A stretch of DNA of 64,000 bases, from assembly GCF_022023855.1 (NCBI RefSeq), contig NZ_CP059451.1, positions 434,001-498,000 of the forward strand, given 5' to 3'. Every line of letters starts with the position of its first letter. Positions within the stretch are counted from its first letter, which is position 1. The translations under genes were made by a program, and so were the position numbers. Under the pieces are notes generated by a model that was not told the origin of the DNA, did no database searches, and saw nothing but the letters and a program-made list of their open reading frames with translations. Positions 1 to 64,000 of the stretch are shown one piece after another. Origin of the DNA: Azospirillum brasilense. GTDB taxonomy: Bacteria > Pseudomonadota > Alphaproteobacteria > Azospirillales > Azospirillaceae.

Positions 1-51
1 GTCGCAGCGCCGGAAGACGCCCAGCGGCCCGCCACTGAAATCGCGATGCAT
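1..51 (-). CDS. N-terminus of an unidentified gene running off the left edge
   Basis: Only the first 17 codons are present, reading MHRDFSGGPLGVFRRCD from an ATG at 51. The start is preceded by a GAGGGAT ribosome binding site seven bases away, which makes it a credible gene start. It is divergent from the RidA gene that follows. Nothing in 17 residues identifies the product. The start codon and ribosome binding site lie in a perfect inverted repeat, described separately. Confidence 0.5.
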   Translation of the reverse strand, partial: MHRDFSGGPLGVFRRCD

Positions 52-68
52 GAATCCCTCTCATGCAT
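46..68 (-). promoter_or_regulatory. Inverted repeat enclosing a ribosome binding site and start codon
   Basis: Two perfect 8-base arms (ATGCATGA at 46-53 and TCATGCAT at 61-68) flank a 7-base spacer. Read on the minus strand the spacer is GAGGGAT, the likely ribosome binding site of the leftmost gene, and the second arm contains its ATG. In RNA this could fold into a hairpin that limits translation. As DNA it could equally be a dimeric-repressor operator between the divergent genes. The symmetry is seen directly; the function is inferred. Confidence 0.45.
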
Positions 69-154
69 GGAGGCCGGATAAATCGTTTGTCGGAAACTGG
101 CCGGACGCGGAGGTTTGGCCCGAGGCTTTCAGCATCGACAATGGAGGAATTGCC

Positions 155-607
155 TTGGCAAATGGAATTGAACGCTACGCGCTGGATAAGTCCTCGCCCT
201 ACCGGACCCAATTCCTGGAATCGGTACGGGTACCGGTCAATGGAACCGAGTTCCTGATGCTCAGCGGCCTGACGCCGCCGGTCATCGACCGCTCCGTGCC
301 TGACGACCGGGTCGAGGCCTATGGCGACACGGAGGTCCAGACCCGCAACATCCTGACGCAGCTGAAGGCCACGCTTGAACGGCGCGGCTATGGCCTGAAC
401 GACGTGGTCAAGGTCCAGGCCTTCCTGGTCGGCGACGCACAGATGGGCGGGCGGGCTGATTTCCAGGGCTTTTCCCGCGCCTACGCGGAGGCTTTCGGCA
501 CCATCGAAACCCCGAACATTCCGGTGCGCACCCGCGTGCAGGTGGCCGGGCTGGTGGAGCCGGGCTGGCTGGTGGAGATCGAGGCGATGGCCGCCAAGGC
601 GGGGTGA
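155..607 (+). CDS. RidA/YjgF-family protein
   Basis: The 150-residue product fits the RidA (YjgF/YER057c/UK114) family, whose members hydrolyse reactive enamine or imine intermediates, or act as related lyases in catabolic operons. The N-terminal stretch ALDKSSPYRTQFLESVRV, the LSGLTPP segment and the VEIEAMAA C-terminus are typical of the fold. I chose TTG at 155 because GGAGG sits seven bases upstream and the length then matches the family. An in-frame ATG at 50 would add 35 residues unlike the family. The gene lies downstream of the amidase on the opposite strand, next to the catabolic island, and probably detoxifies an intermediate of that pathway. Confidence 0.85.
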   Translation: MANGIERYALDKSSPYRTQFLESVRVPVNGTEFLMLSGLTPPVIDRSVPDDRVEAYGDTEVQTRNILTQLKATLERRGYGLNDVVKVQAFLVGDAQMGGRADFQGFSRAYAEAFGTIETPNIPVRTRVQVAGLVEPGWLVEIEAMAAKAG

Positions 608-622
608 CGGCCGTCGCGACGG

Positions 623-1939
623 TCAGGCGGGACGGTCCGATGCCCCGCCGAACCGGTCGGCGATGGCCAGAACCAGATCGTCCGCGCCCGGCCGCCCGAC
701 GATCTGGACCCCCACCGGCATCCCGTTGCGGTCGCGCCCGGCCGGCAGCGCCAGCGCCGGCAGGCCAAGCAGGCTGAAGGGGCGGTTGAAGCGCAGGAAA
801 GCCAGGGTGGTGACGCCGGCAATGGTCACGTCGTCGTCGTCGACACCGTCCAGACGCGGGGCCGGGCCGCCGATCACCGGACAGAGCAGGACGTCCGCCG
901 CCGCGAAAGCGCCCCCGATCACCGCCGCCCGATGGGCCTCGCGGCCGCGCAGCGCCTGGTCGTAGGCGTCGCGCCCCACCTCGGCCGCCGCGACCAAACG
1001 CCGCCGCACCGCCGCCGGGTACCAATCCGGCCGTTCGGCCAGCGCCGACCGGTGCAGGGCCGACGCCTCGAACGAGGTGATGGTCCCGGCGCAGGTGTTC
1101 AGCACGTCGAGCGACGGCAGGGCTACCTCGGTCGCCACCGCTCCGCCCTGGGTCATCCGGCGCAGGACGGACTGGATGACCGTGGCGATCTCCGAATCCA
1201 CTCCGGTCCGAATCCAATCCGCCAACAGGCCGACACGCAGAGGACCGGCACCCAGACGGTCAGGACCCGGATCGTGTTGCTCCACGGGAACCGGATCGCG
1301 CAGCGCGGCGAACACCGCGCGCAGCAGGGCGGGATCGCGGGCGATGATGCCGATGAGGTCCTGCGACGGCGACAGCGGTGCGATGCCGGGATCGCGGATG
1401 GATCCGGCCGTCGGCTTGAAGCCGAGGACGCCGCACAGGGCGGCTGGGATGCGCACCGACCCGCCGGTGTCGGTGCCGAGCGCGAAGGGCACGATGCCGG
1501 CCGCAACCGCCGCCGCCGACCCGCTCGACGACCCGCCGACGGCGAACCGCGCATCCACCGGGTTCAGCACCCGCCCGAAATAGGGATTCAGCCCGGTGGC
1601 GGCATAGCAATGCGGGTCGAGGTTCAGCGCCCCGATGGCGATGGCCCCCGCCGCCGCCAGACGGGCGAGCGCCACGCTGGTCCGCGCGCCGCCCCAGCGG
1701 TAGCCATGCCCGACCCCCACCGTCGGCTGCCGCCCGGCGGTGACGAAAACGTCCTTGTAGGCGAAGGGCAGCCCCCAGGGCGCCGGTCGCGGATCGTCCG
1801 CCGAGGTCGCCGATAGGGCCCGCGCCTGCTCCTCCGCGTCGGGGAACAGCTCGATGAAGGCGTTGAGCCGGCTGGTGCGCGCCGCGGCCAGGGCGGCCGC
1901 GACGGCCTGGGCGGGGTCGCGCGGAGACGCGGCGGTCAT
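623..1939 (-). CDS. Amidase-signature family amidohydrolase
   Basis: This 438-residue protein carries the full amidase signature. The catalytic Lys62 (LPFAYKD), cis-Ser137 in GGSSSGSAA and nucleophile Ser161 in DTGGSVRIP have the 24-residue Ser-Ser spacing of the family. Such enzymes hydrolyse amides, carbamoyl groups or allophanate to release ammonia. It is the last gene of the minus-strand run and is separated from the RraA gene by 108 bases containing a hairpin, so it may be expressed at a lower level than the rest. The substrate cannot be read from the sequence; the neighbouring deacetylase-like and aspartate-dehydrogenase-like genes suggest a nitrogenous compound. Confidence 0.9.
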   Translation of the reverse strand: MTAASPRDPAQAVAAALAAARTSRLNAFIELFPDAEEQARALSATSADDPRPAPWGLPFAYKDVFVTAGRQPTVGVGHGYRWGGARTSVALARLAAAGAIAIGALNLDPHCYAATGLNPYFGRVLNPVDARFAVGGSSSGSAAAVAAGIVPFALGTDTGGSVRIPAALCGVLGFKPTAGSIRDPGIAPLSPSQDLIGIIARDPALLRAVFAALRDPVPVEQHDPGPDRLGAGPLRVGLLADWIRTGVDSEIATVIQSVLRRMTQGGAVATEVALPSLDVLNTCAGTITSFEASALHRSALAERPDWYPAAVRRRLVAAAEVGRDAYDQALRGREAHRAAVIGGAFAAADVLLCPVIGGPAPRLDGVDDDDVTIAGVTTLAFLRFNRPFSLLGLPALALPAGRDRNGMPVGVQIVGRPGADDLVLAIADRFGGASDRPA

Positions 1940-2003
1940 GCTGAGGCCCTTTCAACAATGGTGTCGCGGTGTGGGGAATGGCGCGGCCTCCGTAATCCCG
2001 GAA

Positions 2004-2035
2004 CGGCCCCGTCCCGACAGGCGGAAACGGGGCCG
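2004..2035 (-). terminator. Strong hairpin between the RraA-like and amidase genes
   Basis: A perfect 9-base stem (CGGCCCCGT at 2004-2012 with ACGGGGCCG at 2027-2035) closes a 14-base loop just after the RraA-like stop codon. No U-run follows on the minus strand, so it is more likely a processing or stability hairpin or a weak terminator than a full intrinsic terminator. Confidence 0.4.
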
Positions 2036-2047
2036 CCGGGCGGGGCG

Positions 2048-2746
2048 TCAGACGTGGCCGTAGCGCTCCAGCGCCTGCGCCAGGGTCAGGCCGTTCGACA
2101 GCTCCTCGCGGATGCGGATCTCGGTCACGGTCAGCGCCTCGGATTCCGCCAGCACCTTCGGAACGATGGCCGCCGGGATGGCGAGCGCGCCGTCCTCGTC
2201 GGCCAGGATGAAGTCGCCCGGCTCGATCCTCACGCGCTCCACCGTGGCCCCGCGCAGAAAGACCGGAACCTGCCACGCGTTGACCTTCCAGCGGCCGATC
2301 GACTGCACCGGCGTGCGGTAGCGGGCGTAGACCGGGAAGCCGTGATGGCCGAGCCAGCGCACGTCGCGGATGCCACCGTCGACCAGCGCACCGGTGCTGC
2401 CGCGCTCCTTCATGCCGATGGCGATCAGCTCGCCGAAATAGCAGATGCCGTTGCCGTCACCGCTCCACACCGACACCTCGCCGGGCGACAGCCCCTGGCA
2501 GGCCGCCATCTTGTCGGCATCGCCGCCCAGCGGATAGGGCGTCATCTGGCCGCGGATGGTGTAGGCCCAGCCGGCCAGCCGCCCGGCGGTGGCGGGAAAG
2601 GGCATGAATTCCGCCGCCAGCCCCTGGTCGGGCCAGCCCATCACGTCGAGCACATCGGCGACGTTGGAGGTGTCGACAGCCAGGAAGCGGGTGCGGATGT
2701 CCTCGCGCTGCGCGGCGGTGAGGACAGTGTCGGTGCTGCTGCTCAT
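2048..2746 (-). CDS. RraA-family protein (4-hydroxy-4-methyl-2-oxoglutarate aldolase-like)
   Basis: The 232-residue product belongs to the RraA / HMG-aldolase family. It has the characteristic GELIAIGMKERGSTGALVDG region followed by GGIRD, which binds the carboxylated substrate and divalent metal. These proteins act as class II pyruvate or oxaloacetate aldolases or decarboxylases in many catabolic operons. The ATG at 2746 has a GAAGGA ribosome binding site; the frame stays open far upstream but overlaps the SDR gene, so the longer form is rejected. The start lies 20 bases after the SDR stop. It probably cleaves a keto-acid intermediate of the local pathway. Confidence 0.82.
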   Translation of the reverse strand: MSSSTDTVLTAAQREDIRTRFLAVDTSNVADVLDVMGWPDQGLAAEFMPFPATAGRLAGWAYTIRGQMTPYPLGGDADKMAACQGLSPGEVSVWSGDGNGICYFGELIAIGMKERGSTGALVDGGIRDVRWLGHHGFPVYARYRTPVQSIGRWKVNAWQVPVFLRGATVERVRIEPGDFILADEDGALAIPAAIVPKVLAESEALTVTEIRIREELSNGLTLAQALERYGHV

Positions 2747-2766
2747 ACTGGGGATCCTTCGGAATT

Positions 2767-3567
2767 TTAGATGCTGGGGATGTAGCCGCCGTCCACTCGC
2801 AGGGTGGAGCCGGTGACGTAGGCGGCGCGCTCGCTGGCCAGGAAAGCGACGGCGTCGGCGTATTCGCGGGGCTCGCCGTAGCGGGCCATCGGGATGGCGG
2901 CGGTGCTCTCGGCGACGACCTCGGCGACCGGCCGCCCCTCGCGCGCCGCCTTGCTCTCGTCCAGGAAGCGGATGCGGTCGGTGGCGATGCGGCCGGGCAG
3001 GACGACGTTGACGGTCACGCCGTCGGCCGCCACCTCGCGGGCCAGCGACTTGGACCAGCCGACCAGGGACAGGCGCAGCGCGTTGGACAAGGCGAGGTTG
3101 GGGATCGGCGCCACGACGCCCGACGAGGCGCTGGTGACGATCCGGCCCCAGCGCCGCTTCCGCATGCCGGGCAGCACCCGGTCGGTGATGCGGATGACCG
3201 ACAGCACCATCGCCTCGAACTGCACGGTCCAAACCTTCGGATCGACGCCGCTTGCCGGCGACGGCGGCGGGCCGCCGGTGTTGTTGACCAGGATGTCGAT
3301 TCCGCCGAACCGTTCCTCGGCCAGGGCGACGTTGCGGTCGGTGGCGGCCGCGTCGCCCAGGTCCCAGACGATGGGGAGGCAGGGTGCGGCGGTTTCGGCG
3401 CTGGCAAATTCGGTGAGAGCGGCGTTGGTGGCGGCCAGCGATGGTGCGTCGCGGTCGGCGATGACGAGGTTGGCGCCTTCGCGCGCCAGCCCCAGGGCGA
3501 TGGCGCGGCCGAGCCCGCCCCCGGCCCCGAGCACCAAGGCGGTGCGTCCGGAAAGTCCGAGATCCAT
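2767..3567 (-). CDS. Atypical short-chain dehydrogenase/reductase
   Basis: The 266-residue protein has a classical SDR Rossmann fold: the nucleotide loop GAGGGLG near residue 14, the NNTGG strand near 95 and the C-terminal YVTGSTLRVDGGY segment. The active-site tetrad is incomplete. Where YxxxK is expected, 13 residues after the catalytic-Ser region, the sequence reads S161-N-A-L-R165, so both the catalytic Tyr and Lys are missing. Its close relatives may use other chemistry, or the protein may be a binding or regulatory member. It sits between the RraA-like and aspartate-dehydrogenase-like genes in one run, 45 bases from the upstream stop. Confidence 0.85.
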   Translation of the reverse strand: MDLGLSGRTALVLGAGGGLGRAIALGLAREGANLVIADRDAPSLAATNAALTEFASAETAAPCLPIVWDLGDAAATDRNVALAEERFGGIDILVNNTGGPPPSPASGVDPKVWTVQFEAMVLSVIRITDRVLPGMRKRRWGRIVTSASSGVVAPIPNLALSNALRLSLVGWSKSLAREVAADGVTVNVVLPGRIATDRIRFLDESKAAREGRPVAEVVAESTAAIPMARYGEPREYADAVAFLASERAAYVTGSTLRVDGGYIPSI

Positions 3568-3612
3568 GACGAATCCCCCTTCTGTTTTTCGTTTCTTGCT
3601 GAAATCAGGCGC

Positions 3613-4470
3613 TCAGGAGCCGACGCGCAGCGGCGCGCGCAGCTTGCGCAGATAGGCCAACACCGACAGGGCAGTGATGCGGCCGGTCTTCGGGTTGTCG
3701 GTCGGGATGTTCTCGATCGCCATGGTGAAGGTCGCCGAGTCCGCCTCGACCTCGATGCGGTGGGTGTTGCGCTCCAGCGTCGGGTCGGCCCAGATCTCCA
3801 GCGTCGTGCGGTCGGGGCCGATGCCGGCCAGCGACAGCGCCACCGCGACATTCAGGTTGGCCGGGAAGCCGACCGCCGCCTCGCGCGGGGTGCCGTGGAA
3901 GATGCGCAGCGGACCGGTGATGTCCTCGATGGCGATGCCGTTCTCGACCAGATAGGGGGCGCCGACCAGACCGCGCACCGGCTTGCGCGTCACCATGCGC
4001 ACGGCGCGGATTTCCCCCTCCGCCGCCGCCGTCACCGCGTCGAGCCCGAGCAGCGCCCCGGTCGGCACGACGATCTGTCCGCAATGGGCGCGGGCGGTGG
4101 CGACCAGCCCCTCGTTGGCCAGCAGGGCGCCGGAGCTGAGCACCACCGCCGTCTTGCCGACGCGGAGGAACGGCTCGACGATCGCCGGAAGCAGGGCTGC
4201 GGGCGCGCATTCGACGACGAGGTCGGCGAGCGGCTCCAGCTCGGCGATGTCCACCACCGGCACCGGGTGGGTCAGGGCGGACAGACGGTCCGCCGCCGCC
4301 GCCTTGTCGCGGGCCGAGACGGCGGTCAGGACGCAGCCGTCGAGGCCCTCGTCAAGCGCCTCGACGATCTTCAGGCCGACGGCGCCGAGGCCGGCAACAG
4401 CGATCCGCAGCGGGGGCAGAGTGCGGGCGTGCGCCGGGGTTTGGGACAGCCCAAGGGGCGTCTCAGTCAT
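3613..4470 (-). CDS. Aspartate-dehydrogenase-like NAD(P)-dependent oxidoreductase
   Basis: The 285-residue product resembles the DUF108/NadX aspartate dehydrogenase family. An N-terminal Rossmann fold (IAVAGLGAVGLKI) is followed by the family region VVLSSGALLANEGLV and the C-terminal FPANLNVAVALSLAGIGPD motif. The family uses NAD(P) to interconvert L-aspartate or related amino acids and the 2-oxo (imino) acid with release of ammonia. ATG 4470 has an AAAGGT ribosome binding site and is preferred over the upstream in-frame start at 4518, which would run into the deacetylase stop region. Iminoaspartate-type products would fit the presence of RidA nearby. The true substrate is not known. Confidence 0.8.
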   Translation of the reverse strand: MTETPLGLSQTPAHARTLPPLRIAVAGLGAVGLKIVEALDEGLDGCVLTAVSARDKAAAADRLSALTHPVPVVDIAELEPLADLVVECAPAALLPAIVEPFLRVGKTAVVLSSGALLANEGLVATARAHCGQIVVPTGALLGLDAVTAAAEGEIRAVRMVTRKPVRGLVGAPYLVENGIAIEDITGPLRIFHGTPREAAVGFPANLNVAVALSLAGIGPDRTTLEIWADPTLERNTHRIEVEADSATFTMAIENIPTDNPKTGRITALSVLAYLRKLRAPLRVGS

Positions 4471-4525
4471 GATAGAACCTTTCGGATGGGAGCCGGCCCG
4501 AAGGAGGGCCGGCGTCAAGAACGGG

Positions 4526-5428
4526 TCATGGTCTGGCCGGGGCGGTGGTTGCCGGCGGCGGCATCAGACCGGCGAAGTGGTCGGCGATCTGGCCGGCGGT
4601 GGCGAACCAGACCTCGTCGCGGTGGGCGTCGAGATGCTCCAGCACCCGGCGGAACTGCTTGATGCGGAAGGGCTGGCCGACGATGAAGCTGTGGATGGTG
4701 ATGCCGTAGGCAAGCGGCTGGCCCTTCGACTGGCGCAGCATCTCGTCGAAATTGTCGATGGCCATGTCGGCGAAGGCCGGCGCCGTACCGTCATGCAGCA
4801 CCACCATCGGCACGTCGTTCACCTCATGCGGATAGGGCACGCTCAGCAACGGCCCGCCGGTGGTCCGCATCCACACCGGCTGGTCGTCCATCGGCCAGTC
4901 CAGCGTGTAGCGGTAGCCGGCCTCCGCCAGCAGATCCTCGGTGTTGGCGCTGGGGTGGGCGCCGGGGCTCATCCAGCCGGCGGGGGGCTTGCCCTCGTGG
5001 CGGCGGATGGCCTCGGTCGCCTCGGCGATCAGGCGGCGCTCCTCCTCCGGGCCCATGCCGTTCTGGTGTTCGCCGTTGGTCCGGCCATGGGCGACGATCT
5101 CGTCGCCGCGCCGGCGCAGCGCCGCGACCAGTTCCGGGCAGTGCTCGTAGCATTCGGTGTTGAGCAGCACCGTCAGCGGCAGGCGGTGGGCGTCGAACAG
5201 GTCGATCAGCCGCCAGCCGCCGACCCGGTTGCCATATTCCCGCCATGCCCAATTGTAGCTGTTGGGATGGCTCAGCCCCGGCGAATAGGGCAGTCCGAGG
5301 CCACTGCCGTAGGGGAAATGCTCGACGCAGAGCGCCACATAGACGGCCAGCCGCTTGCCCTCCGGCCAGGAGAAGTCGGGACGGTCGGTGATCGCGGAAT
5401 AGGGGAAGCGGTCGTGGGACGGAAGCAT
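4526..5428 (-). CDS. Polysaccharide-deacetylase-fold hydrolase (allantoinase/PuuE-like)
   Basis: The 300-residue protein has the NodB/polysaccharide deacetylase fold in the cofactor-variant form seen in PuuE allantoinases and related cyclic-amide hydrolases. Visible motifs include CVEHFPYG, LLNTECYEH, VAHGRTNGEHQNGM, GWMSPGAHPSANT and the late TIHSFIVGQPFR segment with a conserved His. Members cleave C-N bonds of cyclic amides or acetyl groups. Given an amidase and an aspartate-dehydrogenase-like enzyme in the same run, ring opening of a ureide or hydantoin-like substrate is the likelier role, by inference. There is no signal peptide, so it is cytoplasmic. It starts 28 bases after the binding-protein stop. 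Confidence 0.8.
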   Translation of the reverse strand: MLPSHDRFPYSAITDRPDFSWPEGKRLAVYVALCVEHFPYGSGLGLPYSPGLSHPNSYNWAWREYGNRVGGWRLIDLFDAHRLPLTVLLNTECYEHCPELVAALRRRGDEIVAHGRTNGEHQNGMGPEEERRLIAEATEAIRRHEGKPPAGWMSPGAHPSANTEDLLAEAGYRYTLDWPMDDQPVWMRTTGGPLLSVPYPHEVNDVPMVVLHDGTAPAFADMAIDNFDEMLRQSKGQPLAYGITIHSFIVGQPFRIKQFRRVLEHLDAHRDEVWFATAGQIADHFAGLMPPPATTAPARP

Positions 5429-5456
5429 CGCGGATCCTGCCTTCGGTTCGATGTAT

Positions 5457-6419
5457 TCAGGGCCGGTAGTCGGCCGGGGCGACGACGGAGCTTAGATCGA
5501 CCTCGCCCAGCGTGTCCGAGGTGACGAGCAGCGCCGGCAGCACGACCTTGGCCTCGACCGGCTTCTTCGCGGCGGCGGCCAGCGCGTGGGTGAAGGCGGC
5601 GCGGCCCTGCGCCACCACCTGCTGGATGGAGGTGCAGGCCAGCTCGCGGTCCTTCAGCAGCTGCTGCGCCGTCGGGCTGAAATTGGAGGCGGAGACCCGC
5701 ACCGCCGGCATGCGGCCGGCGGCCTTCATCGCGGCGACCACGCCGGCCGCCATGTCGTCGGTGGCGGCGTAGACGCCCTTCAGGTCGGGGAAGCGTTGGG
5801 TCCAGTCCTCCGCCGTGGTGAGGGCGGCGTTGCGGTTGTCGGCCAGCCGGGATTCGGCGACGACCGTCACCCCCGGCGCCTCCTTCGCCAGCGTCTCGCG
5901 GAAGCCCTTGGCCCGCAGGTCGGACCAAGCCTGCCCGGTCGGTCCCGCCATCATCGCCACCTCGCCCTTGCCGCCGATGGCCTGGGCCAAGCAGCGGGCC
6001 TGGAGACGGCCCATGTCGTAATGGTCGGCGCTGACCGTCGCGCTGAGCCGGTCGCTGTTGGGCGGCGAGGAGATCCCGATGACCGGGATGCCGCGGCCGA
6101 CCGCCTGCTCCACCACCGCCCGCACCGCATCGCCGTTGGTCGCCCCGACGATGATGGCGGCGACGCCGCGCTGGGCCAGATCCTGGATCTGGGCGATCTG
6201 CTGGCTGCTGTTGGCGTCGCCGCCGGCGTTCAGCTTGACCAGCGTGACTCCGGCGGCCCTGGCCTCCTGCTCCGCCCCGTAGACAGCGGAGATCCAGAAG
6301 GACGAGGCGAGGTTGGGGATGGCGAAGCCGATGGCCTTGTCCTGCGCCAGGGCCGGCGCGGTGGAGAGCAGCAGGAGGGCGGCGAGGTTTCCGGCGAAGC
6401 GGATCCGGGAGCGGTTCAT
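5457..6419 (-). CDS. Ribose-type ABC transporter substrate-binding protein
   Basis: The 320-residue periplasmic binding protein starts with a signal peptide (MNRSRIRF then a hydrophobic core ending PALAQ). It continues as a Peripla_BP_4/RbsB-like domain: KAIGFAIPNLASSFW, GVAAIIVGATNGDAV and VYAATDDMAAGVVAAMKAAG. It captures a small solute for the adjacent membrane complex. Its start overlaps the permease stop by four bases (ATGA), so the transporter genes are translationally coupled. The ligand need not be a sugar, since this subfamily also binds autoinducer, purine-like and polyol ligands. The local enzymes argue for a nitrogenous one. Confidence 0.9.
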   Translation of the reverse strand: MNRSRIRFAGNLAALLLLSTAPALAQDKAIGFAIPNLASSFWISAVYGAEQEARAAGVTLVKLNAGGDANSSQQIAQIQDLAQRGVAAIIVGATNGDAVRAVVEQAVGRGIPVIGISSPPNSDRLSATVSADHYDMGRLQARCLAQAIGGKGEVAMMAGPTGQAWSDLRAKGFRETLAKEAPGVTVVAESRLADNRNAALTTAEDWTQRFPDLKGVYAATDDMAAGVVAAMKAAGRMPAVRVSASNFSPTAQQLLKDRELACTSIQQVVAQGRAAFTHALAAAAKKPVEAKVVLPALLVTSDTLGEVDLSSVVAPADYRP

Positions 6420-7423
6420 GTCCGTTTCCTTGATTGGGAGTGGAAGGACGGCAGAGAGCGCAGAAGCGTTTCGAGAAGGCCGGAGGCGATGATGACCACC
6501 CCGACGGCGATCTGGGAGACGAAGGGCGAGACGCCCTGAAGGTTGAGGCCGGTCAGCAGCACCTGGATGAAGGCGGCCCCGGTCACGACGGCGGCCACGC
6601 TGGCGATGCCGCCGCTGAGTGCGGTTCCGCCGATGACCGCGGCGGCGATGGCCTGAAGCTCCATCCCCGCCCCCTCGGTCGGCAGGCCGGAGCCGGCGCG
6701 GACCGTCATCAGCACCCCGGCGAGGCCGGCGAACAGACCGCACAGGCCATAGGCCCAGAGCTGGACGCGCCGGGTGTCGACGCCGACCAGCGCCACCGCC
6801 TCGGGGTTCGATCCGGCCATCAGGATGCGGCGGCCAGCGAGGCTGCGGCCGACCAGCAGGGCGGCCCCGACCGCCAGGACCAGCGCCGCCCAGCTGGCGG
6901 CGGGCAGGACCGGCATCGGCTCGAATCCGAGACGGGTCACCGCGCCGGCCGCGTCGAGCGGCACCACCTGCCCGTCGCCGGTGATCAGCAGCGAGAGGCC
7001 GCGCACCGCGATCAGGCTGCCCAGGGTGGCGATCACCGGCTGGAGGCCGAGCGTGCCGACCAGCGCGCCGTTGACCAGCCCGCAGAGCAGCCCGGCCAGC
7101 GCCCCGGCAGCCAGCCCGGGCAAGCCCCAGGCGTTGCAGGCCATCGCCGCACAGACGCTGGACAGGGCGGCGACGGCGCCGACCGAGATGTCGAAGCCCC
7201 GGGTCGCCAGCACGAACATCTGGCCGATGGCGAGCAGGGCGAGGACCCAGACCTGCGCCCCGATGTTGGCGGCGTTGCCCAGGCTGAGGAAGCGCGGCGC
7301 GGTGGCCGCGAACACCGCCACCGCCAGGATCAGGCAGAGCGGCGCGACCCGGAAGGGGACGGGAAGGACGGAGCCGGCGGCGCGCAGGCCATCGGCGGAG
7401 AGGCGCAGGAGACGGGCGCTCAT
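6416..7423 (-). CDS. ABC transporter permease, RbsC family (first)
   Basis: The 335-residue integral membrane protein belongs to the BPD_transp_2 family. Its hallmark RGFDISVGAVAALSSVCAA follows the first membrane segments and GGTALSGGIASV lies near the C-terminus. It forms a heteromeric channel with the next permease. ATG 7423 overlaps the stop of that permease by four bases. The open frame extends further upstream, but that part is a shadow of the neighbour. Confidence 0.9.
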   Translation of the reverse strand: MSARLLRLSADGLRAAGSVLPVPFRVAPLCLILAVAVFAATAPRFLSLGNAANIGAQVWVLALLAIGQMFVLATRGFDISVGAVAALSSVCAAMACNAWGLPGLAAGALAGLLCGLVNGALVGTLGLQPVIATLGSLIAVRGLSLLITGDGQVVPLDAAGAVTRLGFEPMPVLPAASWAALVLAVGAALLVGRSLAGRRILMAGSNPEAVALVGVDTRRVQLWAYGLCGLFAGLAGVLMTVRAGSGLPTEGAGMELQAIAAAVIGGTALSGGIASVAAVVTGAAFIQVLLTGLNLQGVSPFVSQIAVGVVIIASGLLETLLRSLPSFHSQSRKRT

Positions 7424-8424
7424 GACCGGTCCTCCTCTGGCTGGCGGGCGGGCCGGACCGGCAGCAGCAGGAGCAGCCGGGGCGCCTGCTGGAGGATCAC
7501 GGCGCCGAGGATCACGGCGGCGATCATCAGCTGCTGATAGGCGACGGGCAGGTTCAGCAGCACCACCGCGTTGTTCAGCATGGCGATGACCAGCACGCCG
7601 CACAGCGTCTGCACCGCCCGCCCCTGCCCGCCCGCCAGCGGGATGCCGCCGACGGCGCAGGCCGCGATGGTCTCGAAGGGCAGGTTGGGAGCGAGGCCGG
7701 GCTGGCCGGAGGCGACCCGGCTGGTCAGGATCACGGCGGTAAGCGCGCAGAAGGCGCCGGCCAGCAGATATCCCGCCAGCACCACCCGCCACACCGTGAT
7801 GCCGGACAGCCGCGCCGCCGTGCCGTTGGCGCCGACGAGGTACCAGAGCCGACCGGCGCGGGTGTGGGCAAGCAGCACGTGCAGCAATGCGAAGCTTGCC
7901 GCCGCCGCCAGGATCGGCACCGGGATACCGGCGACCCGGCCGCGCGCCGGCCAGGAGAAGGCGTCGCTCGGCGGCGCGTCGATCGGCAGGCCGCCGGCCA
8001 GAACCGCCGCCCCGCCGCCGGCCACCATCAGCATGCCGAGCGTGACGAGGAAGGGCGGCAGGGAAAAGCGCGCGACCAGCGTGCCGTTGACGAATCCCAC
8101 CAGCAGCACCGCCGTGGCACCGGCCGCGAAGCCGCCCGCCACCCCGGCGGACGGCAGGGCCAGCACCGTCACCACGCTGGCCAGCGCCGCCGACGCCCCG
8201 AAGGAGAACTCGATCCCGCCGAGGATCAGCACGATGGTCTGGCCGCAGGCGGCAATGCCGAGAATGGAACCGACCCGCAGCAGATTCTCCAGATTGCCGG
8301 CGCTGGCGAAGCGCGGCACCGCCAGGGCGAAGACGCAGAACAGCAGCAGGACGACCCAGACGGCGGCGGGCGGGTTGAGGCGGCCGGAGAAGGGGCGCGG
8401 CGGGGCGCCGGTCAGGGGTATCAT
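7420..8424 (-). CDS. ABC transporter permease, RbsC family (second)
   Basis: The 334-residue paralogue of the downstream permease has the same family hallmarks in degenerate form (LGGIEFSFGASAALASVV and VGGIPLAGGQGRAV), with roughly ten hydrophobic segments. Two different permeases in one operon imply a heterodimeric pore. ATG 8424 overlaps the ATPase stop by four bases. The charged C-terminus RPARQPEEDRS is cytoplasmic. Confidence 0.88.
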   Translation of the reverse strand: MIPLTGAPPRPFSGRLNPPAAVWVVLLLFCVFALAVPRFASAGNLENLLRVGSILGIAACGQTIVLILGGIEFSFGASAALASVVTVLALPSAGVAGGFAAGATAVLLVGFVNGTLVARFSLPPFLVTLGMLMVAGGGAAVLAGGLPIDAPPSDAFSWPARGRVAGIPVPILAAAASFALLHVLLAHTRAGRLWYLVGANGTAARLSGITVWRVVLAGYLLAGAFCALTAVILTSRVASGQPGLAPNLPFETIAACAVGGIPLAGGQGRAVQTLCGVLVIAMLNNAVVLLNLPVAYQQLMIAAVILGAVILQQAPRLLLLLPVRPARQPEEDRS

Positions 8425-9947
8425 GCCGCCCTCCGTCCGGCCAGCCGGTCCATCAGGGCGGCGCGGCCGGTGCCGCGCGGCAGCTCGCCGTCGAGGCTGC
8501 CATGCCGCACGACCAGGATGCGGTGCGACAGTGCCATGACCTCGTCGAGGTCGCTGGAGGCGACTATGACGGCGATGCCCCGGCCGGCAGCCTCGACCAG
8601 CGCGTCGTGGATGATTTCCCGCGCGGCGATGTCGACGCCGCGCGTCGGTTCCAGCACCACCAGGACCCGCAGGTCCGGCACCGCCAGATTGCGCGACAGC
8701 AGCAGCTTCTGCTGGTTGCCGCCGCTGAAACCGGCGGCCGGACGCTCCGGCTGGAAGGGGTGCAGGTTCAGCCGGCGCAGCCAAGGCATCAGCGCCGCCG
8801 CCTCGCCGCCCGGCCGCAGCAGCCCGCCGCGCGAGAACAGCGCAACGGTTGAGGAGGACGCGTTCTGGAGCGCCGCCAGCGGGCCGAACAGCCCCTCGGC
8901 GTGGCGGTCGGCCGGAACATAGCCGACCCCGGCGGCGACGGCCCGCACGCGGTCGCCCGTCGGCAGCGTCTCCCCCCGCACCGCGAGCGTGCCCGCGGCG
9001 ACCGGCCGCGCCCCCGCCAATGCCGCCGCCAGATCCAGGGCACCCGAACCGACCAGCCCGGCCAGCCCGACGATCTCACCCGCACGCACGGTAATGTCGG
9101 CCGGAGCGTCCGCCGGCCCCAGCCGCAGCCCGGTCGCAGTCAGCACCGGGGCCCCCGGCTGCGGCAGCGTGCGGTCGCCGGACTCCACCATGTCGCCCAA
9201 CATGGCGCGGATCAGCTCGGCGCGGGTCAGCGAGGCCAGCGGCTCGGCGTCGATCACCGCGACGCCGTCGCGCAGGACAGTAACGTCGTCGGCCAGCGCC
9301 TCGATCTCGTCGAACTTGTGGCTGATGAAGAGGACGGCGGTGCCCTCCGCGCACAGGCGGCGGACCACGCCGAACAGCCGGTCGGTCTCGTCATGCGTCA
9401 GGGCGGCGGTCGGCTCGTCCAGCACCAGCAGCGTGCAGCGCTGCCCCAGCCCGCGGGCGATCTCCACCAGCTGGCGCTCGCCGACCGACAGCCGCTCGAC
9501 CGGAAGGTCGAGGTCGCAGCCGAGGCCGACCGCGTCCAGCCAGGCCCGTGCCGTGGCGCGCGGCACCAGGGCCGGCCGGGCGCGCAGACCCGCCGCCCCC
9601 GCGATGGCGAAGGCCGACAGGTTCTCCAGCACCGACAGATGGGGGAACAGGCTGAGATGCTGGTAGATCGGGATCACCCCGGCGGCAATCGCCTGCCGCA
9701 CCCCGGCGAAACGGGTCGGAACACCGTTCAGCGCGATCCGCCCGCGGTCGGGCTGGATCGCCCCGACGACGATCTTCACCAGCGTGCTCTTGCCGGCGCC
9801 GTTCTCGCCAAGAAGTGCATGGACCTTTCCCGGCCGCAGCCGCAACGAAGCGTTGCGGAGCGCACAGGTCGCCCCGTAATTCTTGGCAATGCCGCTGACT
9901 TCGAGCGTCCAAATCTTACCGGGATCACCCCTTGTCTGTCGTGTCAT
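8421..9947 (-). CDS. Double-domain sugar-type ABC transporter ATP-binding protein
   Basis: The 508-residue protein has two tandem ABC domains, as in RbsA/MglA. Domain 1 has Walker A GENGAGKS at residues 47-54, signature LSVGERQLVEIARG and Walker B LLVLDEPTA. Domain 2 has the degenerate Walker A region GLVGSGALDL normal for this family, and signature FSGGNQQKLLLS. I start it at ATG 9947 rather than the open start at 10034, because the extra 29 residues are basic low-complexity sequence unlike the family. It is the first gene of the operon, and the promoter lies in the 154 bases shared with the divergent LysR gene. Confidence 0.9.
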   Translation of the reverse strand: MTRQTRGDPGKIWTLEVSGIAKNYGATCALRNASLRLRPGKVHALLGENGAGKSTLVKIVVGAIQPDRGRIALNGVPTRFAGVRQAIAAGVIPIYQHLSLFPHLSVLENLSAFAIAGAAGLRARPALVPRATARAWLDAVGLGCDLDLPVERLSVGERQLVEIARGLGQRCTLLVLDEPTAALTHDETDRLFGVVRRLCAEGTAVLFISHKFDEIEALADDVTVLRDGVAVIDAEPLASLTRAELIRAMLGDMVESGDRTLPQPGAPVLTATGLRLGPADAPADITVRAGEIVGLAGLVGSGALDLAAALAGARPVAAGTLAVRGETLPTGDRVRAVAAGVGYVPADRHAEGLFGPLAALQNASSSTVALFSRGGLLRPGGEAAALMPWLRRLNLHPFQPERPAAGFSGGNQQKLLLSRNLAVPDLRVLVVLEPTRGVDIAAREIIHDALVEAAGRGIAVIVASSDLDEVMALSHRILVVRHGSLDGELPRGTGRAALMDRLAGRRAA

Positions 9948-10101
9948 GGCTGTTCGTGTCACAGTAACCCTCGCGCTTGCCCTGTTTCTTCTGAACTCTG
10001 ACGGTTCAGTGACGGGAAGCGTGCCGGAGGACACCGGACCTCACAAACGACTTGTTCGGCCCCTATGCATGATCTAAGCTCATCCATGGGAGGCCATGCC
10101 G

Positions 10102-11115
10102 ATGCCGAAACGACCGCTGCCGCCGCTCAACACCCTGCGCGGGTTCGACGCCGCCGCGCGGCACCTCTCCTTCACGATGGCGGCCGACGAACTGCACTTG
10201 ACCCAGGGGGCGATCAGCCGACAGGTGCGCGACCTGGAACTGGCGCTGGACTGCCAGCTGTTCCGCCGGATGACCCGGCGCATCGAACTGACGCCGGAGG
10301 GCGAGGATTTCGCCCGCACCGTCCGCGATTGCCTGGGTGAGCTGGAGCGCTCGGCGCAGCGGATTGGCCGGTCGCGGACGATGCGCACGCTGACCATCTC
10401 GATCCTGCCGACCATCGCGTCGCTGTGGCTGATGCCGCGCCTGCATCTGTTCACCCAGGCCAACCCCGGCGTCGAGGTGCGGATCATCTCGTCGATCGAG
10501 CCGTCGAACCTGCTGGCGCACGAGGCCGACATCGCGATCCGCGTCGGCCGCATCCCGGGCCGCCGCTACGAGCGCGGGCAGCCGCGCATCGACCTAGACA
10601 TGGTGACGAGCTGGGACGGCGTGCAGGCCGACGAGCTGTTTCCCGACATCCTCCGCCCGGCCTGCGCGCCAGCACTTGCGGGTGAGGCGGTGCTGGAGGA
10701 CGGGCGGCCGGTGGTGCGCCTGCCGCTGATCCACACCTCCAGCCGCCGGCACGCCTGGCCGGACTGGCTGAAGGCGACCGGCGGACAAGCCGTCGCCGGA
10801 ACCGGAGGCGGGCTGGAGTTCGGCCATTTCTTCATGTCGCTGGACGCCGCCCGCCAGGGCCGCGGAATTGCCATCGTGCCCGACATCCTGCTGGCGCAGT
10901 ACGATCGCCGCGCCGAACTGGCGATGCCGCTGCCATCCGAGGTGCGCAGCGCCGGCGAATATTACCTGCTAATCCACGAAAGCCGGCTGGACGACCCCCG
11001 GACGCAGGCTTTCCGCGGCTGGATCCTCTCGGAATCCCGCAAGGCGCGCGATGGGTTGACGTCCTCGGTCGACCGGTGCGCCAGCAGCTCTCTTTCGCAG
11101 CTTTCCGATCTTTAG
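10102..11115 (+). CDS. LysR-family transcriptional regulator (GcvA-like)
   Basis: The protein has an N-terminal winged helix-turn-helix (PLNTLRGFDAAARHLSFTMAADELHLTQGAISRQV, residues about 7-65) of the GcvA/AmpR subgroup and a LysR substrate-binding domain. ATG 10102 is preferred over ATG 10096 because GGGAGG ends at 10093, leaving a proper 8-base spacing only for the second ATG. It is divergent from the ABC transporter and enzyme operon and most likely controls it in response to the transported compound. The last 25 or so residues (KARDGLTSSVDRCASSSLSQ...) look foreign and run into IS debris, so the native C-terminus has probably been replaced. Confidence 0.88.
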   Translation: MPKRPLPPLNTLRGFDAAARHLSFTMAADELHLTQGAISRQVRDLELALDCQLFRRMTRRIELTPEGEDFARTVRDCLGELERSAQRIGRSRTMRTLTISILPTIASLWLMPRLHLFTQANPGVEVRIISSIEPSNLLAHEADIAIRVGRIPGRRYERGQPRIDLDMVTSWDGVQADELFPDILRPACAPALAGEAVLEDGRPVVRLPLIHTSSRRHAWPDWLKATGGQAVAGTGGGLEFGHFFMSLDAARQGRGIAIVPDILLAQYDRRAELAMPLPSEVRSAGEYYLLIHESRLDDPRTQAFRGWILSESRKARDGLTSSVDRCASSSLSQLSDL

Positions 11116-11400
11116 GGTTCCGTCGGGTGTCGCGCCAAGTCTGAGTACCTGTTCGCGACTTTGGCGCAGAACTCGGCCTGCTGACGGATTTTGCCCTGAG
11201 GCGATGGAGATCAGGCGATCTTGAGGGCATCGCGATAGGTGTTCGCCAAACAACGCTAAGTGGTGCATCCACCAAGTTGTTTAGGCATTCGGGAGCGCGG
11301 CGACGCCCAGTCGGCTCGGCGCGCGATGGCGCCTGCGCCTGCGCCTGCGCCTGCGCCTGAGGACATCGCGACATTTGTTCGGCAGACAACGCCGCCATTA
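11116..11400. other. Non-coding IS debris downstream of the LysR gene
   Basis: No credible gene is present. A stretch from about 11114 resembles one at about 34717: both contain GGTTCCG, then GTCGCGCCAAG, then CTGAG. The minus strand encodes a short transposase-like tail ending ANTYRDALKIA and a stop at about 11216. A long imperfect hairpin spans 11246-11286, with outer arms CCAAACAAC and GTTGTTTAGG and an inner TGGTG/CACCA stem. These look like ends of one or more degraded insertion sequences. Confidence 0.5.
11329..11358. repeat. Five tandem copies of the hexamer GCGCCT
   Basis: Five exact consecutive copies of GCGCCT run from 11329 to 11358. They lie in non-coding IS debris, so copy-number change would not alter a protein. 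This is a simple-sequence tract prone to replication slippage. Confidence 0.85.
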
Positions 11401-12490
11401 TCAATCAAAGACAGCTATGGCCGAGCGGATGCTGATCCCACCGTCCTTGGTCCGCCGAAGTTGGCGCCCGACAGCGTAACGAAAGACGGCAGGAAGCTGG
11501 AGGGCTGGGGGAACACGGGACCAGAGAGTTTGGATCACCGTCCGCCCTTTTCGTGTCCGGCGTTGGGCCTGACCTGCCACTGTGCGCTGGGACCAGCGGA
11601 AACCGATCTCGCCAAAGTACAGGTCGGCGTGGTCGGAGCTGATGTGATGGAAGACGCCGGCGATCGTGCGCCGGACACGATCGTTGAAGCCTTCGGCCGA
11701 GTTGGCATGCACGCTGCCGCGCACATACTCGCGCTGGGAATGGCGGACCGTATCGTGCGCACCGAATGCGCTCCCGATGGCGACGAACGCCTTATTCGTC
11801 GCTCATCAAGTGCGCGTCGGGATCGACAGCGGTTTCCAGCACCCGCTCGGCCTCGTCGAGCGACAGGTCGGCGACCACCGCGGCACGGGCTTCGCCCGCC
11901 GGTGTCCCCGGTTTCCGGCTGCTTGGCCGCTGGACGACCGCGAGGGCTGGTGTCTTCGTCGTACGGGGATGGCCCTTGCGTCCTCGCCCCAGTTTTGGAG
12001 GGTTGGGGTCACGACGCGGCTTGGCGCCGAAATGGAACTCGTCGATCTCCACCGTCCCACCCAGCGGATGGTCACGCAACACCAGAAGCCGCAGGACGTG
12101 GCCCATTCGCCATGCCGTTGGCTGGCTGACGCCGAGTGCTTCGGCCAGACGGATGGACGAGATGCCCTTGTCCGATTGCAGAATGAACCACAGCCCCATG
12201 AGCCAAGTCCGCAACGGCAGCTTCGTTCCATGCAACGGGGTTCGCGTCGTCACGGTGAACTGGAAGCGGCAGTCCGCATTGCAGCACTGATAAAGCCCCG
12301 GCCGGGACCGTCGTCCCGTGTCTCGCCCCGCCAGGGTGATCGAGCGCCGCGAGCCGCAGGCCGGACAGAGCCGTCCGTTCGGCCACACCATCGCCTCAAC
12401 CAACTGGCGGGACCGCGCCTCGTCGCGGAACGCTTCGGTCATCTCCGCCACGGTTCGAATGGCCGTCAGCTCCTCCAGCACCGATCCCAT
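11401..12490 (-). pseudogene. IS1595 (ISXO2-like) family transposase, frameshifted
   Basis: The N-terminal part (start ATG 12490) has a zinc ribbon CPACGSRR...CCNADC and the ISXO2 core TAWRMGHVLRLL...GGTVEIDEFHFGAK. At about 11792 the frame stops in DAHLMSDE. The family sequence then continues in another frame (NKAFVAIGSAFGAHDTVRH, then VHANSAEGFNDRVRRTIAG and HADLYFGEIGFRWSQR) down to a stop at 11401. A two-base deletion at GACGAATAAG explains the shift, so the gene is inactive unless this is a sequencing error. The element lies in the 3' end of a truncated LD-carboxypeptidase gene. Confidence 0.85.
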
Positions 12491-12529
12491 CGTCCCCTCC
12501 GCGCTTGATGGCTGAGAGTCGCACGTAAC

Positions 12530-12919
12530 CGCTCTGGTGCCTACTGGGATGGCGACAGCATCTGGGCCGTGGCCAAGCGGCAGACCACCCAAGATGGGCA
12601 CGCCGAGAAGAAAGAGGCGGTCGCGCAGAACATCAACGACCGACCAGCCTTGGGATTCGTTAAATCCAATAAATTGGCCGGCGGCAATCCCGCGTATGCC
12701 ATCCAGGCAACCGGCTTTCAGCAGCCGGGTGAGATGCCGATCGATATGGCCGAGGCCTTTCTCGACATCCTCGATCAGCAGGATAGCGCCCGCCAGGCGG
12801 GGCAAAACCCAGCCTGCGGCTGCCGCGATCATGTCGAGGTTACCGCCCAGGAGAACGCCGTTGGCCCGCCCGTGACTGGTAAGGGCTGCCGTAATCTCGT
12901 TTGGTTTCGAGCATACGGT
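12530..12919 (-). pseudogene. ldcA: C-terminal half of an LD-carboxypeptidase (peptidase S66, LdcA-like)
   Basis: About 130 residues match the second half of muramoyltetrapeptide LD-carboxypeptidases, which trim D-Ala from murein peptides. The fragment shows GVLLGGNLDMI, ILLIEDVEKGLGHIDRHLTRL, CLDGIRGIAAGQF and LLGVPILGGLPLGHG, including the usual catalytic Glu and His. The N-terminal half with the nucleophilic Ser is absent. One side is fused to an IS3 transposase fragment and the other to the IS1595 element, so this is a stranded remnant. A family match by eye is reasonably sure; a functional product is not expected. Confidence 0.75.
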
Positions 12920-13147
12920 GATCGTCTCGGCCAAGGCGTTGTCATAGGAATCGCCGACGCTGCCGACGGACGGCTCGACGCCGGCTTCGGTGAGGCGCTC
13001 GGTGTACCGAATGGCGACATATTGCGATCCGCGATCGGAATGATGGACGGGGCCGCTGCCCTTGGCCGGCCGGCGGTCGTGCAGCGCCTGCTTCAGGGCG
13101 TCCAGAACGAAGCCGGCATGAGCGGTGCGCGACACCCGCCAGACCAC
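12920..13147 (-). pseudogene. IS3-family OrfB transposase, internal integrase-core fragment
   Basis: The 76 codons cover the rve integrase core of an IS3-family OrfB: VLDALKQALHDRRP, VHHSDRGSQYVAIRY, then VGSVGDSYDNALAETI with catalytic Asp residues. The start and the whole C-terminus are missing. The frame fuses directly into the LD-carboxypeptidase remnant after AETI. The complementary C-terminal part of a near-identical transposase occurs 32 kb away at 44860-45109, and the two share a 43-base stretch with one mismatch. Confidence 0.85.
12925..12967 (+). repeat. Left copy of a 43-bp direct repeat bounding a 32-kb block
   Basis: These 43 bases recur at 45061-45103 in the same orientation with a single mismatch at position 20 of the repeat. 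Both copies encode the VGDSYDNALAE stretch of an IS3-family transposase. The arrangement could be an imprint of recombination between IS copies or of integration at an IS. Confidence 0.8.
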
Positions 13148-13150
13148 ACC

Positions 13151-13507
13151 TTAACTTTCGCGATTCAGCGCTTGCTGTACGGTGCTAGCCAAGGCCGTCG
13201 GACGAAATGGCTTCTGGAGAAACGCCGTGGCGAACCCGGCCACCTCGTCCGGCAGCGGCAGAGCGCTCATCAGAATCACCGGAACCGAGGTCATCCCCGG
13301 GCGGCTTCGGGCCGCTGTCACCCACTCGGCTCCCCCCAGGCGCGGCATCATCATGTCGCTGACGATCACGTCCACGTCGGGCACGAGAAGCGCCAGAGCC
13401 TCCTGTCCGTCACCGGCCTCAATCACTTGGTGGCCGTCCTCGATGAGTACTTCAGCCAGAAGCATCCGGATGATCCCTTCATCTTCGGCCAGGAGGATTT
13501 TGGCCAC
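13151..13507 (-). CDS. Single-domain response regulator (CheY-like)
   Basis: The 118-residue protein is a receiver domain only. It has the acidic pair E8-D9, phospho-acceptor Asp51 in VIVSDMMMP, the switch Ser in VILMSA and Lys in FLQKPF. With no output domain it probably signals by protein contact, as in phosphorelays or kinase feedback. It begins 11 bases after the stop of the KaiC-like gene and is almost certainly co-transcribed with it. Its stop codon lies three bases from the IS3 fragment, so the original downstream context has been lost. Confidence 0.9.
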   Translation of the reverse strand: MAKILLAEDEGIIRMLLAEVLIEDGHQVIEAGDGQEALALLVPDVDVIVSDMMMPRLGGAEWVTAARSRPGMTSVPVILMSALPLPDEVAGFATAFLQKPFRPTALASTVQQALNRES

Positions 13508-13518
13508 GCCCGCTCCCT

Positions 13519-14913
13519 TCAGCCGGCCAGGGCGATGCCGCCCGGCCCTATGGTGTAGGTGACGAGCCGGGGGTCGAAGTCGCGATCCGGCACCTTCACA
13601 ATGGAAAACACCTTGTGCACGGCCTCATTCCGCTCGACCAGCCGCATCGTCAGCACATTGTCAACCAGCGGTGACAGCTCCGCCACGCCCTGCGCCGCCG
13701 GAGCCGGGAATTGCCCGTGGCCGGTCATCGCTGAGGTGTAGAGCGCAGTGATCCCCAGCGATCTGAGTTCGTTGCCCAGCGCCGTCAGGAAGCGCCCCAT
13801 ACGTTCGCTTTCCACAAGGTTTTGCTGAAAGCCCGCAATGCCGTCCACCACGAGGCGCCGAGCGCCGACCCGGCGGAGTTCGGCCAGCAGCCAGCCGGCC
13901 ACCTCGTCCACCAGGATTTCCGCGGGAGAGCGCCAATGCAGGTGCAGTCTGCTGGTCGCCTCCAGCCCGGCCATGTCCACGCCGATGCCACTCGCCTTGT
14001 GGCGCAGGCGCTCCGGGCTCTCGTAGAACCCCAGAAACAGACAGGGTTCGTTAACCGTCGCGGAGCCGGCGAACTGCAGGGCGGCGATCGTCTTACCGGT
14101 GCCCGATGGCCCCACCAGCAACGTGGCGGAGCCAGCGGACAGCCCGCCACGCAACATCAGGTCGAGCTTGGCGATGCCGGAGGACACCAGAGTGTTGCCG
14201 GTCGGCATGGCCACCTGCTGACCGACGACGGCCTCCAGCCGGGGGTAAACCTCGATGCCATTCTCGGAGATGCGGTAGCGGTGCCGGCCACGCACGATGC
14301 CGCCGCCGCGAAACTTGTGCACCTCCAACTCCCGCATGACCCGTCCTTCAGCCCGGACGTCAGTCATCTCGATCCAGCCGTCAACCATAGTGTATTCCGG
14401 GCTTCCAGGTTCTCGACGCGAGTTGGTCAGCAACAGCATCGTGCAACCGGAGAGGTGGGCATAGGCCTGCAGTTCATGGATGAGGCGGCGGAAGGCATGA
14501 CTGGAGGACGCGGTTTCCTCGGCGGCGAACAGGCCGTCAAGAATGACAAGTTCGGCCTCCTGCCTCTCCACCTCGGAGCGCACCAGCTTGGCCAGCCCGG
14601 GCAAGCCGTTCTTCTCAAGTTCGGCGTAGCCGCTGACGTAACTCAGCCGTCCCGGCAGGACGGCTGGATCGAAGAAGGCCATCTGGCTGAGATGGGCCAT
14701 CATGCGGTCGTGTCCTTCGGACAGCAGCGTGACGTACACGACTCGCCCATCGTCACGGACATGACTGCTGGCGATCTGGTTGGCGAGGACGGTCTTGCCG
14801 GCGCCGGGAAAGCCTTGGAGGATGTAGGCGCCTCCACGCAGCAAACCGCCATTCAGGATCAGGTCGAGGGTAGCAATGCCGGTGGAAAGACGCGCAAGTT
14901 CAGGCATGGGCAT
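13519..14913 (-). CDS. KaiC-like double RecA-domain ATPase
   Basis: The 464-residue protein has two KaiC/RadA-type domains. Walker A motifs are GFPGAGKT (34-41) and GPSGTGKT (268-275), and Walker B strands are LVILDG (122-127) and RLVVDG (353-358). Candidate catalytic glutamates lie in TLLSEGHDR and GFYESPER. Bacterial KaiC homologues outside cyanobacteria often act with histidine kinases in stress or signalling adaptation rather than in a clock; there is no kaiA or kaiB here. The downstream receiver gene is coupled to it, and a LOV-like histidine kinase lies upstream, so a shared signalling module is likely. Confidence 0.88.
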   Translation of the reverse strand: MPMPELARLSTGIATLDLILNGGLLRGGAYILQGFPGAGKTVLANQIASSHVRDDGRVVYVTLLSEGHDRMMAHLSQMAFFDPAVLPGRLSYVSGYAELEKNGLPGLAKLVRSEVERQEAELVILDGLFAAEETASSSHAFRRLIHELQAYAHLSGCTMLLLTNSRREPGSPEYTMVDGWIEMTDVRAEGRVMRELEVHKFRGGGIVRGRHRYRISENGIEVYPRLEAVVGQQVAMPTGNTLVSSGIAKLDLMLRGGLSAGSATLLVGPSGTGKTIAALQFAGSATVNEPCLFLGFYESPERLRHKASGIGVDMAGLEATSRLHLHWRSPAEILVDEVAGWLLAELRRVGARRLVVDGIAGFQQNLVESERMGRFLTALGNELRSLGITALYTSAMTGHGQFPAPAAQGVAELSPLVDNVLTMRLVERNEAVHKVFSIVKVPDRDFDPRLVTYTIGPGGIALAG

Positions 14914-15258
14914 CCAGACATATCCATTGCGGCAGGAGGGTTACTCGGCGTGCTGGCCATAGCCCATATTGGTGGTGCGAGCATCCAGTTCCAGTCATTC
15001 CACAGACCGGCTAGCATCCGGAACCCAGCCGGCGCTTGACACCCGCTTCATGAATTGCACACAAAGCCGGCCAAGGCAGAGCTGCGCATGGACGATCATG
15101 CTCAACAGCACCAAGTTTCCCGCAAGCTTCAACTGGAACCATTGCGGCACGGATGGCCGACGTCGCGGGTTCGCAAGGAAGAAGCGCAGCAGTTCCCGCG
15201 AGGAGTCCGATCCGCGCGGGTCGGTGTAGGAACCGGCTGGACTGCCTCCCGCCCAGGC
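14914..15258. other. Intergenic stretch between KaiC-like and response-regulator genes
   Basis: This region lies between divergently transcribed genes. An open frame in line with the response regulator runs back to 15055, but its translation ([14 protein letters not shown]...) is not receiver-like, so I treat it as non-coding or degraded. I see no terminator or clear promoter. Confidence 0.4.
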
Positions 15259-15702
15259 GTGTCCGGCGCCTCGGCTCTCGTGGTCATGGCCATGGAGGAT
15301 ACGCTGGTCTGTGCGGGCTTCCGTGTCACGGTCATGCACAATGGCCGGGAAGCGCTGGAGGCCGATGCCAGGGACCGGGCCGACCTGTTGCTGACTGATC
15401 TCAGGATGCCCATTATGGACGGGAAGGTTCTGATTCAACGGTTGCGTGGCGGGCGGTCGGGCCTTCCGGTCGTGGTCGTGACTGGGACACCGCCGGAAGG
15501 CGGGGTGGCCAGCATTCAGAGCGGCGATCCCGGTCGCACGCGGCTCCTCGTGAAACCGACTTTGATGGAAGACCTTGTCACCGCCGTCCAATGGGTGATC
15601 AAGCAGCCATGGCGCCACCGGGCGTGCCGCTCACACTTCATCACCAGCGGCTCCGTCGTCCGGGACGCCTCATTGACCGCGGTGCTCAGCCCGGAAACGT
15701 GA
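15259..15702 (+). CDS. Response regulator receiver domain with a damaged acidic pocket
   Basis: From [17 protein letters not shown] the sequence is a clear receiver domain, with [13 protein letters not shown] (phospho-acceptor Asp), [12 protein letters not shown] and [11 protein letters not shown]. Related receivers read ALVVEDE-x-L-x-AMAMEDTL. Here about seven residues including the metal-binding acidic pair are absent, leaving [11 protein letters not shown]. The start is uncertain: GTG 15259 has no good ribosome binding site. The 17 terminal bases overlap the convergent kinase gene. It may be a non-phosphorylatable protein or a decaying gene. Its position beside the LOV-like kinase suggests it was once that kinase's partner. 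Confidence 0.6.
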
Positions 15703-16837
15703 CCGTCACGGCAACACCGGCATCGCACCTGATGTCCATCTCGCCGTCAATCTGTTCGACGAGGGAGCGAACGATCCCAAAGCCAAGGGAACCTTCGCGG
15801 TCGCCAGACATGCCCACCCCGTTGTCGCGCACACGCAGCACCACCCGATCTCTGTGCGGCCGCCGCGCCGTAACCTCGATGCGTCCCGCCAGGAACGACG
15901 GAAACGCGTGCTTCACGGCGTTGGTGACCAGTTCGTTCACCACCAGCCCCAGCGTAATGGCGTGGTTGGCCGGAACGTGAATGTCCCCGTCCGCCTGCGC
16001 CTCGATCCGGATGCCGGCGTTCGTGCCGGTTGCCGTCATCAGCAACGCGCAGAGATCCCGCAGATAGGGAGCAAGTCTGATCCGGCTGGGGTCCTGGGAT
16101 TTGCTGAGCAGGTCGTGCGCGTGCGCCATCGCCCCCAACCGTTCCTGTGTTTCCAGAAAGAGTGCCCTGACCGCTGGGTCCGCTTGCTGATAGGCCTGGG
16201 TGATCAGCAGCGACGAGGCGATGGCCAGGCTGTTTTTGGCCCGATGGTCCACCTCACGGAGCAGCACTTCTTTCTCCGCCAGGAGGCGGGACAGACGCGC
16301 GTTGGCCGCCGTCAACGCCTGTGTCCGCTCGGCCACGCGCCGTTCCAGGTCCAGGGTGAGTTGCCGCAGGTCGTCTTCGGCGGCGCAGCGCCGTGTGATG
16401 TCCAGGAAGGACAGAAAATGGTGGACGATCCGCCCGGTCTCGTCGGTCCACCGGCCGACGAACAGCGCTGCCCACAGAGCGCCGCCATCCTTGCGGTACT
16501 GCAGGATCTCCAGCGTTTCGTCGCGCTGTTCGGCGAGGGCCGCCTTGAACCTTTGGATCGTCGCAGGATCGGTGCCCGGCCCGTCCAGGAAATGCGGCTC
16601 CTGCCCAAGGACGTCGTCCATGGCGTAGCCGGACATGTCCAGAAAGGCGCTGTTCGCGAAGACCACCGGATAGCCCGGCAGCGTCGCGTCGGCAACCATC
16701 ATCGGCACCCGCGTGGCAGCGACCGCCTTGACGAAAATCCCCCCCTGCCGCTGCACTGCGTCCACGTGGCGCTCCGCATCGGAGCGCTCTGGTGTGGCGG
16801 GCAGGTTCGGGCGGAAGCTGTTCATGATCGGCAGCAT
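15686..16837 (-). CDS. LOV/PAS-type sensor histidine kinase (HisKA_2) without the photoactive cysteine
   Basis: The 383-residue soluble kinase has a LOV-like PAS domain (about 40-150), a coiled coil rich in R and E (152-190), a HisKA_2 dimerisation region with phospho-acceptor His198 (LLREVDHRAKNSL) and an HATPase domain (LGLVVNELVTNAVKHAFP, DNGVGM, SLGFGIV). True LOV sensors carry G-x-NCRFLQG. Here the motif is G78-Q-E-P-H-F-L-D-G, with Pro81 replacing the adduct-forming Cys. Flanking LOV features (NSAFLDMSGYAMDDVLG, LEILQYRKDGGALW) are kept. It may sense redox state through flavin or another ligand. Adjacent receiver genes are likely partners. Confidence 0.88.
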   Translation of the reverse strand: MLPIMNSFRPNLPATPERSDAERHVDAVQRQGGIFVKAVAATRVPMMVADATLPGYPVVFANSAFLDMSGYAMDDVLGQEPHFLDGPGTDPATIQRFKAALAEQRDETLEILQYRKDGGALWAALFVGRWTDETGRIVHHFLSFLDITRRCAAEDDLRQLTLDLERRVAERTQALTAANARLSRLLAEKEVLLREVDHRAKNSLAIASSLLITQAYQQADPAVRALFLETQERLGAMAHAHDLLSKSQDPSRIRLAPYLRDLCALLMTATGTNAGIRIEAQADGDIHVPANHAITLGLVVNELVTNAVKHAFPSFLAGRIEVTARRPHRDRVVLRVRDNGVGMSGDREGSLGFGIVRSLVEQIDGEMDIRCDAGVAVTVTFPG

Positions 16838-17021
16838 GGCACGGACCGCGTCGGACGGCGAAGCCCAAATCCAACCGGTCGCGCGGGTTTATGCGACGCG
16901 TCCGGCCACCGTCCGCCCACCAGGAGACCACCCGTGCCGCGCTCGGCGCCTCCACAACAATGCGGACGCTGATGGTTGACAGCCGCCGGGCCGGAGGAAA
17001 CTAACATGGGTTCGCTCCGCT

Positions 17022-17219
17022 CTACGGGACGTCCGGGAATGCAAGCCGCTCATGCACTCGGGACGCGATGCGCTCGTCGGTCACCGGCGGGCCATACCCG
17101 GCGAGTGCGGCGCGCATCATGTCATTCACGCCGTCGCCGGGCCGTCGCGTCCAAAGCGCAACGTCGAAGGTGGAGCCGAACACCGTCTGGTAACGCCCAA
17201 GAAGTTCGTGGTCGATCAT
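17022..17219 (-). CDS. Small hypothetical protein, 65 residues
   Basis: I do not recognise a family. The product (MIDHELLGRYQTVFG...) is soluble, mildly acidic at the N-terminus and helical in character, with no signal peptide. Its start overlaps the stop of the upstream 110-residue gene by four bases (ATGA). That coupling and normal codon use support it as a real gene at the end of a small-gene operon. Confidence 0.6.
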   Translation of the reverse strand: MIDHELLGRYQTVFGSTFDVALWTRRPGDGVNDMMRAALAGYGPPVTDERIASRVHERLAFPDVP

Positions 17220-17548
17220 GGAGTCCCTCCTGGTTCGGGCCGCCTCGGCGCAAGCACTGCCGGGCGCGGCCGCTTGGGGCGCGGTTTTGGCGCCATGATG
17301 CGCAACGGCTCCACCCAGCGTGGGGGATAGCCGTCAGCTCCGAAGGACCAGACGGTCCACGCTATGCCGTCCACAGCGCGCAGCGACACGCGGGCGTCGT
17401 GACCGTCCTTGCCAGCTTGATGCGCCGCCTGCACGGCGGCGGTCAGAGCGCCGTTCCGCCCGCTCGGGAAAGGGCCGTACCGGTACTTCTCCAGAAAAAT
17501 GAACCAGCCGGTTCCGCGTTGCGCGACGAGATAGTGCGCGTGCGCCAT
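17216..17548 (-). CDS. Hypothetical protein, 110 residues
   Basis: No family is recognised with confidence. The first 80 residues alternate hydrophobic and polar residues in a beta-rich pattern (AHYLVAQRGTGWFIFLEKYRYGPFPS) and include a DAxVSLRAVDGIAWTVWSFG segment. The style resembles a second small protein at 18775-19071 that has VIETQAGWTVRADG. The C-terminus is Pro/Arg-rich. It lies three bases after the pentapeptide-repeat gene and overlaps the next gene by four bases, so it is part of one operon. Confidence 0.65.
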   Translation of the reverse strand: MAHAHYLVAQRGTGWFIFLEKYRYGPFPSGRNGALTAAVQAAHQAGKDGHDARVSLRAVDGIAWTVWSFGADGYPPRWVEPLRIMAPKPRPKRPRPAVLAPRRPEPGGTP

Positions 17549-17551
17549 GCC

Positions 17552-18085
17552 TCACCCCTCCCGCCGGTCCGGCAGGCGCGTGTCCGGATCACCCAAGGCG
17601 TTGGCGAGTTGATCCCCGATGAGGCCGGTTACGGTCCGCAGGTCGGCACCGTGCAGCCGCGCTCCCCACAAACTGGCCTCCGTGCAATCCGCTTCCGACA
17701 GGTTCGCACCGGACAGATCGGCAGGATCGAGGTTGGCATTCCGGAGATCGGCCGGACAGAGGCGGGCCTTGCCGAGACGGGCGTTCCACAACGACGCCCG
17801 CTCCAGGCAAGCGCCGTCAAAGTTCGCGCCCGAGGCGTCGGAGTGGTCAAGGTCGGCACCCCTCAGATCACAGCCGTTGAACCGCGCCCGACGCAGGTCG
17901 GCGCGCCACAGCGACCGGCCGGACAAATCGGCGTGGCGCAAATCGGCTTGACGGCCCTCCTGCCCCACGCTCTCCAGCCACAGGCGGTGAGCGGCCAACA
18001 CGGCATCGAGGACTTCGTCAGACGGCCGCCTTCTCTCCGCTGGAGAGGCTTGATGACCGTCAGGGCTGCGGAAACTCTCCGACAT
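17552..18085 (-). CDS. Pentapeptide-repeat protein
   Basis: From about residue 45 the protein is a run of A(D/N)Lxx pentapeptides (ADLRHADLSG, ADLRRARFNG, ADLDHSDASG, ANLDPADLSG, ANLSEADCTE) predicted to form a right-handed quadrilateral beta-helix. Such proteins mimic DNA or act as scaffolds, but the role here is unknown. ATG 18085 has AGGA seven bases upstream, whereas the earlier in-frame ATG at 18127 has none. There is no signal peptide or membrane segment. It heads a three-gene operon of small proteins. Confidence 0.85.
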   Translation of the reverse strand: MSESFRSPDGHQASPAERRRPSDEVLDAVLAAHRLWLESVGQEGRQADLRHADLSGRSLWRADLRRARFNGCDLRGADLDHSDASGANFDGACLERASLWNARLGKARLCPADLRNANLDPADLSGANLSEADCTEASLWGARLHGADLRTVTGLIGDQLANALGDPDTRLPDRREG

Positions 18086-18116
18086 GGTGTTGTCCTCGCT
18101 GCGTGTATGGTCGGGA

Positions 18117-18335
18117 TCAGGAGGCATGTACCCGACGGGTCTCGGTGAACTGGGTCAGTTGAGCGCCGCACCGCAGGGCGGCTTGGCCGGAAGGCGATAA
18201 GGTTGGATGGCTTCCTGGGGAATACGGCGATGCCTCATGCCTGCGTCGTTCGGCGGCCGCCCAACGCAGGCGCTCACGCAGAATGTCGGCACCCTCGGAC
18301 GCAGTTCCCGCGAAAGCCATGAAGCGCGAATCCAT
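18117..18335 (-). CDS. Small hypothetical protein, 72 residues
   Basis: The protein begins MDSRFMAFAGTASEGADILRE and has an Arg-rich amphipathic helix. No family is recognised. It is preceded by AAGGAGGA, one of the strongest ribosome binding sites in the window, seven bases before the ATG, which argues for real expression. It is in the same direction as the pentapeptide gene, 31 bases upstream of it. Confidence 0.6.
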   Translation of the reverse strand: MDSRFMAFAGTASEGADILRERLRWAAAERRRHEASPYSPGSHPTLSPSGQAALRCGAQLTQFTETRRVHAS

Positions 18336-18392
18336 GATTATCCTCCTTCGATGCGGGGGCGCTTTGCATCGCGCCGGTCCGCTCGGGAGCCG

Positions 18393-18812
18393 TCACCCGA
18401 GCCGTTCCCAGCATCGGCGCTCGGCTTCCAGTTCGGTCTTTTCCGCCCCGGCGAAATCGACGCGTGAGATCAGCCCGACGACACGCCCGTCATGGATGAC
18501 CGGCAGGTGCCGATACCCACCGTCCTCCATCATCTGCAGCCCCGTGAGCGCGAGATCGCTGGCGGGGATCGTGTCGGGATGCCGGGTCATCACCTCGGCC
18601 ACGGTGACATGCTCCGCATCCCGTCGCTCGGCGACGACGCGGCGAACCACATCCTGTTCCGTAAGGATGCCCTCCAACCGGTCGGCGGTCATGGCGAGCA
18701 CCACACACTGCCGCCGTTCCTTCATCGCCACCGCCGCGGCGTGGATCGTGGCCGAAGGGGGCAGGATCACCGCCTCAGTGGCGGACATCGCTTCGAAGAT
18801 TCGACGTGGCAT
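18393..18812 (-). CDS. CBS-domain-pair protein
   Basis: The 139-residue protein consists of two CBS domains. The first is AVILPPSATIHAAAVAMKERRQCVVLAM...GILTEQDVVRRVV; the second is TVAEVMTRHPDTIPASDLALTGLQMMEDGGYRHLPVI...VVGLISRVDF. Stand-alone CBS pairs bind adenine nucleotides and regulate partner proteins. ATG 18812 has GGAGGAG seven bases upstream and gives the normal length. The frame stays open to 18875, but that part is not CBS-like. The start lies inside the end of the next upstream gene, suggesting coupling. Confidence 0.9.
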   Translation of the reverse strand: MPRRIFEAMSATEAVILPPSATIHAAAVAMKERRQCVVLAMTADRLEGILTEQDVVRRVVAERRDAEHVTVAEVMTRHPDTIPASDLALTGLQMMEDGGYRHLPVIHDGRVVGLISRVDFAGAEKTELEAERRCWERLG

Positions 18813-19071
18813 GGCGGAACTCCTCCGTGGCGGTTGGCGGACAGGTGTCGCAACCGTAGGTCCATTGAATTTCATACGGACGGTTTTGCGCCGGTCGTGT
18901 CAGCACGACGCTGGCAAAGCCAAGACGGCCGGCCGCTTGCGCTTCCCGCGTCGCGCGGAGGACTGCATCGTCGAAACTGCCGCACAAGGGATAGACGAAC
19001 CCATCGGCCCGCACGGTCCAGCCGGCCTGGGTTTCGATGACGAAGAACGCCAGTCTCGTTCGTTCAAGCAT
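18775..19071 (-). CDS. Hypothetical protein, 98 residues
   Basis: The product starts MLERTRLAFFVIETQAGWTVRADGFVYPLCGSFDDAVLRATREA and ends in a polar tail. The pattern (hydrophobic strand, then GWTVRADG, then an Ala/Arg helix) resembles the 110-residue protein at 17216-17548 and small DUF2188-like folds, but I cannot assign a family. Its 3' end overlaps the CBS gene start by 38 bases. The ATG has only a modest GGAGC ribosome binding site. Confidence 0.5.
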   Translation of the reverse strand: MLERTRLAFFVIETQAGWTVRADGFVYPLCGSFDDAVLRATREAQAAGRLGFASVVLTRPAQNRPYEIQWTYGCDTCPPTATEEFRHATSNLRSDVRH

Positions 19072-19818
19072 GCCGATGCTCCGCTTCGGGCAGCAAGTCC
19101 GCGCGCCCGAACAATCACGAGCGGCTTCTGTCCTTGTGTCCCGATAATGATCCACGGCTCTGACGGGCCGTTGCTGGACAGTTTCCAAAGATGACTGAGA
19201 CTGGACGCGATCCCGTGACCTTATACAAACAGGCATGCTCCCAGGGGAGCTGTCGGCAATAATCTCTTGGCGCGCGCCTGAAAGAGTAAAAATGAATATG
19301 GGGCGTTCCATCCAAATTTCCAGGAAAATGCGAAATATTCCGCCTGAAGACAATTGAATTATCTTTATTGAATTGGAGATAGCACTGGCCTTGCCATGGC
19401 GTGACGACATGGAGCGGACAGAAATCCATACCACTCGAACAAAACAAGAGCATCGCGGAGTCGGTCCGAATGAATGCACCGCATTCGATCCCGTAGGGCC
19501 ATTGGAACATTGTCACTGCGGCTGGACCACTTGAGCCAGTTGTGCGGAGAGAATAAAATCTTATAAAAATCTAAATTCCCTCTTCCAGAACAGCCGATGC
19601 ATTGATTTCGGCTTTCATCCATCGCCCTTCTGCGGCTCTTGGGGCCATATGCCGGAATCGCCGCGGCGCAAAGCCTTTCCCAGCACAACTTCTTCTATAG
19701 CCCACACCTTTTCACAGTCCTACCGCGACCCCTGATCAGTCTCGACGGACGATGCAATGGCAACGAGGACATCGCCGCACCATACCCAATTCGGTTTACC
19801 TAACTTCGGAACACGACC
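19072..19818. other. Long AT-richer intergenic region
   Basis: About 750 bases have clearly lower GC than the rest of the window, especially 19230-19720, and no convincing gene. Open frames here translate to low-quality sequence without family features or ribosome binding sites. The region precedes the minus-strand small-gene run and the plus-strand small membrane peptide, so it probably holds their promoters. Its composition may mark acquired DNA. Confidence 0.5.
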
Positions 19819-19962
19819 ATGAACCTTCCAATGTCTACGCCTCCCAGCTTCACAACCTTTAGAAGCTCTGTAATGGAATATTTCGTGCCACCGCTTGTGA
19901 TCCCGGTTGCCGTTGTGCTCGCGGTCATACTCTTTGCATTGATTCATGGACCAGTGGCGTAA
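19819..19962 (+). CDS. 47-residue single-span membrane peptide
   Basis: The short frame encodes a polar N-terminus (MNLPMSTPPSFTTFRSS) followed by one strong hydrophobic segment (VIPVAVVLAVILFALIHG) and a three-residue tail. A 19-residue uninterrupted membrane segment in such a small frame is unlikely by chance. It stops 15 bases before the next gene, which has a good ribosome binding site. Starts at 19831 and 19873 are also possible; none has a strong ribosome binding site. Function is unknown. Confidence 0.45.
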   Translation: MNLPMSTPPSFTTFRSSVMEYFVPPLVIPVAVVLAVILFALIHGPVA

Positions 19963-19977
19963 ACCGGAGGTTTTGCC

Positions 19978-20220
19978 ATGTTCAAGAACGTAGAAAGGGA
20001 AGCCTTCGAACGGTGCGTTGCCCACGTCACGCTTCGCCCGGACGATTTCAGAATGACAGACTTCGTCGAGGCTCATGTCGTCAGGGGCGCCACGGTCCAA
20101 TTCCACAACATCACCGTGACCTATGTGCCGACCCGAACCTGCCGGGCCTATCGGTCGTCACTCCCCGCCGCCTGGTGCGGACCGTTCAGAAAGGATCTGG
20201 ACGATGGGGTGTTCTACTGA
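19978..20220 (+). CDS. Small hypothetical protein, 80 residues
   Basis: The protein begins MFKNVEREAFERCVAHVTLRPDDF and is soluble and rich in aromatic and basic residues. A GGAGG ribosome binding site stands seven bases before the ATG, and the codons are normal for the window. No family is recognised. It follows the small membrane peptide by 15 bases, so the two may be co-expressed. Confidence 0.55.
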   Translation: MFKNVEREAFERCVAHVTLRPDDFRMTDFVEAHVVRGATVQFHNITVTYVPTRTCRAYRSSLPAAWCGPFRKDLDDGVFY

Positions 20221-20264
20221 TCCGACGATCGGCTGACGGTGGCTTCGAAGCTGGAACTTCCGTG

Positions 20265-20567
20265 TCACTGCTGGCGTTCAAGCGTACCCTGGCGGCGGCC
20301 TTCGCTGTCCCGGACGATCAGTTCGCCCTCGGCGAAGCCACGTTCGACGCTGCCGATGTGGCGCCCGGCGTTGTCGCGCAACACGTGGCTTCCCTCGACA
20401 TCCGCTTCAATACGCCCGACGGGCCGACCGCCACGGTCGCGAACGACACCAGTGGCATCGACGTGATTGCCGGGGTCGAAGAGGTGCGTGGGATTGCGCT
20501 CATCGGCTGCGGCGGAGGCGGCACCAATGGCAAACGCAAAAAGAAGAGCAGTGACGGCGGGCTTCAT
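20265..20567 (-). CDS. Secreted small protein with three tandem beta-type repeats
   Basis: The 100-residue product has a clear signal peptide (MKPAVTALLFAFAIGAASAAA). The mature part holds three diverged 23- to 25-residue repeats centred on VVRDRGGRPVGRIE, VLRDNAGRHIGSVE and IVRDSEGRRQGTLE. Each looks like a strand-turn-strand unit, so a small beta-roll or sheet in the periplasm is likely. ATG 20567 has GAGGA upstream and places the signal peptide at the N-terminus; the longer frame to 20621 does not. No function can be assigned. Confidence 0.7.
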   Translation of the reverse strand: MKPAVTALLFAFAIGAASAAADERNPTHLFDPGNHVDATGVVRDRGGRPVGRIEADVEGSHVLRDNAGRHIGSVERGFAEGELIVRDSEGRRQGTLERQQ

Positions 20568-20680
20568 GGTGTCCTCAAGGGCAGCGTTCAAGCCACGGCC
20601 CTCCCTGATGTGGCGCTCCATCCCCCATCTTGCGAGGGTTCACGCCTGATCCCATACATTTTGCCCGCGGCCCGGCGCCC

Positions 20681-20857
20681 TCAGTTCCGATCGGCGTGAA
20701 GATCGATCACGTACCGCGCCAGACAGTCCGCCAGATACTCCGCCTCAGCGAAGGACAAACCACGCCGAACCGCCTCACCAGCCAGCTCACCGTTCACCAC
20801 CGTGGTGTCGATGACCATCCAGCCATCGAAATCAAAGCGAAGCCCATATTCTATCAT
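20681..20857 (-). CDS. Small hypothetical protein, 58 residues
   Basis: The product MIEYGLRFDFDGWMVIDTTVV... ends GLSFAEAEYLADCLARYVIDLHADRN, with a beta-rich first half and a helical second half like small cytoplasmic DUF proteins. Upstream bases give only a weak ribosome binding site, and an in-frame start at 20911 would add 18 Cys/Ala-rich residues. It is probably real, but family and role are unknown. Confidence 0.45.
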   Translation of the reverse strand: MIEYGLRFDFDGWMVIDTTVVNGELAGEAVRRGLSFAEAEYLADCLARYVIDLHADRN

Positions 20858-21024
20858 CATCCAATGGACATGGAGACTCGCGACGGCACATGCGACGGCG
20901 CAGACGAACACCTGCCGTCAGTACGGCCATGCATCGCACCGACCGGTCGCCGAGCAACCACCATATCTGACGGAGCCGGGTCCCATCGCGGGATTCTCCC
21001 GTCCGGAACCGGACAAGGATCGTC

Positions 21025-21110
21025 ATGCCGCACGAGACGACGTTTATCGCCACCATTGTCGTGGGCCTGGTTCTCGCCTTCCTCGGCGGCCTTCTCGCCA
21101 GCAAGCTCAG
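21025..21110 (+). pseudogene. N-terminal fragment of a CPA2 cation/proton antiporter
   Basis: From ATG 21025, with AAGGA upstream, the sequence reads MPHETTFIATIVVGLVLAFLGGLLASKL. This is the first membrane helix of YbaL/KefB-type monovalent cation:proton antiporters. The frame is then cut by an inserted IS at 21111. The gene resumes at 22842 with LRLPSLVGYLLAGVA, the expected next residues, so the two parts were once one gene. Confidence 0.8.
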
Positions 21111-21140
21111 CTGGATTTTGGCCAATTTCCCGAGTTCGGA

Positions 21141-21422
21141 TCAGCCGTGGATCCAGAAGTTCGGCTCGTTGGCGACGTAGTCGAGGGCGCGGTCGAGGGC
21201 CATGGTGGCAATCCCCAGCGGGCCTGAGGCTCCCCAGCGCTCGCCGTTCCACCAGAGCACCTGGACCGTGTCGCCGTTGCCGGTCGGCCGCAACCGCGCG
21301 ATGGGGGCGCCGGTGCGCTCGCTGAGGAGTGTGTAGCCGCGGGCGGCCTTGCGCACGATCACGCCGCCGCCACGTGCTTGGTTGAATCCCTCGATGCGCT
21401 TCAGCATGGCATCGGCGTTCAT
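21141..21422 (-). CDS. IS passenger gene, 93-residue hypothetical protein
   Basis: The protein (MNADAMLKRIEGFNQARGGGVIVRKAARGYTL...) lies wholly inside the insertion sequence, near its left end and opposite to the transposase. A strong GGGAGGG ribosome binding site precedes the ATG. The sequence has a beta-rich middle (GYTLLSERTGAPIARLRP, VQVLWWNGERWG) and looks like a well-formed small domain. I do not recognise a family. It may regulate transposition or simply be cargo. Confidence 0.65.
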   Translation of the reverse strand: MNADAMLKRIEGFNQARGGGVIVRKAARGYTLLSERTGAPIARLRPTGNGDTVQVLWWNGERWGASGPLGIATMALDRALDYVANEPNFWIHG

Positions 21423-21481
21423 CGTGACCCTCCCGTTCCGACCGGGTTGCCCGATGGTAGCAACCAGCGGGAGCCGCGGTC

Positions 21482-22828
21482 ATGTCAGCCGTTCCATACA
21501 GCCTCGAATGTTGGATGGCGCCCTTCGCGGCGCTGTTCACCCGGCCGACATGGCGGCATGCCCTGGTGCTGGTCGCGGGAGCGCTCCTCACCCCGGGGCG
21601 GCGCACCGTGACCGCCGCGTTGAGCGTCATGGGGCGACGCGAGGACGGTGGCTTCGCCAAATTCCATCGCGTGCTCAATCGGAACCGCTGGTCGAGCCGT
21701 GCCGTCGCGCAACGCCTGCTCACGCTCCTGGTTACCAGCTTCGTGCCGCAGGGGCCTGTCGTCATTGGCATCGACGAGACGATCGAGCGCCGCTGGGGAC
21801 CGAAGATCAAGGCGCGCGGCATCTACCGCGACCCGGTGCGCTCCAGCCATGGGCATTTCGTCAAGGCCAGCGGTCTGCGCTGGATGGTGGTCATGCTGCT
21901 GGTCCCCATTCCGTGGGCCGGACGGGTCTGGGCGCTGCCGTTTCTGAGCGCCCTGGCGCCCTCGGAGCGGTTCGCCCGGGAGACCGGACGGCGCCATAAG
22001 AAGCTGACCGACTGGGCCCGCCAACTCCTGCTCCAGGTCCGGCGCTGGGTGCCCGACCGGCCCATGATCGCGGTCGCCGACAGCAGCTACGCGGCCATCG
22101 AACTGCTGCGCGACCTGCGGGCCCATCTTACCGTCATCACGCGCTTGCGTCTGGATGCCCGCCTGTTCGAACCGGCCCCACCGCGGCCGCCAGGCACGAT
22201 GGGACGGCCCCGGGTGTCGGGAGCCCGTTTGCCCTCCCTGACGCAGCGCTTGAACGACCCCACCACCGCCTGGCAGCGCGTTCGGGTCACCGGCTGGTAT
22301 GGTGGTGAGGAGCGCCAGTTGGACATCGCTTCCGGCACGGCCCAGTGGTATCACCCCGGCAAACAGGTTGCGATCCGCTGGGTTCTGGTGCGCGATCCGC
22401 ATGGCGCCTTCGAGCCGCAAGGCTTGCTGTGCGCCGACCTGCAGGCCGATCCGCTCATGGTGCTGTGCTGGTTCATCCGCCGGTGGGCCGTGGAGGTGAC
22501 CTTCGCCGAGGTCCGCCGTCACCTCGGCGTCGAGACCCAACGGCAATGGTCGGACCCGGCGATCGCCCGCACCACCCCGGCGCTGCTCGAGCTGTTCTCT
22601 CTGGTCACGCTGTGGGCCAACGAAATCTCGGCGGAGATGGTCATCCGACCACGCGCCGCGGGATGGTATGCCAAGGCCGAACCGACCTTCAGTGACGCCC
22701 TGGCCGCGGTCCGCTTCCGGCTCTGGAGCGAGACGACTTTCTCGCTGTCAACGCTGGGCGGGGAGAGCGCGAAACTCCTCGGCGCCGGGCTCAACCGCCT
22801 CATTCAGGCCGTTTGCTTTCCGGCGTGA
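21482..22828 (+). CDS. DDE-type transposase (IS4/IS701-like)
   Basis: The 448-residue protein has the pattern of large IS4-superfamily transposases. An N-terminal region (GALLTPGRRTVTAALSVMG) is followed by the first catalytic Asp in VVIGIDETIERRWG, the second in MIAVADSSYAAIELL, and a candidate glutamate in FIRRWAVEVTFAEVRRHLG. It is full length with a GGGAG ribosome binding site. It is the mobilising enzyme of the surrounding element and is divergent from the passenger gene. Confidence 0.88.
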   Translation: MSAVPYSLECWMAPFAALFTRPTWRHALVLVAGALLTPGRRTVTAALSVMGRREDGGFAKFHRVLNRNRWSSRAVAQRLLTLLVTSFVPQGPVVIGIDETIERRWGPKIKARGIYRDPVRSSHGHFVKASGLRWMVVMLLVPIPWAGRVWALPFLSALAPSERFARETGRRHKKLTDWARQLLLQVRRWVPDRPMIAVADSSYAAIELLRDLRAHLTVITRLRLDARLFEPAPPRPPGTMGRPRVSGARLPSLTQRLNDPTTAWQRVRVTGWYGGEERQLDIASGTAQWYHPGKQVAIRWVLVRDPHGAFEPQGLLCADLQADPLMVLCWFIRRWAVEVTFAEVRRHLGVETQRQWSDPAIARTTPALLELFSLVTLWANEISAEMVIRPRAAGWYAKAEPTFSDALAAVRFRLWSETTFSLSTLGGESAKLLGAGLNRLIQAVCFPA

Positions 22829-22841
22829 TTGAGCAAAGTCG

Positions 22842-23624
22842 AGCTCAGGCTGCCTTCCCTCGTCGGCTATCTGCTGGCCGGTGTCGCGGCCGGTCCCTTC
22901 ACGCCCGGCTTCGTTGCCGACGAGGGGCTGGCATCATCGCCGTCGGCTGGCTCATCGTCGAGGATCTCGCCATGGTGCTGGCTCTGGTGCTGTTGCCGGC
23001 CCTGGCGGGCATGCTCGGCGGGACGCCGCACGGCGCGGCGGGCGAAACCGGCGGCATCGCCTTGGCCGTGTCCCTGGCGCTGACGCTGGGCAAGGTCGGG
23101 GTGTTCCTGGCCCTCGTGCTGGTGGTCGGCACGCGCGCGATCCCGTGGCTTCTGATGCAGGTCGCCCGGACCGGCTCGCGCGAGCTGTTCACGCTCTCGG
23201 TGCTGGCGACCGCGCTCGGCATCGCCTACGGCTCGGCCGAGCTGTTCGGCGTCTCCTTCGCTCTCGGGGCCTTCTTCGCCGGCGTCGTCCTGAGCGAGAG
23301 CGACTTCAGCCATCAAGCCGCGGCCGACGCGCTGCCGCTTCAGGATGCCTTCGCGGTGCTGTTCTTCGTCTCGGTCGGCATGCTGTTCGACCCGATGATC
23401 CTGGTCCACGAGCCGTTCGCCGTGCTCGCCGTCGTCCTGGTCATCGTCCTCGGCAAGACGCTGGCGGCCTTCGGCATCGTGATGGTGGTCGGCTACCCGG
23501 CCTCGACCGCCCTCACCGTGTCGGCCAGTCTGGAGCAAGTCGGCGAGTTCTCCTTCATCCTGGCCAGCCTCGGGGTGACGCTCGGGCTGCTGCCGCCGGA
23601 GGGACGCGACTTGATCCTCGCGGG
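22842..23624 (+). pseudogene. Remainder of the CPA2 cation/proton antiporter, deleted and truncated
   Basis: The fragment resumes with LRLPSLVGYLLAGVAAGPFTPGFVADEGLA, then loses about a hundred residues. It continues in a different frame as IIAVGWLIVEDLAMVLALVLLPALAG through GVSFALGAFFAGVVLSESDFSHQAA, LFFVSVGMLFDP and SLEQVGEFSFILASLGV. It ends at LPPEGRDLILAG, where an IS630 remnant begins. The C-terminal membrane helices and any RCK/TrkA-N domain are missing. With the upstream IS split, the gene carries at least three separate lesions and cannot make a working exchanger. Confidence 0.85.
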
Positions 23625-24497
23625 TGATGTTGCCGGGGACCGGCAGTTTGGCCGAGGTGTGCCAGCCGGCCTGATCGAGCAGGACGACGGCATGGGCCCC
23701 GGGCGCCACGGCGCGGGCGATCTCCTCCAGGTGCAGCGCCATCGCCTCGCTCGTGCAGCGCGGCAGCACCAGGGCCGCGCCTTTGCCCTGGGCCGGGCAG
23801 ATCGCGCCGAACAGATAGGCCGAGCGCGTGCGCTGATCGTGCTGGGCCGCCGGTCGGGTGCCCCGGCGTGCCCAGCGGCGGGTGATTTTGTTCTTCTGGC
23901 CGATGCGGGCTTCGTCCTGCCACCAGACCTCTATGGGCTTGCCGGCGGCCTCGTGCGCGGCGATCTGCGCCAGCAGGGCGGGGAAGTTTTTTTGAACGCC
24001 TCGGCGGCGCCGGGATCCTCGGCGTGGTGGCGGGGGCGGGCCGACAGCTTGCGCAAACCCAGAGCGCGCAGTTCCCGGCTCAGCGTCTGCTTGGAGACGG
24101 TTACACGGAACTCGTTCCAGAGCCAGTGCAGCAGGTCGGCAATCCGCCAACGTACGACCCCATGCACCGCCGGGATCGGTCCATCCTCGACGACCTGGCA
24201 CAGGGCCGCCCGGTGATGGTCGGCCAAGCGCGGCTGCGGGCCCGGCGCCTTGCCGGTCAGCAAGCCCGCCGGTCCCGCGTCATTGAAACGCAGCACCCAG
24301 TCGCGCACCGTCTGCAAGCCGACCCCGCCGATCTGCGCCGCGGCCAAGCGCGGTTCTCCGTCGTAGATCGTCGCCAGGGCGAGCAGCCGACGGACTTGGC
24401 CGGGATCGTGAGAGGCACGGGCAAGCCGACGCAGAGCGGCGGCGTCGTAATCGCTGCGTATCGGAACCGGAGCGGCCATCGTGGACCTCGTCGCCAT
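23625..24497 (-). pseudogene. IS630-family transposase, frameshift type, 3' truncated
   Basis: The first frame (ATG 24497) encodes the helix-turn-helix part (DPGQVRRLLALATIYDG, AAAQIGGVGLQTVRDWVLRF) and a linker. At 23987-23993 the minus strand has seven consecutive A, and the family sequence continues in another frame (FPALLAQIAAHEAAGKP, VWWQDEARIGQKNK, AVVLLDQAGWH). An A7 slippery run at this point is the usual site of programmed frameshifting in IS630 elements. The protein ends at LPVPGNIT where antiporter DNA begins, so the third catalytic residue (Glu) is gone. Confidence 0.85.
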
Positions 24498-24564
24498 GGT
24501 CTCTCCGGTGAATCACGCGGCACGCTCCTCCGAGAATCACCGCATGAGGCGTACTCCACAGAAC

Positions 24565-24851
24565 TTGGTATTACGGCCATCTTGAGAGCACCGGAATCGG
24601 CCCGGTCGAGGATGTCGTTTCGCCCTTCGCCTTTCTCGACGTCGGGTACGGCCACAATTACAACTACGACGCTCTTCCTGGCATCGGCGAGCAGGCCGAC
24701 ACGACGCTGGTGGGGGTGGGGGGTTGGCCTCGACTACACGCTCCTGCAGTCCCTGCAGCTTGGGGTAAATGTCGGAGTCGCTCTCACCGATGGGCCGGAA
24801 ACCAGCCGTGGGACGCTCACCGCCCAGGCCCGGATGCTGGTTTCTTTCTGA
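24565..24851 (+). pseudogene. C-terminal beta-barrel fragment of a TpsB-like outer-membrane protein
   Basis: About 90 codons encode FLDVGYGHNYNYDALPG, then VGVGLDYTLLQSLQLGVNVGVAL and RGTLTAQARMLVSF. This is the final barrel strands of a ShlB/FhaC/HecB-type transporter, with the usual C-terminal Phe. An extra G in the run at about 24714-24721 shifts the frame in the middle. The N-terminal POTRA part is absent, removed at the IS630 boundary. The family assignment is by pattern only. Confidence 0.55.
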
Positions 24852-25192
24852 AAACCCGTTTCAGATGTTGAAAAGGGCGGCATGCGCTTCCGAGTTCGGC
24901 GTGGAATTGGGTGATGTGGTCGTCGCGCCGCACCGGGGGATGCACCAAGTCCTGGGATTGATTGGGGTACCGGAAATGCGAGCATGTCGCGCAGAGCGGC
25001 GACCCGCTGGACACGGATCGCCCGTCGGCGCGCAGGCGGTTCAACACCGAGCCAGTCCGAACGTTCTTCGGTCGCGGTCGAGCGGCAGTGCGGACAGCGC
25101 ATTCGTCACCTCCTCAAGAGAGGTGATCCTCTACGGCCGCCCCGCCGTCACGACCAAGCTGGCGCGAGGGTTGACGGAACCGACACGATCCC
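24852..25192. other. Intergenic region with no recognised gene
   Basis: Open frames on both strands lack ribosome binding sites and family features. A minus-strand frame starts MRCPHCRSTATEERSD, a zinc-ribbon-like start that could be a decayed transposase or regulator, but it does not continue convincingly. Confidence 0.35.
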
Positions 25193-25567
25193 CTACGGCA
25201 ATTTGGAAAAGCTGAACAGCTTCGAGACGATCTTCCAGTTCCCCTCAAGCTTCACCAGCGACAAATAATCGGTGAAGAGCTTCGCCCCGATGGACAGCTG
25301 AACCACCGCGAGGGCGATGTCCGGGCTCGATTTGTGAATGGACAGTATCCTGTCATGCCGTGTCTCCCCGCGGCTTGCCGGACTCTCGCGGTTGGCGACG
25401 GATTCGTAAACCTTGGGCATGGAATCCTGATCCAGCTTCCCGTCGATGACGCAGGTCAAGCGGCAGGACTCGTGGAAAGCCATTTTCAATTTTTCGACAT
25501 CCGCTTCGTACCAGCCGTCGAAGTAAGGCTGGAGCGCGCGGGCGATCTCGTAAAAATCGGAATCCAT
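25193..25567 (-). CDS. NTF2-fold protein (putative lumazine-binding/SnoaL-like family)
   Basis: The 124-residue protein begins DFYEIARALQPYFDGWYEADVEKLKMAFHESC, a typical NTF2-like opening. It ends DYLSLVKLEGNWKIVSKLF, the closing strand pair of the Lumazine_bd_2 group. The fold forms a cone-shaped ligand pocket and is found in biosynthetic enzymes and stress proteins. It is the last gene of the minus-strand NRPS-linked run, 49 bases after the MFS gene, and could be a tailoring or binding protein. No catalytic residues can be assigned. Confidence 0.75.
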   Translation of the reverse strand: MDSDFYEIARALQPYFDGWYEADVEKLKMAFHESCRLTCVIDGKLDQDSMPKVYESVANRESPASRGETRHDRILSIHKSSPDIALAVVQLSIGAKLFTDYLSLVKLEGNWKIVSKLFSFSKLP

Positions 25568-25616
25568 GGTGTATGTCCCTCGGGCTCTGCGATGGTGAAA
25601 GCGGTGTATTGTGCGG

Positions 25617-27068
25617 TCAGCTCGGCAAGGCGGAATCGGCCGCCCAGGCTGCCGGCGCCGCTCCCTCCCGATGCGGCACGCCGTTGTGTTCGGCCGGGAG
25701 GCCGCGCTCAGTGGGCGCGAGCGGCGACCGGGACGGCGGCGCTCCCGGCAGGTTCCCGAATGCTGTTTCCCGAAGGATCAGCGCCGCGGTGAAGGTGATG
25801 GCGGACAAGGTGGCCATGTAGGCGCCGACCACCCAGACGCCGCCTCCCGACCAGACCATCAACGCCGTCGCAATCACGGGCGCTCCACCCCCGCCCAGGG
25901 CCGACGCCATCTGGTAGGCGAAGGAGGAGCCGCTGTAGCGGATGCGCGTTTCGAACAGCTCGGGAATGAGCGCGGCCAGCGGAGCGAACATCAGCCCATG
26001 CCCGAGATTCATCGCCACTACGATGGTGGCGATGACCACCCAACTCTGCCCCGACTGCAGCAGTTCGAACAACGGGAACGCCATGATGGCGCTGACAGCG
26101 GCCCCGAGCAGGTAGATCGGCCGTCGGCCGACGCGGTCGGAGAGATGCCCGAACAGCGGAATCGTGACCAGTTCCATCATGGCGGCGATGCAGACGCCGA
26201 GAAGGTAGGTCTCGACCGGGACGCTGCCTTTGTCCTTGATGAAGCTGATGCCGAAGACCGTGATGATGAAGACCCACGTCACCTCGGATATCTTCAGCCC
26301 CAAGACCGTCAGGCAAAGCCGCCAGTGATCCCGCAGAACCTCGGCGAAGGGCAACCGGGACAAACGGTTGCCGGCCCGGACCGCCTCGAACGCGGGTGAT
26401 TCCGCGAGTCGGAAACGGACGAAGGCGCCGACGGCGATCAGCACGATGCTGAACAGGAAAGGAAGCCGCCATCCCCAACTGAGGAGAGCGTCCTGGGGCA
26501 GGCTCTTGAGCAGCAGAAAGGCGGCGGTCGAAGCGGCGACCCCGATGGGAAAACCCGTCTGCACGAGGCTGCCGTAGAAGCCGCGTCTGTCCCTGACGTG
26601 TTCCACGACCAGCAGCGTCGCCCCGGCCCATTCACCGCCGACGCCGATACCTTGCACGAGCCGAAGCAGAATCAGCGGCAGGGGCGCCCAGATCCCGATC
26701 TGGTCGTAGGTCGGCAGAAGGCCGATCAGAAAGGTCCCCGTTCCCATCATCAGCATCGTGGCGGCCAGCATGTTCTTGCGCCCCAGCCGGTCGCCGAAAT
26801 GCCCGAACAGCACGCCGCCCAGAGGGCGGGCCAGGAAACCGACTGCGAAGGAGCCGAACGAGAACAGCGTTCCGACCAGTTCATCGAAAACCGGAAAGAA
26901 AAGTTTATTGAAGATGAGCGCCGAAGCGACCCCGTAGATGAGGAAATCGTAGAACTCGATCGCGGTGCCGATCGTGCTCGCCCAGATGATCCTCTGTTGG
27001 CTCGACCCGTTGCCCAAGGAAGCCTCGCGTGCGTTTGCCGTTGAATAGACGCCGGGTGGAGGGGCCAT
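25617..27068 (-). CDS. MFS transporter, metabolite:H+ symporter (MHS) family
   Basis: The 483-residue protein has 12 predicted helices and MHS signatures: ASTIGTAIEFYDFLIYGVAS in helix 1, GHFGDRLGRKNML between helices 2 and 3, RLVQGIGVGGEWAGA in helix 4 and GHLSDRVGRRPIYLLG in the second half. MHS members usually take up organic acids, betaines or similar compounds. ATG 27068 gives the standard N-terminus; the longer frame to 27377 overlaps the GST gene. It lies 40 bases after the GST stop. In this cluster it could import a precursor or move the product. Confidence 0.88.
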   Translation of the reverse strand: MAPPPGVYSTANAREASLGNGSSQQRIIWASTIGTAIEFYDFLIYGVASALIFNKLFFPVFDELVGTLFSFGSFAVGFLARPLGGVLFGHFGDRLGRKNMLAATMLMMGTGTFLIGLLPTYDQIGIWAPLPLILLRLVQGIGVGGEWAGATLLVVEHVRDRRGFYGSLVQTGFPIGVAASTAAFLLLKSLPQDALLSWGWRLPFLFSIVLIAVGAFVRFRLAESPAFEAVRAGNRLSRLPFAEVLRDHWRLCLTVLGLKISEVTWVFIITVFGISFIKDKGSVPVETYLLGVCIAAMMELVTIPLFGHLSDRVGRRPIYLLGAAVSAIMAFPLFELLQSGQSWVVIATIVVAMNLGHGLMFAPLAALIPELFETRIRYSGSSFAYQMASALGGGGAPVIATALMVWSGGGVWVVGAYMATLSAITFTAALILRETAFGNLPGAPPSRSPLAPTERGLPAEHNGVPHREGAAPAAWAADSALPS

Positions 27069-27108
27069 GCGGCTGGCGGATGAACACTTCCGGTGCCCGC
27101 CGACCGTA

Positions 27109-27720
27109 TCAGAGATGCCCGACCGCACGGATGACCGACGGCAACGCCGCGATGCGGTCGGCCCAGCCCAGCAGCCGGTCGAATCCGCCGGCCCCCTCAA
27201 GCAGCCCCCGGCGCATCCGCACAACCGGAAAGAGCGCCAGGTCGGCGAGCGACAGCTCGTCGGCCAGGAAATCCCGGCCGGTGAGCCGCGTCTCGCATCC
27301 CCGCATGATGTTGAGCAGGCGCCCTTCCAGGAAGGCGGTGGTCGCGGGGGTGGCGTCCGGAACATCGCGTCCGACATAGAGGAGGGCGGCGCTGGCCGGG
27401 TTGGCGTCGCTGACCGCCAGCATGAACCATTGCAGCGCCGCCAGCCGGCGGCGCGGATCCGGCGGGATCAGGCGCCCGGTCCGTTCCGCGACGTGCAGCA
27501 TGATCGCTCCCGACTGGGACAGGACGATCGGCTCTCCGTCCGTCCGGTGGTCGATCATTACCGGCACCGCGCCCACCGGATTCAGGGCCAGGAATTCGGG
27601 GGTCCTGTGCTCGTTGCGCAGAAGGTCGAGCTTGTGCCCGCGGAAGGCCGATCCGCCTTCCTCAAGAGCGATCAAGGCCCGCAGGCTGTTGCCGGAGTTG
27701 GCGTAATAGAGGTCGATCAT
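27109..27720 (-). CDS. Glutathione S-transferase family protein
   Basis: The 203-residue protein has a thioredoxin-like N-terminal domain (MIDLYYANSGNSLRALIALEE, then NPVGAVPVMIDH and the glutathione-contact segment VLSQSGAIMLHVAE) and an all-helical C-terminal domain with DFLADELSLADLALFPVV. The N-terminal Ser (NSGNSLR) is the likely catalytic residue. It overlaps the upstream gene by four bases (ATGA). It may conjugate or isomerise an intermediate of the NRPS cluster, or give self-protection; both are inference. Confidence 0.88.
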   Translation of the reverse strand: MIDLYYANSGNSLRALIALEEGGSAFRGHKLDLLRNEHRTPEFLALNPVGAVPVMIDHRTDGEPIVLSQSGAIMLHVAERTGRLIPPDPRRRLAALQWFMLAVSDANPASAALLYVGRDVPDATPATTAFLEGRLLNIMRGCETRLTGRDFLADELSLADLALFPVVRMRRGLLEGAGGFDRLLGWADRIAALPSVIRAVGHL

Positions 27721-28673
27721 GCGTCCTGCCCCACAGGTCCCAGGAAGGCGGCAGCCGGCGCCGGGGTCCCGGTACCGTCTCCGGGAGTGCCGCCGCGTTC
27801 GTCCATGATGCGGTCGAGACAGGCGTCGGCTTCCGCGAAGGCCTTGGACCGGCTCTTGGGCGATGGCAGGTAATGGTTGAAATAACGGGCGCCTTCGGTC
27901 AGCGGCCCCAGCACCCACAGGCGCGGCTGCGGCCGGCCGGCCCTGTCCAGGGGGTGGCTGTCGGGGTCGATGTCGATGCCGCTGGCGGGAGCGTCGCCGT
28001 GGCGGTAGGCACGGATGCGCCCGGCCCCGGCGAGGCCCGAAAGGAGCGGCGATGCGCTGCCCTCCACCTCCGGCTGGTCGAGATGGCCGGCGATGAGACG
28101 ATCCACCGTCTGGCTGTGCGGCCGGCCGAGCGCCGTGGAGGTGATCGTCCAACGTCCGAGCGATGCGTCGAAACGGCAGTCCGGCGCCGGCCCGAACGGT
28201 GCCCGGACGATGCCGGCGTCGATCAGCGCAAGCAATTCCTCGTTGCGACTCAGCGGCGGTCCGATCACCGCGCGGTTGATCAACGGAGCGATCCCCGTCC
28301 GGAAATCTTGATGGGATGCCGGGGTGAGGCCGCCGAAATCGACGGCCGACCGGATCTGCGGCCGCAACACCCTGAAGAGTTCCAGGGCAGCCTTGGTCGG
28401 GCTGTCCGCCTCGCCGAGCCGCGACTGACCGATGTCCTCGACGAGCAAGCTTCGCACCGCCGCCTGGTAGGCGGCGCTGTCCGGTTGGCTCCGGATCGCG
28501 GGGCAGAAGAAGGCGGCCTCGGGATCGAACGCGCCGTGACGCGCGGCGTAGCCAGCGGCACAGTCCCCGAAACGGCGGTTTCTCCACGCATCCTCAAGCG
28601 TGCGCGCCACCGCGTCGGCAGCGTCGACCCCATCGGTCAGGAGCGCCGTCCGGCTGTGAAAGACGACCGTCAC
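27717..28673 (-). CDS. FAD/NAD(P)-binding-like protein lacking the N-terminal Rossmann domain
   Basis: The 318-residue product resembles the C-terminal part of large FAD/NAD(P)-binding proteins. It has the late segment PQPRLWVLGPLTEGARYFNHYLPSPKSRSKAFAEAD and preceding ALVV-like strands, but no GxGxxG nucleotide loop. The start is uncertain; GTG 28673, five bases after the upstream stop, is compact, while TTG 28739 would overlap. It may work as a subunit with the upstream FAD oxidoreductase, whose own Rossmann loop could serve both. It overlaps the GST gene by four bases. Confidence 0.55.
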   Translation of the reverse strand: MTVVFHSRTALLTDGVDAADAVARTLEDAWRNRRFGDCAAGYAARHGAFDPEAAFFCPAIRSQPDSAAYQAAVRSLLVEDIGQSRLGEADSPTKAALELFRVLRPQIRSAVDFGGLTPASHQDFRTGIAPLINRAVIGPPLSRNEELLALIDAGIVRAPFGPAPDCRFDASLGRWTITSTALGRPHSQTVDRLIAGHLDQPEVEGSASPLLSGLAGAGRIRAYRHGDAPASGIDIDPDSHPLDRAGRPQPRLWVLGPLTEGARYFNHYLPSPKSRSKAFAEADACLDRIMDERGGTPGDGTGTPAPAAAFLGPVGQDA

Positions 28674-28678
28674 CAGGA

Positions 28679-30313
28679 TCAGCCGTCCCGCGCCTCGTCC
28701 CTCAGCCGTTCGAACAGGCCGAGGCCGGACGGGGTCCAAGGCCGGATGCAGTAGCGCCTGGGGCCGTCGAGCATGCCCATGGCCTGCGCCTTCTCATAGC
28801 GGCTGGGAAAGAAACGTCGGGCGGTGTCCTCCACCGCGCGGGCGAGATCGGCGATCTGGTCGGGATCCATGGCGGCGATGTCGTGACCGATGAACCCATG
28901 ACCGGAGCCGAGATGGATGACGTCGCGGCCGTCGCGATCGCGGGCGCCGATCACGTTGGCGCCCTGCGCCGCTCCCGCCCCGGCGGCGTAGCCGGCGCGG
29001 GTGATCTTGATGGGGCGGTCCAGCTTCGGCGTATCGCCGGGCAGCGTGATCCACATGCCGATGACCGGCGCGACCGCCTCGCGGCAGTCGAAGGCCCGAA
29101 GAAGGCCGTTGCCCGTGGCGCCGACCGAGATCACGTAGCCATCGGCCTCCAGAACCTCCCCGTTCGCCAGGAAGGTCCGGCAACCGCCACGCCCCCCGTC
29201 CTCGCGGCACTCCACGCGGCTGTTCCAGACAAATCGCGCACCCTCGCGGGTCAGGTGCCGGATGAGGGCATGGCCGAAGCGGTGGATGTTCAGCGAAAAG
29301 CCGACGACCTCCAGGGCGCCGCCGACCGCGCCGCCATCGACGGCCTCGCGCAGCGACGGAAACTCCTCGCCCAGGCGGACCGGGTCGATCTCGCGCTGCA
29401 GGGCGCCGATGGCCCGCTCCTTCTGGCGCGCCGCGGCGTAGCCGTCCGCATCGGGATAGAGACGCAGCAGCCCGTCATGGAATCCCACTCCCTCGAACAG
29501 GTCCGGACGGTCGGCCAGAAGCTGCCGCCACAGGACGTGGCTCTCCCGGTTGACCGCGACGAGGTCCCGCTCGAAGCGGGCGGCGAGCCATTGCGGCACG
29601 CGCTCGAACTCTTCGATCCACTGCTGGTCGGTGGCGCTCAAACGGTCCGGGGCGCGGGACAGCCAGCCGCCGTCGGCGACGAGCCTGCGGAAGTCGGTGT
29701 TGGTGGTGGCGTCGACGGCGCCTCCCCGGTAATGGTGGTGCCGGGTTTCGTTCAGCGAGAAGATGCGGGCGTCGTTGCCTCCGAAGGTGCAGCCCTGGTC
29801 GCGCCAGTCCCCGTCGGGATCCAGCGGATCCGGGCTGGCGTCGTGGCATTCGACCTCGTAACCCTGCTGGGCGAGGCTGTAGGCGGTGACGAGGTTGACG
29901 ATTCCCGCGCCGATCAGCACGACGCGCCGCCGGCCGTTGCGCCCCGTCGGCCGGAAACTGCGCTCTCCCACCTCCGTGCTGGCGGCTTCCGGCAGGCGGG
30001 CGGTGTTTCTCTGCTCGATCCATTCGAACGCCTTCACCTCCGGCTGGCCATCGCCCGTGGCGTCGATGCGGTGGAGTTCGATGTTGGGAGGCAGCTGCTC
30101 GTAACCCGTCCCGTCCTCGGGCCCGTCCGCGATATGCACCAGGAGGAGGGGGCGGTCGTACCCGACGGCCGACCGCCACCGGTCGAGCAGGAGGGGATCG
30201 ACGGGCTTGCGGGTGACGAGGGCGTCGGGCTGGTGGGCGACCAACGCGACGCGCGTCGCGTGGGGGGCCTTGATGGCGAGATCGGGCCGGTAGACGATGT
30301 TCTCGTCCACCAT
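28679..30313 (-). CDS. FAD-dependent oxidoreductase (DAO/DadA-like) with an extra N-terminal domain
   Basis: The 544-residue protein has a D-amino-acid-oxidase-type fold from residue 129 on. The Rossmann loop is RRVVLIGAGIVNLVTAYSLAQQG, followed by substrate-domain strands and the C-terminal RPWTPSGLGLFE and LGSGHGFIGHDIA motifs. Such enzymes dehydrogenate amino or imino acids. The first 128 residues (MVDENIVYRPDLAIKAPHAT...) are not part of the DAO fold and I do not recognise them. It sits 92 bases downstream of the EamA exporter gene in the NRPS run. Oxidation of an amino-acid moiety before or after condensation is a plausible role. Confidence 0.82.
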   Translation of the reverse strand: MVDENIVYRPDLAIKAPHATRVALVAHQPDALVTRKPVDPLLLDRWRSAVGYDRPLLLVHIADGPEDGTGYEQLPPNIELHRIDATGDGQPEVKAFEWIEQRNTARLPEAASTEVGERSFRPTGRNGRRRVVLIGAGIVNLVTAYSLAQQGYEVECHDASPDPLDPDGDWRDQGCTFGGNDARIFSLNETRHHHYRGGAVDATTNTDFRRLVADGGWLSRAPDRLSATDQQWIEEFERVPQWLAARFERDLVAVNRESHVLWRQLLADRPDLFEGVGFHDGLLRLYPDADGYAAARQKERAIGALQREIDPVRLGEEFPSLREAVDGGAVGGALEVVGFSLNIHRFGHALIRHLTREGARFVWNSRVECREDGGRGGCRTFLANGEVLEADGYVISVGATGNGLLRAFDCREAVAPVIGMWITLPGDTPKLDRPIKITRAGYAAGAGAAQGANVIGARDRDGRDVIHLGSGHGFIGHDIAAMDPDQIADLARAVEDTARRFFPSRYEKAQAMGMLDGPRRYCIRPWTPSGLGLFERLRDEARDG

Positions 30314-30405
30314 CAGCGGCTCGATGGATGGGGAAAGCCGATACGCGACCAGTATATTTTCATGTCCAGGTCCTTCTCAGGCCGGTTTGCCGGCATCCGT
30401 TTTTC

Positions 30406-31317
30406 TCAAGCCCGCCCTCGCGCGGGCGTGGTGATGGCTGCGACACCCGCCATGACCAGGACGAGGCCGGCGAGGGCGGTGGCGCTTATCGCTTCGCCGA
30501 GGAACAGCGCGCCGGCGCAGACGCCGATTGGCACCCGCAGATAGGCTTGGCTGGTGGTTCCCACCGGCCCAAGCGTCTTCAGCAGCCGGAAGTAGATGAC
30601 GAAGGCGAGCGCGGTGGAAAAGAGCGCCAGCAGGAGGGTCGCCCCCATGGATGCGGCGGATGGGGTCAGCGTCCAGGGCCGGTCGATGAGGAGGCTGGCG
30701 GGAACCAGCACGACGGCGCCGCACACCATCGATCCGGCCGCCGGCAGCATGGCGTTCACCCCCTTGAAGTTGCGGCCGTAGATGGCCGCCACCGCGTAGC
30801 ACAGGGTCGCGGCAACCAACGCCGCCTGGGCCGCGATGCCTTCGCCGAAGCCCTGCGCCGCTTCCGGACCGATCAGCACGACGATGCCCGCCAACCCCAG
30901 CAGCGTGCCGGCAAGCTTGCGGAAGGTGGCCGGCTCGTGACCGGGGAGCAGCCACAGGAGCACGAAGGTCAGGATCGGAGCCGCCGAGTTGATGATCGTC
31001 GCGACGCCCGCCGTGACCGTCTGTTCCGCCCACGCGATTAGCGTGAAAGGCAGAACGCTGTTCATCAGGGCTTGGAAGCCGAACTTGCGCCACAGGGCGG
31101 GGTCGCGCGGGAACTCCTGTCCGCTCATCCGCATCAGGCCGTACAGGACCCCGCCGGCAAGCACCGTGCGCACCGCCATCAGGGTCACCGGCGGTATGGT
31201 GCCGACGGCGATCTTGATCAGCGTGTACGATGATCCCCAGAGGGTCGCCAGGGTCAGCAGCAGGAAAAGTTCGAGAAGCGGAAGCCTGGATGGCAGGGGC
31301 GTTGAGGTGGACGTCAT
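30406..31317 (-). CDS. EamA/DMT-family transporter
   Basis: The 303-residue protein has ten hydrophobic segments arranged as two EamA repeats (TLATLWGSSYTLIKIAVG...LRTVLAGG; ATLCYAVAAIYGRNFKG...LVPASLLI). It includes the usual ALMNSVLPFTLIAWAEQ and LGEAISATALAG elements. Members of this family often export amino acids or small metabolites. Its start overlaps the NRPS stop by four bases (ATGA), tying it directly to the synthetase, so product export is the natural inference. Confidence 0.88.
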   Translation of the reverse strand: MTSTSTPLPSRLPLLELFLLLTLATLWGSSYTLIKIAVGTIPPVTLMAVRTVLAGGVLYGLMRMSGQEFPRDPALWRKFGFQALMNSVLPFTLIAWAEQTVTAGVATIINSAAPILTFVLLWLLPGHEPATFRKLAGTLLGLAGIVVLIGPEAAQGFGEGIAAQAALVAATLCYAVAAIYGRNFKGVNAMLPAAGSMVCGAVVLVPASLLIDRPWTLTPSAASMGATLLLALFSTALAFVIYFRLLKTLGPVGTTSQAYLRVPIGVCAGALFLGEAISATALAGLVLVMAGVAAITTPARGRA

Positions 31318-34300
31318 GGCGGCCCTGTGAGTGTCGGCATTGCGGGAATCGGCGGCGGAGCGGAAAGTGAAGGGTCCGCCGGCGCCGTAGGGGCGAGGGA
31401 GATGCGGGAGGTCACGCTCGCCAGTTCGGAGTCCGGGGTTCGATCCAGAAGCGCCGCCGGTGTCGCGACCCCGGCCGCCAGGACCGCGAGATAGCGGCCG
31501 GCAAGCGTGGTCATCTCCTCGGGCGTGAACAGGGCCGAGCGGTGCTGGAACTCCAGCGCGATGGCGTCCGAATGGTCGCGGACCATCAGCAGCAGGTCGT
31601 ATTTCAACTCGAACCCGAGGTCGCGGAGGGCGCTTTCGCGCGTCTCAACCGGCACCGACGGCATCGGCATGTAATTGATCGAAAAGCCGGTGAGCGGAAA
31701 TCGGTCGGCTTCAATCGGCAGGCCGAGTTCGGCCATCAGCTCGTCGTACTGGAACGCTTGGTGTGCCGCTGCCTCCGGCACTTGGCGCCGCATCGCGGCG
31801 ACCAGATCGGCAAAGCGGCTTTCCGGGGTCAGGCGACTGCGCAGCGTCACCAGCGAAATGAAGTTGCCGATCAGGGACACGGTGTCCGGGTGGTCGCGGC
31901 CGGCGATGGGGGTCGCCACGACGAGGTCGTCGGCCATGCACAGCCGGTGGCAGAGCTGCAAATAGCCGCTGAGCAGGATGATGAAGGGCGTGGTGCGGTG
32001 ATCGCGCGCCGCCTTCCGGATGGAGGCGGTCAGATCGTCGGGCAAGGTGAGCTTGAGGGCGGCGGCGCGGGCGCGGGGCGCCTTGTTCCCATGGGGAGAG
32101 AGGCATGGCCGGCGGTAAGGGGCGGCGTGCAGGGACCGCCAGTAGGCGCGGTGCGCGTCATCGGCGGCGGGCCCCCCCGGTGACATGAACCATTCGGAAA
32201 AATCCCGGTACTGGCGTGGCAGGTCGGGCAAAGCAAGGAGCGCTCCGTCCGCCCCGAGCAACAGCCGCAGCTCGTCCGACAGGAGGCCCTGGCTGCGCCC
32301 GTCGCTGACCATGTGATGGACGTTCCACAGCAGACGCTTGCCGTCCGGCCCGGTGTGGACCAGCGTGGCGCGGAACAGCGGCCAGACGTCGATAGGGATG
32401 ATCCTTTCGCCCTCCCCGACCCGCAACGCCACCAGGACCGAGGAGCGGGCCGCGGGGTTCAGGGTCGACAGGTCGATTTCGGCGACGTCGACCGGGCGGT
32501 CCGGTCCATACTCCTGCCACAGCTCTCCATCGGCTTCGGCAAAGGAGACTTGCAGGCTGTCGTGCCGGGCCACGATGGTCCGCAACGCGTCGGCGACCGA
32601 GAGCCGGCTCGCCGTGGCCGGCAGCGGGATGTCGGCGACCATATTGCACCAGGAGCGGTTTCCATGCGCCACGAAGGTGGCGTGGTAGCGCCGTTGCTGG
32701 GGTGACAGGCGGTGCCGATGCCGCCGGTCGGCGATCGGAAGCGATGACAGGGAGCGGAGCGGCGCATGGCCGAGATGCGCGGCGAGCCGCGCCGGCGTAG
32801 CGTGATCCAACAACAGCCGTGGCTCGACGACGCGGTTCAAGGTCTCTGACAGACGGGCGCAGATTTCCGCCGCTGCCAGGGAGTTGCCTCCGTTTTCGAA
32901 GAAGTCGTGCTCGACGCCGATATCGGCGCGCCCGAACACCCGGCGCCACGCCGACAGGACGGAGGCCTCCAGGGGATCGCGCGCCTCGACCGTCGGTACG
33001 GAGGCCGCCACGGGGGTGACGGCGTCGAGGGCTCGGCGGTCGAGCTTTCCGTTCGGGGTCAGGGGCAGGCTGGCCAAGCGGATGAACAGGCCGGGGACCA
33101 TCGCGGACGGCAGCCGCCCGGACAGGTGGTTGCGCAGCTCCCTCGCCAGATCGTCCATCGGATTGGCCGCCGGATCGTGCGGCGTGTCGGCGTCGGAGAC
33201 GTAATAAGCGACCAGCACCGGCTCGCCATGCCCGGAGGTCCGGGCGACTACGGCGGCGTTGCGCACCGCGGGATGTTCCTGGAGTTCGGCCGCCACGCCG
33301 TCCGGCTCGATCCGGACGCCGTTGATCTTCACTTGATGGTCGATTCGTCCCTGGAGGTGCAGCAGTCCCTCCTCGTCGAGAAAACCGAGATCGCCGGTCA
33401 GGTAGACGGGGCCGTCGTCGAACTCGACGAAGCGCGCCGCCTGCTCCTCCGGCGCGTTCGTGTAACCCAGGGAAGGGTAGCGGGTCCGGATCGCCACCTG
33501 CCCGGACTCGCCTCGCGGTTGCCGTGCGCGGCTGTCCGGCCCGAGGATGATGGCTTCCGTCAACGGCAGAGGGCTGCCGACCGGCTGGATGCCGGGGAGC
33601 GGTCTGGCGGGCACCCGGTAGTGGAACTTGGCGAGCGTGGTTTCGGTAGGGCCGTAAAGGTTGATGACCTCGGTGTTCGGAAACCGTGAACGCCAATCCG
33701 CCACCAACGCTGACGTCAGCGGCTCGCCGGCGAACAGGGTCCGCGTCAGCCGGCGGTTGATGAAAACGTTGTCCGTCGCGCCCAGCCAGGAGCGCGCGAG
33801 GCTCGGCACGGCGTGCATGAGGGTCACTCCCGACGCATCCAGCCAGCCCAGGACCGAACGCCCGTCGCGCGCCATGCCCGTAGGCGGCAGGCACAGGGTC
33901 GCGCCCGAGATCAGCGGCATCAGCATGTCGCGCAGCACGACGTCGAAGGACAGGCCCGTCAACAGGCTGACCTTGTCGCCCGGCCCTACCGAAAAACTGT
34001 CGCGTTCCCATTCCAGGAACTGGGCAAGGCCGCCTGCGCGGCCCAGAACGCCTTTCGGCGTCCCAGTCGTTCCGGATGTGAAAAACACATAGGCTGCGGC
34101 ATCGGGGTCCAGCCGGGCGCCGGCGACCGGGTCTTCGTCCATCCCGGCGGAGGAAGCGGGGCGGAACCCGATCGGCAGGATCGGAACCTCGACACGGCCC
34201 GGTGCGTGACCCGATTCCGTTTCGGGTTGTCCGATCCGCAGAAGCGCCTTCGGCCTTGCCTGCTCGACCATGACCTTGCGGCGTTGCAACGGCAGGTCGG

Positions 34301-34580
34301 GGCTGATGAGAACAAACACGACGCCGGCGCACAGGCAACCCAGCGTGGCTGCAACGAGGTCCCGAGTCACCTCGCCTTCAACGACCACCCGATCGCCCGC
34401 GTGGATGCCATGATTTTGCAGTTGGCGCGCCACACCTTGAGCCAAGTCACGCATCGCCGCATAACTGGTCGTCTGCTGCCCCGCCTCAACCGCCGTTGCC
34501 TCGCCATATCTCCGCGACGCAACTAGGAAAAGATCATAGGGAAATTTCTGTTCCAAATCGGGCATACATTGGTCTGTCAT
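31314..34580 (-). CDS. Single-module nonribosomal peptide synthetase (A-PCP-C)
   Basis: The 1088-residue protein has an adenylation domain (about 15-520), a peptidyl carrier domain (about 530-605) and a condensation domain (about 618-1050). Core motifs are intact: A3 FFTSGTTGTPKG (166-177), A5 NLYGPTETT, A7 YLTGDLG, A8 GRIDHQVKINGVRIEPDG and A10 NGKLDRR with Lys512. The carrier Ser567 is in GGNSLAA and the condensation site is HHMVSDG (755-761). There is no thioesterase, so the terminal C domain may release the product by amide or ester formation with a free acceptor. The Pro-rich C-terminus (SAPPPIPAMP) is a linker or tail. It is the first gene of the run, and the amino acid activated is not predicted. 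Confidence 0.93.
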   Translation of the reverse strand: MTDQCMPDLEQKFPYDLFLVASRRYGEATAVEAGQQTTSYAAMRDLAQGVARQLQNHGIHAGDRVVVEGEVTRDLVAATLGCLCAGVVFVLISPDLPLQRRKVMVEQARPKALLRIGQPETESGHAPGRVEVPILPIGFRPASSAGMDEDPVAGARLDPDAAAYVFFTSGTTGTPKGVLGRAGGLAQFLEWERDSFSVGPGDKVSLLTGLSFDVVLRDMLMPLISGATLCLPPTGMARDGRSVLGWLDASGVTLMHAVPSLARSWLGATDNVFINRRLTRTLFAGEPLTSALVADWRSRFPNTEVINLYGPTETTLAKFHYRVPARPLPGIQPVGSPLPLTEAIILGPDSRARQPRGESGQVAIRTRYPSLGYTNAPEEQAARFVEFDDGPVYLTGDLGFLDEEGLLHLQGRIDHQVKINGVRIEPDGVAAELQEHPAVRNAAVVARTSGHGEPVLVAYYVSDADTPHDPAANPMDDLARELRNHLSGRLPSAMVPGLFIRLASLPLTPNGKLDRRALDAVTPVAASVPTVEARDPLEASVLSAWRRVFGRADIGVEHDFFENGGNSLAAAEICARLSETLNRVVEPRLLLDHATPARLAAHLGHAPLRSLSSLPIADRRHRHRLSPQQRRYHATFVAHGNRSWCNMVADIPLPATASRLSVADALRTIVARHDSLQVSFAEADGELWQEYGPDRPVDVAEIDLSTLNPAARSSVLVALRVGEGERIIPIDVWPLFRATLVHTGPDGKRLLWNVHHMVSDGRSQGLLSDELRLLLGADGALLALPDLPRQYRDFSEWFMSPGGPAADDAHRAYWRSLHAAPYRRPCLSPHGNKAPRARAAALKLTLPDDLTASIRKAARDHRTTPFIILLSGYLQLCHRLCMADDLVVATPIAGRDHPDTVSLIGNFISLVTLRSRLTPESRFADLVAAMRRQVPEAAAHQAFQYDELMAELGLPIEADRFPLTGFSINYMPMPSVPVETRESALRDLGFELKYDLLLMVRDHSDAIALEFQHRSALFTPEEMTTLAGRYLAVLAAGVATPAALLDRTPDSELASVTSRISLAPTAPADPSLSAPPPIPAMPTLTGPP

Positions 34581-34609
34581 GTATACTTTTTATGCCAATG
34601 ATTAGAAGA

Positions 34610-34630
34610 AAATCTCTCTTAGCGAGATTT
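34610..34630 (-). promoter_or_regulatory. Hairpin in the NRPS 5' leader
   Basis: A perfect 7-base stem (AAATCTC with GAGATTT) encloses a 7-base loop, 30 bases before the NRPS start codon. It lies between the predicted promoter and the gene, so it would be in the leader RNA or act as an operator. No clear ribosome binding site precedes the ATG, which is unusual in this window. Confidence 0.45.
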
Positions 34631-34636
34631 AATCGG

Positions 34637-34665
34637 TTAATCGCGCGAAAAAACCTTGCTGTCAA
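34637..34665 (-). promoter_or_regulatory. Predicted sigma-70-type promoter of the NRPS cluster
   Basis: On the minus strand a perfect TTGACA (34665-34660) is followed after 17 bases by GATTAA (34642-34637), an imperfect -10 hexamer; GATTAA is repeated just downstream. The surrounding 100 bases are markedly AT-rich compared with the coding DNA. This is a sequence-based prediction. Confidence 0.5.
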
Positions 34666-34872
34666 TGATACTTTTGATTGAGGGACCTGGGGGCCATGCG
34701 GCGTCCCGCGCATCGACTGGTTCCGCAGGCGTCGCGCCAAGCCTGAGCTCACGACGCGGAAGACCCGGCGAGCCGGGCCCGTGAGTCACGCGACGGCGAG
34801 CATGTCGCGCGGGGCGGTCATCATCGACTTGATCGGGGATGATCGACGCGATGATGGCGCTTCGCACGATGC

Positions 34873-35000
34873 TTGAGAAGAACACCCGTCGAGCGCCGTG
34901 CCGCCCTGGTCGAGGTGATGCTCTCCAACGGCCGCGTGCTGCACATCGCCGAAGACATCGCCCCCGCCATGTTGCGTCGGCTGGTCGGCGGGCACCGTCA
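34873..35000 (+). pseudogene. C-terminal fragment of an IS66 accessory protein (TnpA-like)
   Basis: The frame RRAALVEVMLSNGRVLHIAEDIAPAMLRRLVGG matches the conserved C-terminal part of IS66-family TnpA/OrfA proteins, where a V-x-L-x-NGRV-x-x strand pair precedes a D-x-A-x-L-x-R helix. The helix-turn-helix N-terminus is missing, and after about 35000 the sequence degenerates. It is an isolated remnant. Confidence 0.55.
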
Positions 35001-35411
35001 ACTTGTCGCAGATGGCGGTTCGGGAGGACGCGGATTGCCCACGGACGTCCCGGCTCGGGCGGTCACACGACCAGCCGCGCGCTGGCGATCTCAGCCCAGA
35101 TGGCAAAATGGCCTGGGTACGTGCGCCGCACTTGGTTGGGCCGCTCAATGGCCAGGTCGCGCAGCATGTTCAGAGTTCAATCATTCACACATTGAACATC
35201 ACTAATCAGGCAGCATTACAGTTCGTATTGAGAATTTTTGCCGCAATCCCCGCCATAAATTGAGTGTAGTGCCATAACTCCTAATGAAGGGACGGATTAG
35301 TCAGTATGGAAGTCTTTCATCGACAATGCCCTTTGCATAATATGGGTATGTCTGGTCGCGTTCCGGCATGATTATTACGTTAACATTCCCATACGACCGC
35401 TTGTAATGACC

Positions 35412-35439
35412 GAGGCTCCTGGCGGCGTACCGGAGCCTC
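35412..35439 (+). promoter_or_regulatory. GC-rich hairpin upstream of the hydrolase operon
   Basis: Arms GAGGCTCC (35412-35419) and GGAGCCTC (35432-35439) are perfectly complementary around a 12-base loop, about 130 bases before the hydrolase start. No U-run follows, so it is not a standard terminator. It may be a leader structure or an operator. Confidence 0.4.
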
Positions 35440-35566
35440 TCGAGACGTCCATCGCCTTGAGCGTGTTCGGCCTCGCCTCGGTTCCCATGTTTCCGGACGC
35501 GTTCGAAACGGTTGCCCTAATTTGCGGTGTTTGAGCGAACCCTCTGAAATCGAAAGTCATATCTTC

Positions 35567-37069
35567 ATGAGACTGTGGGTACGCAAAATCGCAAGGAGAA
35601 TGATCACGCTGCTCACCGTGAGCGCTGTCGTTCTTCTTCTTGTGCGCGCCTATGACTCGCAACGTGGCCTGCCACTGGAGATTTGGCACACCTTCGTGCC
35701 GCAGGAACTGCACAGGAAGGATCTGGAGAGCAGCGGCTGGTCTGAATACATGAAGGCGGAGGCTGCCGCCTTCGACAGCGTGCGGGCGGAAGTCACCCAG
35801 AAACTGCCCCCAGGAGAGCGCATCCCGGTCAACCGGTATTTCGATGGAAGCCCGATCTACCCTGGGCAGTTCACCCGGGACTGGAACCGTTCCTATGTGC
35901 TCGAGCCCGACGGTCCGGTCAAAGGAGCGGTGCTGTTCCTTCACGGTTTGACCGATTCACCTTACAGCCTTCGTCACATCGCCCGTCTTTATCAAGCGTA
36001 CGGCTTCGTCGCCATCGCCATCCGATTGCCTGGACACGGTACGGTTCCCGCGGGGCTGACGGACATCGACTGGGAGGATTGGTTGGCGGCCACCCGGCTG
36101 GCGGCGCGGGAAGCGCAGCGACGGATCGCTCCGGACCAACCGCTTCACGTGGTCGGGTTTTCGAACGGCGGTGCGCTTGCGATGATGTATGCGCTCGACG
36201 CCCTCGACGATGCCCGGCTGAGGCGCCCCAACCGCATCGTTCTGATCTCGCCGATGATCGGGATCACCGCATTCGCGCGCTTCGCCGGTCTGGCCGGCTT
36301 GCCCGCGATCTTCCCTCCATTCGCGAAAGCCGCCTGGCTCGGCGTGGTGCCGGAATTCAACCCCTTCAAGTACAATTCGTTTCCGGTCAATGGCGCGCGG
36401 CAGTCGCATCTTCTGACCTCGGCTCTTCAGAGCAGAGTCGCAAACTTCGCAGGCCAAGGCCGACTGGACGGACTTCCCCCGATCCTCACCTTCCAATCCG
36501 TGATGGATTTCACCGTCAGCACGCGCGCCATCCTGTCCGGGTTGTACGCCCACCTGCCGGCCAACGGCAGCGAACTCGTGCTGTTCGACGTGAACCGCAA
36601 CACCAAGTTCGGTCCGCTCCTGAGTTCGGCGTCCGACACCATGCTGGCGCGTATCCTGCCCGATCCACCCCGCCGGTTCAGAACCACGATCATCACCAAC
36701 GCCGATGCGGAGCGCCCCGACGTGGTCGCGCGCACGATGGAGGCCGGCACCGAGACGGAACAGGTGCAGGAATTGGGGCTGGTCTATCCCTTCGACGTCT
36801 ATTCGCTCTCGCACGTCGCCCTTCCTTTTCCGACGACCGATTCCCTTTACGGCTTGCACCCCGATCCCACCGAGGATTTCGGCATCCATCTGGGCGCGGT
36901 GGCCGCACGGGGAGAGCGTGGAGCGCTGATCGTCAGCATGGATGCCCTGCTCCGCATGTCGTCCAACCCCTTCTTCCCCTACCTGCTGGGGCGGATCAAG
37001 GAAACCCTGGCCCATGAAGCGTCCGGGGAAACGTCCGGACACCCGCTGCCCAACGACCGGTCCCCCTGA
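35567..37069 (+). CDS. Membrane-anchored alpha/beta hydrolase
   Basis: The 500-residue protein has an N-terminal membrane anchor (RMITLLTVSAVVLLLVRAY) and an alpha/beta-hydrolase domain. The oxyanion region is VLFLHGLTDSPYS (HG near 126) and the nucleophile elbow is VGFSNGG with Ser199; the acid and His lie further on. Serine-esterase or lipase activity on the periplasmic face is likely. ATG 35567 is preferred over TTG 35522 because it places the anchor at the N-terminus. It opens a six-gene plus-strand run and is followed after 23 bases by a patatin gene. Confidence 0.82.
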   Translation: MRLWVRKIARRMITLLTVSAVVLLLVRAYDSQRGLPLEIWHTFVPQELHRKDLESSGWSEYMKAEAAAFDSVRAEVTQKLPPGERIPVNRYFDGSPIYPGQFTRDWNRSYVLEPDGPVKGAVLFLHGLTDSPYSLRHIARLYQAYGFVAIAIRLPGHGTVPAGLTDIDWEDWLAATRLAAREAQRRIAPDQPLHVVGFSNGGALAMMYALDALDDARLRRPNRIVLISPMIGITAFARFAGLAGLPAIFPPFAKAAWLGVVPEFNPFKYNSFPVNGARQSHLLTSALQSRVANFAGQGRLDGLPPILTFQSVMDFTVSTRAILSGLYAHLPANGSELVLFDVNRNTKFGPLLSSASDTMLARILPDPPRRFRTTIITNADAERPDVVARTMEAGTETEQVQELGLVYPFDVYSLSHVALPFPTTDSLYGLHPDPTEDFGIHLGAVAARGERGALIVSMDALLRMSSNPFFPYLLGRIKETLAHEASGETSGHPLPNDRSP

Positions 37070-37092
37070 ACACACTGGAAGGCGGTGAAGAC

Positions 37093-38376
37093 ATGGCCAC
37101 CAAGAAGGTCGCGATCGCTTGCCAGGGGGGAGGAACGCACGCCGCGTTCACCTGGGGCGTCCTGAAAACCATCCTGACGACGAAACAGGGCTGGGACGAG
37201 ACCCCACAGGACGGCGACACCTTCGACATCGTCGCGATCAGCGGCACCTCGGCGGGCGCGCTGTGCGCGCTGGCGGCGTGGTACGGCCTCGCCCCGAACA
37301 CCGCAGACACGACGTGCGGCACCATCGGCAAGGCCATCGAGCGCTTGGACTTCCTGTGGACGACCTTCGCCGCGACCACCCCGGTAGAGACCGCCCACAA
37401 CCATCTGGTCGCCGCCCTTCTGGGGTGGAAGTCGCAGGGTCTGCCGCTGCCGGCGTCCAACCCCTACTCCGCCGTCGGTCAACTGGGACTGGCCGGCCTC
37501 AACATGATGGGGGCCCGCTGGCAGTATCTTGGGTTTCCGGAGTTGCTGAACGACCTGTGTCCGCATTTCGACGCGATCGATTGGCCACGGGTGGCCGAAG
37601 CCGACATCCGAATTCTCGCGGGCGCCATCGAGGTGCTCAGCGGCAATTTCGAGGTGTTCGATTCCAACAAGACCCTCGAACAGATGGGCCTGCGGCCGGA
37701 CGGTCGGGAAATCAACCAGTACGACATCACCCGCTGGCGCATGCGCCGGGCGATCTCGCTGGAAGGGGTGGCGGCGTCGGGGACGCTTCCGGAGGTCATG
37801 CCCGCACAGGTCATCCCCGGCATGGTGTTCCCGACCTGCGTGCCGGGCCGCACCGTCACCCGCAACGGGTACTATTGGGATGGCCTGTACTCGCGCAATC
37901 CGCCGGTGCGCGACCTTCTCGACGCCAGGGTGAAGGACGACAAGCCGGACGAGGTCTGGATCGTGCGCATCAACCCCCAGGAGTTCCATCCCGCCTCCCC
38001 GAACATCGGTCTCGAGGACATACGGGACCGGGAGAACGATCTGGCCGGCAACCTGTCACTCAACCAGGAACTGGACGCCATCATGACGATCAACCAATGG
38101 ATCGAGCGGTACGGGAACGAGCGTCCACCACTGGACAATCATAAGATCGTCGCGGTCCGGACCATCAAGATGACCCGTGACACCGCCTGGGGCCTCAAGC
38201 ACACCTCGAAGTTCAACCGCTGCCCGAACTACTTCGCGACGCTTCGCGAGGAAGGGCGAACCGTCACCGAAGGGTGGCTGGCGGACTGGCGGAGGCTCGG
38301 CAAGGACTTCCCCCGCTATCCCTACGACGCGCGCTACCCCGAGCCGCCCCAACCGCCTTCGCACGGAGCCCCCTGA
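37093..38376 (+). CDS. Patatin-like phospholipase
   Basis: The 427-residue protein has the patatin catalytic core. An oxyanion loop QGGGTHAAFTWGVL is near residue 11, nucleophile Ser53 is in GTSAG and the dyad Asp is in YYWDGLYSRNPP. Family members are serine lipid acyl hydrolases or poly(hydroxybutyrate) depolymerases. There is no signal peptide, so it is cytoplasmic unless exported by another route. It has a ribosome binding site (GAAGGCGGTGAAG) and lies between a second hydrolase and a GntP permease, suggesting release and transport of an acid product. Confidence 0.9.
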   Translation: MATKKVAIACQGGGTHAAFTWGVLKTILTTKQGWDETPQDGDTFDIVAISGTSAGALCALAAWYGLAPNTADTTCGTIGKAIERLDFLWTTFAATTPVETAHNHLVAALLGWKSQGLPLPASNPYSAVGQLGLAGLNMMGARWQYLGFPELLNDLCPHFDAIDWPRVAEADIRILAGAIEVLSGNFEVFDSNKTLEQMGLRPDGREINQYDITRWRMRRAISLEGVAASGTLPEVMPAQVIPGMVFPTCVPGRTVTRNGYYWDGLYSRNPPVRDLLDARVKDDKPDEVWIVRINPQEFHPASPNIGLEDIRDRENDLAGNLSLNQELDAIMTINQWIERYGNERPPLDNHKIVAVRTIKMTRDTAWGLKHTSKFNRCPNYFATLREEGRTVTEGWLADWRRLGKDFPRYPYDARYPEPPQPPSHGAP

Positions 38377-38401
38377 GCAGGCCCCCCACGGAGCCACCGC
38401 C

Positions 38402-39877
38402 ATGATCGATCTCGCCTTCGTCCTCGTTGCGCTCGCGCTGCTCATCTTTCTGGCCTATCGCGGCATGACCCTGCTGATCGCGGCTCCCGCGACCGCGCTG
38501 CTCGCGGCCCTGCTGACCGGCGGCCTGCCGATCCTCGGCGCCTACACCCAGATCTTCATGACCAACGCGGGCTCCTTCATCATCGCCTTCTTTCCCTTGT
38601 TCATGCTTGGGGCGATCTTCGGCAAGCTGATGGACGACACCGGGTCGGCGCGATCCCTCGCCCGGCTGGTCAGCGCCCGGCTGGGACCGGACCGTGCGGT
38701 CGTTTCGGTGGTGCTGTGTTGCGCCGTCCTGACCTACGGCGGCGTGTCGGCCTTCGTCGTCGCCTTCGCGATCTACCCGGTGGCCGCCGCCCTGTTCCGC
38801 GCCGCCGACATTCCGAAGCGGCTGATACCGGGTGCCCTGGCGCTGGGCGCCTTCACCTTCACCATGTCCGCCCTGCCGGGAACGCCGGCGATCCAGAACG
38901 CGATCCCGATGCCCTTCCTGGGCACCACGGCCTTCGCTGCGCCGGGCCTCGGGATCGTCACAGGGATCGTGATGTTCGTTTTGGGTGTCCTGTGGCTGGA
39001 CCGCCGGGCCGCCACCGCGAGAGCCTCCGGCGAGGGGTACGGCGACCATGTCGACAGCACTCCGGTGCTGGACCGCGCGGCGCGCGAACGCGCGCAGTGC
39101 GAAGGGTTCGACATCGCCGAACTCTCCACCGAACCCGCTCCGCAGGGACGCGCCGACACGGAGGGCTTGCCCCCCGCCGCGCTGGCCGTGCTGCCGATCG
39201 TCGTGGTCATCGCCAGCAACTTTCTGTTCGTCCAGGTCGTCGCCCCACGGATGGACACCACCTTCCTCGCCGAACCGCGGTTCGGGGCGACGACCATCGA
39301 GGCCGTGCGCGGCGTGTGGGCGGTCATCGTGGCGCTGTTCCTCGCCATCCTTCTTCTCATCGCCGGCAACTGGAACCGCCTGGACGATCTGGGCACGAGC
39401 CTGGACAGGGGCGCCGACGCTTCGGTCCTGCCGATCTTCAGCACGGCGAGCCTCGTCGGTTTCGGCGCGGTGATCGCCGCCCTTCCGGTCTTCGGGACGA
39501 TCAGCCAGGCCGTTCTGGCCATCGGCGGCGGCAACCCCCTGGTGTCGGTCGCGGCGTCCGTGGCGGTTCTCTCCGCGATGACCGGCTCGGCATCCGGCGG
39601 CATGAGCATCGCGCTCGACGCGCTTGGCCCGAACTTCGTGGACATGGCCCAGGCGTCCGGCTTTTCGCTCGACGTGATGCACCGGGTGACGGCGGTCGCC
39701 TCGGGTGCGCTCGACGCGCTGCCACACAACGGCGCCGTCATCACGCTGCTCACCGTCTGTAGGCTCAACCATCGCGACTCCTATGGCGACGTCTTCGTCG
39801 TCGCAGCCGCCATACCGATGCTTGCTCTGGTCGTCCTGATCGCCCTGGCCAGCCTGCTCAAACGCCTCGGATTCTAG
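38402..39877 (+). CDS. GntP-family carboxylate permease
   Basis: The 491-residue membrane protein starts IDLAFVLVALALLIFLAYRG and keeps the GntP landmarks PLFMLGAIFGKLMDDTG, GGVSAFVVAFAIYPVA, TMSALPGTPAIQNAIPM and TGSASGGMSIALD. The family transports gluconate and other hydroxy or short-chain acids with protons. It is 25 bases after the patatin gene. Export or uptake of an acid freed by the two hydrolases is inferred from position. Confidence 0.9.
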   Translation: MIDLAFVLVALALLIFLAYRGMTLLIAAPATALLAALLTGGLPILGAYTQIFMTNAGSFIIAFFPLFMLGAIFGKLMDDTGSARSLARLVSARLGPDRAVVSVVLCCAVLTYGGVSAFVVAFAIYPVAAALFRAADIPKRLIPGALALGAFTFTMSALPGTPAIQNAIPMPFLGTTAFAAPGLGIVTGIVMFVLGVLWLDRRAATARASGEGYGDHVDSTPVLDRAARERAQCEGFDIAELSTEPAPQGRADTEGLPPAALAVLPIVVVIASNFLFVQVVAPRMDTTFLAEPRFGATTIEAVRGVWAVIVALFLAILLLIAGNWNRLDDLGTSLDRGADASVLPIFSTASLVGFGAVIAALPVFGTISQAVLAIGGGNPLVSVAASVAVLSAMTGSASGGMSIALDALGPNFVDMAQASGFSLDVMHRVTAVASGALDALPHNGAVITLLTVCRLNHRDSYGDVFVVAAAIPMLALVVLIALASLLKRLGF

Positions 39878-39926
39878 GACACGCATCACATTGGGATCGC
39901 CGGACGCCGCAAGAATGGGGGAATCC

Positions 39927-41027
39927 GTGAACCACAATCGAGCCGAACGCACATGCTGCCGATGGGCTCTGCTCGCCGTCGCACCGTCGATCCTGCTCGC
40001 GGCATGCGGTTCCGGCGAGGAATCCGTCGTGGACCCGGTGCGCCCCGTGCGGGTGGTGACGGTCACCAAGCACGAGGGCGGCGAGACCCTGTCGTTGTCC
40101 GGCCAGATCCAGGCGCAGGACGAGGTCAGCCTCGCGTTCCGCATCGACGGGCGGATGATCGAGCGCCTGGTGAATGTCGGCGATCAGGTCGAAGCGGGGC
40201 AAGCCATCGCGCGCCTGGACCCCGAACCGGCCCGCAACGCCCTGAGAATGGCGCAGGCGAACCTGAGCGCCGCCATGGGGCAGCAGACGCTGGCACGCAA
40301 CGACTACGAACGGCAGGAAACCCTCCTGGGCCAGGGCTGGACCACCCGCGCCCGCTACGACACCGCGGCGCAGGCGCTGAAGGCTGCGGCGGCGCAGGTC
40401 GATTCGGCGCAGGCGCAGTTCGACACCGCGCAGGATCACCTAGGCTACACGGAACTGGTGGCCGACGGTCCCGGCACGGTCACCGCCCGCGGCGCCGAAC
40501 CCGGCGAGGTGGTGGCGGCCGGCCGCATGATCGTGCATCTGGCCCGCCGGGACGGGCGCGACGCCGTTTTCGACGTTCCGGCACCGGTGTTCCGGATCGC
40601 CCCCGCCAACTCGGTCGTCACGGTGGCTCTGACCTCCGACCCCGCGGTGCAGACCATGGGGCGCGTGCGCGAAGTGGCACCGCAGGCCGACCCGGTGACC
40701 CGCACCTTCACCGTCCGGGTTGGCCTTCAGGACCCGCCCGACGCGATGCGCCTCGGCTCGACGGTCAACGGGTCGATCCAGGTCGGCGGCGTGGGCGGCT
40801 TCGAGATTCCCGCAACGGCCCTGACGCAGGCGAACCGGCAACCGGCGGTCTGGATCGTCGATCAGACGACGAGCACCGTCGCGTTGCGCAACATCGACCT
40901 CGAGCGCTACGACCTCGCCCGGGTCATCGTCGCGCGCGGCCTCGAAGCCGACGAGGTCGTGGTCACCGCGGGGGTGCAGGCGTTGCGGCCGGGGCAGAAG
41001 GTCCGCATGCTCGGGGCCGGGCCATGA
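39927..41027 (+). CDS. RND efflux periplasmic adaptor lipoprotein
   Basis: The protein has a lipobox (SILLAACGSGEE) and the HlyD/AcrA-like adaptor order: barrel-sandwich half (SLAFRIDGRMIERLVNVGDQVEAGQ), coiled-coil hairpin (about 70-140, Ala/Gln-rich), second half (LVADGPGTVTARGAEPGEVV) and beta-barrel. GTG 39927 has GGGGGA at proper spacing; ATG 39915 is an alternative. It couples the inner-membrane pump to an outer-membrane channel, which is not encoded here. It overlaps the pump gene by four bases. Confidence 0.88.
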   Translation: MNHNRAERTCCRWALLAVAPSILLAACGSGEESVVDPVRPVRVVTVTKHEGGETLSLSGQIQAQDEVSLAFRIDGRMIERLVNVGDQVEAGQAIARLDPEPARNALRMAQANLSAAMGQQTLARNDYERQETLLGQGWTTRARYDTAAQALKAAAAQVDSAQAQFDTAQDHLGYTELVADGPGTVTARGAEPGEVVAAGRMIVHLARRDGRDAVFDVPAPVFRIAPANSVVTVALTSDPAVQTMGRVREVAPQADPVTRTFTVRVGLQDPPDAMRLGSTVNGSIQVGGVGGFEIPATALTQANRQPAVWIVDQTTSTVALRNIDLERYDLARVIVARGLEADEVVVTAGVQALRPGQKVRMLGAGP

Positions 41028-44000
41028 GCGGCTTCAATCTCTCCGCGTGGGCGATCCGGAACCGGTCCCTGGTCCTCTTCCTGATGATCGGAGTCGTCCT
41101 GGCTGGAACCCTCGCATTCCTGAAGCTCGGCCGGGCGGAGGACCCGGCCTTCACCATCCGCACCATGGTGGTGCAGGCGCAGTGGCCGGGCGCCACCCTG
41201 GACGAAACGCTGCAGCAGGTGACCGAGCGGATCGAACGGACGCTGCAGGAGGTGCCGAACCTCGACACGCTGCGCAGCTACACGGTTCCCGGAACGACCG
41301 TGATCTTCGTCGATCTGGTCGGCAGCACCCAGGGCCGCGCGGTGAGCGACACCTGGTACGAGGTGCGCAAGAGGGTCGGCGACATGCGCCACACCCTTCC
41401 GCAGGGCGTCCTCGGCCCCGGCTTCAACGATGACTTCGGCGACACCTTCGGCATCATCTACGGCTTCACCGCCGACGGGTTCACGCACCGCGAATTGCGC
41501 GACGCCGTCGAAGACGTCCGTTCACGCCTGCTGCTCGTCCCGGACGTCTCGAAGATCGAGCTTCTGGGCGAGCAGGACGAGCGCGTCTACGTGGACTTCT
41601 CGCTGGAGACGCTGGCCGGGCTGGGGGTCGAGCCCGGCGCCCTGATCGCCGCGCTGCAGGCGCAGAATGCGGTCCGTCCGGCCGGCGTGCTGCGCACCGG
41701 CAAGGAAGCGCTGTCCCTGCAGGTCTCGGGCGCCTTCGCGTCGGAGCAGGACATCCTCGACGTCAATTTCGTGGCCGGGGGGCGCATGCTGCGCCTGCGC
41801 GATCTGGCGGAGGTGCGCCGCGATCTGGCCGATCCGCCCCAGCCGCTGTTCCGGGTGAACGGCGAGCCGGCGATCGGGCTCGCCATCGCGATGCGCCCGG
41901 GCGGCGACATCCTCGCCCTCGGCCGGAACGTCTCGGCGGCGATGGCGCGCATCGGCGCCGGCCTGCCGATGGGGATCGAGGCGCATCTGGTGGCCGATCA
42001 GGCGCGCACGGTCGACGAGGCGATCTCCGACTTCATCACGTCGCTGTGGCAGGCCGTCGTCATCGTGCTGATCGTCAGCTTCGTCGCGCTCGGCCTGCGC
42101 GCGGGCGCCATCGTCGCGATCACGATTCCCTTGACCCTGGCCATCGTCTTCGCCGCGATGGATCTGCTCGGCATCGACCTGCAGCGCATCTCGCTGGGCG
42201 CGCTGATCATCGCGCTCGCCCTGCTGGTGGACGACGCCATGACCACCATCGACGCGATGACCCGGCGGCTCGCCGCCGGCGACCGGATGGAGGTCGCCGC
42301 CGTGTATCCCTACAAGGCCCTGGCCGTCGCGATGCTGTCCGGCACGCTGGTGACCATCGCGGGTTTCGTGCCGATCGGATTCGCGCAGAGTTCCGCCGGC
42401 GAATACACCTTCTCCATCTTCGCCGTCGTGGGCATCGCGCTGATCGCGTCGTGGCTCGTCGCGACCGTCTTCGCGCCCGTCCTTGGCATGATGCTGCTGC
42501 GGCCGCCCAAGCCGGGGCGGGGCGGAGAGCCCGGCGGGGTGCTGCGGCTGTACCGCCGTGTTCTGGGCGCGGCGATCCGTTTCCGCGGGCTGACGATCGC
42601 GACGACGCTCGGCCTGTTCGTCGCCGCGATCCTTGCGCTCGGTCTCGTTCCGCGGCAATTCTTTCCACCGTCGGACCGGGTCGAGCTTCTGGTCGATCTC
42701 CGCCTGCCGCAGAACGCCTCGATCCACGCCACGCGCGAGGCGGTGGAGCGGTTCGACGCGCTGCTGGCCAAGGAGACGGGGGTCGCGCGCTGGAGCAGCT
42801 ATGCCGGACGCGGCGCGATCCGCTTCTACCTGCCGCTGAACGTCCAACTCGCCAACCCCTTCATCGGCCAGACGGTGGTCGTGACCACGGACATCGCGGC
42901 GCGCGAACAGCTGCAATCCCGCCTGGAATCCCTGCTGGCCGAAGAATTCCCGGACGCCGTCGCCCGCGTATACCCGCTGGAACTCGGGCCGCCCGTGGGG
43001 TGGCCGCTGCAGTACCGCGTCGTGGGGCCGGACCCGAGCGAGGTGCGCGAGATCGCGATGAAGCTCGCGCAGGTCGTCGCGACCTTTCCCGAGACGCGAC
43101 GGATCAACTTCGACTGGATGGAAACCGCCCGCAAATTGCGGGTGCGGATCGACCAGGACGAAGCGCGGCGCCTGGGCCTGAGTTCGGCCGCCGTCGCCAC
43201 CATGCTGAACGCCGCCGTCTCGGGAAGCCCCGTCACGCCGATCCGCGACGGGATCTATCTGATCGACGTTCTGGCACGGGATGCCCGTGGGCAGACCCTG
43301 TCGGTGGAAACGCTGCGCAGCCTGCCGGTGTCCCTGCCGAACGGGCGGAGCGTTCCGCTGAACCAGCTGGCGTCCTTCGGCTACGCCCAGGATCTTCCCC
43401 TCGTCTGGCGGCGCGGGCGGCAGCCGACCCTCACGCTGCAGGCGGACGTGGCGCCCGGCGTCCCACCGGAATCCGCCATCGACGCCCTGGCGCCCCGGAT
43501 CGCCGACCTGTCGGCCACCCTGCCGCCGGAGTACCGCATCGAGGTCGGCGGAATCGCGGAGGAAAGCGCCAAGAGCCGCGCGTCGGTCTTCGCCGTCATT
43601 CCGTTGATGCTGCTCCTGGTGCTGACCGTGCTGATGGTCCAGCTTCGCAGCTTTCAGCGTCTGGCAATGGTGCTGAGCGTGGTGCCGCTCGGCCTGATCG
43701 GCGTCGTTCTGGCGCTGCTGGCGTCTGGCCAGCCGCTCGGCTTCGTCGCCATTTTGGGGGTCCTCGCGCTCGTCGGCATGATCGCGAAGAACGCGGTGAT
43801 CCTGATCGAGCAGATCGAGGCGGAGCGGGCCGCCGGACGAGCCGTCCCGGACGCCGTGGTCGAAGCCTGCGGTTCCCGGTTCCGCCCGATCATGCTGACC
43901 GCCGCCTCCACCGTGCTCGGCCTCATCCCCATTGCCTTCACCGTGTTCTGGGGTGCGATGGCCTTCGCGATCATGGGCGGCCTCCTCGTTGCGTCGCTGC

Positions 44001-44095
44001 TGACGCTCGTCTTCCTTCCGACGCTCTATGTGGCGTGGTTCAGCCGCCGCGAGGCGGTGCGCAAGCCAGCTTCGGCTCGTCCATCGGCGGTGTGA
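41024..44095 (+). CDS. RND-family efflux pump, inner-membrane permease
   Basis: The 1023-residue protein has the twelve-helix, two-loop RND layout. It opens SAWAIRNRSLVLFLMIGVV, has the helix-4 proton-relay pair in LLVDDAMTTIDAM, and the second-half equivalents GMIAKNAVILIEQI and RFRPIMLTAASTVLGLIP. Pumps of this branch expel drugs, lipids or other hydrophobic compounds by proton exchange. Its presence in a run with two lipid-type hydrolases and its proximity to an NRPS cluster make export of an amphiphile possible, by inference only. Confidence 0.93.
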   Translation: MSGFNLSAWAIRNRSLVLFLMIGVVLAGTLAFLKLGRAEDPAFTIRTMVVQAQWPGATLDETLQQVTERIERTLQEVPNLDTLRSYTVPGTTVIFVDLVGSTQGRAVSDTWYEVRKRVGDMRHTLPQGVLGPGFNDDFGDTFGIIYGFTADGFTHRELRDAVEDVRSRLLLVPDVSKIELLGEQDERVYVDFSLETLAGLGVEPGALIAALQAQNAVRPAGVLRTGKEALSLQVSGAFASEQDILDVNFVAGGRMLRLRDLAEVRRDLADPPQPLFRVNGEPAIGLAIAMRPGGDILALGRNVSAAMARIGAGLPMGIEAHLVADQARTVDEAISDFITSLWQAVVIVLIVSFVALGLRAGAIVAITIPLTLAIVFAAMDLLGIDLQRISLGALIIALALLVDDAMTTIDAMTRRLAAGDRMEVAAVYPYKALAVAMLSGTLVTIAGFVPIGFAQSSAGEYTFSIFAVVGIALIASWLVATVFAPVLGMMLLRPPKPGRGGEPGGVLRLYRRVLGAAIRFRGLTIATTLGLFVAAILALGLVPRQFFPPSDRVELLVDLRLPQNASIHATREAVERFDALLAKETGVARWSSYAGRGAIRFYLPLNVQLANPFIGQTVVVTTDIAAREQLQSRLESLLAEEFPDAVARVYPLELGPPVGWPLQYRVVGPDPSEVREIAMKLAQVVATFPETRRINFDWMETARKLRVRIDQDEARRLGLSSAAVATMLNAAVSGSPVTPIRDGIYLIDVLARDARGQTLSVETLRSLPVSLPNGRSVPLNQLASFGYAQDLPLVWRRGRQPTLTLQADVAPGVPPESAIDALAPRIADLSATLPPEYRIEVGGIAEESAKSRASVFAVIPLMLLLVLTVLMVQLRSFQRLAMVLSVVPLGLIGVVLALLASGQPLGFVAILGVLALVGMIAKNAVILIEQIEAERAAGRAVPDAVVEACGSRFRPIMLTAASTVLGLIPIAFTVFWGAMAFAIMGGLLVASLLTLVFLPTLYVAWFSRREAVRKPASARPSAV

Positions 44096-44128
44096 CCGCC
44101 CTGGGACATTCGGTCTTGAACGCGGGAG

Positions 44129-44707
44129 ATGAGGATGCCGGTGGAGACGAAGAACGACGTCATCGACATCAGGCTCTGCCACCTGTCGCAATTGTTCGAC
44201 AGCGTCGATCCGTCGCCGTTCCGCGAAGGCACTCTGACGTCGGGCGCCGAGGAGTATTTCCTGAGGCGGGTGAAGGAACTGCCCGTCAATCAGCCGGTTC
44301 GCATCGTGATCCGTCTTCCGGCCGAGGAGATGACGCGGTGTCCGCCGTTCGATGTCGCCGCCGCGCTGACCGGCCATTTCGTGGCCTGTGCTGCCGGCGA
44401 GGCGAAAAGGAATCGCGAGTTGATCCGAACGTGGCGCCAAGCGGCCTTGATCGGCTTTGTCGTGCTGTCCATCTGCCTTTTCCTTGCTTGGCAGATCTCC
44501 AACAATTTTCCGGCTCGCCCGATGACCCGTATTTTACAAGAAAGCTTTGTCATCCTCGGCTGGGTATCGGTCTGGAAGCCCATCGAGACCTTTCTTTACG
44601 AGTTGCTGCCGCCGGGAAAGCGCCGTCGCCAGCACCTGTTTCTTCGTCTTTCGTCTGCCGAAGTCGTTGTAAGCTGGTCTCCGTTTCCCGGACAGAATTG
44701 CAGCTGA
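44129..44707 (+). CDS. Hypothetical membrane protein, 192 residues
   Basis: The N-terminal 90 residues are soluble (VIDIRLCHLSQLFDSVDPSPF, then a beta-rich PVRIVIRLP segment), followed by two membrane helices (ALIGFVVLSICLFLAWQI and a region ending WVSVWKPIETFLYELLP). Similar proteins of unknown function occur beside transporters. The last ten residues (SWSPFPGQNC...) adjoin IS3 debris and may not be native. The start is ATG 44129 or ATG 44135. It follows the pump gene by 33 bases and is probably co-transcribed. Confidence 0.7.
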   Translation: MRMPVETKNDVIDIRLCHLSQLFDSVDPSPFREGTLTSGAEEYFLRRVKELPVNQPVRIVIRLPAEEMTRCPPFDVAAALTGHFVACAAGEAKRNRELIRTWRQAALIGFVVLSICLFLAWQISNNFPARPMTRILQESFVILGWVSVWKPIETFLYELLPPGKRRRQHLFLRLSSAEVVVSWSPFPGQNCS

Positions 44708-44859
44708 AGTAGGCTTGGTTCCTGTTATGCCGCGACACTGATCTGGTCCGATTTGCCCTGGTGGGCTTGGCCGAGGTTCTGACGCTGGACGCCGGGGGCG
44801 GGCGGTTGCCTTGATCGATCTGAGCCGCGCCGGATTTCTTGGAGGCCATTCGGCTTGAG

Positions 44860-45109
44860 TCACGCTGCCAAGGCGACGTCCCCGGTTTGGGCATAGCAGC
44901 GGGCTTCGGCCTCGGCGTGAGGAATGTCGCCGATGGGTTCGAGCAGGCGCTGGTGGTTGAACCAGTCCACCCACTCCAGGGTTGGCGAACTCGACGGCCT
45001 CCAGGGTGCGCCACGGTCGGCGCCGCCGGATCACCTCGGTCTTGCAGAGGCCGTTGATGGTCTCGGCCAAGGCGTTGTCGTAGGAATCGCCGACGCTGCC
45101 GACGAAGGG
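44860..45109 (-). pseudogene. IS3-family OrfB transposase, C-terminal fragment, frameshifted
   Basis: The fragment starts in the integrase core (EPFVGSVGDSYDNALAE) and continues as INGLCKTEVIRRRRPWRTLEAVEFA. After one extra A it goes on in another frame as LEWVDWFNHQRLLEPIGDI, then PHAEAEARCYAQTGDVALAA and a stop. The N-terminal half is missing. It complements the IS3 fragment at 12920-13147 and overlaps it by a 43-base near-identical stretch. The 150 bases beyond its stop (44708-44859) hold only the end of this element and no gene. Confidence 0.85.
45061..45103 (+). repeat. Right copy of the 43-bp direct repeat
   Basis: This copy matches 12925-12967 in the same orientation at 42 of 43 positions. 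Both lie in truncated IS3 transposase genes, and together they bracket the KaiC, antiporter, NRPS and RND regions. Confidence 0.8.
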
Positions 45110-45164
45110 TTCTGTGTTGCGCCGAGCTGTCCGACGTCTTCGCGCCGCGGAAGTAACCGCCCCC

Positions 45165-46061
45165 TCAGCGTTCCGGCGCGGTATCGGTGGCGAATTCCGC
45201 CGTGAACAGCGCGACCAGATGCTCGATCACTGCCCGCACCCGCGGTACGTCGCGCAGGTCCGGGTGCAGCACCAGCCACACTTCGCGCTCCAGCGGTGGG
45301 GCGTCGCAGGGCACCGGCACCAGATCCGGCTCCCCCGCCGTCAGCCAGGAAGGCAGCAGCGCCACCCCGAACCCCGCCTTCGCCGCCGCGAGCTGGGTCT
45401 GCAGGCTGTTGGAGCGGAAGGCGACGCGGCGCCCGGCCATGTGGCGGGCCAGCCAGACCGCCTCCGGCAGGTCGGCCAGCGCCTCGTCGTAGCCGATCAC
45501 CGTGTCGGGCGCCCCGGCGGCGGCGACCAGGCCGTAGCCCATGGTGGCGAGCCGCCGCGCGATCAGATCGCCGCGCTGCGGCCGGGCGAGCCGGATGGCG
45601 ACGTCGGCCTCCCGCCGCGCGAGGCTGAGCGAGCGGTTGTCCACCGTCACCTCCAGGTCGATCCCCGGATGGCGGACGCGGAACGGCCCCAGCCGCGGCA
45701 TCAGGAAGCGGTCGGCCAGCGCCTGGGTGGTGGTCAGCCGGACGGTGCCGGTCAGCCCGGCCTGGCTCGACACCTGACGCAGGATGGCCAGCGCCCGCTC
45801 ATCCATCCCGTCGGCCAGCGCAAAGACCGCCTCGCCGTCGGCGGTTAGGCTGTAACCGTCGGCCCGCCGATCCACCAGACTGCGGCCCAGCCCCTCCTCC
45901 AGCGCGGCGACGCGGCGTCCGACCGTCGCGTGGCTGATCCGCAGCGCGCGCGCCGCCGCCGACAGGCTGCCGGTGCGGGCCAGCTCCAGGAAGATGCGCA
46001 GATCGTCCCAATTCAGGGTGCCCATCTGTTTCGGGGTGCCTGTCTGTTTATGAACAGTCAT
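45165..46061 (-). CDS. LysR-family transcriptional regulator
   Basis: The 298-residue protein has an N-terminal HTH (LNWDDLRIFLELARTGSLSAAARALRISHATVGRRVAALEE) and a LysR effector domain. Start ATG 46061 has AGG at good spacing; ATG 46025 is possible. It is divergent from the isochorismatase-family gene across 84 bases and most likely regulates it. The gene ends 55 bases before the IS3 fragment and appears intact. Confidence 0.88.
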   Translation of the reverse strand: MTVHKQTGTPKQMGTLNWDDLRIFLELARTGSLSAAARALRISHATVGRRVAALEEGLGRSLVDRRADGYSLTADGEAVFALADGMDERALAILRQVSSQAGLTGTVRLTTTQALADRFLMPRLGPFRVRHPGIDLEVTVDNRSLSLARREADVAIRLARPQRGDLIARRLATMGYGLVAAAGAPDTVIGYDEALADLPEAVWLARHMAGRRVAFRSNSLQTQLAAAKAGFGVALLPSWLTAGEPDLVPVPCDAPPLEREVWLVLHPDLRDVPRVRAVIEHLVALFTAEFATDTAPER

Positions 46062-46145
46062 TGCGCAAACCTATCGAATGTCGGGCCAAAAGCACACAGG
46101 GCACACTGCGCCCCGACCCTTCCCTTTTCCGGAGCCGCAACCATC

Positions 46146-46748
46146 ATGAGCGCCACCCCGAAGACCCTGCTCGCCCTCGCCGGAGCCCCCGCCACGCCGA
46201 GCCCGCTCGACTCCGCGGCGTTGGTGCTGATCGACGCCCAGCGCGAATACACCGAGGGCGCCCTTCCCCTGGTCGGTGTGGAGGCCGCGGTGGCTGAGGC
46301 CACGCATCTGCTGGAGCGGGCGCGCAAGGCCGGCACCCCGGTTTTCCACATCGTCCACCACGGCAAGCCCGGCGGCCCCCTGTTCAACCCGGAAGGCTCG
46401 CTGTCCGGCATCGTTGCCCCGCTGATCCCGCTGGACGGCGAGACGGTGGTGGTGAAGCACCTGCCCAACGCCTTCGCCGGAACGGAGTTGGACGCCCTGA
46501 TCCGCGCCACTGGGCGCAAGGAGCTGATCGTCGCCGGCTTCCAGACACATATGTGCGTCAGCAGCACGGTGCGCGCCGCCCTCGACCTGGGCTGGCGGAC
46601 CACCGTAGTGGACGCGGCCAGCGCCACCCGCGATCTTCCCGACGGGGCCGGCGGCGTGATCCCGGCCGAGGCGCTGCACCGCGCCAACCTCGCCGCCCTG
46701 GCCGACCGCTTCGCCGTGGTCGTCAAGGACAGCGGGGCTTGGGCGTAA
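46146..46748 (+). CDS. Cysteine hydrolase (isochorismatase family)
   Basis: The 200-residue protein shows the family catalytic triad: Asp30 in LVLIDAQREY, Lys104 in VVVKHLPNAF and Cys137 in GFQTHMCVSST, with the cis-peptide just before the cysteine. Members hydrolyse amides or carbamoyl groups (nicotinamidase, ureidoacrylate or N-carbamoyl amidohydrolases), or isochorismate. A GGAG ribosome binding site is present. The catalytic Cys points to an amidohydrolase rather than a true isochorismatase. It is controlled most likely by the divergent LysR protein. Confidence 0.9.
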   Translation: MSATPKTLLALAGAPATPSPLDSAALVLIDAQREYTEGALPLVGVEAAVAEATHLLERARKAGTPVFHIVHHGKPGGPLFNPEGSLSGIVAPLIPLDGETVVVKHLPNAFAGTELDALIRATGRKELIVAGFQTHMCVSSTVRAALDLGWRTTVVDAASATRDLPDGAGGVIPAEALHRANLAALADRFAVVVKDSGAWA

Positions 46749-47159
46749 GAACGGCGCGAGGCAGGGCGGCGGGTCACGGCGCGTCCCGCCGCCTCGCCAC
46801 CATCCCGCCGGACCACGCGGCGGAGAGGAAGCCGCCAGACCGGTTGCCGGCAAGACCCTGGCGAAGGCGCGGACCGGCGCGGCGAAGACGGCGTTGGTGT
46901 GGCCAAAGGCGTTGCCCGGAACGAAGCGCACGTGGCCCTTGCGCCCCGCCCAGTTGAAGCGCGGGCAGAAGACCTGGATGCCCCCACGTCCTTCTCCAGC
47001 GCGGCCAGCAGCGGTGAACCCGTTTCAACACTTTAAGAAGGAAGGGACGGGCAGCGGTTCGCCGCCTTTTCAAAACGGCGGAAGGACCGACCGCGCATCA
47101 CCCGACCCCCGGACAGTGCCCGGCACCGACGCTTCCGCGCGCCGAAAATGCGCACGCTC
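46749..47159. other. Intergenic region with a possible decayed minus-strand gene
   Basis: Between the hydrolase and the dehydrogenase operon no intact gene is seen. The minus strand from about 47010 to 46870 reads LLAALEKD then IQVFCPRFNWAGRKGHVRFVPGNAFG across a frame change. It has protein-like character, and I suspect a degraded gene, but I do not recognise a family. Confidence 0.3.
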
Positions 47160-47170
47160 CGCAAAAAGAG

Positions 47171-47231
47171 GTTTGTTGGAGTACAAAACTCAAGTTATCA
47201 TATTCCAGTTGAAGCAATCGCATAGCGATTG
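47171..47231 (+). promoter_or_regulatory. Two palindromes upstream of the dehydrogenase/ABC operon
   Basis: The first is GTTTGT (47171-47176) with ACAAAAC (47183-47189), a near palindrome. The second is perfect, CAATCGC (47215-47221) with GCGATTG (47225-47231) around ATA, and ends 28 bases before the GTG start. They sit in an AT-rich stretch expected to hold the promoter. They are candidate operators for the IclR protein encoded at the operon's end. Confidence 0.5.
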
Positions 47232-47259
47232 AGTAATAGATAGATCAAGGAGATCGCGC

Positions 47260-48687
47260 GTGGACGTGATCGCTGAACTGACGAGCCTGATCGGCGCCGA
47301 CGCCGTCCTGACCGCCCCCTCCGATCTGGATGCCGTCACCGAGGACTGGCGCGGGCGTTATCGCGGCCCAGCGCTCTGCCTCGCGCGTCCCGCCAACGTC
47401 GGGCAGGTGGCTGACGTGGTGCGCTGCTGCGCCAGGCACGGCGTGCCGGTTCTGCCGCAGGGCGGCAACACCAGCCTGTGCGGCGGCGCCGTTCCGTCGG
47501 AGACGGGACCCGCCCCGGTCATCCTCAGCCTGACCCGCATGCGCGCGGTCCGCGCCATCGATCCGGTGAACAACACGATGGAGGTCGAGGCCGGCTGCGT
47601 CCTCGCCACCGTGCAGGCGGCGGCGGCGGCGGCCGGGCGGCTCTACCCAGTCAGTCTGGGCGCCGAGGGCTCCTGCCAGATCGGCGGCACCATCGCCACC
47701 AACGCCGGCGGCACCTCGGTCCTGCGCTACGGCAACACGCGCGAGAACGTGCTGGGGCTGGAGGTCGTGCTGGCCGACGGCACCGTCTGGTCTGGCCTGT
47801 ACGGCCTGCGCAAGAACAACACCGGCTACGATCTGAAGCATCTGTTCATCGGTTCGGAAGGCACGCTCGGCATCATCACCGCGGCAACGCTGAAGCTGCA
47901 CCCGCTGCCGACGCGCCACGCGGTGGCCTGGGTCGGAATGGCGTCGCCGGAGGACGCGCTGACCCTGCTGACCCGCGTGCAGGGGCGCAGCGCGGCGCGG
48001 CTGTCCGCCTTCGAGATGATCAACCGCCTGCAGCTCGATCTGGTGGTCAGCCATGTCCCCGGCCGCCGCAGCCCGATCGAGAGCGAGGCCGACTGGCATG
48101 TGCTGATCGAGCTGTCGGACAACGGCTCCGGCGAGGCGCTCGACGCCGAAATTCAGGCCATCCTGGAGGACGCCTTCGCCGACGGCCTGCTGAGCGACGC
48201 GGCGCTGGCGGCCAGCGAGGCGCAGCGCCACGCCATGTGGGAGATCCGCCACAGCGTGTCGGAGGCCAACAAGAAGGCCGGCGTCGGTCTGACCACCGAC
48301 TGCGCGGTGCCGCTGTCGGCGGTGCCCGCCTTCATCGCGGTGGCGACCGCGGCGGTGCGCGCGCTGGTGCCCAACCTGCCGGTGATCGTCGTCGCCCATC
48401 TCGGCGACGGCAACGTCCACTTCATCCCCTTCTTCACCTTCGACGCCTGGGAGGCCGCCGGATCGGGCGACCGCGACGCGCTCGCCGCCGCGCTGCGCCA
48501 CGCCGTCAACGACGAGGCCGCCCGGCTCAAGGGCACCTTCAGCGCCGAACACGGGGTCGGCCGCGTCCAGCTCGCCGAGATGGCCCGCTACAAGCCGCCG
48601 GCGGAGCTGGCGCTGATGCGCGCCGTCAAGCGGGCGCTCGACCCGCAGAACATCCTCAATCCCGGACGGCTCCTGCCGCCCGGCTGA
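47260..48687 (+). CDS. FAD-linked oxidoreductase (GlcD / D-2-hydroxyglutarate dehydrogenase type)
   Basis: The 475-residue flavoprotein has an FAD_binding_4 domain (ARPANVGQVADVV, then PQGGNTSLCGGAVP and GTIATNAGGTSVLRYGNTRENVLGLEVVLADG) and an FAD-oxidase C-terminal domain with VVAHLGDGNVHF, FSAEHGVGR and LDPQNILNPGR. These enzymes oxidise D-2-hydroxy acids such as D-lactate, glycolate or D-2-hydroxyglutarate. GTG 47260 has AAGGAG upstream. It leads an operon with an ABC importer and a DapA-like lyase, suggesting oxidation of an imported hydroxy acid or its product. Confidence 0.9.
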   Translation: MDVIAELTSLIGADAVLTAPSDLDAVTEDWRGRYRGPALCLARPANVGQVADVVRCCARHGVPVLPQGGNTSLCGGAVPSETGPAPVILSLTRMRAVRAIDPVNNTMEVEAGCVLATVQAAAAAAGRLYPVSLGAEGSCQIGGTIATNAGGTSVLRYGNTRENVLGLEVVLADGTVWSGLYGLRKNNTGYDLKHLFIGSEGTLGIITAATLKLHPLPTRHAVAWVGMASPEDALTLLTRVQGRSAARLSAFEMINRLQLDLVVSHVPGRRSPIESEADWHVLIELSDNGSGEALDAEIQAILEDAFADGLLSDAALAASEAQRHAMWEIRHSVSEANKKAGVGLTTDCAVPLSAVPAFIAVATAAVRALVPNLPVIVVAHLGDGNVHFIPFFTFDAWEAAGSGDRDALAAALRHAVNDEAARLKGTFSAEHGVGRVQLAEMARYKPPAELALMRAVKRALDPQNILNPGRLLPPG

Positions 48688-48744
48688 TTTTCCCGCCCTC
48701 CCCCGCCCATCCGCCGTCCCGGCCCATCCTCGAGGAGTTCCGAC

Positions 48745-49827
48745 ATGAGCACACGTCAAACCGGCTGGTCCCGCCGCACCCTGCTGAAAGCCGGCGCCGC
48801 CGGCACCGCGGCGCTCGCCATGCCGGCGATCTGGAGCCCGGCCCGCGCGCAGAACAAGCGCATCGTCGTGCGCGACGACGGCGGCATCTACACCAAGGCC
48901 TATGGCGAGGTCTTCTACAAGCCCTTCACCGCGGCCACCGGCATCGAGGTCGTCGGCGTCCAGGCCAACGCCGAGCCGACCGCGCAGATCCGCTCGATGG
49001 TCGAGGCGAAGTCCTACACCTGGGACATGGCCAAGATCAGTGAGCCGGCCATCCTGATGCTGACCAGCGGCGACAAGCCGATGCTGGAAAAGCACGGGCT
49101 GGAGAACGATCCGGCGGTCGCCGGCATTCCTAAGCAGTACATGTCGGAATACGGCGTCGGCACCAACGTCTACACCACCGTGCTGGCCTACCGCACCGAC
49201 GCCTTCAAGGGCCGCAAGGCGCCGGCCTCCTGGAAGGATTTCTACGACGTCGCCGGCGTCCCCGGCCGCCGCGCCCTGCGCAAACACCCCTTCGACACCA
49301 TCGAGCAGGCGCTGATGGCCGACGGCGTGCCCACCGGCGAGGTCTATCCCTGCGACTTCGACCGCGCCTTCAAGGCGCTGGACCGCATCAAGAAGGACAT
49401 CCCGATCTTCTGGACCAGCGGCGCGCAGGTCGAGCAGATGCTGATCTCCGGCGAGGTCGATCTCGTCCCGACCTGGGTGTCGCGCCCGCAGGCGGCGATC
49501 GCCGCTGGCGCTCCGGTCGGCATCGTCTGGGACCAGAACATCTGGGGCCTCGACAACTGGGCCATCCTGGCCGGCACGCCGAACGCCGACGCCTGCCGCC
49601 AGTTCATCAAGTTCACCTGCGATCCGAAGCGGCAGGCGGAGCTGGTGAAGTATTTCCCGGCCGGCGTCACCATGCCCGACGCCTTCAAGCACATTGATCC
49701 GGCGATCGCCCCCAACTGCCCGACCTTCCCGGCAAACATCGAGAAGGGCGTCAAGATCAACGCGCAGTTCTGGCTGGACAACCAGCAGAAGGCGCTCGAG
49801 CGCTACAACGCCTGGCTGCTGAGCTGA
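48745..49827 (+). CDS. ABC transporter substrate-binding protein, polyamine/iron type (PotD-like)
   Basis: The 360-residue protein begins with a twin-arginine-type signal (SRRTLLKAGAAGTAALAMPAIWSPARAQ). The mature domain is a type-2 periplasmic binding fold (RIVVRDDGGIYTKAYGEVFYKPFTAATGIEVV, then GLDNWAILAGTPN). It captures the substrate for the downstream ATPase and fused permease. A stable hairpin after its stop could keep its expression above that of the membrane parts. Confidence 0.9.
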   Translation: MSTRQTGWSRRTLLKAGAAGTAALAMPAIWSPARAQNKRIVVRDDGGIYTKAYGEVFYKPFTAATGIEVVGVQANAEPTAQIRSMVEAKSYTWDMAKISEPAILMLTSGDKPMLEKHGLENDPAVAGIPKQYMSEYGVGTNVYTTVLAYRTDAFKGRKAPASWKDFYDVAGVPGRRALRKHPFDTIEQALMADGVPTGEVYPCDFDRAFKALDRIKKDIPIFWTSGAQVEQMLISGEVDLVPTWVSRPQAAIAAGAPVGIVWDQNIWGLDNWAILAGTPNADACRQFIKFTCDPKRQAELVKYFPAGVTMPDAFKHIDPAIAPNCPTFPANIEKGVKINAQFWLDNQQKALERYNAWLLS

Positions 49828-49857
49828 GGCGACGGGACGCTCCGTCCCGACTGAGGA

Positions 49858-49901
49858 CCCGCGACCGGCCCCCCTTCCTGTTTGGCGGGGCCGGTCGCGG
49901 G
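49858..49901 (+). terminator. Intercistronic hairpin after the binding-protein gene
   Basis: Perfect 15-base arms (49858-49872 and 49887-49901) enclose a 14-base loop. A T-run follows at 49911-49915, nine bases after the stem. It lies between the binding protein and ATPase genes and probably acts as a partial terminator or mRNA-stabilising element that favours the binding protein. Confidence 0.65.
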
Positions 49902-49948
49902 GCTCCCGCATTTTTCCCCACTCCCTTTTCGACGCGAGGAGACCTGCC

Positions 49949-51082
49949 ATGTCGTCGTCCAGCCTAACCGTCCAGGGCCTCGCCAAGCGCTACGGCGATT
50001 TCGTGGCGCTCGCCCCCACGGATCTCGTGGTCGCCGACGGTGAATTCCTGACCCTGCTCGGCCCCTCGGGCTCGGGCAAGACGACGCTGCTCAGTCTGCT
50101 CGCCGGGCTGGTTCCGCCCGACGAAGGAATCGTGCGCATCGGCGCGCAGGATGTGACCTACGCCCCGCCCTACGAGCGCGACATCGGCGTGGTGTTCCAG
50201 AATTACGCCCTGTTCCCGCACATGACGATCGCCGAGAACATCGCCTTCCCGCTGAAGATGCGGAAGATCCCGGAGGCCGAGGCGAAGAAGCGGGCGCGTG
50301 AGGCGCTGGAGATGGTCCACCTGCCGCACATCGCCGGGCGCTACCCGCGCGAGCTGTCGGGCGGCCAACAGCAGCGCGTCGCCCTGGCCCGCTGCATGGT
50401 CTACAAGCCGTCGATCATCCTGATGGACGAGCCGCTGGGCGCCCTCGACAAGAAGCTGCGCGAGCACATGCAGCTTGAGATCAAGCATCTGCACCGCGAG
50501 TTGGGGACGACGGTCGTCTACGTCACCCACGACCAGGAAGAGGCGATGACGATGTCCGATCGCATCTGCCTGATGAACGCCGGCCGCATCGAGCAGCTCG
50601 GCACGCCGGCCGACCTCTATTTCCGCCCGCGCACCCTGTTCGTCGCCGACTTCCTCGGCGAGTCCAACCTGCTGCCGGCCTCGCTGGGGCCGCGGCTGGG
50701 CGACGAGGCGGAAATCCGGCTGGGCAGCACCGGCATCCCGGGCCGCGCGCTGGCCAACGGCCAGGACCTGCCGCCGGGCACCCCGGTGCGGGTGATGGTG
50801 CGCCCGCAGAACCTGACCATCGCCCGTCCGTCGGACAACAGTGCTTCGGCCGTGATGGGCCGGGTGTCCGACGTGATGGTCACCGGCAGCCTGACCAAGG
50901 TCTACATGCAGCCGCTCGACGACGCCCTGCCGCCGTTGGTCGCCGCCTTCGCCACCCGCAACGAGGCCGAGGCGATCCGCATCGACGACGTGCTGGCGCT
51001 GTCCTGGGACAGCCGCGACGCCGTGGTGATCGCGGACAGCGGCCCGGCGGCCATGCCCGCAACCACGGCCAAGGCGGCCTGA
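49949..51082 (+). CDS. ABC transporter ATP-binding protein (PotA/FbpC-like)
   Basis: The 377-residue protein has Walker A GPSGSGKT (38-45), signature LSGGQQQRVALARC, Walker B IILMDEPLGALD and the switch His in YVTHDQEEAMT. A C-terminal TOBE domain (from about 280) typical of polyamine, iron and thiamine importers follows. It energises import with the fused permease encoded one base downstream. A ribosome binding site (GAGGAGA) is present. Confidence 0.93.
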   Translation: MSSSSLTVQGLAKRYGDFVALAPTDLVVADGEFLTLLGPSGSGKTTLLSLLAGLVPPDEGIVRIGAQDVTYAPPYERDIGVVFQNYALFPHMTIAENIAFPLKMRKIPEAEAKKRAREALEMVHLPHIAGRYPRELSGGQQQRVALARCMVYKPSIILMDEPLGALDKKLREHMQLEIKHLHRELGTTVVYVTHDQEEAMTMSDRICLMNAGRIEQLGTPADLYFRPRTLFVADFLGESNLLPASLGPRLGDEAEIRLGSTGIPGRALANGQDLPPGTPVRVMVRPQNLTIARPSDNSASAVMGRVSDVMVTGSLTKVYMQPLDDALPPLVAAFATRNEAEAIRIDDVLALSWDSRDAVVIADSGPAAMPATTAKAA

Positions 51083-51083
51083 C

Positions 51084-52868
51084 ATGAGCGACCAGATCAT
51101 GACCATGTCTCACGCCGCTCCACGGCGCGGCGCCCCGCCGGCCTGGCGCAAGCCGGTGCTGATGGGCGCCCCCATCGTCCTGCTCCTCACCGTCTTCCTG
51201 GTCCTCCCGGTCGGGCAGCTCCTGGCGCTCAGCGTCTACAACGGCCAGGGCTTCACGCTGGCGCCTTACCAGCAGCTTTTCTCGTCCAGCCTCTACGTCA
51301 CCGTGCTGTGGATCACGCTGAAGATCTCGCTGGCGACGACGCTGGTCGCGGTGGCCGGGGCCTACCCCATCGCCTACCTGATCTCCATCACCAAGGGGCC
51401 GGCGAAGAGCCGTCTGATCTTCTGGGTGCTGCTGGCCTTCTGGACCAGCTTCCTGGTGCGCGCCTTCGCCTGGGTGATCATCCTCGGCCGCAACGGCGTC
51501 ATCAACGGCACGCTGATGTCGCTGGGCATCATCGACCGGCCCATCGACCTGCTCTATGGCTTCGGCTCGGTGCTGGTCGGCATGGTGCATGCCATGCTGC
51601 CGCTGGCGGTGATGACGATGCTGGCGGTGATGGAGAACATCGACCGCACGCTGCCCCGCGCCGCCAGCACGCTCGGCGCGCGTCCCGGCACCGCCTTCTG
51701 GACTGTTTATTTCCCACTGTCGCTGCCCGGCGTCGCCGCCGCGGCGATCATGGTCTTCGTGACGGCCATCGGCTTCTTCATCGTGCCGGCCCTGCTCGGC
51801 GGGCGGCGCGAGACGATGATCACCCAGCTCATCATCGACCAGATCCAGCAAACGCTGAACTGGGGCCTGGCGGGCGCCATCTCGGTGCTGCTGCTGACGG
51901 TGGTGCTGGCGGTGTTCGTCCTCTACGACCGCGTCTTCGGCTTCGCGACGCTGACCGGCGAGACCGCGGGGGCCGCGCACAACCGCGACACCGCCATGCG
52001 GCGGCTGGGCGGCCGGGTGCTCGGGCTGCTGGGTGCCGCGAGCGACGCCCTGCTCGGCCTGTTCCCGCGCCGCCGCCCGCGCGGCACCGGCGAGATGCCG
52101 TCGGCCGCCCTGCGGACGCTGGTGTGGACGATGCTGGTGCTGATCAGCCTGCCGGCCTTCCTGATGATCCCGCTGTCCTTCGGCAAGGCCGGTCTGGCCT
52201 GGCCGCCCACCGGCTTCTCCCTGCAATGGTACGAGCAGCTCTTCCAGTCGCCGCTGTGGATGCAGGCGCTGACCCGCTCGCTGGTGGTGGCCTTCGGCAC
52301 CGGCCTGCTGTCGATGGCGATCGGCGTGCCGGCGGCCTTCCTGATGGTGCGCAGCCGGATGCGGGGCAAGGGCGCGATGCTGGCCTTCATCCTGTCGCCG
52401 GTGATCGTGCCGCGCATGATCATCGCGGTCGGCATGTTCTACCTGTTCGCCCAGATGGGGCTGGTCGGCACCATCCTGGGTCTGGTGATCGGCCACACGG
52501 TCGTCGCCGTCCCCTATGTGGTGATGACGATGACGGCGGTGCTGCGCAACTACGACACCCGGCTCGACCTCGCGGCGCAGAGCCTGGGCGCCCGTCCGCT
52601 GGCCGCGCTGCGCCACGTCACCTTCCCGATCCTGGGCGCCGGCATGCTGTCGTCCTTCCTGTTCGCCTTCGCCACCTCCTTCGACGAGCTGACCATCTCG
52701 CTGTTCTCGTCGGGTGGGCTCAGCGCCACCCTGCCCAAGCAGTTCTGGGACGAGGTGACGCTGCAGGTCTCCCCCGTCATCGCGGCGGTGTCGACCGGTC
52801 TCCTCGTCTTCGTCGCGGTGCTGATCTACGCCGCGGACCGGCTGCGCCGGCGCAGCCTGGCCTCCTGA
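51084..52868 (+). CDS. Fused double ABC transporter permease (PotB-PotC type)
   Basis: The 594-residue protein contains two binding-protein-dependent permease domains in one chain. The first (about 20-290) has an EAA-like loop around PRAASTLGARPGTAFWTVYFPLSLPGV, and the second (about 340-590) has one around LAAQSLGARPLAALRHVTFPILG. They are joined by a hydrophilic linker rich in Arg (residues 300-335). Most polyamine-type systems encode these as two genes. The fusion forces a one-to-one heterodimer. It starts one base after the ATPase stop. Confidence 0.92.
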   Translation: MSDQIMTMSHAAPRRGAPPAWRKPVLMGAPIVLLLTVFLVLPVGQLLALSVYNGQGFTLAPYQQLFSSSLYVTVLWITLKISLATTLVAVAGAYPIAYLISITKGPAKSRLIFWVLLAFWTSFLVRAFAWVIILGRNGVINGTLMSLGIIDRPIDLLYGFGSVLVGMVHAMLPLAVMTMLAVMENIDRTLPRAASTLGARPGTAFWTVYFPLSLPGVAAAAIMVFVTAIGFFIVPALLGGRRETMITQLIIDQIQQTLNWGLAGAISVLLLTVVLAVFVLYDRVFGFATLTGETAGAAHNRDTAMRRLGGRVLGLLGAASDALLGLFPRRRPRGTGEMPSAALRTLVWTMLVLISLPAFLMIPLSFGKAGLAWPPTGFSLQWYEQLFQSPLWMQALTRSLVVAFGTGLLSMAIGVPAAFLMVRSRMRGKGAMLAFILSPVIVPRMIIAVGMFYLFAQMGLVGTILGLVIGHTVVAVPYVVMTMTAVLRNYDTRLDLAAQSLGARPLAALRHVTFPILGAGMLSSFLFAFATSFDELTISLFSSGGLSATLPKQFWDEVTLQVSPVIAAVSTGLLVFVAVLIYAADRLRRRSLAS

Positions 52869-52917
52869 TCCGCACCGGAACCGACGCTTCACCTCTTCGC
52901 ACTTCCAAGGATACATC

Positions 52918-53838
52918 ATGCTCGACGCCACCAAACTCCGCGGCATTCTGCCCGCCACCCCGACGCCGGTGACCGCCGACGGCACCATCGACGTCGCGGC
53001 CTCGAAGGCGCTGTTCTCCTGGCTGAACCGCCAGGGGATCGACGGGGTGGTTCCGCTGGGCGGCACCGGCGAGTACGGCGCGCTGGCGCGGGCCGAGCGC
53101 AACCGCTTCGCCGCGCTGACGGTCGAGGCGATGGCGGGCAGGAAGCCGGTCATCGCCGGCGTCCTCGACACCGGCTATCACGACGCCCTGGCCGCTGGCC
53201 GCGATTTCGCGGCGGCCGGCGTGGACGGCCTTCTGGTCCTGACGCCCTACTACACCAACCCGACCCAGGCCGGCATCCGCGACTACTTCCTGCGCTACGC
53301 CGACGAGTCGCCGGTGCCGATCCTGATCTACGAGATCCCCTACCGCACCCGCATCGCCGTCGATCCGGAGGTGCTGCACGAGCTGTCGCGCCACGAGCGG
53401 ATCGTCGGCATGAAGGCCTGCAACACCGACATGTACCATTTCCTGCGCACCATGGCCGGGCTGGACCCGTCCTTCGCCATGCTGAGCGGCGAGGACACCC
53501 TGTTCCCACTGCATGTGGCCGCGGGGGCCAAGGGCGGCATCGTGGTCACGGCCAACCTCCTGCCGCGCGCCTGGCGCCTGGTCTTCGACCTCGCCTCGTC
53601 CGGCAAGACCGCCGAAGCGCTGGAGGTCCACCGCACCCTCATCCCGATGATGAACCTCGCCTTCGCCGAGACCAACCCCGGCCCGATGAAGTCGGTGATG
53701 GACCTGATCGGCGTGAACGCCCCGGCGATGCTGCCGCCGCTGCGCGAGCCGCGGGCGGAGCTGCGCGAGGCGCTGAAAAGCGAACTGTCGCGCCTCCTGA
53801 CCACCTATGAAGGGCTGCCGGCCGCCGCGGTGGCCTGA
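52918..53838 (+). CDS. Dihydrodipicolinate synthase/N-acetylneuraminate lyase family protein
   Basis: The 306-residue (beta/alpha)8 enzyme has Schiff-base Lys166 (VGMKACNTD), general-acid Tyr138 (ILIYEIPYRT) and the carboxylate-binding loop GGTGEYG (48-54). That loop differs from the GTTGE of true DapA enzymes, so a catabolic aldolase or dehydratase acting on a 2-keto acid is more likely than lysine biosynthesis. It follows the permease by 49 bases and precedes an IclR regulator. It likely splits or dehydrates the imported compound or its oxidised form. Confidence 0.88.
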   Translation: MLDATKLRGILPATPTPVTADGTIDVAASKALFSWLNRQGIDGVVPLGGTGEYGALARAERNRFAALTVEAMAGRKPVIAGVLDTGYHDALAAGRDFAAAGVDGLLVLTPYYTNPTQAGIRDYFLRYADESPVPILIYEIPYRTRIAVDPEVLHELSRHERIVGMKACNTDMYHFLRTMAGLDPSFAMLSGEDTLFPLHVAAGAKGGIVVTANLLPRAWRLVFDLASSGKTAEALEVHRTLIPMMNLAFAETNPGPMKSVMDLIGVNAPAMLPPLREPRAELREALKSELSRLLTTYEGLPAAAVA

Positions 53839-53923
53839 ACGGTGGCAACGCTTGCGCGTGGCATCCGGCGCGCCGGATGCTATGCGTAGGCGCACCATGC
53901 CGACGACGCGAGGACGAGCACCC

Positions 53924-54820
53924 ATGAAGGCCGGAAAGACCACCAGAACGGGCGGCATGGCGGACGGTATGGCGGGCGGTATGGCGGGCGGCGACGCCCA
54001 GCAGGCCGATGCCGCGCCGGCCGTCAAGCCGAAGGCCGACCCGCGCGAGTCGTCGCTGTTCGTCGGCTCGACCGAGAAGACCTTCCAGATCCTGCACGCC
54101 TTCGACGGCCCGCACCGGCAGATGCCGCTGTCCGAGATCGCCAAGGCGGCGGGGCTTGACCGCAGCGCCGCCCAGCGGCTGGTCTACACGCTGGAGACGC
54201 TGGGCTATCTGCGGCGCGTCCACGGCACGCGCAACTACGCGCTCAGCCCGAAGCTGCTCCAGTTCTCCTACAACTACCTGCGGGCGAACGAACTGATCGA
54301 GAAGGCATCGCCCTACCTGCTGGAGATCAGCCGCAGCGTCGGCGAGACCGCCAACCTCCAGGAGCTGGACGGCCACGAGATCGTCTTCGTTGCCCGTTTC
54401 CCCGGCCGGCATCTGGTGAACATCGACATCATGGTCGGCAGCCGGCTGCCCGCCTACTTCACCGCGTCGGGCACCGCCATCCTGTCGCGCCTGTCGGAGG
54501 AGGAGCGGGAGGAGATCCTGGCCCGCACCGACCTCCGCCCGCTCACCCCCTTCACGGTGAACGACCCCGGCCGGCTGCGCGCCCGCGTCCAGGAGGCGGC
54601 GGAAAAAGGCTATGCCGTGGTGACCAACGAGACGGTGATGGGCGACATCTCGGTCGCCGCCGCCATCACCGACGAGCATGGGCACGCGGTCGCCGGCCTG
54701 AACATCTCCGTCCCCACCACCCGCTGGACGCCGGAGTCAGCCGAGCAGGAACTCGCCCGGCATGTGCAGGTGGCGGCGACCTCCATTTCCGTCAACAAAT
54801 TCGCCGGCTATCCGCGGTAG
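53924..54820 (+). CDS. IclR-family transcriptional regulator
   Basis: The 298-residue protein has an IclR winged HTH (STEKTFQILHAFDGPHRQMPLSEIAKAAGLDRSAAQRLVYTLETLGYL) and effector domain (FTASGTAILSRLSEEER, then KGYAVVTNETVMGDISVAAAI). The N-terminus before the HTH is a flexible Gly/Met-rich tail with repeated GGMA units, coded by a short tandem DNA repeat. ATG 53924 has AGGACGAG upstream; in-frame ATGs at 53882 and 53897 are possible. It is the likely regulator of the 47260-53838 operon, and the palindromes near 47171-47231 are candidate sites. Confidence 0.9.
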   Translation: MKAGKTTRTGGMADGMAGGMAGGDAQQADAAPAVKPKADPRESSLFVGSTEKTFQILHAFDGPHRQMPLSEIAKAAGLDRSAAQRLVYTLETLGYLRRVHGTRNYALSPKLLQFSYNYLRANELIEKASPYLLEISRSVGETANLQELDGHEIVFVARFPGRHLVNIDIMVGSRLPAYFTASGTAILSRLSEEEREEILARTDLRPLTPFTVNDPGRLRARVQEAAEKGYAVVTNETVMGDISVAAAITDEHGHAVAGLNISVPTTRWTPESAEQELARHVQVAATSISVNKFAGYPR

Positions 54821-54825
54821 CGGCG

Positions 54826-55797
54826 TCACCGGTGTCCCTGGTCGGCGTGGGCGCAGCCGCCGTGCTCCAGCTGCACCGTGGCGTGCCGGATGCCGAACCG
54901 CTCCTCAAGGATCCGGTTGACGTCGCGCAGCACCCGGTTCCGGTCGGCGCCGTCCTCGACGACCGCGTGCAGGGTCAGCAGGAGACGCTCCGTGTTGAGC
55001 GACCAGACATGGACATGGTGGACGTCCGACACCCCGGCGACCTCGCCCAGGGCGGCGCCGACGCTGGCCGCGTCGATGCCCGGCGGGGTGCCTTCGAGGA
55101 GGATGTGCCCGGCCTCCTTGGTGATCCTCCAGGCGCTGCGCAGGATGAGCAGGGCGACCACCACCGAAAGGATCGGGTCGATGGGCATCCAGCCGGTCCA
55201 CAGGATGATCAGAGCGGCGGCGATGGCACCGACCGAGCCGAGAAGATCGCCGAGGACATGGACGGCGGCCCCGCGGACGTTGAGGTTCCCGTCCCCGCCG
55301 CGGCTCAGGATCCAGAAGGCGAGGATGTTGACCAGCAGCCCCAGCGTGGCGATGACCAGCATCTGGGGTCCCATCACCTCGACCGGATCGAAGAGACGTC
55401 CGACCGCCTCGACGACGATCCACAGCGCGATGGCGAACAGGCTGATCCCGTTGGTGTAGGCGGCCACCACCTGGAAGCGGTGGTAACCGTAGGAGCGCAG
55501 CGGGTCGGCCGGGCGGCGGCCCAGGCGGAAGGCGAACCAGGCGAGCGCCAGCGCCGCGAAGTCGGTCAGCATGTGCCCGGCGTCGGCGAGCAGCGCCAGC
55601 GAGCCTGAAACGATGCCGCCCACCACCTCGGCCAGCATGAAGCCGCCGGTCAGCAGCATCACCCAGAAGACCTTGCGCTCGCTGCTTTCGGTCACGGTCG
55701 GCATGTCGTGGCTGTGGCCCGCTTCGCCATGCCCGTGGTCATGCGTGTGACCGTACCCATGATCGTGCCCATGATCGTGACTGTGATGATGTGCCAT
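54826..55797 (-). CDS. Cation diffusion facilitator (CzcD/ZitB-like)
   Basis: The 323-residue protein opens with a His-rich metal-binding tail (15 His in the first 30 residues). Six membrane helices carry the metal sites ADAGHMLTD and VHVLGDLLGSVGA, and a cytoplasmic ferredoxin-like domain includes SDVHHVHVWSLNTERLLLTLH. It exports Zn2+ and related ions by proton exchange. It lies in the same direction as, and downstream of, the DsbA-like, LspA and P-type ATPase genes, forming a metal-resistance block. It is convergent with the IclR gene, six bases apart. Confidence 0.93.
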   Translation of the reverse strand: MAHHHSHDHGHDHGYGHTHDHGHGEAGHSHDMPTVTESSERKVFWVMLLTGGFMLAEVVGGIVSGSLALLADAGHMLTDFAALALAWFAFRLGRRPADPLRSYGYHRFQVVAAYTNGISLFAIALWIVVEAVGRLFDPVEVMGPQMLVIATLGLLVNILAFWILSRGGDGNLNVRGAAVHVLGDLLGSVGAIAAALIILWTGWMPIDPILSVVVALLILRSAWRITKEAGHILLEGTPPGIDAASVGAALGEVAGVSDVHHVHVWSLNTERLLLTLHAVVEDGADRNRVLRDVNRILEERFGIRHATVQLEHGGCAHADQGHR

Positions 55798-55860
55798 GTG
55801 TTCAGTCCGATGCCGTGTGTCAGTCCGTGGAACCGTTGAAGCGGGCGCTGCGCCGAGTCA

Positions 55861-56511
55861 TCAGGACGGCGGCAGGAGCGGTCGCAAGGCGTTCAAGAAC
55901 GCCTCGTAGCTCAGCACCCCCTTGTGCGTCTTGCCGTCGATCACGAAAGACGGGGTCGAATCGATCTGGTGCTTTTCCGCACCGTCAAGGCGCGACTGAA
56001 GGATGGCGTCGCTGAGAGCCTGATCGTCCAGACACGCTTGGTAGGTCTCCTTCGGCAATCCCGCCAGCAGGCCGTAGCGGGTCAGGCTTTCACGCGGGTC
56101 CTTGGCATGGGACCAGTCGTCCTGCTTGGCGAACAGCACCGACAGGATGGCGAAGTACCGTCCGGGTGGCACGCAGCGGGTCAGGACGGCGGCATCGAGA
56201 GCGGCCCGGTCCAGCGGGAAATCCCGGTAGACGATGCGAATCTTGCCGGTGTCGATCAGCTCCTTCTTCACCTGGGGCAGCACCTCGTTGTGGAAGGTGG
56301 CGCAGTGGTGGCAGGTGAGGGACGCGTATTCGACGACCTCGACGGGCGCGTCGGGGCTGCCAAGGATGCGCGGGGTCGTCGCCGTCGCGGGGACCTCCGG
56401 AGCTGGTGCGGCGGCCGGGGATTGCGCCAGGGCCATGAGGGCGCCGGCCAGCAGGCCGATGGCGCCGAGCAGCGTCACCGCCCGGCGTCGGTTGAACGGA
56501 AGGACGGTCAT
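55861..56511 (-). CDS. DsbA-family periplasmic thiol oxidoreductase
   Basis: The 216-residue protein has a signal sequence (RRRAVTLLGAIGLLAGALMALAQS), the active site C67-H-H-C70 in YASLTCHHCATFHNEV and the cis-Pro loop STPSFVIDG. CHHC differs from the CPHC of classical DsbA and is common in alphaproteobacterial DsbA-like and BdbD-like proteins. It probably forms disulfides in exported proteins, or protects thiols under metal stress given its neighbours. ATG 56511 puts the signal peptide at the N-terminus; the longer frame is a shadow. Confidence 0.88.
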   Translation of the reverse strand: MTVLPFNRRRAVTLLGAIGLLAGALMALAQSPAAAPAPEVPATATTPRILGSPDAPVEVVEYASLTCHHCATFHNEVLPQVKKELIDTGKIRIVYRDFPLDRAALDAAVLTRCVPPGRYFAILSVLFAKQDDWSHAKDPRESLTRYGLLAGLPKETYQACLDDQALSDAILQSRLDGAEKHQIDSTPSFVIDGKTHKGVLSYEAFLNALRPLLPPS

Positions 56512-56546
56512 TGTCGTTTTCTCCTCGTTTGCCGGTAAGCTTGCGC

Positions 56547-57050
56547 TCAGGACTGCTTGTCGGTCTGTCGCGGCCACAGCCCGGAGATCAGCAGCAGCCC
56601 GACGCCGCCGGTGATCCCGATGTCGGCGACGTTGAAGGTCGGCCAGTGCCACCCGAAGGCATGAAGGTCGATGAAGTCGGTGACGGCGCCCTGGCGCAGG
56701 CGATCCACGACGTTGCCCACCGCACCGCCCGCGATGGCGCCGAAACTTGCCGCCTCGGCGCGGCTGTCCGAGCGGGCGGCCCAGACCACCAGAACCGCGA
56801 CGACGAGCAGCGCGGCCCCGGAAAGCAGCCAGGGTCCGTAGGCGCTGTCGTTCTCCAGAAGCCCAAAGCTGACGCCGGTGTTGAAGCCGAGCACCAAATT
56901 CAGGAAGGGCGCCACCTCGATCAGCCGCGGCGGTTCCAGCAGATGCTCCAGCGCGGCCCATTTGCTGAGCTGGTCAAGGACCAGGACGATGGCACCGATG
57001 GCACCCGCCAGTCTCAGGCCGGCGGACGGGGCCGCCCATGTCGTCTTCAT
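56547..57050 (-). CDS. lspA: Signal peptidase II (prolipoprotein signal peptidase)
   Basis: The 167-residue four-helix membrane protease carries both catalytic aspartates: Asp116 in GNVVDRLRQGAVTDF and Asp143 in FNVADIGI. It also has the conserved FNTGVSFGLL loop. It removes signal peptides from lipoproteins after lipidation. ATG 57050 has GGAAAG upstream. A copy next to a metal P-type ATPase is a recurrent arrangement (the CadA/PbrA-with-LspA pairing known from lead-resistance operons), so this may be a dedicated rather than a housekeeping copy. Confidence 0.92.
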   Translation of the reverse strand: MKTTWAAPSAGLRLAGAIGAIVLVLDQLSKWAALEHLLEPPRLIEVAPFLNLVLGFNTGVSFGLLENDSAYGPWLLSGAALLVVAVLVVWAARSDSRAEAASFGAIAGGAVGNVVDRLRQGAVTDFIDLHAFGWHWPTFNVADIGITGGVGLLLISGLWPRQTDKQS

Positions 57051-57060
57051 GATTCTTTCC

Positions 57061-57097
57061 TTCAAGCGGATGGCCTTCAAGCGGATGGCCTTCAAGC
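57061..57097. repeat. 15-bp tandem repeat between lspA and the P-type ATPase
   Basis: The unit TTCAAGCGGATGGCC occurs twice in full (57061-57075, 57076-57090) and a third time in part (to 57097), running into the ATPase stop codon. On the minus strand it would encode KAIRL repeats. It lies in the leader of lspA, so copy-number change could affect that gene's translation. Confidence 0.8.
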
Positions 57098-59287
57098 AGC
57101 CGGCTGCGAAGCCGGGAGGCTGCCGCCGTTGCGGCGGAGCAGGCGCAACGCGTTGAGCGTGACGATGATGGTGGCGCCGGTGTCCGCCAGGATGGCCAGC
57201 CACAGGTCGGTGACGCCGAACAGCGTCGTCACCAGGAAAATTGCCTTCAGGCCGAGGGCGAAGGCGACGTTCTGATGGATGTTGGCCAGGGTCGCCCGCG
57301 ACAGGATGACGAGTTCGGCCACCCCCTCGACCCGGTTGCCCAGCAGGGCCGCATCGGCGGTCTCCAGCGCGACGTCGGTGCCGCCGCCCATGGCGATGCC
57401 GACGTCGGCGGCGGCCAAGGCCGGACCGTCGTTGACGCCGTCGCCGATCATCGCGACCGTTCCCTGCCCCTTCAGGCCGGCGATCGCGCGCATCTTGTCC
57501 TCCGGCAGGAGTTCGGCTTCGACCGCCAGGCCAAGCGTCCGGGCGACCGCCTGTCCAGTGCGGCGGTTGTCGCCGGTCAGCATGACGCTTCGCACGCCGA
57601 GCCCGCGCAACGCGGCAATCCCCCGGGCGGCGTCGGGCCGCGGCTCGTCGCGCAGCGCCAGAAGGCCGATGGCCCGTCCGTCCGCCAGGACCGCGGCGAC
57701 CGTCTTGCCCTCCTCCTCGAAGGCGGCGACGGTGTCGGCGGGCAAGGCCCCGGCGCCGCCCCGCTCGACGGCGTGGCGGGGGGAGCCGACCTCGATCAGG
57801 CGCCCGCCGACCACCGCTTGCACCGCCCGCCCCGGAACGGCCTTGCGGTCATGCGCCGGGCGCAGCGGCACGCCGTCCGCCGCCGCGCGCTCCAGGATGG
57901 CGCGGGCCAGCGGGTGGGCCGAGCCGTTCTCGACGGTGGCGGCGAGGCCGAGCAGTGTGCGCTCATTTCCGTCGAGCGGAACGATGTCGGTGACCCGCGG
58001 TTGCCCCAGGGTCAGCGTGCCGGTCTTGTCAAAGGCGATGGTCCGCACCTTGCCGATCGCCTCCAGCGCGGCACCGCCCTTGATGAGCAGGCCGCGCCGG
58101 GCGCCCGCGGCGATCCCGGAGGCGATGGCCGCCGGGGTGGAGAGGACCAGCGCGCAGGGACAACCGATCAGCAGCAGCGCCAAACCACGGTAGATCCAGC
58201 TGTGCCAGTCCCCGCCGAAGGCCAGCGGCGGCACCAGGACGGTTAGGACCGACACGGCGATGACGGCGGGTGTGTAGCGGGCGCTGAACCGCTCGATCCA
58301 GCGCGCGGTGGGCGATTTGGCGGCCTGCGCCTCCTCGACGAGCTGGACGATGCGGGCAATGGTGTTGTCCGACGCCTTGCGGGTGACGCGGACGCGCAGC
58401 ACCCCGGTGGCGTTGATGCCGCCGGCGAAGACCGGTGAGCCCACGGCCTTGGCGACCGGCACGGACTCGCCGGTCACCGGGGATTCGTCGATGTCGGACT
58501 CGCCTTCCTCCACCACGCCGTCGGCGGACACGCGGTCGCCGGGCCGGACGAGCACGAGCTGCCCGACCTCCAGCCGCTCCACCGGCACCGCGCGGGCGCT
58601 CTCCCCCTCGATCAGCAGCGCGGACCGCGGAACCAGCGCCGACAGTGCCCGGATGCCCGACCGGGCGGTTCCGGCGGCGACGCCCTCCAGCAGCTCGCCG
58701 ATGGCGAAGAGCAGGACGACCACCGCGGCCTCCTCCGTCTCGCCGATGGCGAGCGCGCCCAGGGTCGCCACCGACATCAGCATTTCGATGCTGAAGGGCG
58801 AACCGGAGCGGGCGAGCCGGACGGCGCGGCGCCCGAAGACGGCCAGCCCGAACAGGGCAGCGGGCAGCGGCGCGTGATCCGCCACGCCCGGCGCCAGCCA
58901 GGACAGCAGATAACCGCCCCCGACCAGCAGCGCGATCAGAATGGCGATACGGCCCCGGCCGGTCTGCCACCAGCGGGGCTCCGGCCGGGCGGCGGGATCA
59001 AACGTTTCGCCGCCGCCCTCGGAAATGTGGATCGTATCGGCGGGCTCCACCCCGAAGCCGAGCCCGCGGATCGTCGCCTCGACCGTCGCGCGCGGCGTCG
59101 TCGCCTCGTCCAGCGTCAGCCGCAGGATCTGCGAATGGTGGTTGAGCCCGACGCCGGACGCTCCCGGCAGACGGTGCAACGCGGTTTCGATCTTGCCGAC
59201 GCAGCTCGGGCAATCCATGCCCGCCACCTTGTAGCGCAAGGCCTGCCCGGTGACTGGCGGGGCGGCCTCCATCGTCTCGTCCTGCAT
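57092..59287 (-). CDS. Zn/Cd/Pb-translocating P-type ATPase
   Basis: The 731-residue pump has an N-terminal HMA domain with GMDCPSC (Cys26, Cys29), the actuator SPVTGESVP, the membrane metal site GCPCALVL, phosphorylation Asp in AFDKTGTLT, the HP locus GSAHPLA and hinge GDGVNDGPALAAADVG. Helix-8 residues in ILADTGATIIVTLNALRLL match the Zn/Cd/Pb (ZntA/CadA) class. It expels soft divalent metals to the periplasm. ATG 59287 has GGAG nine bases upstream. It is the first gene of the block and is driven from a MerR-type promoter. Confidence 0.95.
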   Translation of the reverse strand: MQDETMEAAPPVTGQALRYKVAGMDCPSCVGKIETALHRLPGASGVGLNHHSQILRLTLDEATTPRATVEATIRGLGFGVEPADTIHISEGGGETFDPAARPEPRWWQTGRGRIAILIALLVGGGYLLSWLAPGVADHAPLPAALFGLAVFGRRAVRLARSGSPFSIEMLMSVATLGALAIGETEEAAVVVLLFAIGELLEGVAAGTARSGIRALSALVPRSALLIEGESARAVPVERLEVGQLVLVRPGDRVSADGVVEEGESDIDESPVTGESVPVAKAVGSPVFAGGINATGVLRVRVTRKASDNTIARIVQLVEEAQAAKSPTARWIERFSARYTPAVIAVSVLTVLVPPLAFGGDWHSWIYRGLALLLIGCPCALVLSTPAAIASGIAAGARRGLLIKGGAALEAIGKVRTIAFDKTGTLTLGQPRVTDIVPLDGNERTLLGLAATVENGSAHPLARAILERAAADGVPLRPAHDRKAVPGRAVQAVVGGRLIEVGSPRHAVERGGAGALPADTVAAFEEEGKTVAAVLADGRAIGLLALRDEPRPDAARGIAALRGLGVRSVMLTGDNRRTGQAVARTLGLAVEAELLPEDKMRAIAGLKGQGTVAMIGDGVNDGPALAAADVGIAMGGGTDVALETADAALLGNRVEGVAELVILSRATLANIHQNVAFALGLKAIFLVTTLFGVTDLWLAILADTGATIIVTLNALRLLRRNGGSLPASQPAA

Positions 59288-59354
59288 GTTCCACTCCGAC
59301 CGGCGATATGAGGGGCCGCGGTGGGGAAGGACGCGCGGCTGCCTGTCGTGCGCC

Positions 59355-59385
59355 ATCCTGGACCCTGGAGTCACTACAGGGTCAA
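59355..59385 (-). promoter_or_regulatory. MerR-family-type promoter/operator for the P-type ATPase
   Basis: On the minus strand TTGACC (59385-59380) and CAGGAT (59360-59355) are separated by 19 bases. Between them lies a dyad, ACCCTG (59362-59367) with CAGGGT (59377-59382) on the plus strand. The overlong spacer with a central dyad is diagnostic of promoters activated by MerR-family sensors such as ZntR, CadR or PbrR. No merR-type gene is in the window, so the activator must be encoded elsewhere. Confidence 0.8.
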
Positions 59386-59478
59386 GAGAGTTTTTTCTTG
59401 GTGGGGACGGCGCCGGGATCGTCCGCATGTTGACGGAGGGAGTCTTCCTCCGCCGCCACGGCGCCATGACGGCGGACG

Positions 59479-62400
59479 CTACCGTGGCGGTGGTTGCGAT
59501 CGCTTCCTGCGGTTCAGCTCCTCGCGGAAGACCGTCGCCAGATCCTCGATCCGGTAGGGCTTGGACAACACCGGCAGGCCCTCCAGCCCGGCTTGGTTCT
59601 CGCTGTAGCCGGTGGTCAGAACCACCGCCAAGTCGGGCAGCAGGGTGCGCGCCGCCCGTGCCAAGGCGATGCCGTCGACCTCGCCCGGCATCACCACGTC
59701 GCTGAACAGCAGATCCGTCTCCTCCCCCGTCTGCAAGCGGCGCAAGGCCTCCTCCCCGTTGGCGGCCCGCGTGACCCGATAGCCCAGATTCTCCAGCGCG
59801 GCCGTGATGACCGGAGCCACCACGGGATCGTCCTCGACCAGCAGGACGCGGCCGCCGCCGCCGTCCACCACGGACCGCCCTATGGTCCTATCCTCCGCCT
59901 GAACCGCCTCGGCGCGCGGCAGCAGCAAGGCCACCGTGGTGCCCTTTCCCACTGCGCTCTCCACCGTGGCGGTCCCGCCCGACTGCCGGCAGAAGCCGTA
60001 GACCTGGGCCAGACCGAGCCCGGTGCCCTGGCCCACTGCCTTGGTCGTGAAGAAGGGCTCGAACACGCGCCCGAGCGACTCTGGCGCGATGCCATGGCCG
60101 CTGTCCTGGACCCATACCCGCACAAAGTCCCCATGCAGGCCATGCTCGCCCGAGAGCGGGAGGTTGCCGGCGCCGATCACCACCCGTCCGGCCGCCGGAA
60201 CGGCGTCGCGCGAGTTGGTCGCGAGGTTCAGCACCGCCAGCTCGAACTGCACCGGGTCGGCCATGGCCGGCCACAGCCCGTCCTCCAGGTCGAATTCCAG
60301 CTGGATGTCGGCGCGCAGCGCGCGGTCCAGGAAAACGCGCATGCCGAGCAGCCTATCGCGCACGTCGAAGGCTTCCGGCTGCAGGCTCTGACGGCGCGAG
60401 AAGGCCATCAGCTGGCGGATCAGGCTGGCTCCACGGTCGACCGCCTGCCGGCCGGCGTCGAGGATCTTCCGGACCCCGGCGACCTCGCCGGCGCGCCGCT
60501 CGATCAGGTGGAGGCAGCCCGACATCGCCTGCAGCAGATTGTTGAAATCGTGCGCCATGCCGCCGGTCAATTGTCCGACCGCTTCCATCTTCTGCGACTG
60601 GTGAAGCTGCTCCTCGACACGGCGCTGTTCGGTCACGTCGCGTCCCGTCGCCGAAAAGCCACCTTCCAGCGCCGCCACCGACCAGTCGATCAGCCGCTCG
60701 GCGCCGTCCGCGGCGCGCATCCGCACTTCGACGTTCGTGACGGTCTCGCCGATGCCCATCGTCGCGTGCACGCGCTGGAACACGCCGTGGTCGTCGGGAT
60801 GGACGAAGTCGGTGAGGGGGACACGGGCGGTCATGCCCTCGGGATGGCCGAAGGCCCGGTTCCAGGCCGGGTTGGTCAGCGTGACGCATCCCGTTCGATC
60901 GGTGATCACGATGAGATCGCGGGAGCTGTGCCACAGCTGGTCGCGTTCGGCGATGGCGGCATCGATGCGCTGTTCCAGCGTGTCGTTCAGCCGCCGCAGC
61001 GCCTGGGCGGCCTCGGCCTTGCTCATCGCGGCCCAGGTGCGGTCCGTCACCCCCCGGACGAAGGCGATCTCCTCCTCGCTCCACACGCGCGGCGAATCGT
61101 GATGGAGGAAGAAGACGCCCGTCAGCCCGCCTTCTTCCATCAGCGGCACGTTCAGCAGGGCGCGGACGCCAAGCGCCAGAAAGGTACCGCAATCGCCGGC
61201 GGTGCGCGGATCACCGGTGATGTCGGCGATGGCGACGACCTCTCCACGCTTCAAATCCTCGATGTAGGAGCCGTAATCGGCGAAGCGATGGCGGCCGGCT
61301 GCGCTCACGACCTCCGGAGAGCGGCACCAGTCGCGCTCGACCGTGAGTGCGGAACGGGACGGGTCGGTGGTCCCATAGCCGGTGCGCAGCAACTCCATCG
61401 TCCGACCGGCGATTTCGGCGGCGGCGGCGGCGATGCCGGCCGACTCGTCGAGCAGACGCAGGCGGTCGCCGAGTTGGAGAAGAGCGGCCTGATAACGCTC
61501 GTTGATCTTGCGCCTGTGGATGTTCAACAGGACTCCGGGAAAGCGCAGGGGGCGACCGGCGTCGTCCTGGGTGACGTGACCGTTGGCCTCGATCCATCGA
61601 TAGCCGCCGTCGAACTGGCGCACGCGGTATTCCGCGCTGTAGGGCCCTCCGTCGCGCAGCGCCCGGGCGATCAGCGCCTGGACCCGGGGTTCGTCGTCGG
61701 GATGGATCGACCGAACGACGTCGGCGAGCCGCAAGCCGCGCTCCATCGCCGCCGGATCGAGGGAGAAGGTGCGGGCGAAGCGGACGTCGCCGGTGAAACG
61801 ATCCTCCACCAGATCCCACACCCAGGTGCCGAGGACCGCGTCGGCGTCGAGAGCGAGCCGGATGCGCTCGTCGGCTCGCCGCCTCGCCTCCTCCGCCCGT
61901 TTGCGTTCGGTGATGTCCATGACCTGGACATAGATGCCGTCGACGGCGCCGTCGGCGGTGCGCCGCGGCAGGTAATGGATGTGGCAGTCCCGCCGCTCCC
62001 CGTCCCGGTTCGGCAAAAAGCCCTCATACTCGACCACCTCGCCGCCGAACGCGCGTTCCATCTGGGCGAAGCGGGCCTGATAGGCGGCCTCGCCGATCAG
62101 ATCGCGCGCGTGCATGCCGATCAACCGCTCGCGCGACACGCCGAACCACGCCTCGTAGAAGCGGTTGGCGAAGCGATAGCGGTGGTCGGGTCCGACGATG
62201 GCAACCAGAAGGGGCAGGGCGTCGGCGAGCAGGCGCAATTCGGTGGCCGCCGCGCTGGCCGCATCCTCGGCCAACCGCTGGCCGGTGCGGTCACGGAACA
62301 CCTTCACATAGCCGATGTGCTCGCCCCGGGTGTTGAGCAGGGGCGTCATCTCTCCCTGGGCGAAGAAGCGGCCGCCCTTGCGCGTGTGCCATCGCTCGTC

Positions 62401-62760
62401 GGTGGCGTGGCCGTGGGTGCGCGCCAAGGTCATTTCGCGTTCGGGCTGGCCGGCGGCCCGGTCCTCGGCGGTGAAGAAGAGCGTGCCGGCGTCCTGGCCG
62501 AGCGCCTCCTCCGCGCTCCAGCCCAGATTGTTGGCCGCACCGGGATTCCAGCCGGTGATGCGGCCCTCCAGATCGGTCGTGACGATGGCATGCTCGCTGG
62601 CGCTCTGCACGACGGCGAGCGCCTGATCCGCTTCGAATGGCGCGGGAACGCCGGGGGACAGCCCCAGCCGCGCACGCAGCGTCGCGGCTTCGGCCTGCAA
62701 GCGCCCGATGTCCGCCTCGATGGCTCTCAGGGCTTCGATGCCCGCCGCCCGATCCGTCAC
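59479..62760 (-). CDS. Hybrid sensor histidine kinase with multiple PAS, GAF and receiver domains
   Basis: The roughly 1090-residue soluble protein has, in order: PAS (DLEGRITGWNPGAANNLGWSAEE), PAS (GPDHRYRFANRFYEAWFG), a PAS_3-type fold (DGGYRWIEANGHV), GAF (about 440-590), PAS (DRTGCVTLTNPAWNRAFG), HisKA with GGMAHDFNNLLQ, HATPase (NLATNSRDA, GTGLGLAQVYGF) and a C-terminal receiver with VLLVEDD, phospho-acceptor in LLFSDVVMP and VLSKPY. GTG 62760 has AAGGGG seven bases upstream; ATG 62778 and GTG 62796 are alternatives. It senses cytoplasmic signals; the receiver makes it part of a phosphorelay or self-inhibited. Confidence 0.92.
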   Translation of the reverse strand: MTDRAAGIEALRAIEADIGRLQAEAATLRARLGLSPGVPAPFEADQALAVVQSASEHAIVTTDLEGRITGWNPGAANNLGWSAEEALGQDAGTLFFTAEDRAAGQPEREMTLARTHGHATDERWHTRKGGRFFAQGEMTPLLNTRGEHIGYVKVFRDRTGQRLAEDAASAAATELRLLADALPLLVAIVGPDHRYRFANRFYEAWFGVSRERLIGMHARDLIGEAAYQARFAQMERAFGGEVVEYEGFLPNRDGERRDCHIHYLPRRTADGAVDGIYVQVMDITERKRAEEARRRADERIRLALDADAVLGTWVWDLVEDRFTGDVRFARTFSLDPAAMERGLRLADVVRSIHPDDEPRVQALIARALRDGGPYSAEYRVRQFDGGYRWIEANGHVTQDDAGRPLRFPGVLLNIHRRKINERYQAALLQLGDRLRLLDESAGIAAAAAEIAGRTMELLRTGYGTTDPSRSALTVERDWCRSPEVVSAAGRHRFADYGSYIEDLKRGEVVAIADITGDPRTAGDCGTFLALGVRALLNVPLMEEGGLTGVFFLHHDSPRVWSEEEIAFVRGVTDRTWAAMSKAEAAQALRRLNDTLEQRIDAAIAERDQLWHSSRDLIVITDRTGCVTLTNPAWNRAFGHPEGMTARVPLTDFVHPDDHGVFQRVHATMGIGETVTNVEVRMRAADGAERLIDWSVAALEGGFSATGRDVTEQRRVEEQLHQSQKMEAVGQLTGGMAHDFNNLLQAMSGCLHLIERRAGEVAGVRKILDAGRQAVDRGASLIRQLMAFSRRQSLQPEAFDVRDRLLGMRVFLDRALRADIQLEFDLEDGLWPAMADPVQFELAVLNLATNSRDAVPAAGRVVIGAGNLPLSGEHGLHGDFVRVWVQDSGHGIAPESLGRVFEPFFTTKAVGQGTGLGLAQVYGFCRQSGGTATVESAVGKGTTVALLLPRAEAVQAEDRTIGRSVVDGGGGRVLLVEDDPVVAPVITAALENLGYRVTRAANGEEALRRLQTGEETDLLFSDVVMPGEVDGIALARAARTLLPDLAVVLTTGYSENQAGLEGLPVLSKPYRIEDLATVFREELNRRKRSQPPPR

Positions 62761-62988
62761 GCACTCGCCCCTTATCATTCCATCGATGCACGGCACGGCT
62801 CCGGAGCATCCGGAACCGGCCGCGACGAGCCTGCCTCAACCAAACCAGCCAGAGAAAAAGTCGGCGCGGTTCATACCATGGAATTCCGGATGGGGAGAAT
62901 GCCAGGCCTTGCTGGACACCACCGGAGCGTCCATTTCGCAAGTGCGAGACGCTGAAGAACGCAAACAGCCAACGGGAGGGTGATGCTG

Positions 62989-64000
62989 ATGTCTCGATCC
63001 GCGGTTTCCGGCCCAGAACCGAGCGCCGTCAAGGCGCCGCCATCCCGCCGCCGCCAGGAAGGGCCCCGGATCGTGCTCGTCCTGGGCGGAGGCAACGCGC
63101 TTGGCGCCTACCACGCCGGAGCCTACGAGCAGCTGCACAGCCGTGGCGTCCAGCCGGACTGGATCATCGGCGCCTCCATCGGCGCGATCATCGGAGCGAT
63201 CCTGGCCGGGAATCCCCCCGGGCGACGCCTCGAACGCCTTCGCCAGTTCTGGCGGGAGGCGACCCTCCACACCTCCGGGCTGCTGCCCCACAGCCATGCG
63301 AAGGCCCGGCAAGTCTACAACGGCGCCCATGCCGTCATGGCCACGCTCTTCGGACGGCCCAGCATCTTCCGGCACCGCTTCCCCGGCTTGTGGTCGGTGC
63401 TCCCCTGGGTGCCCAACGACGTGGCGCTCTACGATCAGTCCCCGTTGCGGGACACCCTTGAGCGCCTGATCGACTTCGACCTGCTCAACCGCGCCGAGGT
63501 CCGCTTTTCCGCCGGCTGCATCGACATCGAAACCGGAGACGAGGTTTATTTCGACAGCAACCGGGACGAGATCCGGCCCGAACACATCATGGCGAGCGCC
63601 GCCATCACCCCGGCCTTTTCGCCGGTGGAGATCGATGGCCGCCTGTTCTGCGACCCCGGCTACACCAACAATCTGCCGCTCGACCTGCCCTTTATGGAGC
63701 CGCTCGACCGGGACATCCTCTGCTTCGCTGTCGAGCTTTTCAGCTTGCGCAGCGCCCGACCGGCCTCGCTGGACGCCGTTCTGGAGCGCACCAACGACCT
63801 GCTGTTCGCCAGCCACGCCCGCCGGAGCGTGCAGGCGCTGCAGCGGGAGTTCGCCTTGCGCGAGAGGATCGAGCCGGAGGGAGCGACCGCCACGCTGATC
63901 CACATGGCCTATCAGGCGGCGAGCCACGAGCTTGCGGCCAAGGGATTCGACTTCTCGCCATCGTCCATCGCGGACCGCTGGGCCGCTGGCCGGCGGGATA
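62989..64000 (+). CDS. Patatin-like phospholipase, incomplete at the right edge
   Basis: The frame is open from ATG 62989 (GGGAGGG nine bases upstream) to the window end without a stop, so the C-terminus is missing. Patatin motifs are clear: the oxyanion loop VLGGGNALGAYHAGAYE near residue 32, nucleophile Ser63 in IGASIGAIIGA and Asp in LFCDPGYTNNLPL. The family consists of serine lipid acyl hydrolases. It is divergent from the hybrid kinase and is a different subfamily from the patatin at 37093-38376. Confidence 0.88.
   Translation, partial: MSRSAVSGPEPSAVKAPPSRRRQEGPRIVLVLGGGNALGAYHAGAYEQLHSRGVQPDWIIGASIGAIIGAILAGNPPGRRLERLRQFWREATLHTSGLLPHSHAKARQVYNGAHAVMATLFGRPSIFRHRFPGLWSVLPWVPNDVALYDQSPLRDTLERLIDFDLLNRAEVRFSAGCIDIETGDEVYFDSNRDEIRPEHIMASAAITPAFSPVEIDGRLFCDPGYTNNLPLDLPFMEPLDRDILCFAVELFSLRSARPASLDAVLERTNDLLFASHARRSVQALQREFALRERIEPEGATATLIHMAYQAASHELAAKGFDFSPSSIADRWAAGRRD

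What the first reader, a model, noticed from the sequence alone, without database searches (positions are those of the whole stretch)
623..9947. Transporter-linked nitrogen-compound degradation operon with an unusual enzyme set
A ribose-type ABC importer is encoded in one run with an amidase, an allantoinase-like deacetylase-fold hydrolase, an aspartate-dehydrogenase-like enzyme, an RraA-type aldolase and a catalytically odd SDR, with RidA alongside and a GcvA-like LysR divergent. I know no named pathway with this exact combination. Ring opening, deamidation and aldol cleavage of a cyclic amide or ureide is a coherent reading.
Basis: inference. Interest (0 to 1): 0.6.

Follow-up and report, generated by a model that had tools for sequence, protein, structure and literature searches.

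The report
Operon turning N-ring compounds into aspartate
A soil bacterium carries a rare, mobile set of genes that probably imports a small nitrogen-containing ring molecule, opens the ring, and strips out its nitrogen by way of aspartate; the gene set is conserved across distant bacteria, but which molecule it eats is not known.

Summary
In detail: a CUT2 ABC importer, PuuE-fold hydrolase (PDA), aspartate dehydrogenase (AspDH), SDR with YxxxK lost (SxxxR), RraA protein and amidase run as one operon (window 623-9947), with RidA convergent and a GcvA-like LysR divergent. It is a real, conserved but rare module: PDA and AspDH are neighbours in 28 of 37 loci whose PDA is at least 62% identical and in 0 of 43 at 50-62%; 32 AspDH-linked PDAs fall in one 35-member clade spanning Alphaproteobacteria, Pseudomonas and Actinomycetota. 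Two actinobacterial copies carry an NCS1 nucleobase-type permease instead of the importer; wider PDA relatives sit beside hydantoinases and barbiturase-like enzymes. PDA resembles PuuE in fold but fails the allantoinase model, and the genome has its own PuuE. Close AspDH relatives lie next to aspartate ammonia-lyase. Best reading: ring opening of a cyclic ureide or imide, deamidation to aspartate, oxidation to oxaloacetate (RidA clearing the imine), decarboxylation by RraA. The substrate is unidentified and the SDR's role unexplained. Ten searches of open-access papers found no account of this combination.

The parts
50..607 (+). RidA-family imine deaminase, convergent with the operon
   Evidence: PF01042; R160/E178 kept; also next to the operon's LysR in Bosea and Pseudomonas
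623..1939 (-). Amidase-signature amidase (K62, Ser137-139, S161 kept), last gene of the operon
   Evidence: PF01425 256 bits; module amidases other than those of Pseudomonas form one clade, support 0.995
2048..2746 (-). RraA-family aldolase/decarboxylase (R127-D128 kept, D-X20-R-D reads E106-X20-R-D)
   Evidence: PF03737, residues, aligned in 13 rows
2767..3567 (-). SDR with YxxxK replaced by S161xxxR165
   Evidence: same SxxxR in PDB 2z1n and 5va8
3613..4470 (-). Aspartate dehydrogenase, only copy in this genome
   Evidence: NF009825 417.9 bits, cut-off 253; own-genome search
4526..5428 (-). PuuE-class (NodB fold) hydrolase, second metal His replaced by N118; proposed ring opener
   Evidence: AlphaFold pLDDT 88; VIA Z 34.7 to PuuE 3cl6; TIGR03212 136 bits against cut-off 424.6
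5457..6419 (-). Periplasmic binding protein (Peripla_BP_4), not a canonical ribose binder
   Evidence: PF13407; NF007936 RbsB 85 bits against cut-off 337
6416..7423 (-). ABC permease 2 (BPD_transp_2)
7420..8424 (-). ABC permease 1 (BPD_transp_2)
8421..9947 (-). Double-domain CUT2 ATPase, first gene of the operon
9948..10095 (.). Divergent regulatory gap
   Evidence: sequence; no sigma-70-type match
10096..11115 (+). GcvA-like LysR regulator, divergent
   Evidence: NF008352 264 bits, cut-off 288; kept at the same place in Bosea, Microvirga and Pseudomonas

Best explanation
The operon is a catabolic module for a small N-heterocycle, most likely a cyclic ureide or imide on an aspartate skeleton (candidates: dihydroorotate, hydantoin-5-acetate, aminosuccinimide). 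The CUT2 importer brings it in. The PuuE-class hydrolase opens the ring. The amidase removes the freed amide or carbamoyl group, leaving L-aspartate. AspDH oxidises aspartate to iminosuccinate, RidA hydrolyses the imine to oxaloacetate plus ammonia, and RraA decarboxylates oxaloacetate to pyruvate. The SDR does an accessory step I cannot assign. Shown: gene content, order, conservation, fold, intact or lost catalytic residues. Inferred: every reaction, the order of steps and the substrate. My sub-estimates: N-heterocycle ring opening rather than sugar 0.75; aspartate as the amino-acid intermediate 0.6; any one named substrate at most 0.25.
For: Core: PDA with AspDH in 28 of 37 loci at PDA identity 62% or more, 0 of 43 below; one clade with 32 of 35 linked, the 56 PDAs on the other side of the root with 0 linked. 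PDA has the small-molecule PuuE fold (Z 34.7 to PuuE; chitin deacetylases about 20). NCS1 permease directly after RraA in two actinobacterial loci, L047 and L048. Wider PDA relatives beside dihydropyrimidinase (L043, L010), N-carbamoyl-amino-acid hydrolase plus hydantoinase (L107), ring-opening amidohydrolase (L110), xanthine dehydrogenase plus amidase (L109), TRZ/ATZ deaminase (L053). Dihydropyrimidinase also near two AspDH-linked loci, L020 (scanned) and L024 (same sequence cluster). Aspartate: equivalog AspDH model passed; aspartate ammonia-lyase beside the PDA locus of Leisingera and beside an 80% identical, frame-broken AspDH with a dicarboxylate/amino-acid symporter in Methylobacterium. 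RidA linked in three genera. Known analogues: histamine (hin) and fungal nicotinate (hxn) pathways pair ring opening with amidases (PMC8231116, PMC6467879, PMC9304392, passages read).
Against: If oxaloacetate is the product, RraA and the SDR are not needed, yet both are shared by Alphaproteobacteria and Actinomycetota. Bosea loci lack the amidase (5 of 5 genome loci; plasmid L100). Amidase-signature enzymes are not known to me as carbamoyl-aspartate hydrolases. Leisingera's aspA is split over two open frames and its binding protein is only 31% like ours. Nine of 37 loci show no AspDH, though two of these contigs end at or just after PDA. L035 and L039 add a nitrile hydratase that the scheme does not need. 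NCS1 was seen in two of four actinobacterial full operons. No assay links any member to a substrate.
Confidence: 0.5

Rival explanations
1. Same ring opening and deamidation, but the amino acid is a 3-substituted aspartate (hydroxy- or methyl-). AspDH makes a substituted oxaloacetate, the SDR acts on its side group, and RraA does a true retro-aldol cleavage.
For: Explains why SDR and RraA are conserved across phyla and why lineages without them carry other 2-oxo-acid enzymes: a GhrA-like D-2-hydroxyacid dehydrogenase in Pseudomonas, a TPP enzyme in Leisingera.
Against: Many members lack both SDR and RraA (Ahrensia, Pseudomonas, L031, L044, L045), and close AspDHs sit beside aspartate ammonia-lyase.
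Confidence: 0.2
2. The substrate is an imidazolone or imidazole-acetate relative; PDA or its partners make N-formimino- and N-formyl-aspartate, as in histamine degradation.
For: The hin pathway ends in aspartate and uses an enamine deaminase, two amidases and aspartate ammonia-lyase (PMC6467879, PMC8231116 passages). L030 (PDA 76%) has an HpaB monooxygenase, an aspartoacylase-like protein, an M20 hydrolase and a cytosine-deaminase-like hydrolase before PDA.
Against: No monooxygenase in the window operon or among the core genes of the other full operons; L030 is a single contig. I could not test whether HinH is a PDA relative.
Confidence: 0.13
3. A sugar or amino-sugar pathway: ribose-type importer, sugar deacetylase, SDR and RraA.
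For: CUT2 importers mostly carry sugars (general knowledge).
Against: The metal-binding HxxxH of CE4 deacetylases is lost (H114xxxN118, 28 of 28 rows); no sugar kinase or isomerase in the operon; binding protein fails the RbsB model; NCS1 takes the importer's place in two actinobacterial loci.
Confidence: 0.06
4. A second allantoin pathway.
For: PuuE fold and weak TIGR03212 hit.
Against: 136 bits against a cut-off of 424.6, while the genome has another PuuE at 442 bits; AspDH has no place in allantoin breakdown (general knowledge).
Confidence: 0.03

Closest known systems
Histamine/imidazole-4-acetate (hin) pathway of Pseudomonas putida U
   Same: N-heterocycle to aspartate, with an enamine deaminase (HinL), amidases (HinG, HinH) and aspartate ammonia-lyase (HinI) (PMC6467879, PMC8231116, passages)
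   Different: Starts with a monooxygenase (HinF), no AspDH, SDR or RraA named, no CUT2 importer named
Aspergillus nidulans nicotinate (hxn) pathway, HxnM cyclic imidase plus HxnN amidase
   Same: NodB-fold hydrolase opens a cyclic imide, then an amidase frees ammonia (PMC9304392, PMC8478523, passages)
   Different: HxnM is of the HpPgdA-like group, whose member HpPgdA binds a metal; ends in hydroxyglutarate; no AspDH
PuuE allantoinase
   Same: Fold (Z 34.7, rmsd 2.2 A, 283 aligned) and loss of the CE4 metal site
   Different: 27% identity, fails the family cut-off, other genomic context
Anaerobic orotate degradation (dihydroorotate to carbamoyl-aspartate to aspartate), recalled
   Same: Cyclic ureide opened to an N-carbamoyl-aspartate, then aspartate
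   Different: Different enzyme families (recalled); not tested here
Ectoine catabolism clusters of Rhizobium and Mesorhizobium
   Same: A 48-49% identical AspDH sits with ehuABCD, an Xaa-Pro-peptidase-family protein and an amidase
   Different: No PDA or RraA in the stretch; dedicated ectoine importer

Membership tests
PuuE allantoinase (TIGR03212) | Curated score cut-off 424.6 bits | tested here: not met
   136.1 bits; the genome's own PuuE scores 442.3
PuuE allantoinase (TIGR03212) | PuuE-class NodB fold | tested here: met
   VIA Z 34.7 to 3cl6, rmsd 2.2, 283 aligned
Metal-dependent NodB enzymes (CE4 deacetylases, HpPgdA-like imidases) | Asp/His/His metal site with HxxxH | tested here: not met
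   H114xxxN118 in 28 of 28 aligned rows; HpPgdA His90 aligns with the Asn
Metal-dependent NodB enzymes (CE4 deacetylases, HpPgdA-like imidases) | Cyclic imide hydrolysis | not testable with these tools
   needs an assay
Aspartate dehydrogenase (NF009825) | Curated equivalog cut-off 253 bits | tested here: met
   417.9 bits
Aspartate dehydrogenase (NF009825) | NAD(P)-dependent oxidation of aspartate | not testable with these tools
   needs an assay
4-carboxy-4-hydroxy-2-oxoadipate aldolase / oxaloacetate decarboxylase (NF006731, TIGR02798) | Curated cut-offs 179 and 304.5 bits | tested here: not met
   71.5 and 70.3 bits
RraA-type class II aldolase | D-X20-R-D motif (recalled) | tested here: inconclusive
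   R127-D128 kept, first Asp is E106
Classical SDR | Catalytic YxxxK | tested here: not met
   S161xxxR165 in 12 of 12
Amidase signature family (PF01425) | Gathering score and Ser-Ser-Lys triad | tested here: met
   256 bits against 27; K62, Ser137-139 run, S161
Ribose importer RbsABC | RbsB equivalog cut-off 337 bits | tested here: not met
   85.3 bits
hin histamine pathway | Monooxygenase HinF in the gene set | tested here: not met
   no such gene in 623-11115
hin histamine pathway | HinH and HinG homologues | not tested
   no Hin sequence was at hand; PDA search of 40 Pseudomonas genomes could not identify hin operons

The most novel reading that the evidence does not exclude
An undescribed catabolic pathway, shared by horizontal transfer between Alphaproteobacteria, Pseudomonas and Actinomycetota, in which a metal-free PuuE-type hydrolase opens a cyclic ureide or imide for which no aerobic pathway is known, releases aspartate (or a 3-substituted aspartate), and uses an SDR with a Ser/Arg instead of a Tyr/Lys centre for a reaction new to that superfamily.
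Probability: 0.35. Interest if true: 0.65.

Novelty: new variant of a known kind. Interest (0 to 1): 0.42.

Why it matters
NodB-fold proteins are routinely annotated 'polysaccharide deacetylase'. This module shows a large clade of them working, very probably, in N-heterocycle breakdown, and gives a compact testable gene set to find the substrate. It would also give a function to a conserved SDR subgroup without the normal catalytic residues, and show where some catabolic aspartate dehydrogenases get their aspartate. The interest is moderate: the enzyme families are known, the combination and substrate are not.

Tried and rejected
Literature: ten searches of the open-access library listed no paper describing this combination; most subscription papers are not in it, and the PuuE structure paper (JBC 2008) is not held, so its residues were not used.

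Allantoinase: rejected because of the score and the presence of another PuuE. The first scan of L002 and L003 used the wrong strand and gave nothing; it was repeated on the right strand.

Sugar pathway: no support found in any neighbourhood read.

Nitrile hydratase in L035 looked like an artefact because a spurious long frame overlapped it; reading the frames showed real beta and alpha subunits before PDA. Unexplained.

RidA subfamily: P0001 relatives in other Pseudomonas loci lie beside genes that I read by eye as Tat-exported flavin amine oxidases; suggestive of imine hydrolysis, not scanned.

HinH as a PDA relative: tried through 40 Pseudomonas genomes; hits were PuuE-like (about 31%) and tandem 25-27% copies; not resolved.

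Amidase tree: in 24 rows the module amidases form one clade (0.995) except those of Pseudomonas, which look separately recruited. Rows L017, L018, L051, L037, L115, L116, L121, L122 were left out as near-duplicates. The PDA tree left out L001-L009, L096, L114-L122, L126 and L127 as duplicates; L039 was labelled AspDH-linked before this was verified, and one search then confirmed a frame-broken AspDH there. Trees are FastTree, midpoint-rooted.

The search for related loci kept the best 80 of 170 relatives, so the 37 and 43 are of those 80.
Full report
WHAT IS THERE. The window comes from an unnamed 7.39 Mb genome whose nearest hits are Azospirillum. Between 623 and 9947, on the minus strand, nine genes run with gaps of -4 to 55 bp, and 108 bp before the last: CUT2 ATPase, two permeases, Peripla_BP_4 binding protein, NodB-fold hydrolase (PDA), aspartate dehydrogenase (AspDH), SDR, RraA and amidase. 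RidA (50-607) is convergent and a GcvA-like LysR (10096-11115) is divergent.

IT IS A CONSERVED MODULE. The PDA was used to fetch 80 loci from one-genome-per-species contigs (best 80 of 170). In 37 loci with PDA at 62% identity or more, AspDH lies next to it in 28 (27, plus L039, where it is frame-broken); in the 43 loci at 50-62% it never does. The misses are L030, L034, L036, L038, L041, L042, L043, L049 and L050; two of them (L030, L049) end at or just after PDA. By the same count RraA was found in 18 of 37, SDR in 13, amidase in 15, RidA in 9, and this operon's type of binding protein in 18. In a tree of 99 PDAs, 32 of 35 in one clade (support 0.987) are AspDH-linked, 1 of 8 in its sister group, and 0 of 56 in the rest. 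The clade holds Azospirillum, Microvirga, Bosea, Ahrensia, Leisingera, Pseudomonas, mycobacteria, Pseudonocardia and other actinobacterial genomes. Full or near-full operons were also read in L100 (Bosea plasmid), L123 (Actinomycetes) and L124 and L125 (order of Bosea).

IT IS RARE. At E 1e-110 to 1e-120, centres included, PDA was found in 5 of 385 Alphaproteobacteria, of which G000 and one more passed 1e-130, 2 of 394 Actinomycetes, 5 of 397 of the Bosea order and 1 of 274 Gammaproteobacteria; in its own order 12 of 82 passed 1e-50, six of them at 96-100% identity. AspDH occurs once in this genome, in the operon. This is the pattern of a specialised, horizontally moved catabolic island.

THE ENZYMES. 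PDA: the AlphaFold model (mean pLDDT 88) matches PuuE allantoinase (Z 34.7), then HpPgdA (30.9), then chitin deacetylases (about 20). The second metal-binding His of CE4 enzymes is Asn118 in 28 of 28 rows; PuuE too lacks the metal (PMC10967932 and PMC3084791, passages). It is not allantoinase by score (136 against 424.6 bits), and the genome has another PuuE (442 bits). AspDH passes its equivalog model (417.9 against 253). The amidase keeps K62, the Ser137-139 run and S161. RraA keeps R127-D128; the first Asp of the recalled D-X20-R-D motif is Glu. The SDR reads S161xxxR165 at the YxxxK position in 12 of 12 orthologues, a feature shared with PDB entries 2z1n and 5va8. RidA keeps R160 and E178. 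The binding protein fails the RbsB model (85 against 337 bits) and scores best with TorT (129.5, below its cut-off of 200); in the alignment to a ribose-binding protein its Asp-Arg pair reads Ser-Ser (that this pair contacts ribose is recalled).

WHAT THE NEIGHBOURS SAY. In two actinobacterial loci an NCS1 (cytosine/purine/allantoin-type) permease follows RraA and no CUT2 importer orthologue was found (L047, L048). The wider PDA family sits beside dihydropyrimidinase (L010, L043), N-carbamoyl-D-amino-acid hydrolase with hydantoinase and racemase (L107), ring-opening amidohydrolase with ureidoglycolate lyase (L110), xanthine dehydrogenase with amidase (L109), hydantoinase and dihydroorotate-dehydrogenase-like genes (L106) and a TRZ/ATZ deaminase (L053). 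Two AspDH-linked loci, L020 and L024, also have dihydropyrimidinase-cluster genes within about 10 kb, in different positions (L020 scanned, L024 by clustering only). On the aspartate side, Leisingera's locus carries aspartate ammonia-lyase in two broken frames; a Methylobacterium plasmid has an 80% identical, frame-broken AspDH beside a dicarboxylate/amino-acid symporter and aspA; more distant AspDHs (48-49%) sit in ectoine clusters of Rhizobium and Mesorhizobium. RidA travels with the operon in Azospirillum, Bosea and Pseudomonas at two different positions.

HOW IT PROBABLY WORKS. Import; ring opening by PDA; removal of the freed amide or carbamoyl group by the amidase, giving aspartate; AspDH to iminosuccinate; RidA to oxaloacetate and ammonia; RraA to pyruvate. 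The gene content is shown; every reaction is inferred. Lineages that lack SDR and RraA but keep PDA and AspDH fit a product that enters central metabolism. Against this, SDR and RraA are shared by Alphaproteobacteria and Actinomycetota, and other lineages carry a GhrA-like dehydrogenase plus glyoxalase-fold protein (Pseudomonas) or a TPP enzyme and aldehyde dehydrogenase (Leisingera). That is why I keep the rival in which the 2-oxo acid is a substituted oxaloacetate that really is cleaved by aldolysis.

COMPARISON. The scheme works like two known pathways. In histamine degradation, HinF, HinL (enamine deaminase), HinH and HinG (amidases) lead from imidazole-4-acetate to aspartate and HinI is aspartate ammonia-lyase (PMC6467879 and PMC8231116, passages). 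In fungal nicotinate degradation, HxnM opens a cyclic imide and HxnN hydrolyses the amide (PMC9304392 and PMC8478523, passages). It belongs to neither: no monooxygenase, no metal-binding imidase, and an AspDH that neither account names. I found no published account of the combination in ten searches of open-access papers, which leaves subscription papers unseen.

VERDICT. New variant of a known kind; interest 0.42, because the substrate is unknown and the enzyme families are familiar.

Noticed in passing
window 31314-34580 (-): Single NRPS-type protein with AMP-binding, carrier and condensation domains, with an MFS protein (25617-27377) and a DAO-type FAD oxidoreductase (28679-30313) nearby.
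   Followed up: no
window 11792-13147 (-): Open frame that reads by eye as fused remnants of transposases; a Pfam scan of its C-terminal 238 aa found nothing. GC falls from about 0.72 to about 0.65 here.
   Followed up: partly
L035 7163-8226, L039: Nitrile hydratase beta and alpha subunits directly before PDA-AspDH-RraA in actinobacterial MAGs.
   Followed up: partly
L030 4979-9975: HpaB monooxygenase, aspartoacylase-like protein, M20 hydrolase and cytosine-deaminase-like amidohydrolase directly before a 76% identical PDA.
   Followed up: partly
L104, L105: AspDH inside ectoine uptake and breakdown clusters on plasmids of Mesorhizobium and Rhizobium.
   Followed up: no
L053-L095, cluster of about 150-aa proteins: The AspDH-free PDA clade is preceded by a conserved small protein of NTF2/SnoaL size in 30 loci and by a TRZ/ATZ-type deaminase cluster in 18; probably another uncharacterised N-heterocycle pathway. 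The one small protein scanned matched no Pfam family.
   Followed up: partly
L163-L166: The RidA subfamily of P0001 lies next to proteins that look by eye like Tat-exported flavin amine oxidases in other Pseudomonas.
   Followed up: partly
window 39953-44095, 57092-59467, 59479-62796: AcrB-type efflux pump, heavy-metal P-type ATPase and a multi-PAS hybrid histidine kinase.
   Followed up: no

Follow-up and report, generated by a model that had tools for sequence, protein, structure and literature searches.

The question raised by this locus is whether the seven tightly spaced genes at positions 25193-34580 of the window (the whole 64,000-nucleotide stretch of Azospirillum brasilense DNA analysed here) still direct the synthesis of a small metabolite. 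All seven lie on the minus strand, as do the features described below unless stated otherwise, and the original prediction read them as a small-metabolite cluster built on an NRPS. As a general idea this is sensible for an undamaged cluster, but what the window carries is a decaying copy. The explanation we favour, and consider likely, is that the window holds a horizontally acquired, decaying and partly deleted copy of an uncharacterised cluster that combines an NRPS, an N-oxygenase and an amine oxidase, and that this strain probably no longer makes the mature compound. The genes present, the deletion, the homologies, the shared gene order and the lack of copies in relatives are observed; substrates, the sequence of steps, the class of product and the loss of function are deduced from them.

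The NRPS gene (31314-34580, 1088 aa) is an open frame encoding a single A-PCP-C module, as had been proposed: Pfam finds AMP-binding, AMP-binding_C, PP-binding and Condensation in the protein, and every core motif sought is present and intact (A3, A4, A5, A7, A8 and A10, with NGGNSLAA in the PCP and HHMVSDG in the C domain). The proposed lack of a thioesterase was also borne out, as no such domain was found. The A-domain code, derived by alignment alone with a PheA segment as the reference, is DVRHLALLAK, in which Asp235 is kept and the unusual Arg239 suggests that the substrate may carry a polar or anionic side chain; solved structures were also considered for assigning the specificity, and the nearest A domains do not decide it. 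Elsewhere in the family, A domains of larger NRPSs (L061, L062, L063 and L064) also carry the code DVRHFALLAK or DVRHLALLAK, so the window is not alone in having this specificity. NRPSs of the AmbB type have the same domain order (A-T-C) with a small exporter nearby, and the AMB tailoring genes are unlike those of the window. Identity with a known characterised cluster was rejected, since neither the A-domain code nor the gene combination was matched in the literature searched.

The end of the NRPS gene overlaps a gene for an EamA/DMT exporter (30406-31317, 303 aa, Pfam EamA), by 4 nt, in line with the predicted overlap, and the spacing throughout the cluster is operon-like; promoter and terminator scans gave results at chance level. 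Beyond two flavoenzyme genes, here termed FAD1 and FAD2, lie those for a glutathione S-transferase family protein (27109-27714, 202 aa, Pfam GST), an MHS-family MFS transporter (25617-27101, start approximate, Pfam MFS) and an NTF2-fold protein (25193-25567, 124 aa, Pfam PF12893). The MHS and NTF2-fold genes were considered as core members and were not confirmed as such in any relative. All seven genes of the predicted list were therefore located, but its FAD oxidase and its "partial flavoprotein" are not two native genes; they are parts fused through a deletion of about 1.1 kb together with frameshifts.

The fusion can be read directly at the deletion junction (28660-28690). Translated in three frames, this region gives FERLRDEARDG and a stop in the FAD1 frame and, in the FAD2 frame, GAGRLILVT followed by VVFHSRTALL, so that the end of FAD1 (RLILVT) runs straight into the middle of FAD2, at about residue 318, and 1,100 bp have been lost relative to a Methylomagnum plasmid on which both genes are intact. 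The deletion has joined the 5' part of the FAD1 gene to the 3' part of the FAD2 gene. The "partial flavoprotein" (27717-28663), to which Pfam assigns no family, is a 3' remnant of FAD2, a monooxygenase of the aspartate-N-hydroxylase type; it aligns convincingly to FAD2 only from about residue 318, retaining residues ~318-600 of 603, and its N-terminal FAD-binding part is gone. Homology over the full length, with both dinucleotide-binding domains, is found for the Methylomagnum FAD2 and not for that of the window.

FAD1 itself (28679-30313) encodes an amine oxidase of the DAO fold (Pfam DAO) with an N-terminal domain, and carries two frameshifts, being retained up to about residue 545 of the 595-aa intact form. 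There is a frameshift near the 3' end, and the protein stops ahead of the GGHNTGGFAQAP segment, the NTGGF core of which is missing in the window, although every FAD1 relative that is complete in an alignment of 19 rows retains it. At the 5' end (30314-30365), comparison with the relatives L020 and L022 places two extra bases after the native start ATGAAAAT, which shift that start out of the ILVAYRLSP frame; a downstream in-frame ATG could provide an alternative start. The frame that remains open comprises 544 codons and its GC3 is still 0.89, so the decay looks recent.

The small frameshifts, known here from the assembly alone, might be read errors, since some long-read assemblies often contain small indels. 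Such errors hardly account for the deletion, as they do not typically remove 1.1 kb from within a contig of 863 kb; in addition, residues 319-600 of FAD2 occur in the genome at this locus only, and the lost half (residues 1-318), when sought elsewhere in the assembly, was absent. We therefore regard it as very improbable that the deletion and frameshifts are artefacts of assembly and the real cluster is intact. Somewhat less remote, and still unlikely, is the idea that the cluster functions as it stands, with a shortened but active FAD1, a FAD2 remnant in a non-catalytic or accessory role and an NRPS whose product is a simpler small amide, exported through EamA. The NRPS, EamA, GST, MHS and NTF2-fold genes are indeed all open with their motifs intact, and the surviving FAD1 frame has a coding-like GC3, yet FAD1 has lost a conserved C-terminal segment and has a displaced start, and FAD2 lacks its entire N-terminal FAD-binding part. 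On the reading of a decaying copy, the deletion and frameshifts have destroyed FAD1 and FAD2 while the NRPS and exporter are still open, so that the strain has probably lost the ability to make the mature compound. Both oxidations have most likely been lost in this strain, and the oxidative tailoring that had been envisaged is probably not working here.

What the two flavoenzymes would do when intact was approached through their relatives. A model of FAD1 built from an intact relative (L027, pLDDT 88) matches CmiS2 and glycine oxidases over about 350 residues of its oxidase domain (Z 34-35, 16-20% identity), and the DAO fold with its FAD-binding Rossmann motif is found both by Pfam on the window protein and by the fold match on the relative; judged by this model, FAD1 is an amine oxidase of the glycine-oxidase/CmiS2 fold. 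It shares this fold with CmiS2, from the cremimycin pathway, and with the glycine oxidase ThiO, but differs from them in its extra N-terminal domain and, in the window, in the lack of the C-terminal segment. Modelled alone (pLDDT 85), the N-terminal domain has no significant match in Foldseek (best E 0.016), and a second structure aligner places D-2-hydroxyacid dehydrogenases first (14 top rows, Z 8.0-9.6, against 7.6 for the next fold), which is a weak match.

Intact FAD2 has a full-length match to one solved protein (8cp2/8cp5, E 1e-58), which is the L-aspartate N-hydroxylase of Streptomyces sp. V2, an enzyme that yields nitrosuccinate and, by decarboxylation, 3-nitropropionate (PMC10404684). 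Intact FAD2 relatives align end to end with this FzmM/CreE-type enzyme and conserve the equivalent of its Asn62, and the helical-domain residues Arg409, Arg412 and Arg416 are conserved in nine of nine FAD2 relatives as well as in the window remnant. In contrast, the aspartate ligands Arg13, Arg276 and Arg577 are replaced in the nearest intact relatives by W, by T, E or M, and by S, respectively, and the window remnant, which is without the N-terminal half, has A at position 276 and S at 577. These alignments support an assignment of FAD2 to the aspartate-N-hydroxylase type and do not support aspartate as its substrate, since the arginines that hold aspartate are not conserved.

To see how widely the gene set recurs, one genome per species was scanned, giving 38 loci. 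On one short contig of a Candidatus Muproteobacteria MAG, an NRPS C domain (50% identity), EamA (65%) and FAD1 (46%) stand in the same order as in the window, and a second Muproteobacteria MAG contig starts inside FAD2 (45%), as expected if the two adjoin, from which we infer their adjacency. In a Hyphomicrobiales MAG, an A domain of the identical code comes after FAD1, and no FAD2 was detected in that MAG. The Methylomagnum ishizawai plasmid pRS11DPr3 (NZ_AP019786) carries an uncharacterised cassette of intact, adjacent FAD1 (595 aa, 10837-12624 of that record) and FAD2 (603 aa, 12621-14432) genes followed by GST, in the order of the window, and then a haloacid dehalogenase-type gene and a DMT exporter; it differs from the window in having no NRPS on the record, in the extra haloacid dehalogenase-type gene and in the integrity of both flavoenzymes. 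Together with the window, both MAGs, two Thiogranum and two Paenibacillus, it forms a FAD1 clade with 100/99 support, in which the inner branches are long, the inner order is unsettled and all members but the Hyphomicrobiales one have FAD2 at the same locus or in the same genome. FAD2 near FAD1 is also found in Burkholderia and in one Streptomyces. The whole set of NRPS, EamA, FAD1, FAD2, GST, MHS and NTF2-fold genes was present in none of the relatives found.

In the Methylomagnum and Thiogranum cassettes FAD1 and FAD2 are present, and searches of the record or genome gave no NRPS match. This speaks for a rival reading in which two unrelated modules have been joined in the window, one an NRPS-EamA pair and the other FAD1-FAD2-GST, a cassette normally independent of any NRPS. 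Against this stand the conserved order of NRPS, EamA and FAD1 in the distant Muproteobacteria MAG and the FAD1 that adjoins an NRPS of identical A-domain code in the other MAG, and we hold such a joining to be improbable. The order conserved in an unrelated bacterium argues instead that the set is a real unit, of which the window retains a damaged copy.

Several other associations were seen in the scan. The three Burkholderia loci (L030, L031 and L058) have FAD2 and FAD1 within about 4 kb. A conserved cassette of rhizobia, Paracoccaceae and Trinickia (L021, L033, L035, L037, L040, L043, L045, L055 and L059) combines a FAD1-type oxidase with gamma-glutamylcyclotransferase-like and aspartate-aminotransferase-like genes, a LysE exporter and, in most cases, a GNAT acetyltransferase. 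A gamma-glutamyl theme recurs in this cyclotransferase, in the gamma-glutamyltransferase that follows FAD1 in L031 together with a PLP enzyme, and in the 5-oxoprolinase-type genes after FAD2 in L074. An EamA exporter lies near FAD1 in gammaproteobacterial and cyanobacterial loci (L027, L029, L032 and L034), the cyanobacterial loci also having formyltransferase-like and glutamine-amidotransferase-like genes.

The setting of the cluster points to an Azospirillum host and to probable arrival from elsewhere. The window is internal to the 863-kb contig of a 7.39 Mb assembly of 8 contigs, and from about 35160 rightward the DNA is ~95% identical to plasmid p2 of Azospirillum argentinense MTCC4035, which marks the host as an Azospirillum. 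To the left of this flank, a segment of ~10.7 kb (24453-35160, no strand assigned; about 24.45-35.16 kb) was matched by nothing in a megablast comparison with 72,556 plasmid records. No copy of the NRPS cluster was found in the Azospirillum relatives searched; among 82 genomes of the family (the own genome included), strong NRPS matches beyond the own genome lay only within larger NRPSs, at 35-48% identity, and FAD1 had no relative above the cut-off outside the own genome in 289 genomes of the class or in 398 of the phylum. The segment is accessory and was probably acquired horizontally. No conserved flank could be tied to its left boundary. To the left of the insert lie a DDE_5 transposase-like gene (21482-22828, plus strand) and a helix-turn-helix transposase-like frame (23931-24497, minus strand), and between them sits a truncated Na/H exchanger gene (about 22813-23640) that is intact, with a ybaL annotation, in Azospirillum sp. 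TSH58, so that the left edge of the insert lies in disturbed DNA.

In its intact form, the cluster would begin with the A domain loading the PCP with one alpha-amino acid, which the terminal C domain would then release by condensation onto an untethered acceptor. FAD2 would N-oxygenate an anionic amino acid, FAD1 would oxidise a Calpha-N bond and EamA would export the product; the oxidations may target the acceptor, the loaded residue or the product. The earlier proposal, that a single activated amino acid is condensed with a free acceptor and the product has its own exporter, does justice to the NRPS and EamA genes, which keep their order with FAD1 in an unrelated bacterium. A partial parallel is the azaserine azs cluster, in which a small NRPS couples a nitrogen-oxidised carboxylic acid to an amino acid, the NRPS (AzsO) being Cy-A-CP with a separate thioesterase and the N-N precursor deriving from hydrazinoacetic acid (PMC10445470). 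The window differs in its A-PCP-C architecture and in an N-oxygenase, FAD2, from another family, and the markers of the azaserine (hydrazinoacetate) type, a lysine N-hydroxylase and a cupin-MetRS N-N-forming pair, were not evident on inspection of the insert genes.

The best clue to the chemistry is the aspartate-N-hydroxylase-type origin of the FAD2 fragment. With both flavoenzymes broken, a shunt product is the most that metabolomics could be expected to reveal in this strain, and the locus is a warning that gene content alone is an unsafe basis for such work here. A poor source of the compound itself, the broken copy points to more complete relatives in which an aspartate-N-hydroxylase-type enzyme stands beside an amine oxidase, one branch of them with a one-module NRPS. 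More tentatively, these may represent an undescribed pathway family of Pseudomonadota and Bacillota, pairing an aspartate-N-hydroxylase-type N-oxygenase with a CmiS2-fold amine oxidase that bears a 2-hydroxyacid-dehydrogenase-like domain, of which one branch might serve a one-module A-PCP-C NRPS of conserved specificity and so yield N-oxidised amino-acid amides (nitro, oxime or N-N bonded) of a new class. Pathways to nitro, diazo and hydrazine natural products draw on N-oxygenases of this kind, which makes it sensible to mine the intact loci.
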